Assembly: GCA_009700405.1 (NCBI GenBank)
Contig: WLMD01000002.1
Coordinates: forward strand, 1 to 49,470
DNA length: 49,470 nucleotides
Direction: 5' to 3'
From: Actinomycetota bacterium
GTDB taxonomy: Bacteria > Actinomycetota > Actinomycetes > Nanopelagicales > Nanopelagicaceae
The position numbers were made by a program, and so were the translations under genes. Within the stretch, counting starts at the first letter, position 1. The number at the start of each line of letters is the position of its first letter. Of the stretch, positions 1 to 49,470 are shown one piece after another. The notes below the pieces were generated by a model. That model was not told the origin of the DNA. It saw only the letters and a list, made by a program, of their open reading frames with translations, and did not search any database.

Positions 1-2
1 CG

Positions 3-452
3 CAAATTAGGGCTCTCTCTCCGGAGGCAGGAATTCGCTCGAACGTTATCGTTGGTTTCCCTGGTGAAACCGAAGAGGATTATCAAGAACTTGTTGAATT
101 TGTGACTCAAGCCAATTTGGATGCTGTTGGCGTCTTTGGGTATTCAGATGAAGATAATACTGAGGCGCTTGTGTTGGAAAATAAAGTAGATCCTGAATTA
201 ATTCGCCATCGCGTAGATGCCTTATCAACCTTAGTTGATGAATTAGTGAGCGAGCGAGCATCCGCACGCATTGGAGAAGAAGTCACTGTACTTATTGAAG
301 ATTTTGAGCTTCAAGAGGGCAGAGCGGCCCATCAAGGTCCAGAAGTTGACGGAACCACTTCATTTATCGGTACAGATTTTGTTGTTGGCCAATATGTCCA
401 GGCCCGCATTGTTGACTCTATGGGAGCCGATTTGATTGCACAGCCTTTATGA
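3..452 (+). CDS. rimO: RimO, ribosomal protein S12 methylthiotransferase (C-terminal part)
   Basis: The window opens inside this gene; about 149 C-terminal residues are visible and the frame is open from base 3, ahead of the ORF-track start at 102. RimO is a radical-SAM Fe-S enzyme that methylthiolates a conserved aspartate of ribosomal protein S12. Visible are the late radical-SAM motif [12 protein letters not shown], then DAVGVFGYSDEDNTEA, which is the RimO form (the MiaB of this window has [14 protein letters not shown] instead), and a C-terminal TRAM-like segment. The CxxxCxxC cluster motif lies outside the window. The stop overlaps the pgsA start (ATGA), so the two are probably translationally coupled. 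Confidence 0.9.
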   Translation, partial: QIRALSPEAGIRSNVIVGFPGETEEDYQELVEFVTQANLDAVGVFGYSDEDNTEALVLENKVDPELIRHRVDALSTLVDELVSERASARIGEEVTVLIEDFELQEGRAAHQGPEVDGTTSFIGTDFVVGQYVQARIVDSMGADLIAQPL

Positions 453-997
453 GGCGTCCATCGGAATTAAATCTTCCTAATTCAATTACAATTCTTAGGA
501 TTCTGGCTCTTCCTCTATGTGCCTACGCGCTTTTTCGAAATGGGGGAGATGACTACACATGGAGAGTCATTGCTTGGTGGCTCTTCTTCCTAGTTGGTCT
601 GACAGATATGTTGGATGGCAAACTTGCTAGAAGTAGAAACAGTGTCACTGAATTTGGAAAACTTCTTGACCCTATTGCAGATAAGGCTTTTATAGGTACC
701 GCATTAATTGGACTTTCAATGTTGGGCCGCATGCCTTGGTGGATTACCGGGATTATTCTTTTTAGAGAAGTCGGAATCACGATTTATAGGTTTGCAGTAA
801 TTCGCAAAGGAGTTATTCCTGCAAATCGTGGTGGAAAGATTAAGGCGGCGATGCAAGGTTTTGGAGTCGGATTTTATGTTATGCCACTTTCGGCTTCACT
901 CTATATTTTTCGTGACTTATTCATGTATGCCACAGTTGCTCTAACGCTGGCCACTGGCGCTGCCTATATATTTGAATCGCGTAAAGCTAAACTCTGA
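449..997 (+). CDS. pgsA: CDP-diacylglycerol-glycerol-3-phosphate 3-phosphatidyltransferase
   Basis: A 182-residue integral membrane protein of the CDP-alcohol phosphatidyltransferase family, probably making phosphatidylglycerol phosphate from CDP-diacylglycerol and glycerol-3-phosphate. The family signature DG-x2-AR-x8-G-x3-D-x3-D is seen in DMLDGKLARSRNSVTEFG followed by KLLDPIADK, near residues 53-79. Several hydrophobic segments surround it, and the length is normal. The rimO-pgsA-cinA-clgR-recA order is typical of actinobacteria, which supports PgsA over a phosphatidylinositol synthase; other family substrates cannot be fully excluded. Confidence 0.93.
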   Translation: MRRPSELNLPNSITILRILALPLCAYALFRNGGDDYTWRVIAWWLFFLVGLTDMLDGKLARSRNSVTEFGKLLDPIADKAFIGTALIGLSMLGRMPWWITGIILFREVGITIYRFAVIRKGVIPANRGGKIKAAMQGFGVGFYVMPLSASLYIFRDLFMYATVALTLATGAAYIFESRKAKL

Positions 998-1000
998 TCC

Positions 1001-1483
1001 ATGAATACTCAATCAGCGGCTAGCTCGATCGTTGACGTATTACGCAGCCGCGGCGAGAAATTATCTGTAGCGGAATCTCTCACAGGCGGCGGATTGGCAT
1101 CGGCCATCACTGCGGTGCCAGGTGCTTCAGATATCTTTCTCGGCGGGATAGTGGCCTATAGCAATTCACTCAAGGAATCTCTCTTAGGCGTTCCCTCCCA
1201 AGACATTGAGCAATTCGGCGTTGTAAGCCAAGAGGTAGCGGCTGCGATGGCCGAGGGCGCTCTTCACACTTTGGGTACTCAATGGGCGATCTCCACCACT
1301 GGTGTTGCAGGACCCGGCTCCCATGAGGGAGTCCCTGCTGGGCATGTATGGATAGCAATTTGTGGCCCCGTGAGGCAAACGTACTTTTTTGATTTACCAG
1401 GTGGGCGCGAAGAGGTGCGAAATGCCGCTATTTCCAGCGCATTAACCGCTTTTTCGCGTATCCTTACCACCCTAGGGAATTAG
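1001..1483 (+). CDS. pncC: Nicotinamide-nucleotide amidohydrolase (CinA C-terminal domain family)
   Basis: A 160-residue stand-alone CinA C-terminal domain. Family members deamidate nicotinamide mononucleotide to nicotinate mononucleotide, recycling the NMN released by DNA ligase and other NAD users. The motifs SVAESLTGGGLASAIT, GGIVAYSN, GVVSQEVAAAMAEGA and TTGVAGPGS-x5-PAGHVWIA are all present. The N-terminal molybdopterin-like domain of full CinA is absent, as is usual in actinobacteria. It starts 3 bp after pgsA and sits just upstream of the clgR-like gene. The activity is inferred from the family. Confidence 0.9.
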   Translation: MNTQSAASSIVDVLRSRGEKLSVAESLTGGGLASAITAVPGASDIFLGGIVAYSNSLKESLLGVPSQDIEQFGVVSQEVAAAMAEGALHTLGTQWAISTTGVAGPGSHEGVPAGHVWIAICGPVRQTYFFDLPGGREEVRNAAISSALTAFSRILTTLGN

Positions 1484-1525
1484 ACACCGAGAAGAATCAC
1501 TCAGTCGCAGAAGGGCGGGAATCGA

Positions 1526-1792
1526 ATGTCGCTATTGCGTACACATATTGGTCACGCCCTGCGTGCTGCTCGAACAAGTCAAGGTCGCACTCTTCGTAGT
1601 GTTGCCCGTGATGCCCGGGTTTCTTTAGGTTATTTATCTGAAGTAGAGCGAGGCCAGAAAGAAGCATCATCAGAGTTACTTAACTCAATCGCTGCTGCAT
1701 TGGGTTTATCTTTATCAACTGTCATTTCTGATGTGGCGCACGAACTCAACTCACGAGAAGCCGTCAAACTCACTGTTGTTGACGCTGCTTAA
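1526..1792 (+). CDS. clgR: ClgR-like XRE-family transcriptional regulator
   Basis: An 88-residue protein that is almost entirely one helix-turn-helix domain ([29 protein letters not shown], about residues 19-47). In actinobacteria the ClgR/PopR regulators between cinA and recA activate clp protease and other stress genes and are themselves Clp substrates. Position and the [16 protein letters not shown] motif fit ClgR well. The C-terminus is short and ends VVDAA; hydrophobic Ala-rich ends can act as degrons, but that is inference. A purine-rich GGGCGGGAA lies just before the ATG. I found no clear CGC-N5-GCG operator upstream. Confidence 0.85.
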
Positions 1793-1797
1793 AAAGA

Positions 1798-2289
1798 GTG
1801 TCATTAACTGATAATTCGTCATACCGTCGCACCCGTACTGCAATTTTAGAAGGCGCTAAATCCCTGATTGCTGAACGCGGTATACGCGCAACAACAATGA
1901 TTGATATTGCTGATAGGTCAGAAGTTTCTCGTGCAACGCTCTATAACCATTTTCGCGATAAAGGCACCGTCTTACGTGGAGTCATAGAGTCTGAAACGCA
2001 GCGACTATGCGCACTCATTGCCCAGTCTCCAGATCTCACCCAACCTTCAATCGAGATTTCTCATGATGGCGCCTTAGCAATGGTGCGAAATTCTGAACCA
2101 GAAATTTTGGCCCGATTGGTAAGCACCCAGTCAGACCCTTTATGGCAGATGGTCGAGGAGTCCTTGAAGAGCGCCCTGGGCAGTCAGATTCAGGCGCAGT
2201 TGGCCATGCGCTGGCTCATAGGGCAGGTTTTTGCGCCCCTTACGCAGGCTCAGAGCCACGAACAAGCGCTCGCCATAAAAGCGCGCTAG
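1798..2289 (+). CDS. TetR-family transcriptional regulator
   Basis: A 163-residue protein with an N-terminal TetR DNA-binding domain: RRTRTAILEGAKSLIAERG, then TTMIDIADRSEVSRATLYNHFRDKG, with the classic recognition-helix pattern at about residues 40-57. The C-terminal ligand domain is short and has no recognisable ligand class. The GTG start lies 5 bp after the clgR-like stop with only a weak AAGAG ahead, so translation may depend on coupling with that gene. Targets are unknown. The adjacent recA has its own promoters, so regulation of recA is not implied. Confidence 0.85.
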   Translation: MSLTDNSSYRRTRTAILEGAKSLIAERGIRATTMIDIADRSEVSRATLYNHFRDKGTVLRGVIESETQRLCALIAQSPDLTQPSIEISHDGALAMVRNSEPEILARLVSTQSDPLWQMVEESLKSALGSQIQAQLAMRWLIGQVFAPLTQAQSHEQALAIKAR

Positions 2290-2357
2290 CCGGGCTAATT
2301 AACCAGAAGTAAGCCAAGAGGTAAGCAATTCGGCGTGTCGCCTCGTTAAGCTCGCCT

Positions 2358-2373
2358 TCGAACAGGTGTTCGT
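2358..2373 (+). promoter_or_regulatory. LexA (SOS) box upstream of recA
   Basis: The site reads TCGAACAGGTGTTCGT, which matches the actinobacterial SOS consensus TCGAAC-N4-GTTCGA in 11 of 12 defined positions. A TATACC hexamer at 2373-2378 could be the -10 of the promoter it controls. It lies about 130 bp before the recA start codon. Confidence 0.85.
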
Positions 2374-2434
2374 ATACCCTGTTCCTACCCAACCAGAGCG
2401 GTTTCCACGACCCAGGCCCAGAGCCTGTTCCCCC

Positions 2435-2455
2435 GTCAGTGGCCTTCCGTACCTT
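2435..2455 (+). promoter_or_regulatory. RecA-NDp-like damage promoter (putative PafBC-dependent)
   Basis: GTCAGTGG is followed after 7 bp by TACCTT, about 50 bp before the recA start. This resembles the LexA-independent mycobacterial recA P1 class (TTGTCAGTGG, then a TAnnnT -10) driven by the PafBC activator. The pattern and its position downstream of the LexA box are seen directly; PafBC dependence is inferred, since no pafBC genes lie in the window. Confidence 0.6.
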
Positions 2456-2503
2456 CTGGACCGTACCTAACGCCAATAGAGGCGTTTGATTGAAAGGAAA
2501 AAA

Positions 2504-3589
2504 GTGGCTACTGATAAATCTGCTGATAAAGCAAGTGAAAAAGCTGGCAACGATCGCACCAAAGCCCTAGACACTGCCCTTGCCCAAATTGAACGTCAAT
2601 TCGGAAAAGGTGCGGTCATGAAGATGGGAGAGCGAGGAACGCAACTCGTTGAAGTAATTCCCACCGGGTCAATTAGTCTTGATATCGCCTTAGGAATTGG
2701 CGGATTACCACGTGGACGTATCGTAGAAATCTACGGTCCAGAATCTTCAGGTAAGACAACTCTTGCCCTCCATGCAATCGCCAATGCGCAACGCGCAGGT
2801 GGCATCGCAGCATTTATCGATGCAGAGCATGCATTTGATGCAGAGTATGCAAAGAAACTCGGCGTAGACATTGACGCACTTTTAGTTTCCCAACCAGATA
2901 CTGGCGAACAAGCACTTGAAATTATGGATATGTTGATTCGCTCTGGCGCTCTGGACATAGTTGTAGTCGACTCTGTCGCAGCACTTGTTCCTCGCGCAGA
3001 AATTGAAGGCGAGATGGGTGATTCCCATATGGGCCTACAGGCACGTTTGATGTCGCAAGCTCTTCGTAAAATTACTGGTGCCCTTCATCAATCAAAAACC
3101 ACCGCCATCTTTATCAATCAGTTGCGCGAAAAAATTGGTGTTTTCTTTGGCTCGCCAGAGACCACAACTGGTGGAAAGGCGTTGAAGTTTTACGCTTCTA
3201 TTCGCCTAGATATTCGCCGCATCGAAACTTTGAAAGATGGTCAAGATGCAGTCGGAAACCGCACACGCGTAAAGGTTGTTAAGAACAAAATGGCTCCACC
3301 ATTTAAACAAGCAGAGTTCGACATTCTCTACGGTGTTGGAATCTCTCGTGAAGGTTCTCTCCTAGATATTGGTGTCGATATTGGAATCGTGAAGAAATCT
3401 GGTTCCTGGTACACCTATGAAGGAGATCAACTTGGACAAGGAAAGGAAAATTCTAGAAACTTCCTTCTAGATAATCCTGATCTAGCCAACGACATCGAAA
3501 CTCGTATTCGTGCGCACTTTGTACCAACGCCTATTGATCCTGCCCTCATTGCTGCAGTTGATGAGGCAACCGCTGAGGTTGACTTCTAA
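2504..3589 (+). CDS. recA: RecA recombinase
   Basis: RecA forms filaments on single-stranded DNA, catalyses strand exchange and triggers LexA self-cleavage. The protein shows the Walker [10 protein letters not shown], the [20 protein letters not shown] region, [10 protein letters not shown] loop L2 and [14 protein letters not shown]. It is 361 residues from the GTG at 2504, a normal length. I prefer this start to the TTG at 2486 in the ORF track because an AAAGGA ribosome site lies about 7 bp ahead and MATDK is a plausible N-terminus. Two damage-type promoters precede it, and recX follows with no gap. Confidence 0.97.
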
Positions 3590-4074
3590 TTTCAACTGCC
3601 CAGATTGACGAAAGCTCCGACCCCTACTCTCTCGCTCAAACGATTGCGTTGATTGCACTCGCACCTCGAGCCAAGAGTAGGGGGGAGCTCTTCGACCACC
3701 TTAAGAAGCGCGGTACAACCGAAGATGTTGCTAATGCCGTGCTCTTTCGATTGCAAGAACAAGGCTTTATCAACGATGAAGAATTTGCTAGGGCCTGGAG
3801 TGAATCGCGCCAACGTGCAAAGAAATTATCTAAGCGAACTATCGCCACTGAACTTCGAGGCAAAGGCGTTTCATCTGAGATTATCGATCTCGTTACCTCT
3901 GAGATCAATCAAGATGATGAACACGCTATAGCCCTTGAATTAGCCACTAGAAAGTACCGTTCAATCGCTCATTTAGAATCAGAAGTTATTCGCAGGCGTA
4001 TTCATGGGGCCATGGCACGACGAGGCTTTTCATCGAGCACAATCAACGCAGTTATGCGGGAGATCGGCATTTAA
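3589..4074 (+). CDS. recX: RecX, regulatory inhibitor of RecA
   Basis: RecX binds and blocks RecA filaments. Three helical repeats are visible, with conserved RGELFDHLKKRGTTEDVANAV, GFINDEEFARAW and a C-terminal VIRRRIHGAMARRGFSSSTI. The ORF-track start (TTG 3649) removes the family-conserved N-terminal segment DPYSLAQTIALIALAPR, which is encoded in frame just upstream. That upstream frame holds no ATG, GTG or TTG; the best candidate is an ATT at 3589 overlapping the recA stop (TAATT), with GAGG about 10 bp before it. The N-terminus is therefore uncertain (fallback 3649), but the gene identity is firm. Confidence 0.88.
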   Translation: MSTAQIDESSDPYSLAQTIALIALAPRAKSRGELFDHLKKRGTTEDVANAVLFRLQEQGFINDEEFARAWSESRQRAKKLSKRTIATELRGKGVSSEIIDLVTSEINQDDEHAIALELATRKYRSIAHLESEVIRRRIHGAMARRGFSSSTINAVMREIGI

Positions 4075-4084
4075 TTTCTCCCAC

Positions 4085-4090
4085 TAGAAT
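4085..4090 (+). promoter_or_regulatory. Leaderless-type -10 element of miaB
   Basis: TAGAAT lies 6 bp before the miaB ATG and there is no Shine-Dalgarno sequence. The spacing puts the transcription start at or next to the start codon. Confidence 0.55.
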
Positions 4091-4096
4091 TCATCC

Positions 4097-5524
4097 ATGA
4101 GTCGCACCTACACCGTAGAAACATATGGCTGTCAGATGAATGTGCACGACTCCGAAAGAATTGCAGGACTCTTAGATGAGGCAGGCTTTACTCCTGCAAT
4201 CGCTGGCGAACAAGCAGATATCGTGGTTTTCAATACCTGTGCAGTACGTGAAAATGCTGACAATAAGCTCTACGGAAATCTAAGTTTTCTTGCTCCTGTA
4301 AAGAAACTCAATCCCCATATGCAGATTGCAGTAGGTGGGTGTTTGGCTCAGAAAGACCAAGCAACAATCCTGCGCAAGGCGCCGTATGTTGATGTTGTTT
4401 TTGGTACTCACAATGTCGGTTCTCTACCCGTTCTCCTTGAGAGAGCTCGGATAGAGGAAGAGTCGCAGATAGAGATTCTCGAATCACTGGAGCATTTTCC
4501 TTCCACACTTCCTGCTCGACGATTTTCGGCATTCTCTGCTTGGGTTTCAGTCTCAGTCGGTTGTAACAACACCTGTACTTTCTGCATCGTCCCGACTTTA
4601 CGAGGAATAGAAAAGGATCGACCAGCAACGGACATCATGCGAGAGGTTCGAACCTTGGTAGATCAAGGAGTTATCGAAATAACTTTGCTGGGTCAAAATG
4701 TAAACGCCTATGGAGTCGATTTTGGAGATCGCGAAGCTTTCGCAAAATTAGTGCGAGAGTGCGGAAAAGTAGATGGACTCGAGCGAGTGCGTTTCATGTC
4801 TCCGCACCCGCGCGATTTCACCGATGATGTGATTGATGCAATGGCTCAGACACCTAATGCCATGCCTCACCTACATATGCCTTTGCAATCTGGCTCCAAC
4901 CGAATATTGCAAAATATGCGCCGTTCCTATCGGACCGATAGATATTTGGGAATTATTGAAAGAGTGCGCGCGGCAATCCCCAATTCACAAATCACGACAG
5001 ACATCATTGTGGGATTTCCTGGAGAAACAGAGAAAGATTTTCAAGACACATTGGATCTATGCACCCAAGCGCGCTTTAGCGCTGCATACACATATCAATA
5101 CTCCAAGCGCCCGGGCACGCCTGCCGCAACGATGCCAGATCAAGTGAGCGCAGAAGTTGTTGGCGAGCGATACACCAGGCTTCATGCCCATCAAGAGAAG
5201 CTTTCTCATTCGGTAAATCGAGAAGCAATTGGCAAAACCATGCAGGTCCTTGTTACCGAGCATGAAGGACGTCGAGATGTAGCTCGCGCTCGAATGTCGG
5301 GACGCACGGAGGATTTCCGCTTGGCACATTTCTCTTTTGATGCAGAAAATCTTGCTCGCCCTGGTGATGTAGTAACGGTTGAAATTACCGATGCTGCTCC
5401 ACATTTCTTATCGGGAGATGGTGGATTTGTTCGACGCACTCGTGGGGGAGATGCTCACGAATCCTTAACTGCCGAACGCGCAGTTGCCCCATTACTACTT
5501 GGGATGCCGACCGTCCGCTCGTGA
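4097..5524 (+). CDS. miaB: MiaB, tRNA-2-methylthio-N6-dimethylallyladenosine synthase
   Basis: MiaB adds a methylthio group to i6A37 of tRNAs reading UNN codons, the step after MiaA, whose gene follows directly. The 475-residue protein has an N-terminal UPF0004 domain ([35 protein letters not shown]; three cysteines for the auxiliary cluster), a radical-SAM core with [11 protein letters not shown] at about residue 155, [12 protein letters not shown], and a C-terminal TRAM domain that includes [10 protein letters not shown]. Its stop overlaps the miaA start by 4 bp. Length and all cluster cysteines are normal. Confidence 0.96.
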
Positions 5525-6441
5525 GTGTTTATGTAATCTGTGGAGCCACGGCAACCGGCAAGAGCGATCTTGCTGTTGTACTTGCACAGACAGTGGACGC
5601 CGAAATCATCAACGCAGATTCGATGCAACTCTATCGAGGTATGGATATTGGTACGGCAAAACTTTCGCTAGATGAACGTGGTGGAATACCTCATCACTTG
5701 CTTGATGTTTTAGATGTCACTCAAGATGCAAGCGTTGCTTGGTATCAACACACGGCAAGAGATTTGATTACCGACATTGAACTCCGGGGAAAGAACGTTG
5801 TAATTGTTGGCGGAACAGGCTTGTATATCAAAGCAATTTTGGATGACTTAAATTTCCCGGATACAGACCCGACGGTCCGCACCTCACTCAATGAATTGGC
5901 AGAGAAGATTGGCGCACCTGCAATGTTTGAGAAGTTGCAAAAGCTCGACCCTGCCGCGGCACTTGCCATTGATAAAGAGAATCTGCGCCGAGTAATCCGT
6001 GCGCTAGAGGTAATTGAAATTACAGGCAAACCTTTCACGGCTAACCTCCCACGTAAAGAGAGCACAAAATATCCATTGGCTCGTCAATTTGGTTTGGTCA
6101 TGGATCGACCTACTTTGGCAACTCGGATCGCAGATCGAGTAGATCGGATGTGGGACTTGGGTCTTGAAGCGGAGACTGATTCTTTAATTGAAGCGGGAAT
6201 TAAACAAGGACGTACCGCGCAATTAGCTCTTGGATATGCCCAGATTTTGAAATCGAGAGCGGGGATTTTTACTCCTGATGAAGCACGAGAAGATACCAAG
6301 CGAGCAACTCGCCAATATGCCCGCAGGCAAGAGACGTGGTTTTCGCGCGACCCTCGTATTCAATGGATTTCTCCCAGCATGCCACGCCTAGAGAGCGTTA
6401 TGGAGCTTTTATCAAAACCTGCCCCCAGGGTTAGCGACTAA
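5521..6441 (+). CDS. miaA: MiaA, tRNA dimethylallyltransferase
   Basis: MiaA transfers the dimethylallyl group from DMAPP to A37 of tRNA, making the substrate of MiaB. The 306-residue protein has the P-loop GATATGKS, the catalytic-region motif [29 protein letters not shown] and RRVIRALEV. It starts with GTG inside the end of miaB, which indicates coupled translation. dapF follows after 12 bp. The C-terminal [13 protein letters not shown] is the usual tRNA-binding segment. Confidence 0.96.
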
Positions 6442-6453
6442 ACTTAGATTTCA

Positions 6454-7284
6454 ATGACTACTTCACCTGCAATCCTTGCTACATATGGACATGGCACAGA
6501 GAATGACTTTGTCATCATTTTTGACCCACTCGAGGAATTATCAGTTACAACATCTGAATGTGCATCCATTTGCAATAGAGAAACAGGCATCGGAGCAGAT
6601 GGCCTAATTCGCATCACGCGACCCGATGGCAAATGGTTTATGGACTACCGCAACGCAGATGGTTCGATTGCTGAAATGTGCGGCAACGGAATTCGGGTGA
6701 TGGCCAGGTATCTAGTGGAGCGCGGCCATCAGCCTGAGGGAATTTTCGCGATTAATACTCGAGATGGTCTTAAGCATTTGCGAGTTCCGGCCACTGGCGA
6801 CATCACCGTCAACATGGGACAACTCACTAATGAAGATGAGGAAATTACTGCCTTCGCGAATGGTCATACGTGGAACGGGTACAACATAAGTATTGGTAAT
6901 CCTCATGCCGTTGTCTTTGTTGAATCGGTGGATGGGATTGGGAAATTTTCAGAACCGCCAATTGTTCGTCCAATGGAGTCCTACCCTGAAGGCGTAAATG
7001 TTGAGTTTGTAGAGTTCCTTGAAGGAAATGAACTCAAGATGCGCGTATACGAGAGAGGCGTTGGCGAAACGCAATCATGCGGTACGGGCACATGTGCAGT
7101 TGCTTTAGCTGCAACGCTCAAACGCGGAGATCGCCTTCCTGCCACCTGGGTTATTTATCCTCCGGGTGGTCGTCTTGAAGTTGCGATTGATGGACATTCC
7201 AACGCCACTCTTACTGGTCCCGCGGTCTTGATTCGCGAAGTTGATTTGACTCCCTATTTACGCAGGCCTGAGGTGAGTAAGTGA
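6454..7284 (+). CDS. dapF: Diaminopimelate epimerase
   Basis: DapF interconverts LL- and meso-diaminopimelate for lysine and peptidoglycan synthesis. The two catalytic cysteines are seen in AEMCGNGIRVMARYL (about residue 75) and SCGTGTCAVALAATL (about residue 210), along with RETGIGADGLI and GNPHAVVFVE. The length of 276 is normal. No Shine-Dalgarno sequence precedes the ATG; TAAACT overlaps the miaA stop 9 bp upstream, so a leaderless promoter is possible but weaker than others here. It overlaps hflX by 4 bp (GTGA). Confidence 0.95.
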   Translation: MTTSPAILATYGHGTENDFVIIFDPLEELSVTTSECASICNRETGIGADGLIRITRPDGKWFMDYRNADGSIAEMCGNGIRVMARYLVERGHQPEGIFAINTRDGLKHLRVPATGDITVNMGQLTNEDEEITAFANGHTWNGYNISIGNPHAVVFVESVDGIGKFSEPPIVRPMESYPEGVNVEFVEFLEGNELKMRVYERGVGETQSCGTGTCAVALAATLKRGDRLPATWVIYPPGGRLEVAIDGHSNATLTGPAVLIREVDLTPYLRRPEVSK

Positions 7285-8744
7285 GTAAGCGCGAACGTGA
7301 GAGTGACGATGAGTTTGAAGCCCTTCTGCGCGAAAGCGCGCGAGTTGCCGCCGACTTTGATTCTGGAGAAGAAATAGATGAAGACGCTCAGGATGTTTTA
7401 GCTGAGAGGCACGCGCTTCGCCGTGTGCAAGGATTTTCCACGGAATTGCAAGATATTTCCTCAGCAGAGTATCGCCAACTGCAATTAGAGCGTGTAGTGC
7501 TCGTTGGTGTTTGGACAGAGGGAACATCATTGATGGCAGAAAACTCTCTTGCGGAATTGAGGGCTTTAGCTGAAACCGCCGGCTCGGAAGTTTTGGATGC
7601 ACTGATTCAGCGACGCGATAAACCAGATCCTGCTACGTATATTGGTTCTGGAAAAGTTGCTGAACTTCGTCAAGTAGTCGTTTCCACTGGAGCTGACACA
7701 GTGATTTGCGATGGAGAGCTCTCACCATCTCAATTGCGCCAACTCGAAGAAAAGCTTAAAGTGAAAGTAGTTGATCGCACGGCACTCATTTTGGATATCT
7801 TTGCACAGCATGCAAAGAGCAAAGAGGGCAAGGCGCAAGTTGAGTTAGCGCAAATTTCGTATCTCTTGCCGCGACTTCGTGGATGGGGAGAATCTCTTTC
7901 ACGCCAGGTTGGTGGTCGAGCTGCTGGTGGTGCGGGTATTGGCGGACGCGGTCCCGGTGAAACCAAGATTGAAACTGATCGTCGACGCATTCGTGATAAG
8001 CAAAGTAAATTGAAAAAAGAGATTCTCGAAATGAAAGTCGCTCGAGATACCAAACGACAAGAGCGCCGACGATACAACATTCCATCTGTTGCGATTACTG
8101 GTTACACAAATGCTGGAAAGTCTTCCTTACTCAATAAGCTAACCGATGCTGGAGTTCTAGTAGAAAACGCTCTCTTTGCAACGTTGGATCCAACGGTGCG
8201 TCAATCACATACAAGTGACGGGCGTGTTTATACATTGACCGATACGGTTGGTTTCGTACGACACCTGCCGCATCAACTCATTGATGCTTTTAAATCAACC
8301 CTTGAAGAAGTTGCCGAAGCTGATCTTATTGTCCATGTTGTAGATGGCTCCCATGCCGACCCATTCGAGCAAATACGTGCAGTTCGTGAAGTTATCGCTG
8401 AAATTGGTGGATCAGACATCCCAGAAATTATTGCTATCAATAAAGTCGATGTTGCTGATGCGCAAGTCATTATGCAAATCTTGCGCCAAGAGCCTCATAG
8501 TTACGCATTCTCTGTTCGTACAGGATTTGGAATGGAAGGCCTGCTCCATGCCATTGAAAATACCCTTCCTCGTCTTGGCATTGAGATTGATGTAGTAATT
8601 CCTTATGACCGCGGGGATCTCATCAGCGCTATTCACGAACGTGGAGAAATTATTAGCGAGGAATACGTTGCCGAGGGCACAGCAATCCATGCCCGAGTAG
8701 ACGGTGCGCTGGCGGAAGCGATACGAGGGGTAAGCCCCAAATGA
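7281..8744 (+). CDS. hflX: HflX, ribosome-splitting GTPase
   Basis: HflX is a translational GTPase that splits stalled or stress-inactivated ribosomes. The 487-residue protein has the HflX N-terminal domain (TYIGSGKVAELR), the glycine-rich loop RQVGGRAAGGAGIGGRGPGE, the linker helices KIETDRRRIRDKQSKLKKEI and a GTPase domain with G1 GYTNAGKSSLLN, G3 DTVGF and G4 NKVD. It starts with GTG inside dapF. A neighbour of miaA/dapF is the usual location in actinobacteria. Confidence 0.95.
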   Translation: MSKRERESDDEFEALLRESARVAADFDSGEEIDEDAQDVLAERHALRRVQGFSTELQDISSAEYRQLQLERVVLVGVWTEGTSLMAENSLAELRALAETAGSEVLDALIQRRDKPDPATYIGSGKVAELRQVVVSTGADTVICDGELSPSQLRQLEEKLKVKVVDRTALILDIFAQHAKSKEGKAQVELAQISYLLPRLRGWGESLSRQVGGRAAGGAGIGGRGPGETKIETDRRRIRDKQSKLKKEILEMKVARDTKRQERRRYNIPSVAITGYTNAGKSSLLNKLTDAGVLVENALFATLDPTVRQSHTSDGRVYTLTDTVGFVRHLPHQLIDAFKSTLEEVAEADLIVHVVDGSHADPFEQIRAVREVIAEIGGSDIPEIIAINKVDVADAQVIMQILRQEPHSYAFSVRTGFGMEGLLHAIENTLPRLGIEIDVVIPYDRGDLISAIHERGEIISEEYVAEGTAIHARVDGALAEAIRGVSPK

Positions 8745-8888
8745 GAGCAATATCGCATGGAATAAAAGCGACACGCCGAGCGTTGTAGCCACTAGTACAG
8801 CAGAAATAGGCGATTATGCGCCAGCAGTGATAGAACTGCCCCCGAAAGACCCGAGAACCATGATGACGATGAAGGCGAGGTGAATGTA

Positions 8889-9185
8889 GTGGCAACCGAC
8901 TATGACACCCCCAGAAAAACTGATGAAGAACTTCACGAAGAATCCCTAGAAGAGCTCAAGGCTCGACGCGTTGATGCACAGTCAGGCCAGGTAGATGTCG
9001 ACGAGGCTGAAGCTGCAGAGACTTTGGAACTTCCGGGTGCTGATTTATCTGGAGAAGAACTTTCAGTGCGTGTAGTCCCAAAGCAAGTGGATGAATTTGC
9101 ATGTTCTCGTTGCTTCTTGGTTCATCACATCACCCAGCTTTCAAAAGGTCAGGGCCCTACCGCTGTATGTAAAGAGTGCGCTTAA
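8889..9185 (+). CDS. DUF4193 family protein (actinobacterial, Cys4 zinc-ribbon-like)
   Basis: A 98-residue acidic protein of an actinobacteria-wide family of unknown function. Conserved features are the N-terminus MATDYDTPRK, the middle ELPGADLSGEELSVRVVPKQVDEF, and CSRC plus CKEC pairs near the C-terminus that could bind zinc. I chose GTG 8889 over the track start at 8880 because the family starts MATDYD and GGCGAGG lies 8 bp ahead. The roughly 145 bp before it hold no other gene that I can support. Confidence 0.9.
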   Translation: MATDYDTPRKTDEELHEESLEELKARRVDAQSGQVDVDEAEAAETLELPGADLSGEELSVRVVPKQVDEFACSRCFLVHHITQLSKGQGPTAVCKECA

Positions 9186-9615
9186 GTTCTTCGCTTTTTC
9201 TCGAACTGACTAACCAATACGGTGTCGGATCGCGCTTGTCATTGAGGGTAATTTTCACTCCTGAGCTTTCCCAAAATCGGATTGCCAGAAATGCTGCCGG
9301 GTCTGCATCTCGCCCACGAATGAGTCGCATCTTCTCGGGAGTGAGTACCTCCACGTCGCCAATAAAATTGATATCAATATGCGCTCTATCTATGAAGAGC
9401 TCCTTAGAAGTCACAGATATTCTCATTGTTATTAACTGACGAAGATAGATAAGTAGCGCACTCAAGAGCAGAAGAGAGATGAGTCCGGCTGTGTTCCCCA
9501 TGGCGGCCCACACAGATAAGGCGAAACTGAGAAAGAGGAAGTAGACAAACCCCATCAGCCATAGGGGAGGACGGATTGCCTCTGTGAAAGGAATCTCTAC
9601 TTCACGCGCGGCCAT
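9157..9615 (-). CDS. DUF3093 family membrane protein
   Basis: A 152-residue protein with two adjacent hydrophobic segments near residues 15-55 (FVYFLFLSFALSVWAAM and LISLLLLSALLIYL), followed by a soluble part with ITMRISVTSKELFI and the late DPTPYWLVSSRKSEEL, matching DUF3093. Its function is unknown. I start it at the ATG at 9615 rather than 9717 because TAGCGT lies exactly 7 bp upstream as a leaderless -10, and the longer form would run over the divergent thioesterase start. Its 3' end overlaps the DUF4193 gene by 29 bp, tail to tail. Confidence 0.85.
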   Translation of the reverse strand: MAAREVEIPFTEAIRPPLWLMGFVYFLFLSFALSVWAAMGNTAGLISLLLLSALLIYLRQLITMRISVTSKELFIDRAHIDINFIGDVEVLTPEKMRLIRGRDADPAAFLAIRFWESSGVKITLNDKRDPTPYWLVSSRKSEELKRTLYIQR

Positions 9616-9622
9616 AGGAGAG

Positions 9623-9628
9623 ACGCTA
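9623..9628 (-). promoter_or_regulatory. Leaderless-type -10 element of the DUF3093 gene
   Basis: On the minus strand TAGCGT is followed after 7 bp by ATG, with no ribosome-binding site. It decides the start of the DUF3093 gene. Confidence 0.55.
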
Positions 9629-9643
9629 CAGGATTTCATCAAG

Positions 9644-9649
9644 TAACCT
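9644..9649 (+). promoter_or_regulatory. Leaderless-type -10 element of the thioesterase-dut unit
   Basis: TAACCT lies 6 bp before the ATG at 9656. It is back to back with the divergent DUF3093 promoter. Confidence 0.55.
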
Positions 9650-9655
9650 TGCCCC

Positions 9656-10240
9656 ATGAGTCGGATTGCAAGTACTACGCCACCAGAGGGCGCGCTTGTT
9701 CCAGCACGGCATCCCAAAGCCCCTCCGATTGGCTCACAAATCCCTTCCCATTTTGGTCACTGTTTCGGGTGCGGAGATTTACATCCGACGGGATTGCACG
9801 TCATAGCTCACGCAGGTGATGCAGCAAATCTCACGGCGCAATTTACTGTGACTAAAGATCATCAAGGTGCTCCAGGCTTAGCGCATGGAGGTTTACTTTC
9901 CTTAGCCTTTGATGAAGCGCTAGGAAAACTTATGTGGCTTATTCGCGCCCCTGCAGTTACTGCTCGCTTAGAGACGGATTTTCTTAAGCCCGTCCCTATG
10001 GGCTCCACTTTGTTCATCACGGCGCAAATTACGGGCCAAGTAAATCGAAAAGTTTATACAAGCGCAGAGGGCAGATTGAATTCTGCAGATGGACCGCTTG
10101 CAGTAAAGGCATCTGCACTTTTTGTCGTTGTACCGATGGACCATTTCTTAGATAACGCTCCCAAGGAGTACCTCGAGGAGATCTCGAAAATTCCAGAGTT
10201 GTTGGCTTTCGTCGATCCTGACTTCGAGATTAATCCCTGA
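9656..10240 (+). CDS. PaaI/YbgC-like hot-dog acyl-CoA thioesterase
   Basis: A 194-residue hot-dog-fold protein, probably hydrolysing an acyl-CoA thioester. The motifs HCFGCGDLHPTGLHV, GAPGLAHGGLLSLAFDEALG (with the HGG-x-D/E arrangement typical of PaaI) and TARLETDFLKPVPMG are seen. The N-terminal 30 residues are variable. The stop and the dut start overlap (TGATG), so the two are coupled. The substrate is unknown. Confidence 0.85.
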   Translation: MSRIASTTPPEGALVPARHPKAPPIGSQIPSHFGHCFGCGDLHPTGLHVIAHAGDAANLTAQFTVTKDHQGAPGLAHGGLLSLAFDEALGKLMWLIRAPAVTARLETDFLKPVPMGSTLFITAQITGQVNRKVYTSAEGRLNSADGPLAVKASALFVVVPMDHFLDNAPKEYLEEISKIPELLAFVDPDFEINP

Positions 10241-10677
10241 TGGTCAACGTACTTATTCAACGTCTTGATCCAGGCGTTCCACTTCCAATGTACGCCAAAG
10301 GCGGAGATGCCGGCGCGGATTTGGTAACACGAATTGATGTGACACTTCAACCTGGTGAGCGCGTATTGGTGCCAACAGGAATTGCCATTGCATTGCCTGA
10401 TGGGTTTGCCGCTTTCGTACATCCCAGATCGGGGCTTGCCGTTAAGCATGGTGTTTCCATTGTGAATGCACCAGGGACTATTGATGCAGGGTTTCGTGGT
10501 GAGCTTCAAGTAATTTTGATCAACCACGATATTAAAGAGCCAATTTCATTCAAACGTGGCGACCGAATTGCGCAATTAGTTATTCAACAAGTAGAGCGAG
10601 CGGATTTTATTGAAGTAAGCGAGTTGCCAGGTTCTGGTCGCGGTACGGGTGGTTTCGGATCGACGGGGAGAGCATGA
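10240..10677 (+). CDS. dut: dUTP diphosphatase
   Basis: Hydrolyses dUTP to dUMP, keeping uracil out of DNA and feeding dTMP synthesis. All five trimeric dUTPase motifs are present: GDAGADLVT, PRSGLAVKHG, NAPGTIDAGFRGEL, GDRIAQLVI and the C-terminal GSGRGTGGFGSTGR. The length of 145 is normal. It overlaps the thioesterase upstream by 1 bp and the DUF3159 gene downstream by 4 bp. Confidence 0.97.
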   Translation: MVNVLIQRLDPGVPLPMYAKGGDAGADLVTRIDVTLQPGERVLVPTGIAIALPDGFAAFVHPRSGLAVKHGVSIVNAPGTIDAGFRGELQVILINHDIKEPISFKRGDRIAQLVIQQVERADFIEVSELPGSGRGTGGFGSTGRA

Positions 10678-11291
10678 ACGAGAGCGATCAAAGTAAAGTT
10701 ATTAATGCATTGGGAGGCAAGCGAGGGATATTGGATTCAGGATTGCCTTCGCTGGTTTTCCTTGTCGCCTTTAATATTTCTCATGACCTCAGAAGTGCGC
10801 TTTATGCAGCAGTAATAACATCTGCGCTGCTTACTCTCATTCGTTTGATTGCTCGTGACACGTTGCAGCATGTACTTTCTGGATTTATTGGTGTTGCCTT
10901 CTGCGCTTTACTCGCTAGAAAAACTGGGCATGCTGCAGATTTCTATCTTCCCGGATTGATTATCAATCTTGTATATGGATCTCTTTACGCAATCTTGAAT
11001 CTAGTTGGATTACCTTTAATTGGTTTATTGCTAGGGCCAATTCTCGGCGAAAACCTTGCCTGGCGTGCAGTCCCTGAGCGAAAGCGAGCCTACATTCGGG
11101 CTGGCTGGCTCTGGGTTCTACTCTTTGCCTCCAGATTAGTTGTTCAATACCCACTGTATAAGAGTGGAAATGTGAATGCTCTTGGCACGGCGCGTTTAAT
11201 TATGGGTTATCCATTATTTCTACTTACGGCTTGGGGAACATGGCTTTTCATCAAATCTGTTCCGACAGTGAAAATTCCTACTGCTGAATAA
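10674..11291 (+). CDS. DUF3159 family membrane protein
   Basis: A 205-residue protein with about five or six hydrophobic segments, for example SGLPSLVFLVAFN, FIGVAFCALLA, LPLIGLLLGPILG and LFLLTAWGTWLFI. Its sequence and its place between dut and the trkA pair match the actinobacterial DUF3159 family, whose function is unknown. In larger actinobacteria DUF3710 and OB-fold genes usually lie between dut and this gene; they are absent here. Its end overlaps the convergent TrkA gene by 14 bp. Confidence 0.88.
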   Translation: MNESDQSKVINALGGKRGILDSGLPSLVFLVAFNISHDLRSALYAAVITSALLTLIRLIARDTLQHVLSGFIGVAFCALLARKTGHAADFYLPGLIINLVYGSLYAILNLVGLPLIGLLLGPILGENLAWRAVPERKRAYIRAGWLWVLLFASRLVVQYPLYKSGNVNALGTARLIMGYPLFLLTAWGTWLFIKSVPTVKIPTAE

Positions 11292-11937
11292 AGCACTGCT
11301 TAAGTAGATCCTCAGCTGTTGACGATGCTACAAAAAGCAGCTCGTCACCAGCGCTAAAGACATCATGGGCCTTAGGAGAGATGACTCGGCCATCTCGAAC
11401 GATTGCCGCAAGTGAAGCATTATCAGGAAGTTGAATTTCCTCGACAGTCTTGCCAAGACATTTAGATTCATCTGGAAGAGTGAGCTCCACTAAATTGGCT
11501 TGACCCTTCTTGAATGAAAACAGTCGAACAACATCTCCGACACTTACCGCTTCTTCAACAAGAGCGGAAATGATGCGTGGTGTCGATACTGCCACGTCAA
11601 CGCCCCATGATGAATCAAATAGCCACTCATTCTTAGGATGATTAACGCGGGCAACAACACGAGGAACGCCATATTCAGTCTTAGCCAACAATGAAGCAAC
11701 GAGATTGACTTTGTCATCACCTGTTGCGGCCACAAGAACCTGACAGTTATTTAACTTGGCGCTATCAAGTGATGCGATTTCACATGCATCCGCCATGAGC
11801 CATTCAGCTTTAGGCACGCTATCTAATTTAAGGGCCTTTGGGTCGCGATCGATTAAGAGGACTTGGTGTCCATTTTCCAATAGTTCACGTGCGATGGCTC
11901 TGCCAACATTACCTGCACCAGCGATAGCAATTCTCAT
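11278..11937 (-). CDS. TrkA-type potassium uptake regulatory protein (CeoC-like)
   Basis: A 219-residue cytoplasmic protein: an N-terminal RCK_N/TrkA-N Rossmann domain (IAGAGNVGRAIARELLENGH, then LIDRD; NAD(H) or nucleotide binding) and a C-terminal TrkA-C domain from about residue 140 (LVELTLPDESKCLGKTVEEI). Such subunits gate K+ channels or transporters. It is translated after, and overlaps by 4 bp, the second TrkA gene. No channel or permease gene is adjacent. Confidence 0.9.
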   Translation of the reverse strand: MRIAIAGAGNVGRAIARELLENGHQVLLIDRDPKALKLDSVPKAEWLMADACEIASLDSAKLNNCQVLVAATGDDKVNLVASLLAKTEYGVPRVVARVNHPKNEWLFDSSWGVDVAVSTPRIISALVEEAVSVGDVVRLFSFKKGQANLVELTLPDESKCLGKTVEEIQLPDNASLAAIVRDGRVISPKAHDVFSAGDELLFVASSTAEDLLKQCFIQQ

Positions 11938-12599
11938 GATGCATCCTCAGGGGAGTGAGCCAATGCCGCTTCAACATCAGCAACGTCTTTTTCGTGAACG
12001 ATGACGTGGACAAGGTCGCCTTCTTGCAAGACGGTATGTTCATCGGGAATTAAACCTTCACCTAAGCGAGTAATAAACGCTACACGAGCTGGAGTGATAT
12101 TTTCGATACGAGTTACTGGATTACCAAACCAACTCTCATGCACATGCATTTCGCAGAGTTGAATTGTTCCACTTGCATCACGCCATTCAGAACGAGATCC
12201 TTCTGGCAATAGACGTCGTAGAATTTGATCCGTGGTCCACAGGACCGTTGCGACAGTAGGTATGCCTAAGCGTTGGTAAATCTCAGCGCGTCCAGGATCA
12301 TAGATACGGGCAACGACGTTCTTTACACCAAAAGTTTCACGAGCTACGCGAGCCGCAAGGATGTTGGAGTTATCTCCATTACTTACAGCTGCAAATGCTT
12401 GGGCATCTTTTATACCTGCTTCAATTAATGTGTCGCTATCAAAGCCGACGCCAGTAACCGCTCTGCCGATAAAGGCAGGACCTAAGCGCCTAAACGCTTC
12501 ACGATTTTGGTCGATAACTGCGACGGTATGACCAGCGGCTTCAAGATCAATAGCCAGTGATGAACCGACGCGTCCGCATCCCATGATTACGACGTGCAT
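11934..12599 (-). CDS. TrkA-type potassium uptake regulatory protein (CeoB-like)
   Basis: A 221-residue paralogue of its neighbour: MGCGRVGSSLAIDLEAAGHTVAVIDQN is the nucleotide-binding Rossmann start, VARIYDPGRAEIYQRLGI lies in the middle, and a TrkA-C domain follows. The paired arrangement beside DUF3159 and a TRAM methyltransferase is conserved in actinobacteria, where an APC-type K+ permease often lies next to it. That permease is missing here, so the partner must be encoded elsewhere or lost. The start is supported by a leaderless-type TAGGTT 6 bp upstream. Confidence 0.9.
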   Translation of the reverse strand: MHVVIMGCGRVGSSLAIDLEAAGHTVAVIDQNREAFRRLGPAFIGRAVTGVGFDSDTLIEAGIKDAQAFAAVSNGDNSNILAARVARETFGVKNVVARIYDPGRAEIYQRLGIPTVATVLWTTDQILRRLLPEGSRSEWRDASGTIQLCEMHVHESWFGNPVTRIENITPARVAFITRLGEGLIPDEHTVLQEGDLVHVIVHEKDVADVEAALAHSPEDAS

Positions 12600-12605
12600 G
12601 AGTAA

Positions 12606-12611
12606 AACCTA
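12606..12611 (-). promoter_or_regulatory. Leaderless-type -10 element of the trkA pair
   Basis: On the minus strand TAGGTT is followed after 6 bp by the ATG of the CeoB-like gene. Confidence 0.55.
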
Positions 12612-12626
12612 CACCTGATTGCCCCA

Positions 12627-12632
12627 TAGAGT
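12627..12632 (+). promoter_or_regulatory. Leaderless-type -10 element of the TRAM methyltransferase gene
   Basis: TAGAGT lies 7 bp before the ATG at 12640. This selects 12640 over the TTG at 12619, which lies upstream of the -10. Confidence 0.55.
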
Positions 12633-12639
12633 TGGCTCT

Positions 12640-13842
12640 ATGGACGCCGAACGCAGTAAACCTTTTGCCGTTGGTGAACGACATACCGTCACTGTCGAAA
12701 AAGTGGCCCACGGGGGCCATTTCATCGCTCGCCACCTCGGCCACGTTATTTTTCTTAGGCATGGGATTCCAGGAGAAGTCGTAGAGGTTGAAATCACCAG
12801 CACAGGTTCGAGTTTTGTTCGAGGCGACGTTGTGCAAGTAATTTCGGCTTCACCTGATCGCGTAGAAGCACCGTGCAAATATTCAAAACCAGGAGGATGC
12901 GGTGGTTGCGATTTCCAACATATTTCCATTTCTCGCCAACGCCAGTTAAAGGGCAATGTCATCGTGGAGCAATTTGCACGATTGGCAAAAATGGAGATTG
13001 CCGTAGAGGTCGAAGAAGTGGGCACTCCGCTTCACTGGCGAACTCGCATTTCTAGCGCCACTGATAACGAGGGACAGCTTGGGTTTTACGCCTCTCGCAC
13101 GCATTCAGTTGTGCCAGTAGAGGATTGTCTGATTGCCTCTTCTGCAGTTAAGTTTCCAGAATTAGCAAAGCGACGCTGGCCAGTTAGGTCGAGGGTAGAA
13201 ATATCTGTGAGCGGTGAAGGTTCGCGAACGATTGCAATTGCCGATGCCGGTCGTGGCTCTAAACCGAGATTAACAGAGGGACAACTGCTCTCTTTTGAGG
13301 AAATCAATTCTCACAAGTTGCAAGTAAGCCAATCTTCATTCTGGCAAAGTCACGAGTTGGCTCCGCAAGTATTGATTAGCGCCATTACTCCGCATGTTCG
13401 CGAGGGTGATCGAGTTCTAGATTTATATGGCGGCGTTGGACTTTTTGCCGCTGCACTTATTGATTGTGTTGGCGTAAAGGGACGAATCGACATTATCGAG
13501 TCGAGTTCCTCCGCGACTGCTGATGCACGCAAGAATTTCTCAGATTTCTCAAATGTAAATATTCATACAGGCGATGTAGTTCACCTCTTACCGAGAATTA
13601 GCGCGTGCGATGTGATTGTTCTTGACCCACCCAGAGAAGGCGCTGGCAAGAGCGTAATCGCTCAGATGTCGGGACTACACCCGCGTTCGATTGTTTATGT
13701 TGCGTGCGACCCAGCCGCCTTGGCTCGGGATAGCGCTTACCTACTTGAGGCTGGATACGCGCTCACGAGCCTGCGCGCTTTTGACCTTTTCCCTATGACG
13801 CACCATGTGGAGTGTGTCGCACTGTTTTCTCCTTTAAATTAG
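12640..13842 (+). CDS. TrmA/RlmD-type RNA (uracil-5-)-methyltransferase with TRAM domain
   Basis: A 400-residue SAM-dependent RNA m5U methyltransferase. An N-terminal TRAM domain (VEKVAHGGHFIARHLGHVIFLRHGIPG, residues about 17-70) is followed by Fe-S cysteines in CKYSKPGGCGGCDFQH, the SAM motif VLDLYGGVGLFAAAL, DPPREGAGK and the nucleophile segment YVACDPAALARD. It ends PMTHHVECVALF, as in the family. Whether it acts on tRNA U54 or 23S rRNA cannot be read from sequence. It is divergent from the trkA pair. Confidence 0.92.
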   Translation: MDAERSKPFAVGERHTVTVEKVAHGGHFIARHLGHVIFLRHGIPGEVVEVEITSTGSSFVRGDVVQVISASPDRVEAPCKYSKPGGCGGCDFQHISISRQRQLKGNVIVEQFARLAKMEIAVEVEEVGTPLHWRTRISSATDNEGQLGFYASRTHSVVPVEDCLIASSAVKFPELAKRRWPVRSRVEISVSGEGSRTIAIADAGRGSKPRLTEGQLLSFEEINSHKLQVSQSSFWQSHELAPQVLISAITPHVREGDRVLDLYGGVGLFAAALIDCVGVKGRIDIIESSSSATADARKNFSDFSNVNIHTGDVVHLLPRISACDVIVLDPPREGAGKSVIAQMSGLHPRSIVYVACDPAALARDSAYLLEAGYALTSLRAFDLFPMTHHVECVALFSPLN

Positions 13843-13854
13843 GGAGAAAATGAG

Positions 13855-13874
13855 GTATCTTGACGTCAAGATAC
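13855..13874. promoter_or_regulatory. Perfect 20-bp palindrome, putative operator of acnA
   Basis: GTATCTTGACGTCAAGATAC is a perfect inverted repeat without a spacer, ending 18 bp before the acnA ATG. The position over the presumed promoter suggests a repressor or activator site for a dimeric regulator. The regulator is not known from this window. Confidence 0.7.
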
Positions 13875-13892
13875 TTCAAGTTGGGGGCATTC

Positions 13893-16553
13893 ATGGCAAT
13901 TAATTCTTTTAAGTCGCAGCGTCAGATCCGAGTTAACGAAACTGACTTCGAAATCTTTGACATATCTGGAGTTGAAGGCGCCGCATCATTGCCGTTTAGT
14001 TTGAAAGTGCTTTTAGAGAATTTGTTGCGTACCGAAGACGGTGCAAATATTACTGCTGAGCATATTCGTGCCCTTGCCCAATGGGACCCATCTGCCGAAC
14101 CGGATACAGAAATTCAATTCACCCCGGCCCGTGTGATTATGCAAGATTTCACTGGTGTTCCGTGCATCGTCGATCTCGCGACAATGCGTGAAGCGATCGT
14201 CGACCTTGGGGGAGATGCAAGCAAGGTGAATCCACTTGCTCCAGCAGAGCTAGTGATTGATCACTCAGTAATTGCGGATGTTTTTGGTACAAGAGATTCG
14301 TTCGAACAGAACACCGACATTGAATATGAAAGAAATCGCGAACGCTATCGTTTCTTGCGTTGGGGTCAGGGTGCTTTCGATGAGTTTAAAGTTGTTCCAC
14401 CTGGCACCGGAATCGTCCATCAAGTAAATATTGAATTTTTGGCTCGAGTTGTTATGACTCGCGTTGTTGATGGAACTCTGCGGGCGTATCCAGACACAGT
14501 AGTTGGCACTGATTCTCACACCACAATGGTGAATGGATTAGGTGTACTTGGGTGGGGAGTCGGCGGAATTGAAGCCGAAGCCGCGCTACTTGGACAGCCA
14601 GTCTCAATGTTGATTCCACGAGTCGTCGGATTCAAACTAACAGGCCAGTTACCAGTTGGAACAACGGCAACTGACATGGCGCTGACAATTACTGAAATGC
14701 TCAGAAAGCATGGAGTCGTAGGTAAGTTCGTTGAATTCTATGGACCCGGCGTCGTTTCTGTGCCTATGGCCAACAGAGCAACAATTGGAAACATGAGTCC
14801 TGAATATGGCTCTACGTGCGCAATTTTCCCGATTGATGAAGAAACACTCAAGTACCTGCGCTTAACAGGTCGAGATGAGAATCAAGTTGATCTCGTCGAG
14901 GAGTACGCAAAAGTACAAGGTCTATGGCATGACCCTTCTTTAACTCCTCGTTTTTCAGAGCACATCGAATTAGATCTAGCCAGCGTGGTCCCATCCATCG
15001 CAGGACCAAAGCGCCCACAAGATCGCATTGCATTGAGCGCCTCTAAATCAGCGCTAGAGAAGATTCTTCCTTCTTACCTTTCAGAGAAATCTGCCTTAGC
15101 TCCAGTAGATATTCATGTAAAGAATGAAGCCACCACGGTGAAAAATGGCGATGTTGTTATTGCTTCAATCACATCATGTACAAACACTTCTAACCCATCA
15201 GTCATGATTGGCGCGGCACTACTTGCAAAGAAAGCAGTAGAAAAAGGGCTTACATCCAAGCCTTGGGTGAAAACAACGCTAGCGCCAGGATCAAAGGTTG
15301 TAACTGATTACTACGATCGTGCGGACCTTACGAAATATATGGAAGCACTTGGCTTTAACCTTGTAGGTTATGGATGCGTGACCTGCATTGGAAACTCGGG
15401 CCCGCTGCCAGTTGAAATTAGCAAAGCTGTCAACGAACATGATTTAGCGGTTACCGCAGTGCTTTCGGGAAACCGAAACTTCGAAGGACGTATTAGCCCT
15501 GATGTAAAGATGAATTATCTTGCATCTCCACCTCTTGTTGTTGCATACGCCATTGCCGGGACGATGAATCACGATTTCGAGAAGGATTCACTAGGCAACG
15601 ACAAAGAAGGCAATCCAGTATTCCTGAAGGATATTTGGCCAACAGAGGCTGAAGTTTCAGCAGTCGTTGAGTCATCTATTTCATCAGAGATGTTTACCAA
15701 AGATTACGCAAGTGTCTTTGACGGTGATCATCGATGGAAATCACTGGATACACCTACTGGAAATACTTTTGAGTGGGATTCGGAATCAACCTATGTACGC
15801 AAACCTCCGTACTTTGATGGGATGCCAGCCAATCCTGCACCCGTACAAGATATTTCTGGCGCACGAGTGATGGCCATTCTTGGAGATTCAGTAACTACTG
15901 ACCACATCTCACCTGCAGGTAATATCAAGGCAGATTCTCCAGCTGGTGCGTACTTGAGCGCCCATGGAGTAGACCGTAAAGATTTCAATTCATATGGTTC
16001 GCGACGTGGCAACCACGAAGTAATGATTCGTGGAACGTTTGCCAATATTCGTTTGAAGAATCTTCTACTTGATGGAGTTGAAGGCGGCTTCACAAAGAAT
16101 TTCTTGAATGGGGGCGTACAGGAAACTATCTATGACGCATCCATGGCTTATCAAAGTGCTGGTGTGCCGCTAGTCATTTTGGCTGGTAAAGAATATGGAT
16201 CCGGCTCATCTCGTGACTGGGCAGCAAAGGGCACTGCGTTGCTTGGTGTCCGAGTAGTTATCGCAGAATCTTTCGAACGTATTCACCGCTCTAATCTCAT
16301 TGGAATGGGTGTACTTCCATTGCAATTTAATCCAGGAGATACCGCCGCATCACTGGGTCTGACGGGCTCTGAAACCTTTAGCGTAAGCGGGATTTCTGCT
16401 TTGAATACTGGGGGCGTTCCCAAAGAGGTCACGGTGAAAGCGGATTCAATTACCTTCACTGCAAAGGTTCGCATAGATACACCAGGTGAAGCTGATTACT
16501 ATCGCCATGGCGGCATCATGCAATACGTTTTGCGTTCTTTGCTCACTCAATAA
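13893..16553 (+). CDS. acnA: Aconitate hydratase A
   Basis: Aconitase of the TCA cycle, isomerising citrate to isocitrate through cis-aconitate. The 886-residue protein has the 4Fe-4S ligands in [13 protein letters not shown] and [14 protein letters not shown], the linker, and the swivel domain with [13 protein letters not shown] and [15 protein letters not shown] start it at the ATG 13893 (MAINSFKSQ) because GGGGG lies 5 bp ahead and the family starts there; the track start at 13860 would lie inside the palindrome. It faces the fadB-like gene tail to tail, with no clear hairpin terminator between them. Confidence 0.96.
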
Positions 16554-16594
16554 TTGAGTAAAGGGCCCAGCGCTCGTTAGCAGTTAGTCACCTG

Positions 16595-18709
16595 CTATAG
16601 AGGAAGGGAAGCGACTCCTTTTTCATGGAATGGCTTGCCGCATACTGCCTGACTGATTCCTTCGCGGTCTAAGTACGGCAAAATGCCGCCCAAGATCATT
16701 GGCCATCCTGCGCCGAGCAACATGCAGATATCGATTTCGGCTGGCGTGGACACGACGCCTTCATCGAGCATCATGCGTGCTTCCTCTGCCAATGCGTTAA
16801 GGGCGCGCATGCGAACTTGTTCGCTGGTAGAAGGATTCGTTCCCTTTTCCACAAGAGCAAGGGCTGCAGGGTTGGCGACATATTTACCGTCATCGCCTTT
16901 TGTGTAGAAAGTTCTTACATTCTCGGCAACAAGACGTTGCATTGTTGGTGAGATTCGGTACCTAGGACCAAGATTCTTATTGAGGATTTCTGCAACGTGC
17001 AAAGCAACTCCAGGGCCAACAAGACCTAAGAGTTCAAAGGGAGACATCGGAAGTCCAACGCTTCTCATTGCATTGTCGGCAATTTCAGGAGGAGTTCCTT
17101 CATCCATCGCGTCGGTAATTTCTCCCATGAAGCGGATGAGCAAACGATTGACAACGAATCCTGGTGAATCCTTGGTGATGACCATGGTTTTCTTAAGTTC
17201 TTTACCGATTGCTACCGCTGTTGCTGTGGTTGCATCATCTGTTGTGGAAGTGCGTGCAATTTCCAACAACGGCATGATCGCAACAGGGTTAAAGAAGTGG
17301 AAACCGATTACGCGCTCAGGGTGTTCAAGCCCTTGGGTCATAGCTTCAACGCTCAATGAAGAGGTGTTGGTTGCAATGATACATTCAGGTGAAACGATCT
17401 TTTCGAGATTCTTGAAAAGAACTTGCTTGAGGGAGAGTTCTTCAAAGATTGCCTCAATAACAAAATCTGCTGTGGCGAAAACGCTTTGATCGACTGAACC
17501 ACTTACAAGTGCAGATAGACGACGGGCGCTTTCGGCACTCATTCGTTTCTTCTCCACAAGTTTTGCGAGTTCGGCATGAACCCACGCCACACCCTTGTCG
17601 ACTCGAGCTTGATCAAGATCTGTCATGACAATCGGACATTTGAGATTACGTACCATGATGAGTGCCAATTGCGATGCCATGAGTCCAGCACCGACCACGC
17701 CTACTTTTGTGACTTTGCGGGCAAGGGCTGGCTTTGGAGCGCCCTCTACTTTCTTTCGCTTTTTCATGATGAGATTAAAGGCATACAAAGATGATCGCAA
17801 CGCGTCGCTCATTACTAGATCTGCAAGCGCAACATCTTCGGCATCAAACCCACTAGTACGCGTGGCTGTTCGTGATTGCCCTATAAGGGCAAGGGCGCGA
17901 GCCGGAGCTGCAATTTCAGCACCGCCATATTTTTTCAAGGCGGCTGCCTTACCTGTCGCCAATGCACTTTCCCATCCGGGATCGTTACTGTAATCGGCGC
18001 GTTCAATTTTTTTCGTGCCATTGAGAATCTGCGCTGCAAAAGAGATTGAACGCTCTAAGAAATCTGCCGGGTCAAAAACCGCGTCAACGACGCCGAGAAC
18101 AAGCGCATCCTTTGATTTCATCATGGTGTTGTTATTGAGTGCGTTGAGAATGATTACTTGAGTTGCTCGTTCTGGGCCAATCAATTGCGGCAGCAAGGTT
18201 GCTCCGCCCCACCCAGGTACCAGGCCAAGGAACACCTCAGGCAGTGCGGTAAAGGCTGTAGTTGCGAGGGTTCTATAGGTGCAATGAAGTCCAACTTCTA
18301 AGCCACCACCCAATGCGAGGCCGTTAATGAAGGCAAAAGTAGGAATATCACTTTCACCTAGGCGTCTAAGTACATCGTGCCCCAATTTTCCTATGGCAAG
18401 TGCTTGCTCGCGGTTAGATAGGAATGCAAGGGCAGAAAGGTCGGCACCTGCAGCAAAAATAAATGGTTTACCAGTAATGGCAATTGCCTTAGGTTTTCTT
18501 GAAAGCGCTTCAGTGATTGCCGCGTCAAGGGATTGCAATGATTGCACTCCAAAAGTATTAGGTCTGTTGTGATCTTGTCCGTTATCTAATGTGATGAGCG
18601 CGAGAGTCCCAGGACAACCAAAGGCTCCGAGATCGACATCGCGAACCAACGCATGTGTTACAACTTCTTCAGGAGCGCCATCTGGCATCTGCATCGACAC
18701 GGTGGTCAT
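16595..18709 (-). CDS. FadB/FadJ-type fusion: enoyl-CoA hydratase / 3-hydroxyacyl-CoA dehydrogenase
   Basis: A 704-residue bifunctional beta-oxidation enzyme. The N-terminal crotonase domain shows FAAGADLSAL, GLALGGGLEVGLHC (first catalytic Glu) and LPEVFLGLVPGWGG (second Glu). The NAD-binding domain begins VGVVGAGLMASQLALIM, and the dehydrogenase part has ATNTSSLSVEAM and GFHFFNPVAIMPLLEI with the catalytic His. The start is the ATG 18709, 2 bp after the thiolase stop; the 18790 track start lies inside thiolase. It forms the trifunctional beta-oxidation pair with the thiolase upstream. Confidence 0.94.
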   Translation of the reverse strand: MTTVSMQMPDGAPEEVVTHALVRDVDLGAFGCPGTLALITLDNGQDHNRPNTFGVQSLQSLDAAITEALSRKPKAIAITGKPFIFAAGADLSALAFLSNREQALAIGKLGHDVLRRLGESDIPTFAFINGLALGGGLEVGLHCTYRTLATTAFTALPEVFLGLVPGWGGATLLPQLIGPERATQVIILNALNNNTMMKSKDALVLGVVDAVFDPADFLERSISFAAQILNGTKKIERADYSNDPGWESALATGKAAALKKYGGAEIAAPARALALIGQSRTATRTSGFDAEDVALADLVMSDALRSSLYAFNLIMKKRKKVEGAPKPALARKVTKVGVVGAGLMASQLALIMVRNLKCPIVMTDLDQARVDKGVAWVHAELAKLVEKKRMSAESARRLSALVSGSVDQSVFATADFVIEAIFEELSLKQVLFKNLEKIVSPECIIATNTSSLSVEAMTQGLEHPERVIGFHFFNPVAIMPLLEIARTSTTDDATTATAVAIGKELKKTMVITKDSPGFVVNRLLIRFMGEITDAMDEGTPPEIADNAMRSVGLPMSPFELLGLVGPGVALHVAEILNKNLGPRYRISPTMQRLVAENVRTFYTKGDDGKYVANPAALALVEKGTNPSTSEQVRMRALNALAEEARMMLDEGVVSTPAEIDICMLLGAGWPMILGGILPYLDREGISQAVCGKPFHEKGVASLPL

Positions 18710-18711
18710 GA

Positions 18712-19911
18712 TTATTTGCCTGCCTTCGTTGTTCCTACAAAATGTGGGTTCTCCCAAATCACAGTACCGCCCATGCCTAAGCCGATACACATCGTGGTCA
18801 TTCCGTAGCGAACTTCTGGATGTTCTTCAAAACTACGAGCTAGGTTAAGAATTAGACGCACTCCTGAGGATGCAAGTGGGTGGCCAACTGCGATTGCTCC
18901 ACCGAATGGATTTACATTCGATGCATCATCGGCAATTCCGAAGTGCTCAAGGAAAGCAAGCACTTGAACGGCGAATGCTTCGTTGATTTCAAATAGCCCT
19001 ATGTCGCCAATTGATAGGCCTGCTTTAGCAAGTGCTTTAATCGTTGCAGGAACTGGTCCGTAGCCCATTATTTCTGGCTCTACACCTGCAAAGGCAAATG
19101 AAACAAGACGAGCTTTAATCGTGAGACCTAGTTCTAGTGCTCGCTTTTCATTAGCTAAAAGGGCAGCTGTTGCACCGTCGTTAAGACCTGATGAATTTCC
19201 AGCCGTTACGCGTCCTGCCGGGCGAAATGGTGTTTTTAATCCAGCAAGTCCTTCAAGAGTTGTAGTTGGACGTGGTGGCTCATCGACAGTTGCGATTGCC
19301 CAACCGAGTTCTGCATTGCGTGCAGCAGTAGGGATGAGGTCGCGTTGGATTTTTCCAGCCGCGTATGCCGCAGCAGTTTTCACTTGAGAATTTAGTGCGT
19401 ACTTATCTGCTCGTTCTTTGGTGATTGTTGGAAAGCGATCATGGAGTCTTTCTGCGGTTGCTCCCATTGCGAGCGCATCTTGCTCGACGATCTTCTCTGC
19501 GAGATAACGCGGATTTGGATCGAGACCATCACCGATTGGATGATTTCCCATATGTTCTACTCCGCCTGCAATTGCAAAATCATAAGAACCAAAAGCAATG
19601 GCACCAGCAATTGTTGTCACTGCAGTGAGTGCGCCGGCGCACCAGCGATCGATTGCATAACCAGGGACGGTGTTTGGAAGTCCTGCAAGGAGGGCAACGC
19701 TTCGGCCAAGATTCATACCTTGATCGCCAGTTTGCGTTGCTGCTGCGATAGCTACGTCGTCGATTTCGTTCGGTGGCAGTTTAGGATTTCGCTCGAGAAG
19801 TCCACGTACAGCGCGAACCATTAAGTCATCGGCTCGCGTATTCGCATACAAACTTCCAGCCTTACCAAAGGGAGTGCGCACAGCATCAACAACGACAACG
19901 GAGTGGGACAT
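18712..19911 (-). CDS. fadA: Acetyl-CoA acyltransferase (3-ketoacyl-CoA thiolase)
   Basis: Thiolytic last step of beta-oxidation. The 399-residue protein has the acyl-accepting cysteine in DRWCAGALTAV, the NEAFAVQVL motif, GGAIAVGHPLASSG with the catalytic His, and the second catalytic Cys in TMCIGLGMGG. The start MSHSVVVVDAVRTPFG at 19911 fits the family better than the ORF-track 19935. It is translated just before the fadB-like gene, giving a normal fadA-fadB operon. The upstream neighbour is an iron permease, which is unusual. Confidence 0.95.
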   Translation of the reverse strand: MSHSVVVVDAVRTPFGKAGSLYANTRADDLMVRAVRGLLERNPKLPPNEIDDVAIAAATQTGDQGMNLGRSVALLAGLPNTVPGYAIDRWCAGALTAVTTIAGAIAFGSYDFAIAGGVEHMGNHPIGDGLDPNPRYLAEKIVEQDALAMGATAERLHDRFPTITKERADKYALNSQVKTAAAYAAGKIQRDLIPTAARNAELGWAIATVDEPPRPTTTLEGLAGLKTPFRPAGRVTAGNSSGLNDGATAALLANEKRALELGLTIKARLVSFAFAGVEPEIMGYGPVPATIKALAKAGLSIGDIGLFEINEAFAVQVLAFLEHFGIADDASNVNPFGGAIAVGHPLASSGVRLILNLARSFEEHPEVRYGMTTMCIGLGMGGTVIWENPHFVGTTKAGK

Positions 19912-19965
19912 AAGGTCAGAGTCCTTTTGCATCAACGAGAAGCCGAGTTGGCCGCAGGTAAAATG

Positions 19966-20808
19966 TTACCTGCCAGTAGCCCCAGAAGAAACCTTTTGGG
20001 AAAGGTTTGAGATAGGTGTCACATAGGCAAAAATGGTTGCGCTTACGTAGGTTGCCCAGAAGCCAATTTGTAACCATGTTGTGAGCGTTGAAAATCCGAT
20101 TGTTCCTGCAAGCAGGCTGGCTAGGAGCGAATCTGAAGAGAGTTGTGATTCAAGATCCCAGGCAGTAGATGAAAGTCCGGGGAGCCACCCAATTGATTGC
20201 AAATCTCCAATTCCATGGGAAAGAACTCCAGCAGCAACAACGATTAACGCGATGCCAGTGATTTGAAAGAATTTTCCGATATTGAAAGTTATCGACTTGC
20301 GGTACATCATCGCACCCAGGGCTACAGCTGCACTGAGTCCGAGTATTAGTCCAACAGTAGGTGCTTGGGATGTTCGCACTGTTTGAAAATTTGTATACAG
20401 GAAGAGTGCAGTTTCTAAGCCTTCTCTGGCAACCGCAAAAAAAGCAGTAGCAGCCACTGCAATAACACCAAGGCCTACGGCGTTATCTACCTTACCTTCG
20501 AGTTCTCGTCCTAGCGTCCGAGCGGTGCGCTTCATCCAAAAAACCATTGCAGTAACAAGTACTACCGCGAGAATCGAAATGACCCCTGCGAAAGCAGCCT
20601 CAGAGCGAGGTGCTAATTCGTGGGATGTGAATGTAAGGATTGCTCCTAAGCCCAGACTTAAGGCCACTGCAGCAGTGACGCCAGCCCATAGGGCTCCTCG
20701 CAGATGGAGGCGATTGCTCTTGGTTAAATATGCACGGAGAATTCCCACAATAAGGGCGGCTTCGAGCCCTTCACGAAGGGCGATAATGAAAGTGCTGAGC
20801 ACATGCAT
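19966..20808 (-). CDS. FTR1/EfeU-family high-affinity iron permease
   Basis: A 280-residue polytopic membrane protein with seven or so hydrophobic segments. Both hallmark iron-binding motifs are there: ALREGLEAALIVG in the first helix (residues 10-22) and VAREGLETALFLY in the fourth. Bacterial EfeU imports ferric iron, usually with the periplasmic EfeO and peroxidase EfeB encoded alongside; neither is in the window. It starts 9 bp after the RNase D stop and is probably cotranscribed with rnd and fadA. Confidence 0.9.
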   Translation of the reverse strand: MHVLSTFIIALREGLEAALIVGILRAYLTKSNRLHLRGALWAGVTAAVALSLGLGAILTFTSHELAPRSEAAFAGVISILAVVLVTAMVFWMKRTARTLGRELEGKVDNAVGLGVIAVAATAFFAVAREGLETALFLYTNFQTVRTSQAPTVGLILGLSAAVALGAMMYRKSITFNIGKFFQITGIALIVVAAGVLSHGIGDLQSIGWLPGLSSTAWDLESQLSSDSLLASLLAGTIGFSTLTTWLQIGFWATYVSATIFAYVTPISNLSQKVSSGATGR

Positions 20809-20817
20809 AATCTACGA

Positions 20818-22116
20818 CTAGAGGGGTATTTTCGCAACTTCAATGTTGCGTAATTCATCACTTTCTTCCGGTACGGGCAGCGGTTCACGCTCGAGAAGTG
20901 CTGCCGTGAGGATGGGCGCGACAATCTCTATCTGCCATTGTCGGGCGCCAAGCTCGCTCAATGTGGCCGCAGCATCGCTGGGAGATAGCCAAATAACGCG
21001 GCGCACAGTATCTGGGCTGATCAGATTCTCTACAGGGATAGAAAGTTCTTCTGCCCGGATTTCTAGATTAAAGCGTGCATGGGAGTAAGGGGCAAATTTT
21101 TCAGGGTATCGCTCGCGCCAAATCTTTATAGGAGGCAGGGATTCAGTGGCCAAACGAATAGGAGGCCAATGACTTTCAGGGATAGCTATTGCCTGAGCAA
21201 TAGCATCGAGCCAAATTTGAGTCCGCTCTAGCCATCGCGCTCGCGCGCCAAGTGGCCGCAAAACTTTTTCAAGCTCTTTGCGGGTGATAGGCGCATGTAC
21301 CGCTAATTCAAGCAAGGCTGTATCGGAGAGCAGTTTTCCTGGTGCGATATCAGTCTCTCGCGCAATCGTGTCACGTGCATGCCAGAGTGTTTTGATTATT
21401 GCTAACCGATCACGTCTCTTAATTTTGTGCATTCCTGATGTTCGCCTCCACGGGTCAATGCGCGGTGGAGATGGTGGGGCGTTGAGGATTGCCGAGAATT
21501 CTTGAGCAGCCCATTCAGATTTTCCTTGAGAATCTAAGATTGCCGAAATCTTTTCGCGAAGTTCAATGAGAAGTTCTACATCAAGTGCTGCGTAGGTAAG
21601 CCAATCCAATGGGAGAGGACGTGTGGACCAATCAACGGCGCTATGTTCTTTGGCAAGCACAAATCCCAAATGCGCTTCAATGAGTGGGCCCAATCCAACG
21701 CGAGGGAGTCCAGCGATGCGTCCACCTAATTCGGTATCAAATAATTTCAGTGGATGAATTCCTACTTCTCGCAAACATGGCAGGTCTTGAGTACTGGCAT
21801 GCAAGATCACTTCATCGCTTTGCAATATCTCATTGAGTTGAGCAAAGAGATGATGTGGTTCTCCATCAATTGGCCCGAAAGGAATAGGGTCGATGAGGTG
21901 CAAGCCCCCGCCATGGCGTTTAATCTGGATGAGATAGGCACGTTGGCTGTATTTATATCCAGAAGCACGTTCGGCATCGACAGCAAAGGCGCCAGTACCA
22001 TGAGAGAGCTCCTCGAGCGCCCTGGCAAATGCGATTTCAGTATCGATAACGTGAGGCGTTCCGCCCGCAGGAAAGAGCAGAGCAGGAATTACAACTGAGC
22101 CATCATCTTCGTCCAT
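20818..22116 (-). CDS. rnd: Ribonuclease D-like 3'-5' exonuclease with HRDC domain
   Basis: A 432-residue protein. The DEDDy exonuclease domain shows Exo I FAVDAERASGY, Exo II HASTQDLPCLREVG and Exo III TYAALDVELLIEL (the Tyr of the DEDDy class). A central HRDC domain and an actinobacteria-specific C-terminal HRDC-like region follow. The family trims the 3' ends of structured RNAs such as tRNA. It lies 3 bp behind DUF3000, a conserved actinobacterial pairing. Confidence 0.92.
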   Translation of the reverse strand: MDEDDGSVVIPALLFPAGGTPHVIDTEIAFARALEELSHGTGAFAVDAERASGYKYSQRAYLIQIKRHGGGLHLIDPIPFGPIDGEPHHLFAQLNEILQSDEVILHASTQDLPCLREVGIHPLKLFDTELGGRIAGLPRVGLGPLIEAHLGFVLAKEHSAVDWSTRPLPLDWLTYAALDVELLIELREKISAILDSQGKSEWAAQEFSAILNAPPSPPRIDPWRRTSGMHKIKRRDRLAIIKTLWHARDTIARETDIAPGKLLSDTALLELAVHAPITRKELEKVLRPLGARARWLERTQIWLDAIAQAIAIPESHWPPIRLATESLPPIKIWRERYPEKFAPYSHARFNLEIRAEELSIPVENLISPDTVRRVIWLSPSDAAATLSELGARQWQIEIVAPILTAALLEREPLPVPEESDELRNIEVAKIPL

Positions 22117-22119
22117 AAA

Positions 22120-22707
22120 TTAACGGCGCGCCTTAGATGCTGAAGGGGTAATGGATCGAACGCCTTCAGGTACTGGTGCTAAGCCAGCAATTTCAGCAAG
22201 GAGATTGCACCAACCAGAAAGATGATCAAGAATTTCTGCGGGCTTAGTAATAACTGGCGTCCATGATGCTCGAATTTCCATTTCAGCCTCATCGCTTCGC
22301 TGCGAAAGTTTTCCAAAGGACGAACTTGCAACTCGAGTGACGGTGCCACTTGCGGATACATATTCACATCCGGCGTTAGTAAGAGAATCCAACATCCACT
22401 TCCAGCCAACCTCAGGCAACAAAGGATCCTCTTGCATCATCGGATCAACATCAGCGCGGACAAATGTTACACAGCGAAATTCTCCGTCCCATGTTTCTTG
22501 TCCGCCAGGTTCGTGAAGTACAACAAATCGACCCGATGCAATTTCGTCTTCATCATCGCCAAGCAAGCCATTGCTGACATCGGCAGAAAAAGCAAATGCA
22601 TACGTTGCTAATTTTTGTGGAGCGGGAACTTCCTCGAGCAAAATCTCAGATCGAGTTGTAAAGGCTCGCAAAGTCTGCGCCAGTTGTTCAAATCCCATTG
22701 CGTCCAC
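22120..22707 (-). CDS. DUF3000 family protein
   Basis: A 195-residue actinobacterial protein of unknown function. Recognised by RSEILLEEVPAPQKLATYAFA, RFVVLHEPGGQETWDGEFR and MQEDPLLPEVGWKWML, and by its place directly before rnd. No catalytic motif or membrane segment is seen. The GTG start at 22707 is supported by TAGATT 6 bp upstream. Confidence 0.9.
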   Translation of the reverse strand: MDAMGFEQLAQTLRAFTTRSEILLEEVPAPQKLATYAFAFSADVSNGLLGDDEDEIASGRFVVLHEPGGQETWDGEFRCVTFVRADVDPMMQEDPLLPEVGWKWMLDSLTNAGCEYVSASGTVTRVASSSFGKLSQRSDEAEMEIRASWTPVITKPAEILDHLSGWCNLLAEIAGLAPVPEGVRSITPSASKARR

Positions 22708-22713
22708 TGTTCA

Positions 22714-22719
22714 AATCTA
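22714..22719 (-). promoter_or_regulatory. Leaderless-type -10 element of the DUF3000-rnd-iron permease-fad unit
   Basis: On the minus strand TAGATT is followed after 6 bp by the GTG start of the DUF3000 gene. Confidence 0.55.
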
Positions 22720-22755
22720 AAGTTAATCATGGTTAAAGCGTGGGAGGCTGGGCGG

Positions 22756-22761
22756 TAACAT
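22756..22761 (+). promoter_or_regulatory. Leaderless-type -10 element of the EamA transporter gene
   Basis: TAACAT lies 7 bp before the ATG at 22769, with no ribosome-binding site. Confidence 0.55.
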
Positions 22762-22768
22762 TCCACTC

Positions 22769-23611
22769 ATGGCAATAGCACTCGCACTGTTTTCTAGTGT
22801 CTTATGGGGAAGCGCTGATTTTGAGGGTGGGAGATTAGCCAAGAGATTTCCTTCCTTGGCTGTCACTGGTGCCTCCCAATTCATTGGACTGTGTTTTGGA
22901 GTCGTTCTTGTTACAGCTTCTGGGGTATGGCGATTGCCCGCATTTGGTCCCAACGGTTACCTGGTATCTGGATTCTTCGCCGGCATCTTTGGCTACTTCG
23001 GTTTGGTCTGTCTTTACGCGGGTCTAGCTTCGGGGAGAATGGGAGTTGTTTCTCCTATTAGTTCATTGTGCGCAATCATTCCTCTCACCTACGCATTGAT
23101 TAGCGGAGAGCGACTCTCATTACTTGCAGGAATTGGCATTTCCGTTGCATTGCTTGGCGCCTTTTGCGCTAGTGGACCAGAGATTTCTCAACGACTTCCA
23201 TTGAAACCTTTGCTCTACGCCCTTGGCGCACTTTTTGGCTTTGGAACAAGCTTAACTTTTATGGCGCGAGGCTCTGCATCTAGCGCGCTTATGACTATGG
23301 TTTTTATGAGAGTTACTACGTTGTTCATTTCACTTGCAGTTGCATTTGCGCGAAAATCTTTTGGTGGCTTTCGAACCCCTCGTGATTTTCGTTCACTGGC
23401 ATTTATTGGAGTAGCGGATTTTTCAGCGAATGTATTAATTGGTATGGCGTCCACTCGCGGATTGGTCTCTGTAGTGATGGTGTTGGGTTCACTCTTTCCT
23501 ATCATGACCGCAATCTTGGCATTTAAAATATTGCATGAGCGACTTCATTACATTCAGTACATCGGAATCTTCTTTGCGGTATTAGGAGTAGGAATTATTT
23601 CTGTTTCTTAA
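22769..23611 (+). CDS. EamA/DMT-family transporter
   Basis: A 280-residue protein with about ten hydrophobic segments in two EamA repeats: SSVLWGSADFEGGRLAK starts the first, and the second ends with the typical LGSLFPIMTAILAFKILHERL and GIFFAVLGVGIIS. It is likely a drug/metabolite transporter of the inner membrane; the substrate is unknown. Its 3' end overlaps the convergent RibD-C-like gene by 17 bp. Confidence 0.88.
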   Translation: MAIALALFSSVLWGSADFEGGRLAKRFPSLAVTGASQFIGLCFGVVLVTASGVWRLPAFGPNGYLVSGFFAGIFGYFGLVCLYAGLASGRMGVVSPISSLCAIIPLTYALISGERLSLLAGIGISVALLGAFCASGPEISQRLPLKPLLYALGALFGFGTSLTFMARGSASSALMTMVFMRVTTLFISLAVAFARKSFGGFRTPRDFRSLAFIGVADFSANVLIGMASTRGLVSVVMVLGSLFPIMTAILAFKILHERLHYIQYIGIFFAVLGVGIISVS

Positions 23612-24107
23612 TAATCGGCCCAGAACACGAAAAAAACTGCGTTCCATCTACTAATTCTTCAGTTATCTCCTGGAAATTTTTGAGAAGGTTTTGAATATCG
23701 AGTAAACCTTCGCCACCGGTAATCGGAGTGATGCTTAATTCAAAGTCATCTATTTTGCCCAGAGCCAGCAGTTCTAAAATAATCGAAGGACCTGCTTCAA
23801 TGCCTATGTTTTCGCCGAACTCTTTTTCAGCGCGGGCAATTGCATCTGCGGGAGCCATTTGCCACCAGTGGGCTTGGGCATTTTTCTCAAGGAGACTTGG
23901 ACGAGAGCGGGAAAGAATTACCAGGGGAGAGGGCGTTTGCAGGTAGCGCTCACTGTTGGCCGTTTGTCCGCCGATTATTAAGCAATCAAAATCCCTACGC
24001 CGGCGCAAAAATCTTTCGCGGTCAGCGGCGCTAGAAAGAGGTTGCGAGGATCCATTCTTCGTACTTGACCCATCGGCCCCCAGAACCAAAGATGCCGTAG
24101 TAGCCAT
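23595..24107 (-). CDS. RibD C-terminal/dihydrofolate-reductase-fold protein
   Basis: A 170-residue protein of the RibD_C/DHFR-like reductase family. The start ASLVLGADGSSTKNGSSQPLS, the LIIGGQTANSERY segment, the strand LVILSRSRP, and IGIEAGPSIILELLALGKIDDFELSITPITGGEG match the fold's NADPH-binding layout (the G-G/EGGP-like loop is here EAGPS). In actinobacteria this family lies near an NlpC/P60 gene, as here. It may be a pyrimidine reductase, but no rib genes are adjacent and the substrate is open. Confidence 0.8.
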   Translation of the reverse strand: MATTASLVLGADGSSTKNGSSQPLSSAADRERFLRRRRDFDCLIIGGQTANSERYLQTPSPLVILSRSRPSLLEKNAQAHWWQMAPADAIARAEKEFGENIGIEAGPSIILELLALGKIDDFELSITPITGGEGLLDIQNLLKNFQEITEELVDGTQFFSCSGPIIKKQK

Positions 24108-24114
24108 GCTTCAT

Positions 24115-24120
24115 AGGCTA
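24115..24120 (-). promoter_or_regulatory. Leaderless-type -10 element of the RibD-C-like gene
   Basis: On the minus strand TAGCCT is followed after 7 bp by the ATG at 24107. Confidence 0.5.
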
Positions 24121-24155
24121 CCCAGGGCAGCAGGTTTTTTGTCAGTGGCGGGCTC

Positions 24156-24161
24156 TACTCT
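24156..24161 (+). promoter_or_regulatory. Leaderless-type -10 element of the small CxxC gene
   Basis: TACTCT lies 7 bp before the ATG at 24169. It selects a start well inside the longer ORF-track frame 23956..24357. Confidence 0.5.
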
Positions 24162-24168
24162 GACTTTC

Positions 24169-24357
24169 ATGATCATTAATTGCGATAGCTGCACCATGAG
24201 AGATATTGCCTGTTCTGATTGCGTTGTTACTTCATTCTTGGCTCTACCCAGCGCCGATAACGGAGAAGTTAGCCAAGGGACGGTTGAGGCGCTCGAGAGG
24301 CTCTCTGAGCATGGAATCATCGCTCCATTACGCTTCCGAAGCGCTATTCAAGGGTAG
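24169..24357 (+). CDS. Small double-CxxC protein, actinobacterial, unknown function
   Basis: A 62-residue protein not listed separately in the ORF track. The N-terminal third carries CDSCTMRDIACSDCVVT, that is C-x2-C-x6-C-x2-C, a likely zinc or Fe-S knuckle. The rest (TVEALERLSEHGIIAPLRF) resembles a short helical tail. I recall similar small proteins beside NlpC/P60 genes in actinobacteria, but cannot confirm that here. Start chosen from the -10 at 24156-24161 and because the upstream part of the longer frame is antisense to the RibD-C-like gene. Confidence 0.72.
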   Translation: MIINCDSCTMRDIACSDCVVTSFLALPSADNGEVSQGTVEALERLSEHGIIAPLRFRSAIQG

Positions 24358-24431
24358 CTCACAGGTTTCTAGGCGTTGCGTGGGCGTTCTTCAGGTTGAG
24401 TTTGGCGCCCAATGGCAGTTAGCCTAACCAG

Positions 24432-25469
24432 GTGAATCTGCCCAATCGCCACCGCTCTTCTCGTGGCGTAGCGATAGCACTTGTAATGGCGAGCGCCCTG
24501 AGCGCCGTTATTCTCTCCTCGAATCCGGCCCAAGCTGCCCCTTCTCTTGTTGATATTCAAATTCGGGTTTCGCAACTTCAGATGGAAGCCTCCAATGCCG
24601 CCGAGGGAGCACAGGCAGCTAAAGTTCAACTCGCATCATTAACACGAACTTTGAGTGGGATAAAGCAAGAGGCAGCAGCGCAGGGTCAAAATGTTGCACA
24701 ACTGCGTCGCTCCCTTGGAGCAATTGCAGTGGAGCAGTACAAATCTGGGGGATTAAATCAAAGTTTAGAATTACTCTTCTCCAGCGATCCCACACTCTAT
24801 TTATCTGCTGCCGGTTCATTGGATGCACTCACTCGGCGCAAAGCGCTCCAATTACGTAAATTCGCCGCGGCCCAACAGAGGCTAAATGCCACAACTTTCA
24901 CCGTTAATGACAAATTGAAACTTGTTCGCGCCGCCCAAGCTCGGCTCACTGCGCAAACCGCACAGGCCCAAGCCAAACTCAAACAAGCTCAAAAGTTGCT
25001 TGCATCATTAAAGAAGTCCGATCGGGAAAGATTGGCCAGGTTGGCACTCCTTAGAGAGAATGCAGACCAGGCATCCTCTTTAGCTCTAGCGAAAAAAGTA
25101 AATGGAATATCAGGTCGCGCAGGAACAGCGCTCAAATATGCTTTGAAACAAATCGGCGACCTTTATGTATTTGGTGCAGCAGGAAACACTTATTGGGATT
25201 GTTCAGGATTAACAATGCGGGCTTATCAAATCGCAGGAGTTTCCCTGCCACATTCAGCCGCTGCTCAAGCAAATTATGGCAAGAGAGTCGCACTTAATGC
25301 TTTGAAGCCTGGCGATCTTGTTTTCTTTGGCAGGCCAATCGGACATGTAGGTATTTATTTCGGTGGTGGACGCATGGTTGACGCCCCGCATAGTGGTGCG
25401 CGTGTGAAAGTTCAAGCGTTTGGGTCCTATTTTGGTCGCCTACGACTTGTAGCAGCGCGACGATTCTGA
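24432..25469 (+). CDS. Secreted NlpC/P60 peptidoglycan endopeptidase (RipA-like)
   Basis: A 345-residue exported protein. A signal peptide (RGVAIALVMASALSAVILSS, cleavage likely after AQA) precedes a long coiled coil of Ala/Gln-rich helices (about residues 40-215) and an NlpC/P60 domain with catalytic Cys in WDCSGLTMRAYQ, His in IGHVGIYFGGG and a further DAPHSG. It likely cuts stem peptides during growth or division. The GTG start at 24432 gives a proper signal-peptide N-region. The glycosyltransferase gene follows after 1 bp. Confidence 0.9.
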   Translation: MNLPNRHRSSRGVAIALVMASALSAVILSSNPAQAAPSLVDIQIRVSQLQMEASNAAEGAQAAKVQLASLTRTLSGIKQEAAAQGQNVAQLRRSLGAIAVEQYKSGGLNQSLELLFSSDPTLYLSAAGSLDALTRRKALQLRKFAAAQQRLNATTFTVNDKLKLVRAAQARLTAQTAQAQAKLKQAQKLLASLKKSDRERLARLALLRENADQASSLALAKKVNGISGRAGTALKYALKQIGDLYVFGAAGNTYWDCSGLTMRAYQIAGVSLPHSAAAQANYGKRVALNALKPGDLVFFGRPIGHVGIYFGGGRMVDAPHSGARVKVQAFGSYFGRLRLVAARRF

Positions 25470-25470
25470 C

Positions 25471-26610
25471 GTGGCTACAACGCTATTCGTAACAAATGAT
25501 TTCGGACCTCGAGCGGGGGGAATCGAAACTTTTATTATCGGTCTGATTGAAAGACTCCCTAAGGGAAGTGTTGTTGTATATACATCTGCGCAAGATGGCG
25601 CCCACGGGTATGACGAACAATGGCTTTCACAATTTGGCGTAAGGGTTGTCCGCGACCCAGGGAAAATACTTCTACCGAGTCCTCTAGTGGCGCGAAGAGT
25701 TGGGAAACTCGCACGTGAATTAGGGGCGACAACAGCGTGTTTTGGAGCTGCTGCTCCACTTGGCCTCCTAGCGCCAACTTTGCGTAGAGCAGGTGTTGTC
25801 AAAATCGTTGCCCTAACGCATGGCCACGAAGTCTGGTGGTCGAAAGTATTCCCATTTAACGTGGCGATGCGTCGCATTGGAAAGAGTGTTGACGTCATTA
25901 CCTACCTTGGTGAATTTACCCGAAACGCTATTTCTCGAGCACTACCGAGGGCAAGTCAAAGAGCGATGGTGAAGATAGCGCCCGGGATTGATGTAGAACA
26001 CTTTTCTCCTGATATCGATGCAACACTGTTGAGGAATTCATTGGGACTTGCAGATAAAGCGGTCATCGTAAGTGTCGGTCGCTTAGTGCATAGAAAAGGC
26101 CAGGATCGACTCATAGAAGCGTTGCCGATAATTCTTTCCGAGATTCCAAATGCTCACTTACTCGTTGTCGGCCAGGGCCCCTATTTGAAGACGCTAGAAA
26201 CCCTTGCTAAAACAAAGGGCGTGAGTGAACATGTTTCCTTTATTGGCAGAATCCAGTACTCGGAACTCCCAAAATATTTCCGAGTAGGAGATCTATTTGC
26301 TATGCCCTCGCGTTCGCGATTTTTCGGACTTGAAGTTGAAGGTTTGGGAATTGTCTACTTGGAAGCAAGCGCATGCGGAATTCCTGTAATCGCCGGTGAT
26401 TCAGGGGGAGCCCCTGATGCCGTTTTAGAGAATGTAACCGGGCTAGTCGTTGATGGCACAAATATTGAATCCATCGCAAAGGCTGCTATCTCGATTCTTT
26501 CCAATCCAGTGATGGCAAAAGCTATGGGCCTTGCCGGCCGAGAATGGATTGTTGATTCATGGTCCTGGCAATTATGGGCAAAGAAGTTTGAGAGCGTTCT
26601 TGGTATTTAA
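25471..26610 (+). CDS. pimB: GT4 glycosyltransferase, PimB'-like phosphatidylinositol mannoside mannosyltransferase
   Basis: A 379-residue GT-B enzyme of family GT4. Visible are the N-terminal VTNDFGPRAGGIETFI loop, HGHEVWWSK, the donor-site SVGRLVHRKGQDRLIEALP and the E-x7-E region EGLGIVYLEASACGIPVIAG. These match PimB', which adds the second mannose from GDP-mannose to phosphatidylinositol monomannoside on the inner face of the membrane. An ino1 gene 10 kb away supplies inositol, in line with phosphatidylinositol lipids. Other mannosyl acceptors are possible. Confidence 0.82.
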   Translation: MATTLFVTNDFGPRAGGIETFIIGLIERLPKGSVVVYTSAQDGAHGYDEQWLSQFGVRVVRDPGKILLPSPLVARRVGKLARELGATTACFGAAAPLGLLAPTLRRAGVVKIVALTHGHEVWWSKVFPFNVAMRRIGKSVDVITYLGEFTRNAISRALPRASQRAMVKIAPGIDVEHFSPDIDATLLRNSLGLADKAVIVSVGRLVHRKGQDRLIEALPIILSEIPNAHLLVVGQGPYLKTLETLAKTKGVSEHVSFIGRIQYSELPKYFRVGDLFAMPSRSRFFGLEVEGLGIVYLEASACGIPVIAGDSGGAPDAVLENVTGLVVDGTNIESIAKAAISILSNPVMAKAMGLAGREWIVDSWSWQLWAKKFESVLGI

Positions 26611-27230
26611 TCTACAAGTTTATTCTTCATGGCAACTCCCACTGCCTCGATGCGATTGGCTACAGCAAGCTTTCTGTAGATTGATGCCAGGTGAGTTTTA
26701 ACTGTTGCTTCTGTGATAAAGAGTTCCAATCCGATTTCTGTTGACGTTTTTCCAGATGGGATTAGGGAGAGAACTTGAAGCTCTCTTGCTGTTAAACCGA
26801 ATCCATCTTTCTTCCGTGAAAGTGCTCCCTGTAAGTTATGGCTCGAAAAACTCATTGGCGCAGCGAAAGAGTGAGATACAGCGGAGACAACTTCGTGAAG
26901 CGGGGCAGTTTTTAGGATGAATGCACTCGCTCCTGCCTGCAATGCAGCCAGCAAATGGTCATCATCATCGTGCAAAGTGAGAACAACGATTCCGATCGTT
27001 TGGGAAATTTCTCTAGCCCAGGAGACAATTTCTAGCCCATTCCCATCAGGAAGGCTTATATCGACAACGATTACATCTGGTTTCTTGTGAGCAATTTGAG
27101 CAAAAGCTTCTTTCTTTGAAGCAGCTTCGCCAACAATCGAATAGCCAAAATCCTCAAGGGCTGTGCGAAGTCCGCGGCGCACAACATCATGATCGTCTAT
27201 AAGAACAATCGTGATTTCTGAATTACTCAT
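26607..27230 (-). CDS. NarL/FixJ-family response regulator
   Basis: A 207-residue two-domain regulator. The receiver has the acidic pair DDHDVVRRGL, the phospho-acceptor in VIVVDISLPDGNG and the late Thr/Lys in VVLTLHDDDD and FILKTAP. The C-terminal LuxR-type HTH is LTARELQVLSLIPSGKTSTEIGLELFITEATVKTHLASIYRKL. It overlaps the kinase gene by 4 bp, so they form one system. Targets are unknown. Confidence 0.93.
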   Translation of the reverse strand: MSNSEITIVLIDDHDVVRRGLRTALEDFGYSIVGEAASKKEAFAQIAHKKPDVIVVDISLPDGNGLEIVSWAREISQTIGIVVLTLHDDDDHLLAALQAGASAFILKTAPLHEVVSAVSHSFAAPMSFSSHNLQGALSRKKDGFGLTARELQVLSLIPSGKTSTEIGLELFITEATVKTHLASIYRKLAVANRIEAVGVAMKNKLVD

Positions 27231-27823
27231 GACTTCTTACATGCCGCAGGGATGCAGAGTTCGGCACGAGTGCCCTGAGTTGATGAGGAAATGGTAAATG
27301 CAGCTCCAATATTCGCCGAACGCTCTTTCACGCCTGCTAAACCTCGTCGTAGGATTTCGGGATCCTCGACCCCCACACCGTTATCGGAAACGACAAGCGA
27401 TGTCATCTCTTCTCTCTCGTAATACTGGACCACTACCGCTGTTGCCTTCGAATGCCTTGAGACGTTTTGTAGGAGTTCGCTCGCTATTCGAGTAATTTCA
27501 TATTCGGTGTCGGTAGGGAACTCACCGTTACTTTGATCGATTTCTAGAGTCAGAGCGGTATCCCCACAAATATTTTCGGCAAGGGAAGTAAGTTCTTGAG
27601 AGAGGGTTGATCCAAGAGGGCTTCGAAGTTGATACATTTCACGCCGAACCTTGTCGATCAAGTCAGTAACTTCAAATCGAAGAGTTCGGATAGTGATTCG
27701 TGTTTGCGCGGAAATTTCGGGAGCAGCCAACATTAGATCTAGCGAATAGCCAATCCCAATCAAGTCCTGCGCGATGCCATCATGAATCTCTTGCGCAAGC
27801 CGGATTCGTTCGGTGCTCGCCAT
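27227..27823 (-). CDS. Sensorless HisKA_3-type histidine kinase
   Basis: A 198-residue kinase consisting only of the dimerisation/phospho-acceptor helix pair and the ATPase domain: phospho-His in RLAQEIHDGIAQDLIGIG (near residue 14), N box SELLQNVSRHSKA, and G-box elements DNGVGVEDP and GLAGVKERSANIGA. No transmembrane or sensor domain exists, whereas NarX/DesK-type kinases normally have one. It starts 8 bp after the acyl-CoA ligase stop and is coupled to the response regulator. It must sense something through another protein or a cytosolic ligand. Confidence 0.88.
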   Translation of the reverse strand: MASTERIRLAQEIHDGIAQDLIGIGYSLDLMLAAPEISAQTRITIRTLRFEVTDLIDKVRREMYQLRSPLGSTLSQELTSLAENICGDTALTLEIDQSNGEFPTDTEYEITRIASELLQNVSRHSKATAVVVQYYEREEMTSLVVSDNGVGVEDPEILRRGLAGVKERSANIGAAFTISSSTQGTRAELCIPAACKKS

Positions 27824-27831
27824 GGTGCGCT

Positions 27832-29619
27832 CTAGGAGTAGAGCGCCTCAATCTCAGCTGCAAATTCCTTAGCTACAACGTGACGTTTAATAGAAAGCTT
27901 TGCTGTTAAGTGGCCGCCAGCAATTGTAAAATCAGTAGGCAGGATTACGAATTTCCTAATTGACTCGGCCTTGCTAACTGCCTTATTGGCTTCGTCCACG
28001 CCAGTCTGAATAACAGCAATGAGGTCGGGATCCTTCGCTAATTCGGATAGAGGAGTGCCGTTTTTCTTGTTTACCGCAATCCAACTTTTGAGGGAGTCGG
28101 CATCAAGGGTTACTAGAGCGGCAATGAAAGGTTTGTTATCTCCAACGACCATGCATTGGCTAACGAGAGGATGTGCTCGCAATCTATCCTCTAGAACCGC
28201 TGGGGCAACATTCTTTCCTCCCGAGGTAACAATCAATTCCTTCTTGCGTCCGACGATGTATAAAAATCCTTCTTCATCGATTCGACCCAAATCTCCTGAC
28301 TTAAACCACCGGTCTTGGGTGAAAACTTCGGCGTTTGCTGCTTCGTTCTGCCAGTAACCTCGCATAACGATGGGGCCTTTGATGAGGACTTCGCCGTCAT
28401 CATCAATGCGAATGGACGTTCCAGGTATTGGTCGACCAACAGAACCAACGCGATGATGGTCGGTCAGATTAAGTGTTGCACCGGCAGTTGTTTCCGTTAA
28501 TCCATATCCTTCAAGAACGCGTATTCCAGCTCCACGATAGAAATGTCCCAAGCGTGCGCCCAATGGCGCGCCACCAGAAATAGCGGCTTCAACATTTCCG
28601 CCCATTCCGTGGCGAATTTTTGAATAGACAAGCTTGTCAAAAATCTTATGTTGAATAATTAAGAGAGGAGATGTTTTCCCTTGATCCATAGATTCGCTGT
28701 AAGCGATGGCAACGGCTGCAGCTTTGCGGAATATCTTTCCTTTTCCTGCAGCTTCTGCTTTAGCTTCGGCGCCGTTGTAGATCTTCTCAAAGATTCGAGG
28801 TACAGCAAGCACGAATGTTGGCTTAAAAGAGGCGAGATCTATCGGTAGGCGACCTGCTGGGTCTCCGCAGTGCGCCAGGTGTAGACCTGCACTAATGGCT
28901 CCAATTTGAACCATTCGCCCAAAAACGTGAGCGACAGGAAGAAATAGGAGCGTGGATCCTCCGGGCTTAAGAAAGAGATCGCTAGCCCCTTGCACAACGT
29001 TTACACATTCGGAGAGGAAATTGCCATGAGTGATTTGCACACCTTTAGGTTTTCCTGTTGTTCCTGATGTGTAAATCAAAGTGGCTAGTGTGTCGGGGAT
29101 TAGTGCGTTGCGACGACGATCAATCTCATCATCGCTAATATCTTTTCCAGTCACGGCGAGAACGTGCATAACATCATCAGTTATTGTCCAAACGTGCTTT
29201 GTGTAATCTGGCAAAACTGGAGTAATGAGTTCGCGCAGAATTGGCGTCTCAACAATTATTCCGACCGCTCCTGAGTCCTGAAGAATCCACTGGACTTGTT
29301 CGGCCGAGGAGGTTTCAAAAACGGGCACAACACAGGCACCTGCAAACCAAATCGCGAAATCTAAAATAGTCCACTCGTAGCGCGTGCGAGCCATGATGGC
29401 TACGCGATCACCAATGTTGATTCCGGCCGCTATCAATCCCTTTGCTGTGGCACGAACTTCCGCTTCAAATTCTCGGGCAGTGACACTTTGCCAACCTTCA
29501 CCAAGAGGGCGAGAAAGCATGATGCGTTCTGGTTCAAACCATGCCCTTTCGGCAACTAGATTTGTGAGGTTACCTGCGGTTGCCGCAGGGACTAGGGCTG
29601 GAATCGTGAATTCGTTCAT
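27832..29619 (-). CDS. Long-chain-fatty-acid-CoA ligase (FadD15-like)
   Basis: A 595-residue ANL-superfamily adenylating enzyme. Motifs: P-loop LIYTSGTTGKPKGVQITHGN, VLEGYGLTETTAGATLN, FKSGDLGRIDEEGFLYIVGRKKELIVTSGGKN (hinge and A8). It activates free fatty acids to acyl-CoA, feeding lipid synthesis or the beta-oxidation genes seen at 16.6-19.9 kb. The two-component genes follow directly and may be cotranscribed. The start is supported by TAGCGT 6 bp upstream. Confidence 0.93.
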   Translation of the reverse strand: MNEFTIPALVPAATAGNLTNLVAERAWFEPERIMLSRPLGEGWQSVTAREFEAEVRATAKGLIAAGINIGDRVAIMARTRYEWTILDFAIWFAGACVVPVFETSSAEQVQWILQDSGAVGIIVETPILRELITPVLPDYTKHVWTITDDVMHVLAVTGKDISDDEIDRRRNALIPDTLATLIYTSGTTGKPKGVQITHGNFLSECVNVVQGASDLFLKPGGSTLLFLPVAHVFGRMVQIGAISAGLHLAHCGDPAGRLPIDLASFKPTFVLAVPRIFEKIYNGAEAKAEAAGKGKIFRKAAAVAIAYSESMDQGKTSPLLIIQHKIFDKLVYSKIRHGMGGNVEAAISGGAPLGARLGHFYRGAGIRVLEGYGLTETTAGATLNLTDHHRVGSVGRPIPGTSIRIDDDGEVLIKGPIVMRGYWQNEAANAEVFTQDRWFKSGDLGRIDEEGFLYIVGRKKELIVTSGGKNVAPAVLEDRLRAHPLVSQCMVVGDNKPFIAALVTLDADSLKSWIAVNKKNGTPLSELAKDPDLIAVIQTGVDEANKAVSKAESIRKFVILPTDFTIAGGHLTAKLSIKRHVVAKEFAAEIEALYS

Positions 29620-29625
29620 AGGGCA

Positions 29626-29631
29626 ACGCTA
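29626..29631 (-). promoter_or_regulatory. Leaderless-type -10 element of the acyl-CoA ligase unit
   Basis: On the minus strand TAGCGT is followed after 6 bp by the ATG at 29619. Confidence 0.55.
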
Positions 29632-29669
29632 GCAACCCCAGAGGCGTGTGGGCTAGTACGTCGAGGGGG

Positions 29670-29675
29670 TAATCT
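29670..29675 (+). promoter_or_regulatory. Leaderless-type -10 element of the SRPBCC-glucokinase unit
   Basis: TAATCT lies 7 bp before the ATG at 29683, with no ribosome-binding site. Confidence 0.55.
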
Positions 29676-29682
29676 GAGCGCC

Positions 29683-30120
29683 ATGAGCGAAACATCCAGC
29701 AACACCATCTCAATAGATGCCCCACTAGCCCATGTCCAAGGGATTTTATTTGATATTGAAAAGTATCCAACGTGGTCCACGGCCATTAAGTCTGCTGAAA
29801 TCCTCTCTAAGGATGACCAAGGACGTGTGACTTCTGCGAAATTATCAATTGATGCAGGCATGATGCGCGACCGAGTGAGTTTAGATTACGACTGGAGTGA
29901 GGCACCCGCGCGTTTATCATTCTCACTTGCCGATGCCGACTTGTTAACGGGCATGGATGGCGCATATGTCATCGAAGCCGAAGATGATGAGACGACTAAA
30001 GTGAGATACGAACTAACGGTAAGTTTATCCATGCCTATTCCTGCGATGATGCGAACAAAAGCTGAGAAAACAACTATTGACCAAGCACTTTCTCAATTGA
30101 AGGCTTTTGCGGAAAAATAG
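29683..30120 (+). CDS. SRPBCC-family (polyketide cyclase/START-like) protein
   Basis: A 145-residue small-ligand-binding fold of the SRPBCC superfamily: SIDAPLAHVQGILFDIEKYPTW is the typical start, with a C-terminal long helix (RTKAEKTTIDQALSQLKAFAEK). It may bind a hydrophobic ligand; no catalytic role can be assigned. It sits between an acyl-CoA ligase and glucokinase, an order I recall from other actinobacteria. Its stop directly abuts the glucokinase ATG. Confidence 0.82.
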   Translation: MSETSSNTISIDAPLAHVQGILFDIEKYPTWSTAIKSAEILSKDDQGRVTSAKLSIDAGMMRDRVSLDYDWSEAPARLSFSLADADLLTGMDGAYVIEAEDDETTKVRYELTVSLSMPIPAMMRTKAEKTTIDQALSQLKAFAEK

Positions 30121-31089
30121 ATGTCATATTCGATTGGTGTAGATGTCGGCGGAACCAAAGTATTAGGTGGCGTAGTCGATAGCCAAGGCAAAGTACATGC
30201 ACATGCCCGACGAGATACACCTAGAGAAGGTGGCGCAGATTTAAATCAAGCTATTGCTGATGTCGCTTTAGAGTTAATATCTCAATTCGATGTTGACTGC
30301 GTAGGTGTTTCAGCAGCGGGCTTTGTCTCCTCGGATCGAAAGACAATGTTAGCGACTCCGAATATCGCACAATGGAATGGTGTCAATCTCGAAAAAGAGA
30401 TTGGTGGACGCATTAATCGTCCTGTAGTTATTGAAAACGATGCAAATTCTGCAGCGTGGGGCGAGGCAAAATTTGGTGCTGGCCGAGGTGAAGATCATGT
30501 AATCCTGCTAACGATTGGCACAGGAATCGGCGGCGGAATTGTTATTGATGGAGCATTACAACGTGGCGCACACGGTATTGCGGCAGAGTTTGGACATATG
30601 CGGGTAGTTCCCGAGGGACATTTGTGTGGCTGTGGTCAACGAGGATGTTTTGAGCAATATGCCTCTGGAAACGCTTTGTTGCGTCATGCGCGTGAAGCGA
30701 TAAACGCGTCACCGGAAATAGCTCGAAATCTACTTTCACTTGGAGATGGCAGCGTTTCAGGGTTATCTGGAAAACATATTACGGATGCAGCGCGAATGGG
30801 CGATGCAGTGGCCTTGGCGGCTTTCAATACAACCGCTCAATGGCTAGGAGCTGGTATTGCTTCATTGTCAGTGTTGCTTGATCCACGTTGTGTGATTATC
30901 GGCGGTGGAGTCATCGATGCCGGCGAGATATTGCTTGCACCGACACGTGAAGCGGTTGAACGTTATATGCCTTTCTCTGGCAAACATCCGTCACCTCGCA
31001 TCGTCGCAGCTGAGTTAGGAAACGAAGCCGGACTTGTAGGCGTGGCAGATCTTGCTCGCTACAGAATTGCACCATCTTCATCTGTGTAG
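30121..31089 (+). CDS. glkA: ROK-family glucokinase
   Basis: A 322-residue ROK kinase that probably phosphorylates glucose at C6. ATP site GVDVGGTKVLGGVVD, sugar-binding IENDANSAAWGEAKFGAG, second phosphate loop TIGTGIGGGI and the ROK zinc/substrate motif EFGHMRVVPEGHLCGCGQRG followed by CFEQYASGNAL are all present. Catalytic Asp lies in END. No N-terminal HTH is present, so it is an enzyme and not a ROK repressor. Its end overlaps the convergent membrane-protein gene by 31 bp. Confidence 0.93.
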   Translation: MSYSIGVDVGGTKVLGGVVDSQGKVHAHARRDTPREGGADLNQAIADVALELISQFDVDCVGVSAAGFVSSDRKTMLATPNIAQWNGVNLEKEIGGRINRPVVIENDANSAAWGEAKFGAGRGEDHVILLTIGTGIGGGIVIDGALQRGAHGIAAEFGHMRVVPEGHLCGCGQRGCFEQYASGNALLRHAREAINASPEIARNLLSLGDGSVSGLSGKHITDAARMGDAVALAAFNTTAQWLGAGIASLSVLLDPRCVIIGGGVIDAGEILLAPTREAVERYMPFSGKHPSPRIVAAELGNEAGLVGVADLARYRIAPSSSV

Positions 31090-31976
31090 TCATCTCTGAG
31101 TGAGTAAAGAAAAAATGCAAGTCCACCAAAGAATGCAAGAACTCCTGGCCATGGCTCAACACCAAGGGGATTGAATCCAGTTACTCCAGCGGCAAGTGCG
31201 TAGATCGGTCCACCGATCATTGCGAAAATTGCATTTCTCTTAGTTCGGTCATGTATCGGCGCAAGAGCTGGATTGGGTTCAATAAAGTGTTCATCGGGAT
31301 CGGGGAGATCTAGATTATCTAGAAAATTTGAAGGCGATGCCTGGTCAAGTGATAGTCCTGCGACTATTGATTCGAATTCGGCATCGATGAGTTCGGTGTC
31401 ATCATCAACCTCATTAGTAGCGGGCCAAAAACCAAATTCAACTTCCTTCATAAATAGAATAGTTTCTTCAACGGTTGTTGATGTCATTTGATCGTTTAAA
31501 ACGATTTCTCGTATGTAGGCAGAGGAGACGTTCTCCGCGATTTCCTGTGCCTGGCTAAATTCTTCGCCCGTTTCTCCAATTGAGTACATCAGCAAGAGCG
31601 GGTGCTCAATGAGATCTAGATTTTCAGAAACTTGCTGATAGTTTTTACGTAGCGCTCTCTCATCGGAAGTGATCACTGGTTCAATCAGGATGAGACCCGA
31701 TACTTCATCTCCAAATTCTTGCGCGATAGATAAAGCAGCCATCGCGCCTTCTCCGAAACTAGCAACGAAAATGGTTTCACAGCGCGTTTGCAGGTGGAGA
31801 AATTCCTTGCGCGCTTGAACAAATATGTCTCGAGCCGATGTCGAAATCGAAAGCACGAAATCACCCGTTTGAGCGCTAATCGCGCTGGCCCAGTCTTGAT
31901 TTTTTGCCTGGAATAGGAGAACCCCAATCTTGCCGCCGGGGAGTTCGACACGTTCAGGGCCTGCATTCACGGTCAC
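31059..31976 (-). CDS. Degenerate alpha/beta-hydrolase-like protein with C-terminal membrane anchor
   Basis: A 305-residue protein that I place only loosely. The N-terminal half has a hydrolase-like layout, with FVASFGEGAMAALSIA resembling a nucleophile elbow (S-x-G) and GLILIEPVI after it. I see no convincing catalytic histidine near the end of that domain. A very acidic linker (DDDTELIDAEFES) leads to two hydrophobic segments, AIFAMIGGPIYALAAGV and GVLAFFGGLAFFLYSL, at the C-terminus. Start GTG at 31976. A ligand-binding or scaffold role is as likely as an enzyme. Confidence 0.7.
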   Translation of the reverse strand: MTVNAGPERVELPGGKIGVLLFQAKNQDWASAISAQTGDFVLSISTSARDIFVQARKEFLHLQTRCETIFVASFGEGAMAALSIAQEFGDEVSGLILIEPVITSDERALRKNYQQVSENLDLIEHPLLLMYSIGETGEEFSQAQEIAENVSSAYIREIVLNDQMTSTTVEETILFMKEVEFGFWPATNEVDDDTELIDAEFESIVAGLSLDQASPSNFLDNLDLPDPDEHFIEPNPALAPIHDRTKRNAIFAMIGGPIYALAAGVTGFNPLGVEPWPGVLAFFGGLAFFLYSLRDDYTDEDGAIL

Positions 31977-32051
31977 TTTCCCATAGTGTCATATTTGGGG
32001 CTAAATTAGAGCCCTGGTTAGTAGCAACTCGCTTAGGGAAGGGAGCAACTC

Positions 32052-32735
32052 ATGGTCAATCTGCCGTACGGATTACTCAGGGCTTTCCTGACTCCATTTC
32101 TCATGCTCCTCTTTCGCCCTAAGGTCACGGGGTTGCGAAATGTACCTATCAATGGGCCTGTAATCATCGCCTCCAACCACCTGTCATTTAGCGACTCAGT
32201 TTTCATGCCCTTGGTCGTTCCCCGGAAAGTAACCTTTTTGGCAAAAAGTGAGTACTTCACATCTCCCGGTCCTAAAGGCCTATTGAAGAAATTAACTTTT
32301 ATCGCTCTGGGTCAGGTTCCCGTTGATCGCTCAGGCGGTCGCAGGAGTGAAGCTGCGCTCATCACTGGATTAAAGGTTTTAGCCGAAGGAAATTGTTTAG
32401 GAATTTATCCTGAAGGTACTCGTTCCCCAGATGGACGTTTATATAAAGGTCGTACAGGAATAGCCCGCTTAGCGATGGAGTCCGGCGCTCCAATTATTCC
32501 AGTAGCCATGTTTGAAACCGACAAGATTCAACCAACTGGGAAAGTAATTCCTAAGATCATGAGAGTTCGAATGATATTTGGTGAACCGATTTACTTATCA
32601 GGGGATTCAACAAACTTGCAGCTTCTGCGTGATGCAACGGATTCACTCATGCGCAAATTACAAGAGATGTCGGGTCAGGAATATGTTGATATTTATGCTA
32701 CAAAAAGAAAAACCGAGATTGACGAAGAGGGCTAA
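32052..32735 (+). CDS. PlsC-like 1-acyl-sn-glycerol-3-phosphate acyltransferase
   Basis: A 227-residue membrane-associated acyltransferase. The HX4D catalytic motif is ASNHLSFSDSVFM, and the phosphate-binding block is YPEGTRSPDGRLYKGRTGIA. It likely acylates lysophosphatidate or another lysophospholipid in phospholipid synthesis. GGGAAGGGAG lies 6 bp before the ATG. The stop overlaps the stop of the convergent nuclease gene on the other strand. Confidence 0.9.
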   Translation: MVNLPYGLLRAFLTPFLMLLFRPKVTGLRNVPINGPVIIASNHLSFSDSVFMPLVVPRKVTFLAKSEYFTSPGPKGLLKKLTFIALGQVPVDRSGGRRSEAALITGLKVLAEGNCLGIYPEGTRSPDGRLYKGRTGIARLAMESGAPIIPVAMFETDKIQPTGKVIPKIMRVRMIFGEPIYLSGDSTNLQLLRDATDSLMRKLQEMSGQEYVDIYATKRKTEIDEEG

Positions 32736-33412
32736 GCATCAACTCCTGAGCGTTGAACCAAATAATTACAGGTAGTGCACGTAGGGCCAGCATCAGGGAA
32801 AGGGCCTTCTAGCACGGTAATGAAATCCTGAATGACTCGCAGAAATTCGTTTTCATTTCGCTCTACTGGGACATAACTTTGCGCCACACCAAATCCGTAG
32901 TTTTCGGCGGAATCGCCAAGTACCCGATTTGGTTTCCATACAAGTAACCCCATAGATGCCACCGACAACGCCTTACCAACGGCAGGCACTTCCATCGCGT
33001 AAACGTATGCATGCAATTGGGGGGAGTAGAACTCGCCAGAATCACGAGCGCTATCGGAAACTTTACAATCAATAAGAGCGACTGTCCCATCATCATTTTC
33101 AGCAACAAGATCGTACTTGCCAAGGATGCGCCACCTGGTGGTCTCACCATTGATGATGATGTGTTTACTTTTTACAAATTCCGCCAATTTAGTAATACGA
33201 CCTGGTCGAAGGGAGGCATCAATATCGCGAGTGGAAACACCTCGAAAAATATTTTCTTGAAGCGATGAGAGTGTCCCGACTAAAGGCATAGTTAAAGGAG
33301 CCGAAATTTTGTACCAGTATTTAAGCCAGAGGCAACGCTTGCAGGTTGAGAGTCCAAAGGTGAGATCAGATGGAGAGATGTTCTCTCGTGCGGGTGTAGT
33401 CGGCTTATTCAT
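32732..33412 (-). CDS. Cas4/RecB-like PD-(D/E)XK nuclease with four conserved-type cysteines
   Basis: A 226-residue protein with the RecB/Cas4 nuclease layout: N-terminal SPSDLTFGLSTCKRCLWLKY, the metal-binding Asp in LGKYDLVAE (D101), ALIDCKVSD (D115-x-K117), and the later SPQLHAYVYAME motif. Cysteines C24, C27, C212 and C215 bracket the fold, as the 4Fe-4S ligands do in Cas4/AddB-type nucleases (there usually 1+3). No cas genes or repeats are in the window, so a DNA-repair role is more likely than CRISPR. The DNA substrate is unknown. Confidence 0.75.
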   Translation of the reverse strand: MNKPTTPARENISPSDLTFGLSTCKRCLWLKYWYKISAPLTMPLVGTLSSLQENIFRGVSTRDIDASLRPGRITKLAEFVKSKHIIINGETTRWRILGKYDLVAENDDGTVALIDCKVSDSARDSGEFYSPQLHAYVYAMEVPAVGKALSVASMGLLVWKPNRVLGDSAENYGFGVAQSYVPVERNENEFLRVIQDFITVLEGPFPDAGPTCTTCNYLVQRSGVDA

Positions 33413-33428
33413 GGCTCTAGTATCTCGC

Positions 33429-34082
33429 TTAATTCACCAGCAAATGTCGAATTGCTGCGGAGATTACAAGTGAACCCAAAGTCACCATCACGACGCCGCC
33501 GATAGTTCGCAATTTCACGAGTCGGCTGGCATCAGTTGCCAACCAATCCCTTGCCGTTCCTGCAAGAATTCCCCAACTGCCATCGCAGACGAGGCACATC
33601 ACCGCGAAGATCGTGCCGAGCAACAACAATTGCGCAGTGACGCTTCCACGATCTCGATCTATAAATTGAGGCAAGACCGCGGCGTTGAAAACGAGAATCT
33701 TTGGATTAAGTAGTGCAACCCATAACCCTTGTCGCATGGTTGTCAAAGATGAGGGTTGTTCTGTTGTTACAGAGCTCATGTTTGCGGCATGTGTGTGTCG
33801 ATGGCGAATCGCATCAATTCCGAGATAAATAAGATACGCGCCACCGCCCCACTGAACAATTGCATAGGCCAAATCAGAACGTTGCAAAACCGGACCCAAT
33901 CCAACAGCAACAAGAGCCGAAAGAATGAGAGTGCCGATTGCATTTCCTAAGACAGTAAATAGGGCTGTCTTGCGTCCCCAAGAAATCGCTCGCGCTACTA
34001 TGAAAAGGACACTAGGTCCTGGAGCAAGGACGATAATTAAAGACGAGGCTACGTACTCCCAGAGCCGACTTGGAACAATCAT
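33429..34082 (-). CDS. LysE/RhtB-family amino-acid exporter
   Basis: A 217-residue membrane protein with about six hydrophobic segments. The family's signature is clear: LIIVLAPGPSVLFIVARAISWGRK near the N-terminus, VQWGGGAYLIYLGIDAIRHR, and the central MRQGLWVALLNPKILVFNAAVLPQF. Members export lysine, threonine or homoserine lactones; the substrate here is not predictable. The start at 34082 is supported by TAAAGT 6 bp upstream. Confidence 0.92.
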   Translation of the reverse strand: MIVPSRLWEYVASSLIIVLAPGPSVLFIVARAISWGRKTALFTVLGNAIGTLILSALVAVGLGPVLQRSDLAYAIVQWGGGAYLIYLGIDAIRHRHTHAANMSSVTTEQPSSLTTMRQGLWVALLNPKILVFNAAVLPQFIDRDRGSVTAQLLLLGTIFAVMCLVCDGSWGILAGTARDWLATDASRLVKLRTIGGVVMVTLGSLVISAAIRHLLVN

Positions 34083-34088
34083 TGTGAC

Positions 34089-34094
34089 ACTTTA
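34089..34094 (-). promoter_or_regulatory. Leaderless-type -10 element of the LysE-family gene
   Basis: On the minus strand TAAAGT is followed after 6 bp by the ATG at 34082. Confidence 0.5.
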
Positions 34095-34140
34095 TAGGTA
34101 AATGTCATGGGATGGGAGTACGTAATCTCGAGTGAGGTTT

Positions 34141-35403
34141 TTAGTTGACGTTACCGCGACTCTTTGCGACCGAGTTCAACACTTGATAGCCCACAACAGC
34201 GACCAAGGTAGCGTTGATGATTCCACCGAATGTGTAGTCGCCGCTTGTCCATGACATATCAGCGATACCAATGATTAGCGCTGATGCAGCAATAATCAGA
34301 TTCGTGGAATTGGCAAAATTAACTTTGCCCTCAATCCAAATACGTGCGCCAAGAACGCCGATCATTCCAAATAGTGCAACGCCCACTCCACCAAGAACGC
34401 CTACTGGAGTGGCGCTAAGGACAGCGCCAAATTTAGGTGAGAGCGAGAGCAAAATTGCGCCAACGCCGGCTACCCAGTAAGCAGCGGTTGAATAGACGCG
34501 AGTTGCGGCCATAACGCCAATGTTTTCGGCATATGTCGTTGTTCCCGATCCACCACCTGCACCAGCAAGTGTTGTTGAGATTCCATCTGCAAAAAGAGCC
34601 ATGCCCATTTGGTCATCAAGGTTCTTTCCAGTCATGGCAGAAACAGCCTTAACGTGTCCAACGTTTTCTGCAATGAGTACAAGTACTACTGGCAAGAAGA
34701 GCGCGATTGCCTTGCCATTAAATGTTGGAGTTGTGAAGTGTGGTGCTGCAAAAAGCGCAGCTGATTTGATGGTGCTTGTATCAACATCTCCTTGAATGAG
34801 GGCTACGCCATATCCCACTACGAGTCCTAGGAAAATACTGATGCGTCCCAAGAAGCCACGAGAGAATGCCGATATCAATCCGATGGAAGCCAAAGTAATA
34901 ATGCCCACGAGTGGACCCTGAACGAAATTATTTTTTGCAGCCCCTGCAAGATTGAGACCGATGACCATAACGATGGTTCCTGTTACTAGGGGAGGCAGTA
35001 ACCAGTTGATCCATCCAATTCCTGCAGCGCGAACGATGAGGCCTATTGCGGCCAGAATTAATCCTGTGACTACAACTCCGCCCAAAGCGTTAGACATGCC
35101 TCCGCCTGCCTTAGCGGCAGCGATAGGCGCAAGAAATGCGAAAGAGGACCCGAGGTAGCTCGGTACTCGGTTTTTTGTGATCGTAAGAAAGAGCAGCGTT
35201 CCTACTCCAGAGAAGAAGAGAGTCGTAGTAGGTGGAAGGCCAGTGATTATTGGCACGAGGAATGTTGCGCCAAACATTGCAGCAATATGCTGAACTCCGA
35301 CACCAATAGTGCGTGGCCAGCTCAGGCGTTCATCCGTTGAAACAACTTCTCCTTGACCAATTGTTTTCCCTGTGCCATGAAGTTTCCATGAAAGTAGAGA
35401 CAT
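34141..35403 (-). CDS. Uracil/xanthine permease (NCS2 family)
   Basis: A 420-residue nucleobase transporter with about 14 hydrophobic segments. NCS2 motifs: GVQHIAAMFGATFLVPIITG in the first helix, VPSYLGSSFAFLAPI, the substrate-region FLPVVLVLIAENVGHV (conserved Glu) and a glycine-rich AGAGGGSGTTTYAENIGV (NxG-like helix 10). It resembles UraA/RutG more than xanthine carriers. I start it at the ATG 35403 (MSLLSWKLHG), because GGGAAGGA lies 7 bp ahead; the track start at 35481 reads into the structured leader. Confidence 0.92.
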   Translation of the reverse strand: MSLLSWKLHGTGKTIGQGEVVSTDERLSWPRTIGVGVQHIAAMFGATFLVPIITGLPPTTTLFFSGVGTLLFLTITKNRVPSYLGSSFAFLAPIAAAKAGGGMSNALGGVVVTGLILAAIGLIVRAAGIGWINWLLPPLVTGTIVMVIGLNLAGAAKNNFVQGPLVGIITLASIGLISAFSRGFLGRISIFLGLVVGYGVALIQGDVDTSTIKSAALFAAPHFTTPTFNGKAIALFLPVVLVLIAENVGHVKAVSAMTGKNLDDQMGMALFADGISTTLAGAGGGSGTTTYAENIGVMAATRVYSTAAYWVAGVGAILLSLSPKFGAVLSATPVGVLGGVGVALFGMIGVLGARIWIEGKVNFANSTNLIIAASALIIGIADMSWTSGDYTFGGIINATLVAVVGYQVLNSVAKSRGNVN

Positions 35404-35432
35404 TGATATTCCTTCCCTCAAGCCCTCAGATA

Positions 35433-35458
35433 GCGCCTTAACGCGGGTGTTCAGGCGC
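35433..35458 (-). promoter_or_regulatory. Leader hairpin upstream of the uracil/xanthine permease
   Basis: On the minus strand GCGCCT and AGGCGC form a 6-bp stem around a 14-nt loop, ending 29 bp before the permease start. A second small hairpin (AAGGC/GCCTT) lies upstream at 35484-35499. No known riboswitch is recognised; a leader control of uptake is possible. Confidence 0.35.
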
Positions 35459-35593
35459 CAGACAGCGACGGGGAAGGTCACTTAAGGCTAGGACGCCTTC
35501 CTCACGACTGTGCGCATACCCACTAGTACGCCACGCCGTGACCATGAGCGCCTCTGATTTGCATTCGCACCGTATATCCGATTAAATAACGAA

Positions 35594-35605
35594 TCGATAT
35601 ATCGA
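35594..35605. promoter_or_regulatory. Putative PadR operator before padR-ino1
   Basis: TCGATATATCGA is a perfect 12-bp palindrome in an AT-rich stretch with flanking TATATC and GATATA half-sites. It sits just upstream of a possible -10 TATAAC (35611-35616). AT-rich ATATCGATAT-type palindromes are usual PadR targets, so autoregulation together with ino1 is likely. Confidence 0.6.
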
Positions 35606-35648
35606 ATAGATATAACCATCCGCCATATAGCCCTCAGGAGTAGATCAG

Positions 35649-36185
35649 ATGCGCTCGAGAAGTGAATCCTTGGAGTTTGCGCTCCTTGGGCTACTCGCGC
35701 AGAACGAGCTCCACGGCTATGAATTACGCAAGCGCCTCACCGCCATCTATGGCCCTTTCAAAGCGCTCTCATTTTCGGTCTTATACCCTCAATTGCGTCG
35801 GATGCTAGAAGCAGGCCTCATAGAGGAATCATTCTCATCTGACCCAGGACTTTCACGGCGCTCGCGAATTGTCTACCGCCTTTCAGAGCGCGGACGAGTT
35901 CGTTTTTCAGCGCTGACTGAAACGGTCAGCCCTGAGACATGGGAAGACGAAGGCTTTGAAGTTCGATTCGCATTCTTTAGTCCAACCTCGCACGCCAACA
36001 GAGTACGCATTCTTGAAGGACGTCATCGTCGCTTGAAAGAGCGAGCCGAGATTTTGCTGGGGGAATTGGAAAAATCTCCTGTCGGAATCGATAAGTACTT
36101 AGAGGAGTGGCGACGCCATTCTTTAGAAACCGCTGAGCGCGAAATCGCTTGGTTGGAAGACATGATCAAAACCGAGAGGAAATAG
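35649..36185 (+). CDS. PadR-family transcriptional regulator of ino1
   Basis: A 178-residue regulator with the PadR winged-helix domain at the N-terminus ([24 protein letters not shown], then [20 protein letters not shown]) and a Vir-like C-terminal helical region ending in a dimerisation helix. AGGAG lies 8 bp before the ATG. It is 1 bp from ino1, an arrangement also known in mycobacteria, which makes control of inositol-phosphate synthesis likely. The effector is unknown. Confidence 0.9.
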
Positions 36186-36186
36186 A

Positions 36187-37284
36187 GTGAATATCAGTAC
36201 AAACAAAGGCGACATTCGTGTTGCAATCGTGGGCGTAGGAAACTGCGCCAACTCCTTAGTTCAAGGCGTTGTCTATTACAAGGATGCCGCAATTGATCAA
36301 GAGATCCCCGGTTTGATGCATGCAGTCGTAGGTCCGTACCACATCAATAATGTGAAGTTTGTTGCTGCATTTGATGTAGATGTAAAGAAAGTTGGGCTAG
36401 ACCTTGCTGATGCAATCTGGGCCAGCGAAAACAATACGATTAAGTTTGCCGATGTGGCACATAGTGGCGTCCCGGTTCAACGTGGCGTAACTCTTGATGG
36501 TCTAGGAAAGTACTACCGAGAAACTATCACCGAATCTGATGCACCTGCTGTTGACGTCGTCCAGGTTTTGAAAGATGAAGCGGTCGATGTACTGATTTGC
36601 TACCTACCTGTTGGTTCAGAAGATGCAGCGAAGTTCTACGCACAATGCGCAATTGATGCAGGGTGTGCCTTCGTGAATGCACTGCCTGTATTCATCGCTT
36701 CAGATCCAGTCTGGGCAGATAAATTCACCAAAGCTGGTCTACCTATTGTTGGCGATGACATCAAGAGCCAGGTTGGCGCCACAATCACTCACCGCATTAT
36801 GGCCAAACTTTTTCAAGACCGTGGCGTTCACTTAGATCGCACATATCAGCTAAACGTCGGTGGAAATATGGACTTCAAGAACATGCTCGAGCGCGATCGC
36901 TTGGAGTCGAAGAAGATTTCTAAGACCAACTCGGTTACTTCACAATTGGAGCATGACTTAGGTGCAAAGAATGTTCACATCGGACCATCGGATTACATTC
37001 CATGGCTAGATGATCGCAAGTGGGCCTACGTGCGCCTTGAGGGTAGAGCATTTGGTGATGTACCTCTTAACTTGGAATATAAGTTGGAAGTTTGGGATTC
37101 ACCCAACTCAGCGGGCGTCATTATTGATGCGCTGCGTTGTGCGAAAATCGGATTGGATCGCGGAATTGGCGGACCGCTTCTTTCCCCAGCGAGTTACTTT
37201 ATGAAAACTCCTCCAGTGCAGTACACGGATGAACAAGCCCATGTACGCGTTGAAGAGTTTATTGCTGGAACTATTGAGCGCTAA
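36187..37284 (+). CDS. ino1: Inositol-3-phosphate synthase
   Basis: Converts glucose-6-phosphate to myo-inositol-3-phosphate, the precursor of phosphatidylinositol. The 365-residue actinobacterial form shows [20 protein letters not shown] (NAD site), [35 protein letters not shown] and [21 protein letters not shown] (catalytic Lys region). It starts with GTG 1 bp after padR, behind GAGAGGAAA. A strong terminator follows. Its product would support the PimB'-type enzyme at 25.5 kb. Confidence 0.95.
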
Positions 37285-37324
37285 TTTCGACAAAGCACGC
37301 TAGCGACAAAGATGTGCGGCAAAG

Positions 37325-37357
37325 AAAACTCCCCCCGAGTAACTCGGGGGGAGTTTT
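37325..37357. terminator. Strong bidirectional intrinsic terminator
   Basis: AAAACTCCCCCCGAGT and ACTCGGGGGGAGTTTT form a perfect 16-bp inverted repeat around one base, followed by T runs on both strands. It ends ino1 on the plus strand and the membrane-protein gene on the minus strand. Confidence 0.92.
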
Positions 37358-37383
37358 TCTTAACCCTCACGGAGAGTAGAGGG

Positions 37384-37965
37384 TTAAATCGTCGCCTCCG
37401 CTGGAGTGCGACGAAGATGAACCCACCCTGCCATTGAAAGTACGAGCAACAAAAGTCCACCGATGAGTGCAACGCCGGCAGAAATTCGTGCAATTTGTCC
37501 CAACTCCCAGAACGCATATGCGGTGAGCAAAGTTCCTCTAAGAGTTACACCCTTGAAAACAGTATCAAGAGTTGCTTGCGCTGAATCTGCAGCTTTTTGC
37601 AGTGCTGCATCGCTTGGATTTGCAGCGGCTGCACCTGCGGTTGTGCGTGCAGTAGTTGATGCGTCAGCGTATGTTGCCATACGTGACAAGTGGAAACCAA
37701 GATAGTGATCTGCATACATTTGCGCTTGCTTACCGGTGGTCATTAATTTCCCACCGTTCTCCTTAAAGAAGGCAACAGTTGCTGCAGCATCATCGGGATT
37801 TCCAGTTGTCGCTGGAAGTGAAATCTTTTGAGCAGCTAGCTGACTCGAAACTGCGCTGTCGGCAAAACTGTAACCCCAGTTCATAAGCCCCGCGGCTACG
37901 AATAAAAAGAGGCTGAGACCGAAACCAACTAAGGTGACAATCCCATCAAAGGTACGACGTTTCAT
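37384..37965 (-). CDS. Two-helix membrane protein of the misnamed LigA-like actinobacterial family
   Basis: A 193-residue protein with one N-terminal transmembrane helix (VTLVGFGLSLFLFVAAGLMNW), an extracytoplasmic alanine-rich domain (KLMTTGKQAQMYADHYLGFHL is its best-conserved part) and a C-terminal helix (SAGVALIGGLLLLVLSMAGWVHL). I recall such proteins in many actinobacteria as 'aromatic ring-opening dioxygenase LigA', a name without support. The start at 37965 is chosen because AAGGAGA lies 8 bp upstream. Function unknown. Confidence 0.78.
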   Translation of the reverse strand: MKRRTFDGIVTLVGFGLSLFLFVAAGLMNWGYSFADSAVSSQLAAQKISLPATTGNPDDAAATVAFFKENGGKLMTTGKQAQMYADHYLGFHLSRMATYADASTTARTTAGAAAANPSDAALQKAADSAQATLDTVFKGVTLRGTLLTAYAFWELGQIARISAGVALIGGLLLLVLSMAGWVHLRRTPAEATI

Positions 37966-38115
37966 GATTTTCTCTCCTTTAGTGTTCATCAATGTGTGAA
38001 CACCCCTATTGATACACGGTCAATCTCAGGGAGAGAGGTTCAATCGCGAGTGTTAGCCCCTGTCTATTTGTGATTTTGCTTAATTAGTTATGTGACCCAC
38101 GCCAAATCATGCAAG

Positions 38116-38133
38116 CAAGAAGCAAGAAGCAAG
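38116..38133. repeat. Short tandem 7-bp repeat (CAAGAAG)
   Basis: About 2.6 copies of CAAGAAG lie in the otherwise gene-free stretch of about 215 bp between the membrane-protein gene and the LuxR-type gene. I see no function. The rest of this gap shows no other convincing structure. Confidence 0.5.
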
Positions 38134-38179
38134 TCAGTAAGAAGATTGGGGAGTCTGGTGAAACTTAATGAGAAAGTTA

Positions 38180-38497
38180 CTAGATATGACGCGCGCAGAG
38201 AGATTGGCCATCAGCGCCAACTTCAAAGTGTTTACAAGCAACTTCTAAGCGATCAAAAGCGCTATCTCCGTAATGGGTGCGATAGGCCAGCGCCAAGAGA
38301 ACGCGCAAATTTGTATCGCTATCTGCCCGAATTCCGAAAGCTTTTGCGGTGCGACTGACAGTATTTTCAACAACTTTTTCGGTATGTGCTGTCTCTCGTG
38401 CAATGGATCCATTTGACTTCCCCTGGCAGAGAAGGTCCATCACTAGTCGCTCAAAAGGGGTTAAATCTCTCGTTGCAATCGTTATATCTATTGCCAT
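38180..38497 (-). CDS. Stand-alone LuxR-type HTH protein
   Basis: A 105-residue protein, essentially a lone GerE/LuxR DNA-binding domain: LTPFERLVMDLLCQGKSNGSIARETAHTEKVVENTVSRTAKAFGI at about residues 12-56. No receiver or ligand-binding domain is present. It is divergent from the catabolic operon that starts at 38587, so it may regulate it. The overlapping plus-strand ORF 38092..38358 is its shadow. A TATAGT -10 lies about 29 bp upstream. Confidence 0.8.
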   Translation of the reverse strand: MAIDITIATRDLTPFERLVMDLLCQGKSNGSIARETAHTEKVVENTVSRTAKAFGIRADSDTNLRVLLALAYRTHYGDSAFDRLEVACKHFEVGADGQSLCARHI

Positions 38498-38526
38498 GAT
38501 TGAGGGTGTCCTCTCTCTTTCTTTGC

Positions 38527-38532
38527 ACTATA
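38527..38532 (-). promoter_or_regulatory. -10 element of the LuxR-type gene
   Basis: TATAGT on the minus strand, about 29 bp before the ATG, with an AGAGAGGA ribosome site between. The -35 is weak. Confidence 0.4.
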
Positions 38533-38574
38533 CGCGGTGGTGACACTTTCACCTATTATTGTTGACGATAGACA

Positions 38575-38580
38575 TAGGAT
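38575..38580 (+). promoter_or_regulatory. Leaderless-type -10 element of the enoyl-CoA hydratase operon
   Basis: TAGGAT lies 6 bp before the ATG at 38587, with no ribosome-binding site. Confidence 0.5.
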
Positions 38581-38586
38581 TGCGCA

Positions 38587-39336
38587 ATGAGCGATGTTTT
38601 GGCAAGAATTGATGGATCTGTACTCGTTTTGACGCTCAATCGGCCCGCGAAAATGAACGCGATAACACGCTCGATGTACCTCGGGTTATCCCGACATTTG
38701 CAGGAGGCAGCCGATGACTTCGCAATCCGTGCAGTCATTTTACAGGGCGAAGGTGATCATTTCACTGCCGGGAACGATATCTATGATTTTGTAGAAGAGC
38801 CTCCTACTGGCCCAGATTCTCCAGTGAGTAAATTTCTTGAATCAATTCATAATTTCCCCAAACCGCTATTAGCCGTTGTTTCGGGAAACGCAGTGGGTAT
38901 TGGTACGACAATGCTTTTTCATTGCGAAATTGTTTTCGCCACAAGCACTGCTAAATTTTCAATGCCATTCGTCTCCCTTGGTTTAGTTCCAGAAGCTGGT
39001 TCAAGCTATATCTTCCCCCAACTGGTCGGGTATCAAGAAGCGGCACGAATTTTCCTTACGGGAGATAGTTTCTCTGCTGATGATGCAAAACGATATGGAC
39101 TTGTAAGCGTTGTGGCAGATGATGCCAAGGAGCAGGCTCTTGCAATGGCTCATAGAATCGCAATGCAGCCACCAACATCTGTCATAAATACTAAGGCGCT
39201 ATTAAAGGCACGATCTCACGAAGCAATATCGGCGGTGATGCTCGTTGAGTCAGAGCTATTCATGCTGGCATTACAATCAGATGAAGCGATGGCAGCGTTT
39301 ATGAAATTCACATCGAGAAGTTCACAAGGAGATTAA
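38587..39336 (+). CDS. Enoyl-CoA hydratase/isomerase family protein
   Basis: A 249-residue crotonase-fold protein. The oxyanion-hole segments are EGDHFTAGNDIYDF and SGNAVGIGTTMLFHCEIVF, and VSLGLVPEAGSSYIFPQLVG holds the position of the second catalytic Glu (here PEAGSS). The first Glu position (usually GGG-x-E) is not obvious (GIGTTMLFHCE), so it may be an isomerase or another CoA enzyme and not a standard hydratase. It heads a tight operon with an HSDL2-like SDR. Confidence 0.85.
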   Translation: MSDVLARIDGSVLVLTLNRPAKMNAITRSMYLGLSRHLQEAADDFAIRAVILQGEGDHFTAGNDIYDFVEEPPTGPDSPVSKFLESIHNFPKPLLAVVSGNAVGIGTTMLFHCEIVFATSTAKFSMPFVSLGLVPEAGSSYIFPQLVGYQEAARIFLTGDSFSADDAKRYGLVSVVADDAKEQALAMAHRIAMQPPTSVINTKALLKARSHEAISAVMLVESELFMLALQSDEAMAAFMKFTSRSSQGD

Positions 39337-39338
39337 AG

Positions 39339-40169
39339 ATGAGTCTTGCTGGGAAAAGAATTTTCATTACCGGAGGTTCTCGCGGAATTGGATTGGCGAT
39401 TGCGCTAAAGGCCGCTCATGATGGCGCATCCATTGCCATTGCAGCCAAGACTGCAGAACCCAATCCTAAACTCCCTGGAACGATTTATTCTGCTGCCGAG
39501 GAAATTCGCCAAGCAGGAGGCATAGCTCTTCCGATTCAATGTGATTTACGAGATGAAAACCAAATCCTGCAGGCAGTTAATGACGCTGCAAAAGAATTCG
39601 GTGGCATCGATATTCTTATTAATAATGCAAGTGCCATTAATTTGACTCGAACAGAAGAGACACCGGCTAAACGTTTTGATTTGATGTTTGATGTAAATGT
39701 CCGTGGAACTTTTCTCACTTCGCAAGCTGCGTTGCCATTTCTTCGAGAATCCGCTTCGGCCGGAAGAAATCCTCATATTTTGACGCTATCGCCTCCGCTT
39801 TCAATGAAGGCTAAATGGTTTAAGAATCATGTTGCCTACACGATGGCCAAATATGGGATGAGCATGTGCGTTCTGGGGATGTCTGAAGAATTTCGCCGCG
39901 ACGGGATTGCCGTCAATGCTTTATGGCCCCGAACAGCTATTGATACAGCTGCTTTGGCAATGATTCCAGGAGTAGATATTGCGGCTTGTAGGACCCCGGA
40001 AATCCTGGCTGACGCGGCATATGCCATTTTCAATAGGCCAGCGAAGGAATGCACGGGTAATTTCTTCATTGATGATGAAGTCTTGGCCAGTGAGGGCATT
40101 ACCGATCTTGATAAGTATTCAGTCGTACCCGGTACGACTGACTTTTTAGCCGATTTCTTTCTTGATTAA
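39339..40169 (+). CDS. HSDL2-like short-chain dehydrogenase/reductase
   Basis: A 276-residue SDR close to the hydroxysteroid-dehydrogenase-like-2 family. Cofactor motif ITGGSRGIGLAIALKAAHDG, INNASAINLTRTEETPAKRF, the serine in LSPPLSMKAKWF and the active-site YTMAKYGMSMCVLGMSEEFR are seen, with the family phrase ALWPRTAIDTAAL. HSDL2 proteins are linked to lipid metabolism but have uncertain substrates. AAGGAG precedes the ATG, and the gene is 2 bp after the hydratase. Confidence 0.87.
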   Translation: MSLAGKRIFITGGSRGIGLAIALKAAHDGASIAIAAKTAEPNPKLPGTIYSAAEEIRQAGGIALPIQCDLRDENQILQAVNDAAKEFGGIDILINNASAINLTRTEETPAKRFDLMFDVNVRGTFLTSQAALPFLRESASAGRNPHILTLSPPLSMKAKWFKNHVAYTMAKYGMSMCVLGMSEEFRRDGIAVNALWPRTAIDTAALAMIPGVDIAACRTPEILADAAYAIFNRPAKECTGNFFIDDEVLASEGITDLDKYSVVPGTTDFLADFFLD

Positions 40170-40199
40170 GTAAGAATTCACAGACAGAATAGGGGAGTT

Positions 40200-41672
40200 A
40201 TGTCGAATCAATCTGTAAATCCACGCACGGGTGAAAAATTTGGTCCCGTCTTTGCCGCAACAACACCGCAAGCGATGGATTCGCTAATTGCCCAATCGGT
40301 TTCGGCATATAAAGTCTGGTCTCATGTTAAAGCCGCTGAGCGAGGAAAAATTCTCCTGGCCCTAGCCCAAGCAATTGATGACCGCCTTCAAGATCTCGTA
40401 GATATAGCGGATCTGGAAACGGGGCTAGGAAAAGTCCGACTCACTGGAGAAGTTGGACGAACAACTTTTCAAATTCGCTCTTTTTCGAATGCGCTAGAAC
40501 GAGGAGAATTTGTAACACCTTCGCTAGATGAAGCCGTTGATGCAGCAGTACCGCAAGGGCATCCAAAATTCCTACGCACGACAAGAGGAATCGGACCAGT
40601 GGCAATATTTGGTGCAAGTAATTTCCCATTTGCATTTAGCACTCTTGGCGGGGACACGGCCTCAGCCCTTGCTGCTGGATGTTCGGTAGTCATCAAGGCA
40701 CACCCTGCGCATCCGCAGACTGCGCAATTAACTTTTGACATTGCCAAGAAAGCGCTACAAGAGGCTGGGGCGCCTGAGGGTTTAATTTCTTTGGGCCATG
40801 GGTTTGAATTCGGAAAATTGGTGATTACAGATCCACGCATATCGGCCGGAGCCTTTACTGGTTCACGCGCGGGAGGAAGAGCGTTATTTGATTTGGCTCA
40901 ATCTCGAGAGTACCCAATACCTTTCTACGGCGAACTAGGAAGCGTAAATCCCGTAGTGGCTGTTGAGAGCGCTCTTACAGATCCCGCTGCATTTGCTGGC
41001 GCGTACTTAGACTCGTTGCTCATGGGTAATGGACAATTTTGCACTAACCCAAGCGTTCTTTTCGTTCCTGCAGGTTCGATCGTTGTGAATGAAATCTCCA
41101 AACAGATTGCGCAGCGCGATCTCGCTCCCTTCCTCAGTGAAGCTACTAAGAATTTGCACGATTCCAATCGGGCAAAGGTAATTGCATCAACGAAGGCCGA
41201 AATTTATGAGGGTAAAGCCCCATCAGGCGCAGGTTTCTTTTCTGCCCCAATGGTTCTCGTTGTTAAGGCAAGTGATGTCACACGCGAAATTTCTGGCATC
41301 ACTGAAGAATGCTTCGGTCCAACCGGAGTCGTTGTGACATATGGCCACCACGGCGAAGTTGTAGAACTCTTAAGCAAGATGGAAGGCGCTCTCGCGAGTT
41401 CTCTTTTCGCTTCAGCGTCTGATTCATCAGCTCCGACTCTTATCGAAGCACTGGCATCGATGTCGGGTCGTGTGGCATTTAACGCATGGCCAACTGGAGT
41501 GGCTGTTACTGCTGGCCAACATCATGGAGGGCCATATCCGGCTTCAACTTCTTCTTTGCATACTTCAGTTGGAACGCAGGCAATCAATCGATTCTTGCGC
41601 CCAGTAACCTTTCAAGGCTTGCCCGATGAAATCTATTCCGCGCTTCAATCAACCACCACTAAGGAGAAATAA
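40200..41672 (+). CDS. NADP+-dependent aldehyde dehydrogenase, ketoglutarate-semialdehyde type
   Basis: A 490-residue aldehyde dehydrogenase of the 2,5-dioxovalerate (alpha-ketoglutarate semialdehyde) dehydrogenase class: IFGASNFPFAFSTLGGDTAS and CSVVIKAHPAHPQT are typical, with catalytic Glu in FYGELGSVNPV and nucleophile Cys in MGNGQFCTNPSVLFVP. Family members oxidise 2,5-dioxovalerate to 2-oxoglutarate in sugar-acid and hydroxyproline breakdown. The substrate here may differ. GGGGAG lies before the ATG, and the FAH-family gene follows after 2 bp. Confidence 0.88.
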   Translation: MSNQSVNPRTGEKFGPVFAATTPQAMDSLIAQSVSAYKVWSHVKAAERGKILLALAQAIDDRLQDLVDIADLETGLGKVRLTGEVGRTTFQIRSFSNALERGEFVTPSLDEAVDAAVPQGHPKFLRTTRGIGPVAIFGASNFPFAFSTLGGDTASALAAGCSVVIKAHPAHPQTAQLTFDIAKKALQEAGAPEGLISLGHGFEFGKLVITDPRISAGAFTGSRAGGRALFDLAQSREYPIPFYGELGSVNPVVAVESALTDPAAFAGAYLDSLLMGNGQFCTNPSVLFVPAGSIVVNEISKQIAQRDLAPFLSEATKNLHDSNRAKVIASTKAEIYEGKAPSGAGFFSAPMVLVVKASDVTREISGITEECFGPTGVVVTYGHHGEVVELLSKMEGALASSLFASASDSSAPTLIEALASMSGRVAFNAWPTGVAVTAGQHHGGPYPASTSSLHTSVGTQAINRFLRPVTFQGLPDEIYSALQSTTTKEK

Positions 41673-41674
41673 GA

Positions 41675-42520
41675 ATGAAACTTGCACGCCTTGGCGAATT
41701 TGAGAAAGAGAGAGCTGCGGTCATCGTTAGCGACACGGAAGCAGTATTTGTTGATGACGTTGTAGGAGACTGGAATAGAACTTCTCTTGAGGCTGGGGCT
41801 GTTGCAAAGGTTGCGGCGATGGATTTATCTTCGCGTCCGCGAGTTGCGATTTCTGACTATCGGTTGGGATCTCCAGTTGCTCGTCCGACCAAAGTAATTT
41901 GCGTAGGTTTGAATTACGCCCAACATGCCCTTGAGTCAGGAATGAATCCACCAGCAGAACCTGTAATTTTCATGAAGGCTCCAGATACCGTTGTTGGCGG
42001 CTTCGATGACATCATCGTCCCTCCAGGTTCAGAAAAGACTGATTACGAAGTTGAGTTATGTGTCGTTATCGGCAAGAACGCCCTCTATTTGAAATCTCCA
42101 GAGGACGCTAAGGATCACATTCTTGGCTACACGATTTCCCAAGATGTGTCAGAGCGTCATTGGCAAATTGAACGCAGTGGACAATGGGTTAAGGGAAAAT
42201 CTTTTCCATCCTTTAATCCGATGGGACCATGGATCGTTACCGCTGATTCGTTAAATCCTCATGACTTACGTTTATGGTGCACGATAGATGGCCAATCTCG
42301 ACAAGATTCGCGCACAAGCGATCTTATTTTCGGCATTGATCATTGCATCTGGTACATCAGCCAATTCATGGAGTTGAAAGCTGGCGATATCATCAATACA
42401 GGCACTCCACAGGGAGTGGGCATGGGATTCAAGCCCGAAAAATACATCCACGGCGGTGAAATCGTTGAGACAGGAATTGAAGGCATCGGAACTATTCGTT
42501 CCGCAGTCCGTAAAGCCTAA
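41675..42520 (+). CDS. Fumarylacetoacetate-hydrolase-family protein (2,4-diketo-3-deoxy-acid hydrolase-like)
   Basis: A 281-residue FAH-fold enzyme. Conserved: VICVGLNYAQHALESGM, FMKAPDTVVGGFDDI, metal ligands in TDYEVELCVVIGK, QDVSERHWQ, KGKSFPSFNPMGPWIV and GDIINTGTPQGVGMG. The KGKSF-x4-PMGPW form is that of acylpyruvate or 2,4-diketo-3-deoxy-L-rhamnonate/fuconate hydrolases, which cut a C-C bond giving pyruvate plus a hydroxy acid. AAGGAGA precedes the ATG. It ends 11 bp from the end of the facing enolase-like gene. Confidence 0.87.
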   Translation: MKLARLGEFEKERAAVIVSDTEAVFVDDVVGDWNRTSLEAGAVAKVAAMDLSSRPRVAISDYRLGSPVARPTKVICVGLNYAQHALESGMNPPAEPVIFMKAPDTVVGGFDDIIVPPGSEKTDYEVELCVVIGKNALYLKSPEDAKDHILGYTISQDVSERHWQIERSGQWVKGKSFPSFNPMGPWIVTADSLNPHDLRLWCTIDGQSRQDSRTSDLIFGIDHCIWYISQFMELKAGDIINTGTPQGVGMGFKPEKYIHGGEIVETGIEGIGTIRSAVRKA

Positions 42521-42531
42521 ACTCTAAAAAA

Positions 42532-43806
42532 CTAGAATGGCTTACTGAAGTTTGTTTCTTCGGTAGCGTCAATTTCAAGTAATCGGTTCCACTTTGCTGT
42601 TCGCTCTGAACCATGAGTTGAACCAACTTTGATTTGGCCTGCGCCCCAACCCAGGGCCAAGTCAGATAACCAGCTATCTTCGCTCTCACCTGAGCGCGCC
42701 GAAACCACAGTCGTGAAATGTGATTCCTTAGCTTCCTTCAAGACCTCGAGAGTGTTAGAAAGAAGTCCGTTCTGATTTGGCTTAATTAAGATGGAATTCG
42801 CGCTTTTTTCTGTGATGCCCTTGTTCAGGCGCCCACTATTAGTTGTGAACAGATCATCGCCAACAACTTGAATAGGTCGAGGGAGATTTGCAAGAAAATA
42901 TGACCAACTTTGCCAATCGTCTTCGGCAAATGGATCCTCAATAGAAATAATAGGTTGGTTGGACAACAACTGGATAAGTTGGTCGTGCCATTGCCGCGAT
43001 GAATAAACCTTCCCTGTGCTTCGAGAAATATAATTTCCCTGGTCGAAGAATTGAGTTGCTGCGATATCTAAAGCAAGGCTCACATCGCGCCCAGGTGTAA
43101 GTCCAACGGCTTCAATGCATTCAACAACAAAAGCACACGCTTCATCCGATGAGGAGAAGGCGATTCCGAGCCCTCCTTCATCAGCGACAAGATTGGTAAC
43201 AAAGCCTCGTGATGCACCGAGCTTGGCTGCACTTTCACGAATGGCAACTACCCAAGAAAGCGCTTGCGTCACGCTTTCGGCACCATTGGCGATAATCAGG
43301 ACATCTTGGATATCGAGGGCGCCTCTAGCATGAGCTCCACCCGAGAGGATATTCACCATCGGCATTGGCATTGTGAGCGAACCCGTTGGTTGAAAGAGTC
43401 TGGCTAGAGATTGTTGCCCGGCATGCGCCTGTGCAATTGCGGTGACAATGGATACGGCCAATGTTGCGTTCGCACCCAAATTTTCATGACGAGTAGTTGC
43501 ATCTAGCTCTGTCATCGCATCGTCGGCTTCTTGAAAACGTGGTTGACGTGCAATCAGGAGCGGTGCAATCTGTGTGTTGATGTTGTTGATTGCTTGATAG
43601 ACGCTCGATCCTTGAAAGAATTTTTCAGAGTATGCGCCTTGCGCATCTCGTAATTCGTGCGCCTCGTGTCGCCCAGTTGAAGCACCTGAAGGCACCGTTG
43701 CTTTATGAACGCTTCCATCGCTTAAAGTCATCCGCGCACATACTGTAGGCCGACCACGGGAATCCAACATTTGAATTCCCATCAGCCCTGTTATCGAGGT
43801 AGTCAT
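42532..43806 (-). CDS. Divergent enolase paralogue with altered active site
   Basis: A 424-residue enolase-fold protein: MLDSRGRPTVCARM, VPSGASTG (39-45), GGAHARGALDIQDVLI, VADEGGLGIAFS, LALDIAATQFF, SIEDPFAEDDW, VVGDDLFTTN and ILIKPNQNG. By memory alignment to E. coli enolase the metal ligands, Lys342, Arg371 and Lys393 equivalents are kept. Glu168 becomes Asp (DIQD), and the active-site His370 becomes Ala370 (VVSARSGESED). It is therefore unlikely to be the glycolytic enzyme. It overlaps the kinase gene by 4 bp, suggesting work on that kinase's phosphorylated product. Confidence 0.85.
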   Translation of the reverse strand: MTTSITGLMGIQMLDSRGRPTVCARMTLSDGSVHKATVPSGASTGRHEAHELRDAQGAYSEKFFQGSSVYQAINNINTQIAPLLIARQPRFQEADDAMTELDATTRHENLGANATLAVSIVTAIAQAHAGQQSLARLFQPTGSLTMPMPMVNILSGGAHARGALDIQDVLIIANGAESVTQALSWVVAIRESAAKLGASRGFVTNLVADEGGLGIAFSSSDEACAFVVECIEAVGLTPGRDVSLALDIAATQFFDQGNYISRSTGKVYSSRQWHDQLIQLLSNQPIISIEDPFAEDDWQSWSYFLANLPRPIQVVGDDLFTTNSGRLNKGITEKSANSILIKPNQNGLLSNTLEVLKEAKESHFTTVVSARSGESEDSWLSDLALGWGAGQIKVGSTHGSERTAKWNRLLEIDATEETNFSKPF

Positions 43807-44783
43807 AACTCTGAGAATACTTCAGTCAGGGAGGGTGGGTCTTCACTTTGCAAAATGCCAAGGCATGTATTTCGAAGGTTGCTCTGCATCTCTGGGTTTA
43901 AATATGAAACAGGAGATACTCCATCTACACGGGCGAGGGAAATGGCCGCGACATGCCAAATAAATGTCGGAGAAGCAGGCCGGCCTAGTGACTGCTCATA
44001 GCGCTGGAGGAAAGAGTAAGCAGATTGTGCAATTTTAGTTTTTGCGGTGAGAGTGCCAACATATTCGGATTTCGTCAGCAGGTGACCTAGGAGGAATCCT
44101 AAATCGAAAACAGGATTACCGGCATGTGCCACTTCGAAATCTAGGATTATCGGCACATTGCTTGAGGAGACCAAGATGTTTTTGGGGGAGTAATCACCAT
44201 GCACTAAAGCGGTTTTATTATTTTCAAGTTCATCGATTAAAGATGATATGCGCCTATTGATGCTCTGATGACGAAGAGCGATTGCCCGATAAAAGGGAGA
44301 TATGCGTAATTGCTCAAAGAGCGTATCTTCTTGGAATTGATCAAGTATGAGCGGCGCTGAAGTGTTCTTATGCCATTTGCCAAGAATCTCTCCAACATCA
44401 CCTGCAACGACAGGGAGTATTTTCCCGGCCAGCATGTCTTCTTTCCAGTTCGTGACGCTTCGAGGTGCGCGTTGGAGGATAACCACAAAACGTTCTGGAT
44501 CGCATTCAACGAGAGCGGGTACATTCTCTGGAGTAATCTCCTGATACACCTGCAGCGCATTAGCTTCAACAATTGCACGGCGTTGGTCTGCGCTCCATTT
44601 TTGAGCGACCTTCAATTCAGGGAGGGCCTGTTTCACTACTAGGTCTCGACCTTCTCCTGAAACAGCGAGAACTACATTAGATACGCCACCAGTAAGAATT
44701 TCAACAGCTACGTCGGCAGAATCAGAAAAAATATTTCGAGATTTTAGATAGGCAACGACAGAGTTTTCATCAAGTAATTGCAC
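43803..44783 (-). CDS. APH-fold small-molecule kinase (methylthioribose-kinase-like)
   Basis: A 326-residue protein kinase-like (APH) enzyme. The N-lobe has LTGGVSNVVLAV and VVKQALPELKV, similar to 5-methylthioribose kinases; the catalytic loop is ALVHGDYSPKNIL (Brenner HGD-x4-N) and the metal loop is ILDFEVAHAGNPVFDLGF. It lacks the wider MtnK context (no mtnA or mtnB nearby). It is probably a metabolic kinase and not a drug-resistance gene, given its coupling to the enolase-like gene and SDR. Confidence 0.85.
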   Translation of the reverse strand: MQLLDENSVVAYLKSRNIFSDSADVAVEILTGGVSNVVLAVSGEGRDLVVKQALPELKVAQKWSADQRRAIVEANALQVYQEITPENVPALVECDPERFVVILQRAPRSVTNWKEDMLAGKILPVVAGDVGEILGKWHKNTSAPLILDQFQEDTLFEQLRISPFYRAIALRHQSINRRISSLIDELENNKTALVHGDYSPKNILVSSSNVPIILDFEVAHAGNPVFDLGFLLGHLLTKSEYVGTLTAKTKIAQSAYSFLQRYEQSLGRPASPTFIWHVAAISLARVDGVSPVSYLNPEMQSNLRNTCLGILQSEDPPSLTEVFSEL

Positions 44784-44792
44784 AGGGATAGA

Positions 44793-45479
44793 TTAAGGCA
44801 GGTAGGTAACCGAATGCGCGTTATCTACCATGACACTTTGGCCAGATATTCCGGTATTGAGTTCACTTCCCAACAGATAGACGCCATTTGCGACATCTGC
44901 CGCAGTAACTAATCTTCCGATAGGCGTAGATTCCACGAGATGATCAAATTGCTCGGGAGCCAGAGTATTTCGAGTCATAGGTGTATCTACAACTCCAGGA
45001 AGGATTCCATTAACCAAGATTCCATGTGATCTACCTAAGTCCACCGCTAAGGAGCGAACGAGGCCCCCAACTGCAGCTTTTGACACTGTATAGGCCAATT
45101 TTTCTTTCCGGGTGAAGATTTCAGCGATAGAACTGATGATTACTATGTGTCCATTTCGAGCAATCGCACACTCGCGCATAAGAAATTTAACTTTCTTAAC
45201 GATGAAGCCGACATTTGCTTCAAAGAGATCGGTGATTGCTTCATCACTTGTCGTAAGCACGGTGCCGTTCATGTTGGCGCCTTGTGCAAAAACAATAGTA
45301 TTGAAATTCGATTCTTCAAAAGGGGATGCGCTTTTGAAAGGGAGGACTATCTCATTAGGCAATCCGACGGGTACTCGAACAACAGGAAATACATCCCAGC
45401 CATGATTGATGTAGGTCTGAGATATTGCAGAACCGAGTGCCCCGGTAGCGCCAAAGAGGAGTACGCGCTTATTAGCCAT
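44793..45479 (-). CDS. Short-chain dehydrogenase/reductase (island, reverse operon)
   Basis: A 228-residue classical SDR: cofactor motif FGATGALGSAISQTYINHG, VFAQGANMNG (NNAG-like), the serine in IISSIAEIF, and YTVSKAAVGGLVRSLAVDLG. The C-terminus has LPGVVDTPM. The lack of an Asp after strand 2 (FPVVRVP) hints at NADP, but weakly. It lies between the U32-like and kinase genes and is read in the same direction with gaps below 12 bp. Substrate unknown. Confidence 0.87.
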   Translation of the reverse strand: MANKRVLLFGATGALGSAISQTYINHGWDVFPVVRVPVGLPNEIVLPFKSASPFEESNFNTIVFAQGANMNGTVLTTSDEAITDLFEANVGFIVKKVKFLMRECAIARNGHIVIISSIAEIFTRKEKLAYTVSKAAVGGLVRSLAVDLGRSHGILVNGILPGVVDTPMTRNTLAPEQFDHLVESTPIGRLVTAADVANGVYLLGSELNTGISGQSVMVDNAHSVTYLP

Positions 45480-45481
45480 GA

Positions 45482-46411
45482 TTATCTACCTTCGTATCCG
45501 TATCGTGTGAGCATGGAGTAACCAATAGCGGCGCGACGAACTCTTTCGCGTCCCGTTGATTCGATTACTCCCTGGATGTGTCCACCGGCGGGATATAGAC
45601 CCGGTGAGTTTCTGACTGTGAATTTGAGGTAGACAGGAGCTGCCACCCTCACCAAGTCAGGAATTTCATAGTGACGAACTACTCCGCCGAAGTCATCTGG
45701 CCCCTCGACATATACATCGAGAGGGATATCAACTTGCGCGCGAATGGCAGCAATTTGTTGCAACGAAAGATCTGTCGCAAGATTCAAAGTGGATGCGCCA
45801 AGGTCGGCGAGTGTTTGCGCAGTTGCCGCATTCGTGCAAGGTAGCGCTACTGAGGTTTTGAAAATGAAATCACTCGGGAGGTCTCCACGCTTTCTTGCTT
45901 CCCCGAGTACTTTGAGAAGACCCAAATCTCCAACGAGAACAGAACGAAGACCAAGAGATGCTCCGTGGAGTACATCTTCTACGGCGTATCTGAGTTGATC
46001 GTTTCCTCGAAGAGTCGGAGAGGCGACGCCACCTGCAGTAGAGAGTGGTTGCTTGCCGATATCCCAGGCTGCTCGTGGACCAACAAAGAGACAGACTTCA
46101 AGATTATTCTCTTTTCCAAGTGCAACCATTTCGCGAATTTCCTGATCGGTCTGCATCATGATGCCTGATCCTTGGGAGATTCGATGAAATTTTACATTGA
46201 GTTTTTTTGCCTCATCCAATACGGCGCGAAAAGCGCTTGGTCCTTCAACGGATGGAATTTCAATTTTCCAACGATCTCCATCGGGAAATCTTTTAGTCGA
46301 TTCCGGTAACCCATCGGCGTCTTGGCTTTGAATATTTTGGGCGCGCAATAATGCGATTGACTCTTTCATGGGCCCTTTCGGGTCACGCGTGGAGGGCCAA
46401 GAACTTTCCAT
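45482..46411 (-). CDS. U32-peptidase-like TIM-barrel family protein
   Basis: A 309-residue protein of an actinobacterial family usually named 'U32 family peptidase'. The core reads RFPDGDRWKIEIPSVEGP, VKFHRISQGSGIMMQTDQEI, LFVGPRAAWDIGK and DVYVEGPDDFGGVVRHYEIP, in a repeating beta/alpha pattern. I see no peptidase active site that I can name; U32 relatives include hydroxylases and other TIM-barrel enzymes. It starts the reverse operon, with GGGAGCG before the ATG. A lyase, hydroxylase or binding role in the pathway is possible. Confidence 0.75.
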   Translation of the reverse strand: MESSWPSTRDPKGPMKESIALLRAQNIQSQDADGLPESTKRFPDGDRWKIEIPSVEGPSAFRAVLDEAKKLNVKFHRISQGSGIMMQTDQEIREMVALGKENNLEVCLFVGPRAAWDIGKQPLSTAGGVASPTLRGNDQLRYAVEDVLHGASLGLRSVLVGDLGLLKVLGEARKRGDLPSDFIFKTSVALPCTNAATAQTLADLGASTLNLATDLSLQQIAAIRAQVDIPLDVYVEGPDDFGGVVRHYEIPDLVRVAAPVYLKFTVRNSPGLYPAGGHIQGVIESTGRERVRRAAIGYSMLTRYGYEGR

Positions 46412-46503
46412 CTTTTACGCTCCCTATTTCTCACATCTTGAGAGAACTCTCTAAGGAAAGAATCCCACACTCTGTCAGATATGTGAAAGTCTCCTCCGAA
46501 TGC

Positions 46504-46529
46504 CAACCCTTACATTAAGGTAGGGGTTG
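46504..46529. promoter_or_regulatory. Near-perfect inverted repeat between divergent island genes
   Basis: CAACCCTTAC and GTAGGGGTTG (one mismatch) are separated by 6 bp in the 143-bp gap between the U32-like and the SDR genes. It includes TACATT, a possible -10 for the plus-strand gene. It is a good candidate operator for the whole island. Confidence 0.55.
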
Positions 46530-46554
46530 CCGAAACACTATTGAACGGGGTCGC

Positions 46555-47310
46555 ATGAGCCAGAACAGTTCTTTTGAGGGCCAAGTTGTTATGGTCGTTG
46601 GTGCTGGAAATGGAATTGGCCGCGCAACTCTTGGCCTATTAATCGAGCGCGGTGCGCGGGTGTTCGCCCTAGATAATAATCAGGACGCACTATCTGAGAT
46701 TCAAACCCTTTTTTCCTTGGGTAGCGATCAAGTGAAGGCTTTGGATGTATCTGATGAAGAGGCGATCAAGAAAGTTGTAGCCGAAATTTTCGCCTCTGAA
46801 GGAAGAATTGATGCGCTAGTTAATTCAGCCGGGATGACCGGACCTACTAATCGTCGCCTCAATACAATCACGTGGCCGGAGTTCGAACGCGTTCTGCAAG
46901 TAAACCTCTTTGGCGCGATTTGGCTCACTCAGCAACTGATACCAATTATGCAAGGCCAAAAATATGGTCGAATAGTTCATGTCTCATCAATTGCTGGCAA
47001 AGAAGGCAATCCAGGCATGTCGCCATATGTCACCTCTAAAGCAGGAATGATCGGGTTTATTAAAGGTGTTGCCAAAGAAGTAGCAACAGAGGGAATTTCC
47101 ATTAATGCTGTTGCTCCAGCAGTGATTCGCACACCTATGAATGCTGACACGAGTGATGAGACCCTTAAGTACATGATCGCCAGAATTCCTATGGGCCGAG
47201 TGGGCGAAGCCGAAGAGGTAGCGGAGACTATTTGCTTTGCGGCATCTAAGGCTTGCTCTTTTACTACAGGCTTTACTTTTGATACTTCTGGTGGCCGCGC
47301 AACGTACTAG
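46555..47310 (+). CDS. SDR of the 2-keto-3-deoxy-L-fuconate/rhamnonate dehydrogenase type
   Basis: A 251-residue SDR: VVGAGNGIGRATLGLLIERG, VNSAGMTGPTNRR, HVSSIAGKEGNPGMSPYVTSKAGM, IPMGRVGEAEEVAE, and the C-terminus FDTSGGRATY. The GKEGNP block and SGGRATY end are those of 2-keto-3-deoxy-L-fuconate and -rhamnonate 4-dehydrogenases, which make a 2,4-diketo acid that a FAH-family hydrolase then cleaves; such a hydrolase is encoded at 41.7 kb. It is transcribed alone, divergent from the reverse operon. Substrate assignment is by family. Confidence 0.85.
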   Translation: MSQNSSFEGQVVMVVGAGNGIGRATLGLLIERGARVFALDNNQDALSEIQTLFSLGSDQVKALDVSDEEAIKKVVAEIFASEGRIDALVNSAGMTGPTNRRLNTITWPEFERVLQVNLFGAIWLTQQLIPIMQGQKYGRIVHVSSIAGKEGNPGMSPYVTSKAGMIGFIKGVAKEVATEGISINAVAPAVIRTPMNADTSDETLKYMIARIPMGRVGEAEEVAETICFAASKACSFTTGFTFDTSGGRATY

Positions 47311-47317
47311 AAGTTAA

Positions 47318-48064
47318 TTACAAACGGCCAGCACTATGCAGTGCGCCGAGAAATTCTTTGAGACGATCTGTTTGTGGGTTGTTCAAAATCTCTGTTGGAT
47401 TTCCTTCTTCGTGGATTTTTCCATCCGCTAAGAAAATTACATGGTCAGCAATTCTTTTTGCAAAGCCCATCTCGTGCGTGGCTATAACCATCGTCATGCC
47501 TTCGCTTTTGAGTTCAGCGATAAGAGTTAATACTTCTGCAATGAGTACAGGGTCAAGGGCGCTCGTTACTTCGTCTAGGAGAAGCAACTTTGGACTAGTG
47601 GCAATTGCCCGAATGATGGCAACTCTCTGCTGTTGTCCACCACTGAGCAGATCTGGATAGCCACGCGCTTTTTCGGCAAGACCAAAACGTTTCAGAAGTG
47701 CCATAGCATTTTCTTCAGCGTCATTGCGGGAAACACCATGGACTAATCGCGGCGCTAGCGTGATATTTTCCAAGACACTCAGGTGTGGGAAAAGATTAAA
47801 AGCCTGAAAGACAGATCCGATATTGCTACGCACTTTATCCATATTGGTACCGAAGGCGGAGATGTCTTCTCCATCAAGGAGAATTTGTCCATCATCAATC
47901 TCCTCAAGAAGATTAATACAGCGCATGAAAGTGCTCTTGCCAGAGCCGCTTGCACCAATTACGACGTTTACTGAATGCTCAGGGATTGACAGTGAAATGT
48001 CATCTAGAACTAGCTCTGATCCGTAACATTTGCGCAGATTCTTTACTTCCAGGACCTTTCTCAT
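47318..48064 (-). CDS. Polar amino-acid ABC transporter, ATP-binding protein
   Basis: A 248-residue ATPase of the GlnQ/HisP type: Walker A VIGASGSGKSTFMRCINLL, signature LLSGGQQQRVAIIRAI, Walker B LLLLDEVTSALDP, and ATHEMGFAKRIADHVIFL with the switch His. The start is the ATG 48064, 2 bp after the permease stop; the track start at 48118 lies inside the permease. It works with the permease and binding protein upstream. Confidence 0.94.
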   Translation of the reverse strand: MRKVLEVKNLRKCYGSELVLDDISLSIPEHSVNVVIGASGSGKSTFMRCINLLEEIDDGQILLDGEDISAFGTNMDKVRSNIGSVFQAFNLFPHLSVLENITLAPRLVHGVSRNDAEENAMALLKRFGLAEKARGYPDLLSGGQQQRVAIIRAIATSPKLLLLDEVTSALDPVLIAEVLTLIAELKSEGMTMVIATHEMGFAKRIADHVIFLADGKIHEEGNPTEILNNPQTDRLKEFLGALHSAGRL

Positions 48065-48066
48065 CT

Positions 48067-48915
48067 CTACCACCGTCCCTGTTGTTTTTGTTTGGCATCT
48101 TGTCGTCGAGCCAACCAATCCGTAAGTCGGGTGAGGGGGATTGTCATCAAGACAAAGAAAGTTCCTGCAACCAAGTAAGGAGTGAAGTTAAAGGATCGAG
48201 CCGTTTCAATGCCGGCAGCTCGTATCGCATCTACTGCCCCAAGGACGGAAATGAGTCCAGAATCCTTTTGTAATGAAACCAGGTCATTGAGAAGCGGAGG
48301 CAAAACATTGCGAATGGCCTGGGGGAGGACAACATGGCGCAGGGTTTGGCTGCTAGATAAACCGAGCGCGCGGGCCGCCTGTCTTTGTGCAGGATTTACA
48401 CCTTCAATACCCGCGCGAATTACCTCTGCGACATATGCCGAATACGTGAGTATCAAGGCGACAGTGCCAAGCAAGACAGCAGAGTTAGGAATCCACGTGA
48501 TTCGAAGTCCAGGGATTCCAAGACCAACAAGCAATAGGACAAGAAGCAAAGGAAGTCCGCGAAAGAGATCGGTGTAGAAGGTTGCCACTAGTCGAAGCGG
48601 AAAGAGAATTGGTTGTTTGGTTGTGCGAGCGACTGCAATGAGCAGACCGAAAATTAGAACAAATATCTCGGCGATGATGAGAACTCGCAAATTCAGAAGA
48701 AGACCGTGGAAAACAGTCGGGAGGGCGTGCGATGCATATTTAGCGCTAAAGAATGATGTTCGAACTCGGTCGAAACCCGGAGCCCCTGTGACGACAATGA
48801 CGGCAACGAGGCCGAAAGCAACAGTGCTAACGGCTGCTATGAGAGTGGAACGGCGAGAGGCTCGACGTCGAGCATCTTCGCGCTGCAACTGCAACGACGA
48901 AGGCTTATACGACAT
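48067..48915 (-). CDS. Polar amino-acid ABC transporter, permease
   Basis: A 282-residue permease of the HisM/GlnP type, with about five or six hydrophobic segments after a basic N-terminus (QREDARRRASRRSTL). The family's first-helix block LLLNLRVLIIAEIFVLIFGLLIA and the EAA-loop YVAEVIRAGIEGVNPAQRQAARALG followed by VVLPQAIRNVLPPLLND are clear. Only one permease gene is seen, so it likely acts as a homodimer. Confidence 0.93.
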   Translation of the reverse strand: MSYKPSSLQLQREDARRRASRRSTLIAAVSTVAFGLVAVIVVTGAPGFDRVRTSFFSAKYASHALPTVFHGLLLNLRVLIIAEIFVLIFGLLIAVARTTKQPILFPLRLVATFYTDLFRGLPLLLVLLLVGLGIPGLRITWIPNSAVLLGTVALILTYSAYVAEVIRAGIEGVNPAQRQAARALGLSSSQTLRHVVLPQAIRNVLPPLLNDLVSLQKDSGLISVLGAVDAIRAAGIETARSFNFTPYLVAGTFFVLMTIPLTRLTDWLARRQDAKQKQQGRW

Positions 48916-48948
48916 CGAGCCCCCCGTTCCGTGAATCTATTCTCGGTA

Positions 48949-49470
48949 TTACTTTAGAACAGGTGCGCCCACAGATGTGGCTAGCCAAGTATCTGCAAGA
49001 GTTTGCAGAGTCCCATTGCTACGTAAAGTATCTACAGCTTTTGTGACGCAACTTGTTAATGAACTGCCCTTTGACAGAACAAGACCAAATTGCTCACCTC
49101 CGGCTTGCGGTGCAAACTGTCCAACAATGAGTCCGCCAGTGAGATCTACAGCTGCGATATAGAAAGCAGTTGGAAGATCAACTACGAGTCCATCAATAGA
49201 ACCGTTGGAAAGTGACTGCTTTGCAATGTCGTTGCTATCAAAGACAGCGGCATCGGTCTTAGGTTTTACGATATCCGTAATTGTGGAATAGGAAGTGGTT
49301 CCAACTGCGGCACCAAGTTTGGCGTTTGCAAGATCTGCAATGGTTTTTGCGTTAGCGATTTTTGAACCCTTGATTGTTACGACTGCTTGCGCAACGTCGT
49401 AATACCCTGAAGAGAAATCAACGGCATTAGCACGCTCTGCAGTAATTGATACTTGATTGATATCAAAATC
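48949..49470 (-). CDS. ABC transporter substrate-binding protein, family 3 (C-terminal part)
   Basis: The window ends inside this gene; 173 C-terminal residues plus stop are open in frame from base 49470, although the ORF track lists no protein here. TAERANAVDFSSGYYDVAQ, then TIADLANAKLGAAVGTTSY and GSIDGLVVDLPTAFYIA are the SBP_bac_3 (amino-acid-type) signature. The C-terminus VTKAVDTLRSNGTLQTLADTW is also typical. It lies 33 bp upstream of the permease and gives the transporter its specificity, which cannot be read from this part. Confidence 0.88.
   Translation of the reverse strand, partial: DFDINQVSITAERANAVDFSSGYYDVAQAVVTIKGSKIANAKTIADLANAKLGAAVGTTSYSTITDIVKPKTDAAVFDSNDIAKQSLSNGSIDGLVVDLPTAFYIAAVDLTGGLIVGQFAPQAGGEQFGLVLSKGSSLTSCVTKAVDTLRSNGTLQTLADTWLATSVGAPVLK

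Follow-up and report, generated by a model that had tools for sequence, protein, structure and literature searches.

The stretch of DNA analysed here, referred to as the window, is 49,470 nucleotides in length and represents one contig (C72) of an assembly that is 1.59 Mb in size, 159 contigs in number and 85% complete. In the window, one gene for an enolase paralogue follows one gene for an APH/MtnK-like kinase on the same strand (Table 1). The reading frames and the short overlap between them are located exactly where the first-pass annotation, made from the sequence alone, had placed them. This overlap recurs in many other loci, and it suggests that translation of the two genes may be coupled.

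Table 1. Positions of the genes and features discussed in the text (residues numbered as in E. coli enolase)
Feature	Position	Strand	Remarks
Enoyl-CoA hydratase/isomerase family protein	38587..39336	+	family match
SDR-family dehydrogenase, PRK08278 subfamily	39339..40169	+	family match
Aldehyde dehydrogenase	40200..41672	+	family match
FAH-family hydrolase	41675..42520	+	nearest to 2,4-didehydro-3-deoxy-L-rhamnonate hydrolase, 257 bits, cut-off 500
Enolase paralogue	42532..43806	-	424 aa, ATG start; complete ORF; candidate 2-phospho-acid dehydratase
Codon for Ala370 (His in glycolytic enolases; SARSG for SHRSG)	42697..42699	-	computed from ORF
Codon for Asp168 (Glu in glycolytic enolases)	43303..43305	-	computed from ORF
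4-bp stop/start overlap, enolase paralogue/kinase	43803..43806	-	ORF coordinates
APH/MtnK-like small-molecule kinase	43803..44783	-	326 aa, GTG start; complete ORF; Pfam APH
Small SDR-family protein	44793..45479	-	upstream, same gene run; in 23 loci
TIM-barrel-like protein, weak Peptidase_U32 match	45482..46411	-	recurs beside kinase in acI; 21 loci
SDR-family dehydrogenase, divergent	46555..47310	+	same position in L022, L023
ABC importer: ATPase, permease, partial solute-binding protein (polar amino-acid type)	47318..49470	-	SBP_bac_3 for the last; ATPase and permease named from sequence reading; putative tie to the module only

The paralogue possesses the two-domain enolase fold. It matches both Pfam Enolase_N and Enolase_C, and the solved-structure search gave enolases; its AlphaFold2 model (pLDDT 90) superimposed on solved enolases in Foldseek with query TM-scores of 0.91-0.95 and sequence identities of 36-41%. 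On the NCBIfam phosphopyruvate hydratase model TIGR01060 it scored 396 bits, above the cut-off of 300.

The kinase matches PF01636 (APH) with 59.4 bits against a cut-off of 23.2, in agreement with the APH fold assigned to it in the first pass. Its catalytic motifs HGDxSPKN and D-x-E are conserved in the kinase alignments; the HxDxxxxN motif and the metal-binding Asp are both present, and His195, Asp197, Asn202 and Asp215 are conserved. The solved-structure search returned MtnK, 4-hydroxytryptamine kinase and ACAD11, the first two being the nearest solved relatives. Different from the window kinase, MtnK of B. subtilis type has HGDLHTGS in the place of HGDxSPKN in the alignment. The best NCBIfam model, MTRK (TIGR01767), gave 87 bits, far below its cut-off of 275; a role in methylthioribose salvage was ruled out by this score and by the neighbouring genes. 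Among the matches listed, the nearest homologues of the kinase come from metagenome-assembled genomes (MAGs) of acI/Nanopelagicales-type actinobacteria, and judging by these relatives the host of the window probably belongs there too.

Compared to E. coli enolase, the window paralogue has Asp168 for Glu, Ala370 for His, Ser155 for Asn and Ala207 for Gly. It retains the metal ligands Asp246, Glu290 and Asp317, the acid-base pair Glu209 and Lys342, and the phosphate- and carboxylate-binding residues Ser42, His159, Gln167, Arg371, Ser372 and Lys393. The first-pass annotation had read Ala for His370, Asp for Glu168 and kept metal ligands and Lys/Arg residues, and the alignment agrees. In one common alignment of 92 kinase-linked enolases, position 168 is Asp in every sequence, position 370 is Ala in 89, Gly in two and Thr in one, position 155 is always Ser or Gly, and position 207 is Ala in 85. 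The retained residues are present in 92 of 92, apart from Glu209 (91 of 92). Conservation in about 90 further loci ruled out chance, a local oddity or a sequencing error, and a pseudogene or dead enzyme is unlikely because the catalytic residues are kept.

The substitutions are not a general trait of duplicated enolases either: second enolases unlinked to the kinase, from L134, L135 and L173 (genomes) and L175-L179 (plasmids), keep Glu168 and His370. L133, a divergent haloarchaeal homologue, has Glu370. In a tree of 128 sequences, the Asp168 proteins were cleanly split from all others with a support of 1.0; the kinase-linked enolases form one clan, and the window paralogue falls outside the glycolytic enolases. 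A normal enolase elsewhere in the genome, which the first pass had suggested looking for, is present on contig C18 of the same assembly and has Glu168 and His370. The module enolases therefore resemble the TIGR01060 enolase in fold and length, in metal ligands and acid-base pair, in the residues for phosphate and carboxylate, and in scoring above the cut-off. They differ from it by Asp168 in all, Ala370 in nearly all, Ser or Gly at 155 and mostly Ala at 207, and also by their separate clan, their genetic tie to a kinase and their coexistence with a normal enolase.

Two loci carry unusual homologues. L016 (Enterobacter chuandaensis plasmid, 10193-24100) contains the sole degenerate-looking enolase, in which Glu209 is changed to Lys and Asp208 to Glu and position 370 is Gly. 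It lies opposite the kinase, followed by a U32-like protein, an oxidoreductase, an aminotransferase, iron-containing redox enzymes and a nucleotidyltransferase; the locus looks like a biosynthetic cluster that has borrowed the module. Haloferacaceae archaeon XH8 (G052; loci L133 and L181) has three enolase homologues: that of the module, a normal one with SHRSG, and a third with Leu159, Tyr208 and Glu370.

A profile scan of species-representative genomes identified at least 559 loci with a relative of the kinase. The best 80 of these (at least) 559 loci are spread over bacteria and archaea and many phyla, with Actinobacteria, Acidobacteria, Planctomycetes, Chloroflexi, Spirochaetes, Bacteroidota, Truepera, Armatimonadetes, Negativicutes, haloarchaea and more among the carriers. 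In plasmid searches, kinase and enolase queries matched the same replicons (Embleya, Sphingobium, Methylobacterium, Rhodococcus and others). We analysed 111 kinase loci. As these were the top matches to the window kinase, with close relatives among them, the counts are not independent; 98 contain an enolase paralogue, which is the adjacent same-strand gene in 90, and the order is kinase-enolase in 88. Conservation of the pair, which had been put forward as a check on the original proposal, is thus confirmed. The distribution is patchy: a kinase match (E ≤ 1e-30) was found in 6 of 297 sampled genomes of the phylum. Both genes were searched for in 19 genomes from the genus of the window: 13 have a second enolase together with the kinase (one of these kinases being only a fragment, 2e-13) and six have neither (Fisher p 4e-5, kinship ignored).

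The paralogue is missing from 13 of the 111 kinase loci, some of which stop at a contig edge; kinases without a neighbouring enolase are found in L054, L058, L062, L073, L087, L089, L091, L096 and L098. Such a minority would be expected if the two proteins did not act in series and the enolase had a scaffolding or regulatory part, or the kinase served another metabolite, and enolases are known to moonlight. However, catalytic residues are retained in both proteins, and adjacency with the 4-bp overlap is found across phyla; we give this explanation very little credence. In L109 (G020:C1 near 37734), from the same genus, the kinase gene is directly followed by an FAH gene and the enolase is absent at that place. 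L030, from a record titled Bifidobacterium breve MAG, shares its gene order with the acI loci, so the title may be wrong; L079 is a kinase locus in a record titled Bordetella parapertussis MAG.

To interpret the substitutions we turned to human ENO2, whose Glu167 and His371 we take to be equivalent to positions 168 and 370 of E. coli enolase; the residue spacings to the neighbouring catalytic residues agree with this assignment. In ENO2 with SF2312 or MethylSF2312, the 5'-OH of the inhibitor hydrogen-bonds Glu167 and His371 (PMC6651268). The residues behind this pair of contacts are replaced in the window paralogue, which has Asp168 and Ala370. In our reading, the inhibitor 5'-OH may correspond to the C3 hydroxyl that leaves the substrate, so the module appears to have changed the leaving-group side of the active site while keeping the residues for phosphate, carboxylate, metals and C2-proton abstraction. 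As the leaving-group pocket is consistently altered, a substrate other than the glycolytic 2-phospho-D-glycerate is probable. The residue pattern argues for a 2-phospho acid that is unlike 2-phospho-D-glycerate on its C3 side, in stereochemistry, substituent or leaving group, although the changes at 168 and 370 could have causes other than the substrate. In the third of these cases, the acid would be a 3-substituted lactate with no free C3 hydroxyl, and the paralogue would expel the substituent to give phosphoenolpyruvate (PEP). In favour of this, precisely the two residues reported to contact the inhibitor hydroxyl are replaced and those holding the rest of PEP are kept; but the neighbouring genes suggest no particular group (sulfite, halide or ether), and we regard it as improbable.

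The kinase/dehydratase module proposed in the first pass is partly supported, by the conserved pair and by the normal enolase elsewhere in the genome. Its chemistry, in which the kinase would make a 2-phospho acid and the paralogue would dehydrate it, agrees with the change in the leaving-group pocket and with the retention of the residues that bind phosphate, carboxylate and metals. The module is real and widespread; its reaction is a reasoned hypothesis. We consider it fairly probable that the two proteins form a dedicated kinase-then-dehydratase module for a substrate other than 2-phospho-D-glycerate, be it a small or an aldonic acid, and the module probably lies outside glycolysis. In the kinase step, ATP would supply a phosphate for the hydroxyl at C2 of a small 2,3-dihydroxy acid; the paralogue would then remove the C2 proton by means of Lys342/Glu209 and two metals and eliminate the C3 hydroxyl, the phosphate staying on the product. 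The leading candidate would be L-glycerate, converted to 2-phospho-L-glycerate and then to PEP. C2 phosphorylation, dehydration, PEP as product and L-glycerate as substrate are all inferred. Among the specific proposals, a pair of enzymes acting on a 2-phospho acid other than 2-phospho-D-glycerate, which would turn L-glycerate or a close analogue into PEP with no redox step, is plausible without being probable; L-glycerate itself as the substrate is our tentative choice.

The neighbouring genes bear on the choice of acid. Our census of the 111 loci had no random-locus control and gives context, not enrichment; it counted SDR proteins (36), FAH hydrolases (33), small SDR proteins (23), 2-hydroxyacid dehydrogenases (21), U32-like barrels (21), aldehyde dehydrogenases (16), MR_MLE proteins (12), sugar permeases (11-12), SMP30 lactonases (11), IlvD (11), PfkB (8) and KDPG aldolases (7). 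No third enzyme was universal in these 111 loci, the kinase and enolase alone being near-common; the product would therefore be a central metabolite that requires no special enzyme, namely PEP. PEP carboxylase occurs in rhizobial clusters (the L007 copy scored 1114 bits, cut-off 815), and FAH hydrolases, SDRs, aldehyde dehydrogenase, HpcH aldolase and 2-hydroxyacid dehydrogenase nearby are possible producers of C3 hydroxy acids. The Sinorhizobium operon L021 contains, in order, an SDR, a UxuA-like dehydratase, SMP30, an unknown protein, the kinase, the enolase, an FAH hydrolase and an SDR. Here the FAH hydrolase would cleave a diketo-hexonate into pyruvate and glycerate and the pair would convert the glycerate to PEP, each known gene being used once.

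For the FAH hydrolases of the window, L008, L018, L021, L030 and L053, the best model is the L-rhamnonate-type hydrolase with 257-368 bits; the two from L005 scored lower on it, 134 and 122 bits. All sampled module FAHs (122-368 bits) thus lie under the 500-bit cut-off for 2,4-didehydro-3-deoxy-L-rhamnonate hydrolase, and they give a weak hint of an L-configured product. Some features fit poorly with L-glycerate: the 2-hydroxyacid dehydrogenases beside the module in 21 loci normally yield D-hydroxy acids, and the KDPG aldolase and KDG kinase of the L050 and L047 clusters would yield glyceraldehyde 3-phosphate, with no obvious L-glycerate source among the cluster genes. The U32-like neighbour in the window is 74-85% identical among acI relatives and almost confined to acI; a sequence search identified no solved relative, and as its model (pLDDT 71) is a generic TIM barrel, it was set aside as a functional clue.

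These surroundings could also be explained by a larger substrate. A C4-C6 aldonic acid would be phosphorylated at C2 by the kinase and then dehydrated by the paralogue to a 2-phospho-enol-3-deoxy acid, so that the same general module takes the place of the ordinary sugar-acid dehydratase; with smaller side chains at positions 168 and 370, there would be space for the C3 substituent. Sugar ABC importers, lactonase, SDR, FAH, KDG kinase and KDPG aldolase all belong to sugar-acid surroundings, and in L047 the kinase, enolase, KDPG aldolase and KDG kinase genes form one run. The operons of L008 (Roseibium) and L018 (Paracoccus) contain FAH and SDR genes, with no ordinary sugar-acid dehydratase annotated within ~12 kb, a gene content that fits an aldonic acid better than L-glycerate. 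However, many clusters already possess an IlvD, MR_MLE or UxuA-type dehydratase, no conserved consumer of the unusual enol phosphate is found among the neighbours, and the PEP carboxylase of the rhizobial clusters would have no explanation. We judge the aldonic acid unlikely, although it is the strongest competitor of L-glycerate.

A more conventional route would start from D-glycerate: the kinase would be a new glycerate 2-kinase and the paralogue an isozyme that converts 2-phospho-D-glycerate to PEP. The TIGR01060 call of the paralogue and the nearby PEP carboxylase agree with this, and an adjoining 2-hydroxyacid dehydrogenase could turn hydroxypyruvate into D-glycerate. A precedent exists in L178 (Paracoccus pantotrophus plasmid), whose operon is annotated tartrate dehydrogenase-glycerate kinase-pyruvate kinase-eno. 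It resembles the module as a catabolic operon in which a hydroxy-acid kinase and a second enolase would together lead to PEP. However, its enolase keeps Glu168 and His370, so D-2-phosphoglycerate would not need an altered enzyme, and Glu168 occurs in none of the 92 module members. A normal enolase is already in the cell, and in L044 a separate glycerate-kinase-family gene adjoins the pair. The D-glycerate route is, in our opinion, quite unlikely. L178 also bears on the statement in the first-pass annotation that no such kinase-enolase pairing could be named: as a precedent it weakens the statement, yet it differs from the module in its normal enolase and annotated glycerate kinase. The window has a different set, an APH kinase and an altered enolase.

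Other known systems resemble the module in part. In LvaA/LvaC and ACAD10/ACAD11, an APH-related kinase phosphorylates a hydroxy acid for conversion by a partner enzyme (PMC12440821). Different from the module, the partner there is an acyl-CoA dehydrogenase and the substrate is the CoA thioester of a 4-hydroxy acid; in the window, the kinase is paired with the enolase paralogue instead. The SDR and FAH neighbours are of the same general type as those of the L-rhamnose diketo-hydrolase pathway (LRA5/LRA6 type), but the module FAHs score below the 500-bit cut-off, and the pathway is not known to have a kinase or an enolase. We found no description of a kinase paired with an altered enolase in open-access papers; subscription journals may hold one. 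A hydroxy-acid kinase with a partner enzyme is already known; what is new here is a clan of altered enolases that comes with a kinase of its own.

As the paralogue scores above the TIGR01060 cut-off, its relatives are probably widely misannotated as glycolytic enolases. Genomes would thus seem to carry spare glycolytic enolases that are probably absent in fact, and automatic annotation would need correcting. Textbooks credit enolase with a single physiological reaction. If our proposal is true, the module would add a second one to those found in nature and give central carbon metabolism an entry that has been overlooked; if the L-glycerate version is true, L-glycerate from sugar-acid cleavage could be used with no redox step.

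The module is also found in other settings. In the anaerobe loci L063, L069 and L093, it occurs with a URO-D/MtaA-type methyltransferase and an unassigned protein of ~415 aa; L063 additionally contains a LarA-type racemase and a lactate permease. On the haloarchaeal plasmids L006 and L017, it lies amid several MR_MLE genes, an ilvC-annotated gene, cupins, chaperonin-family genes and sugar ABC importers.
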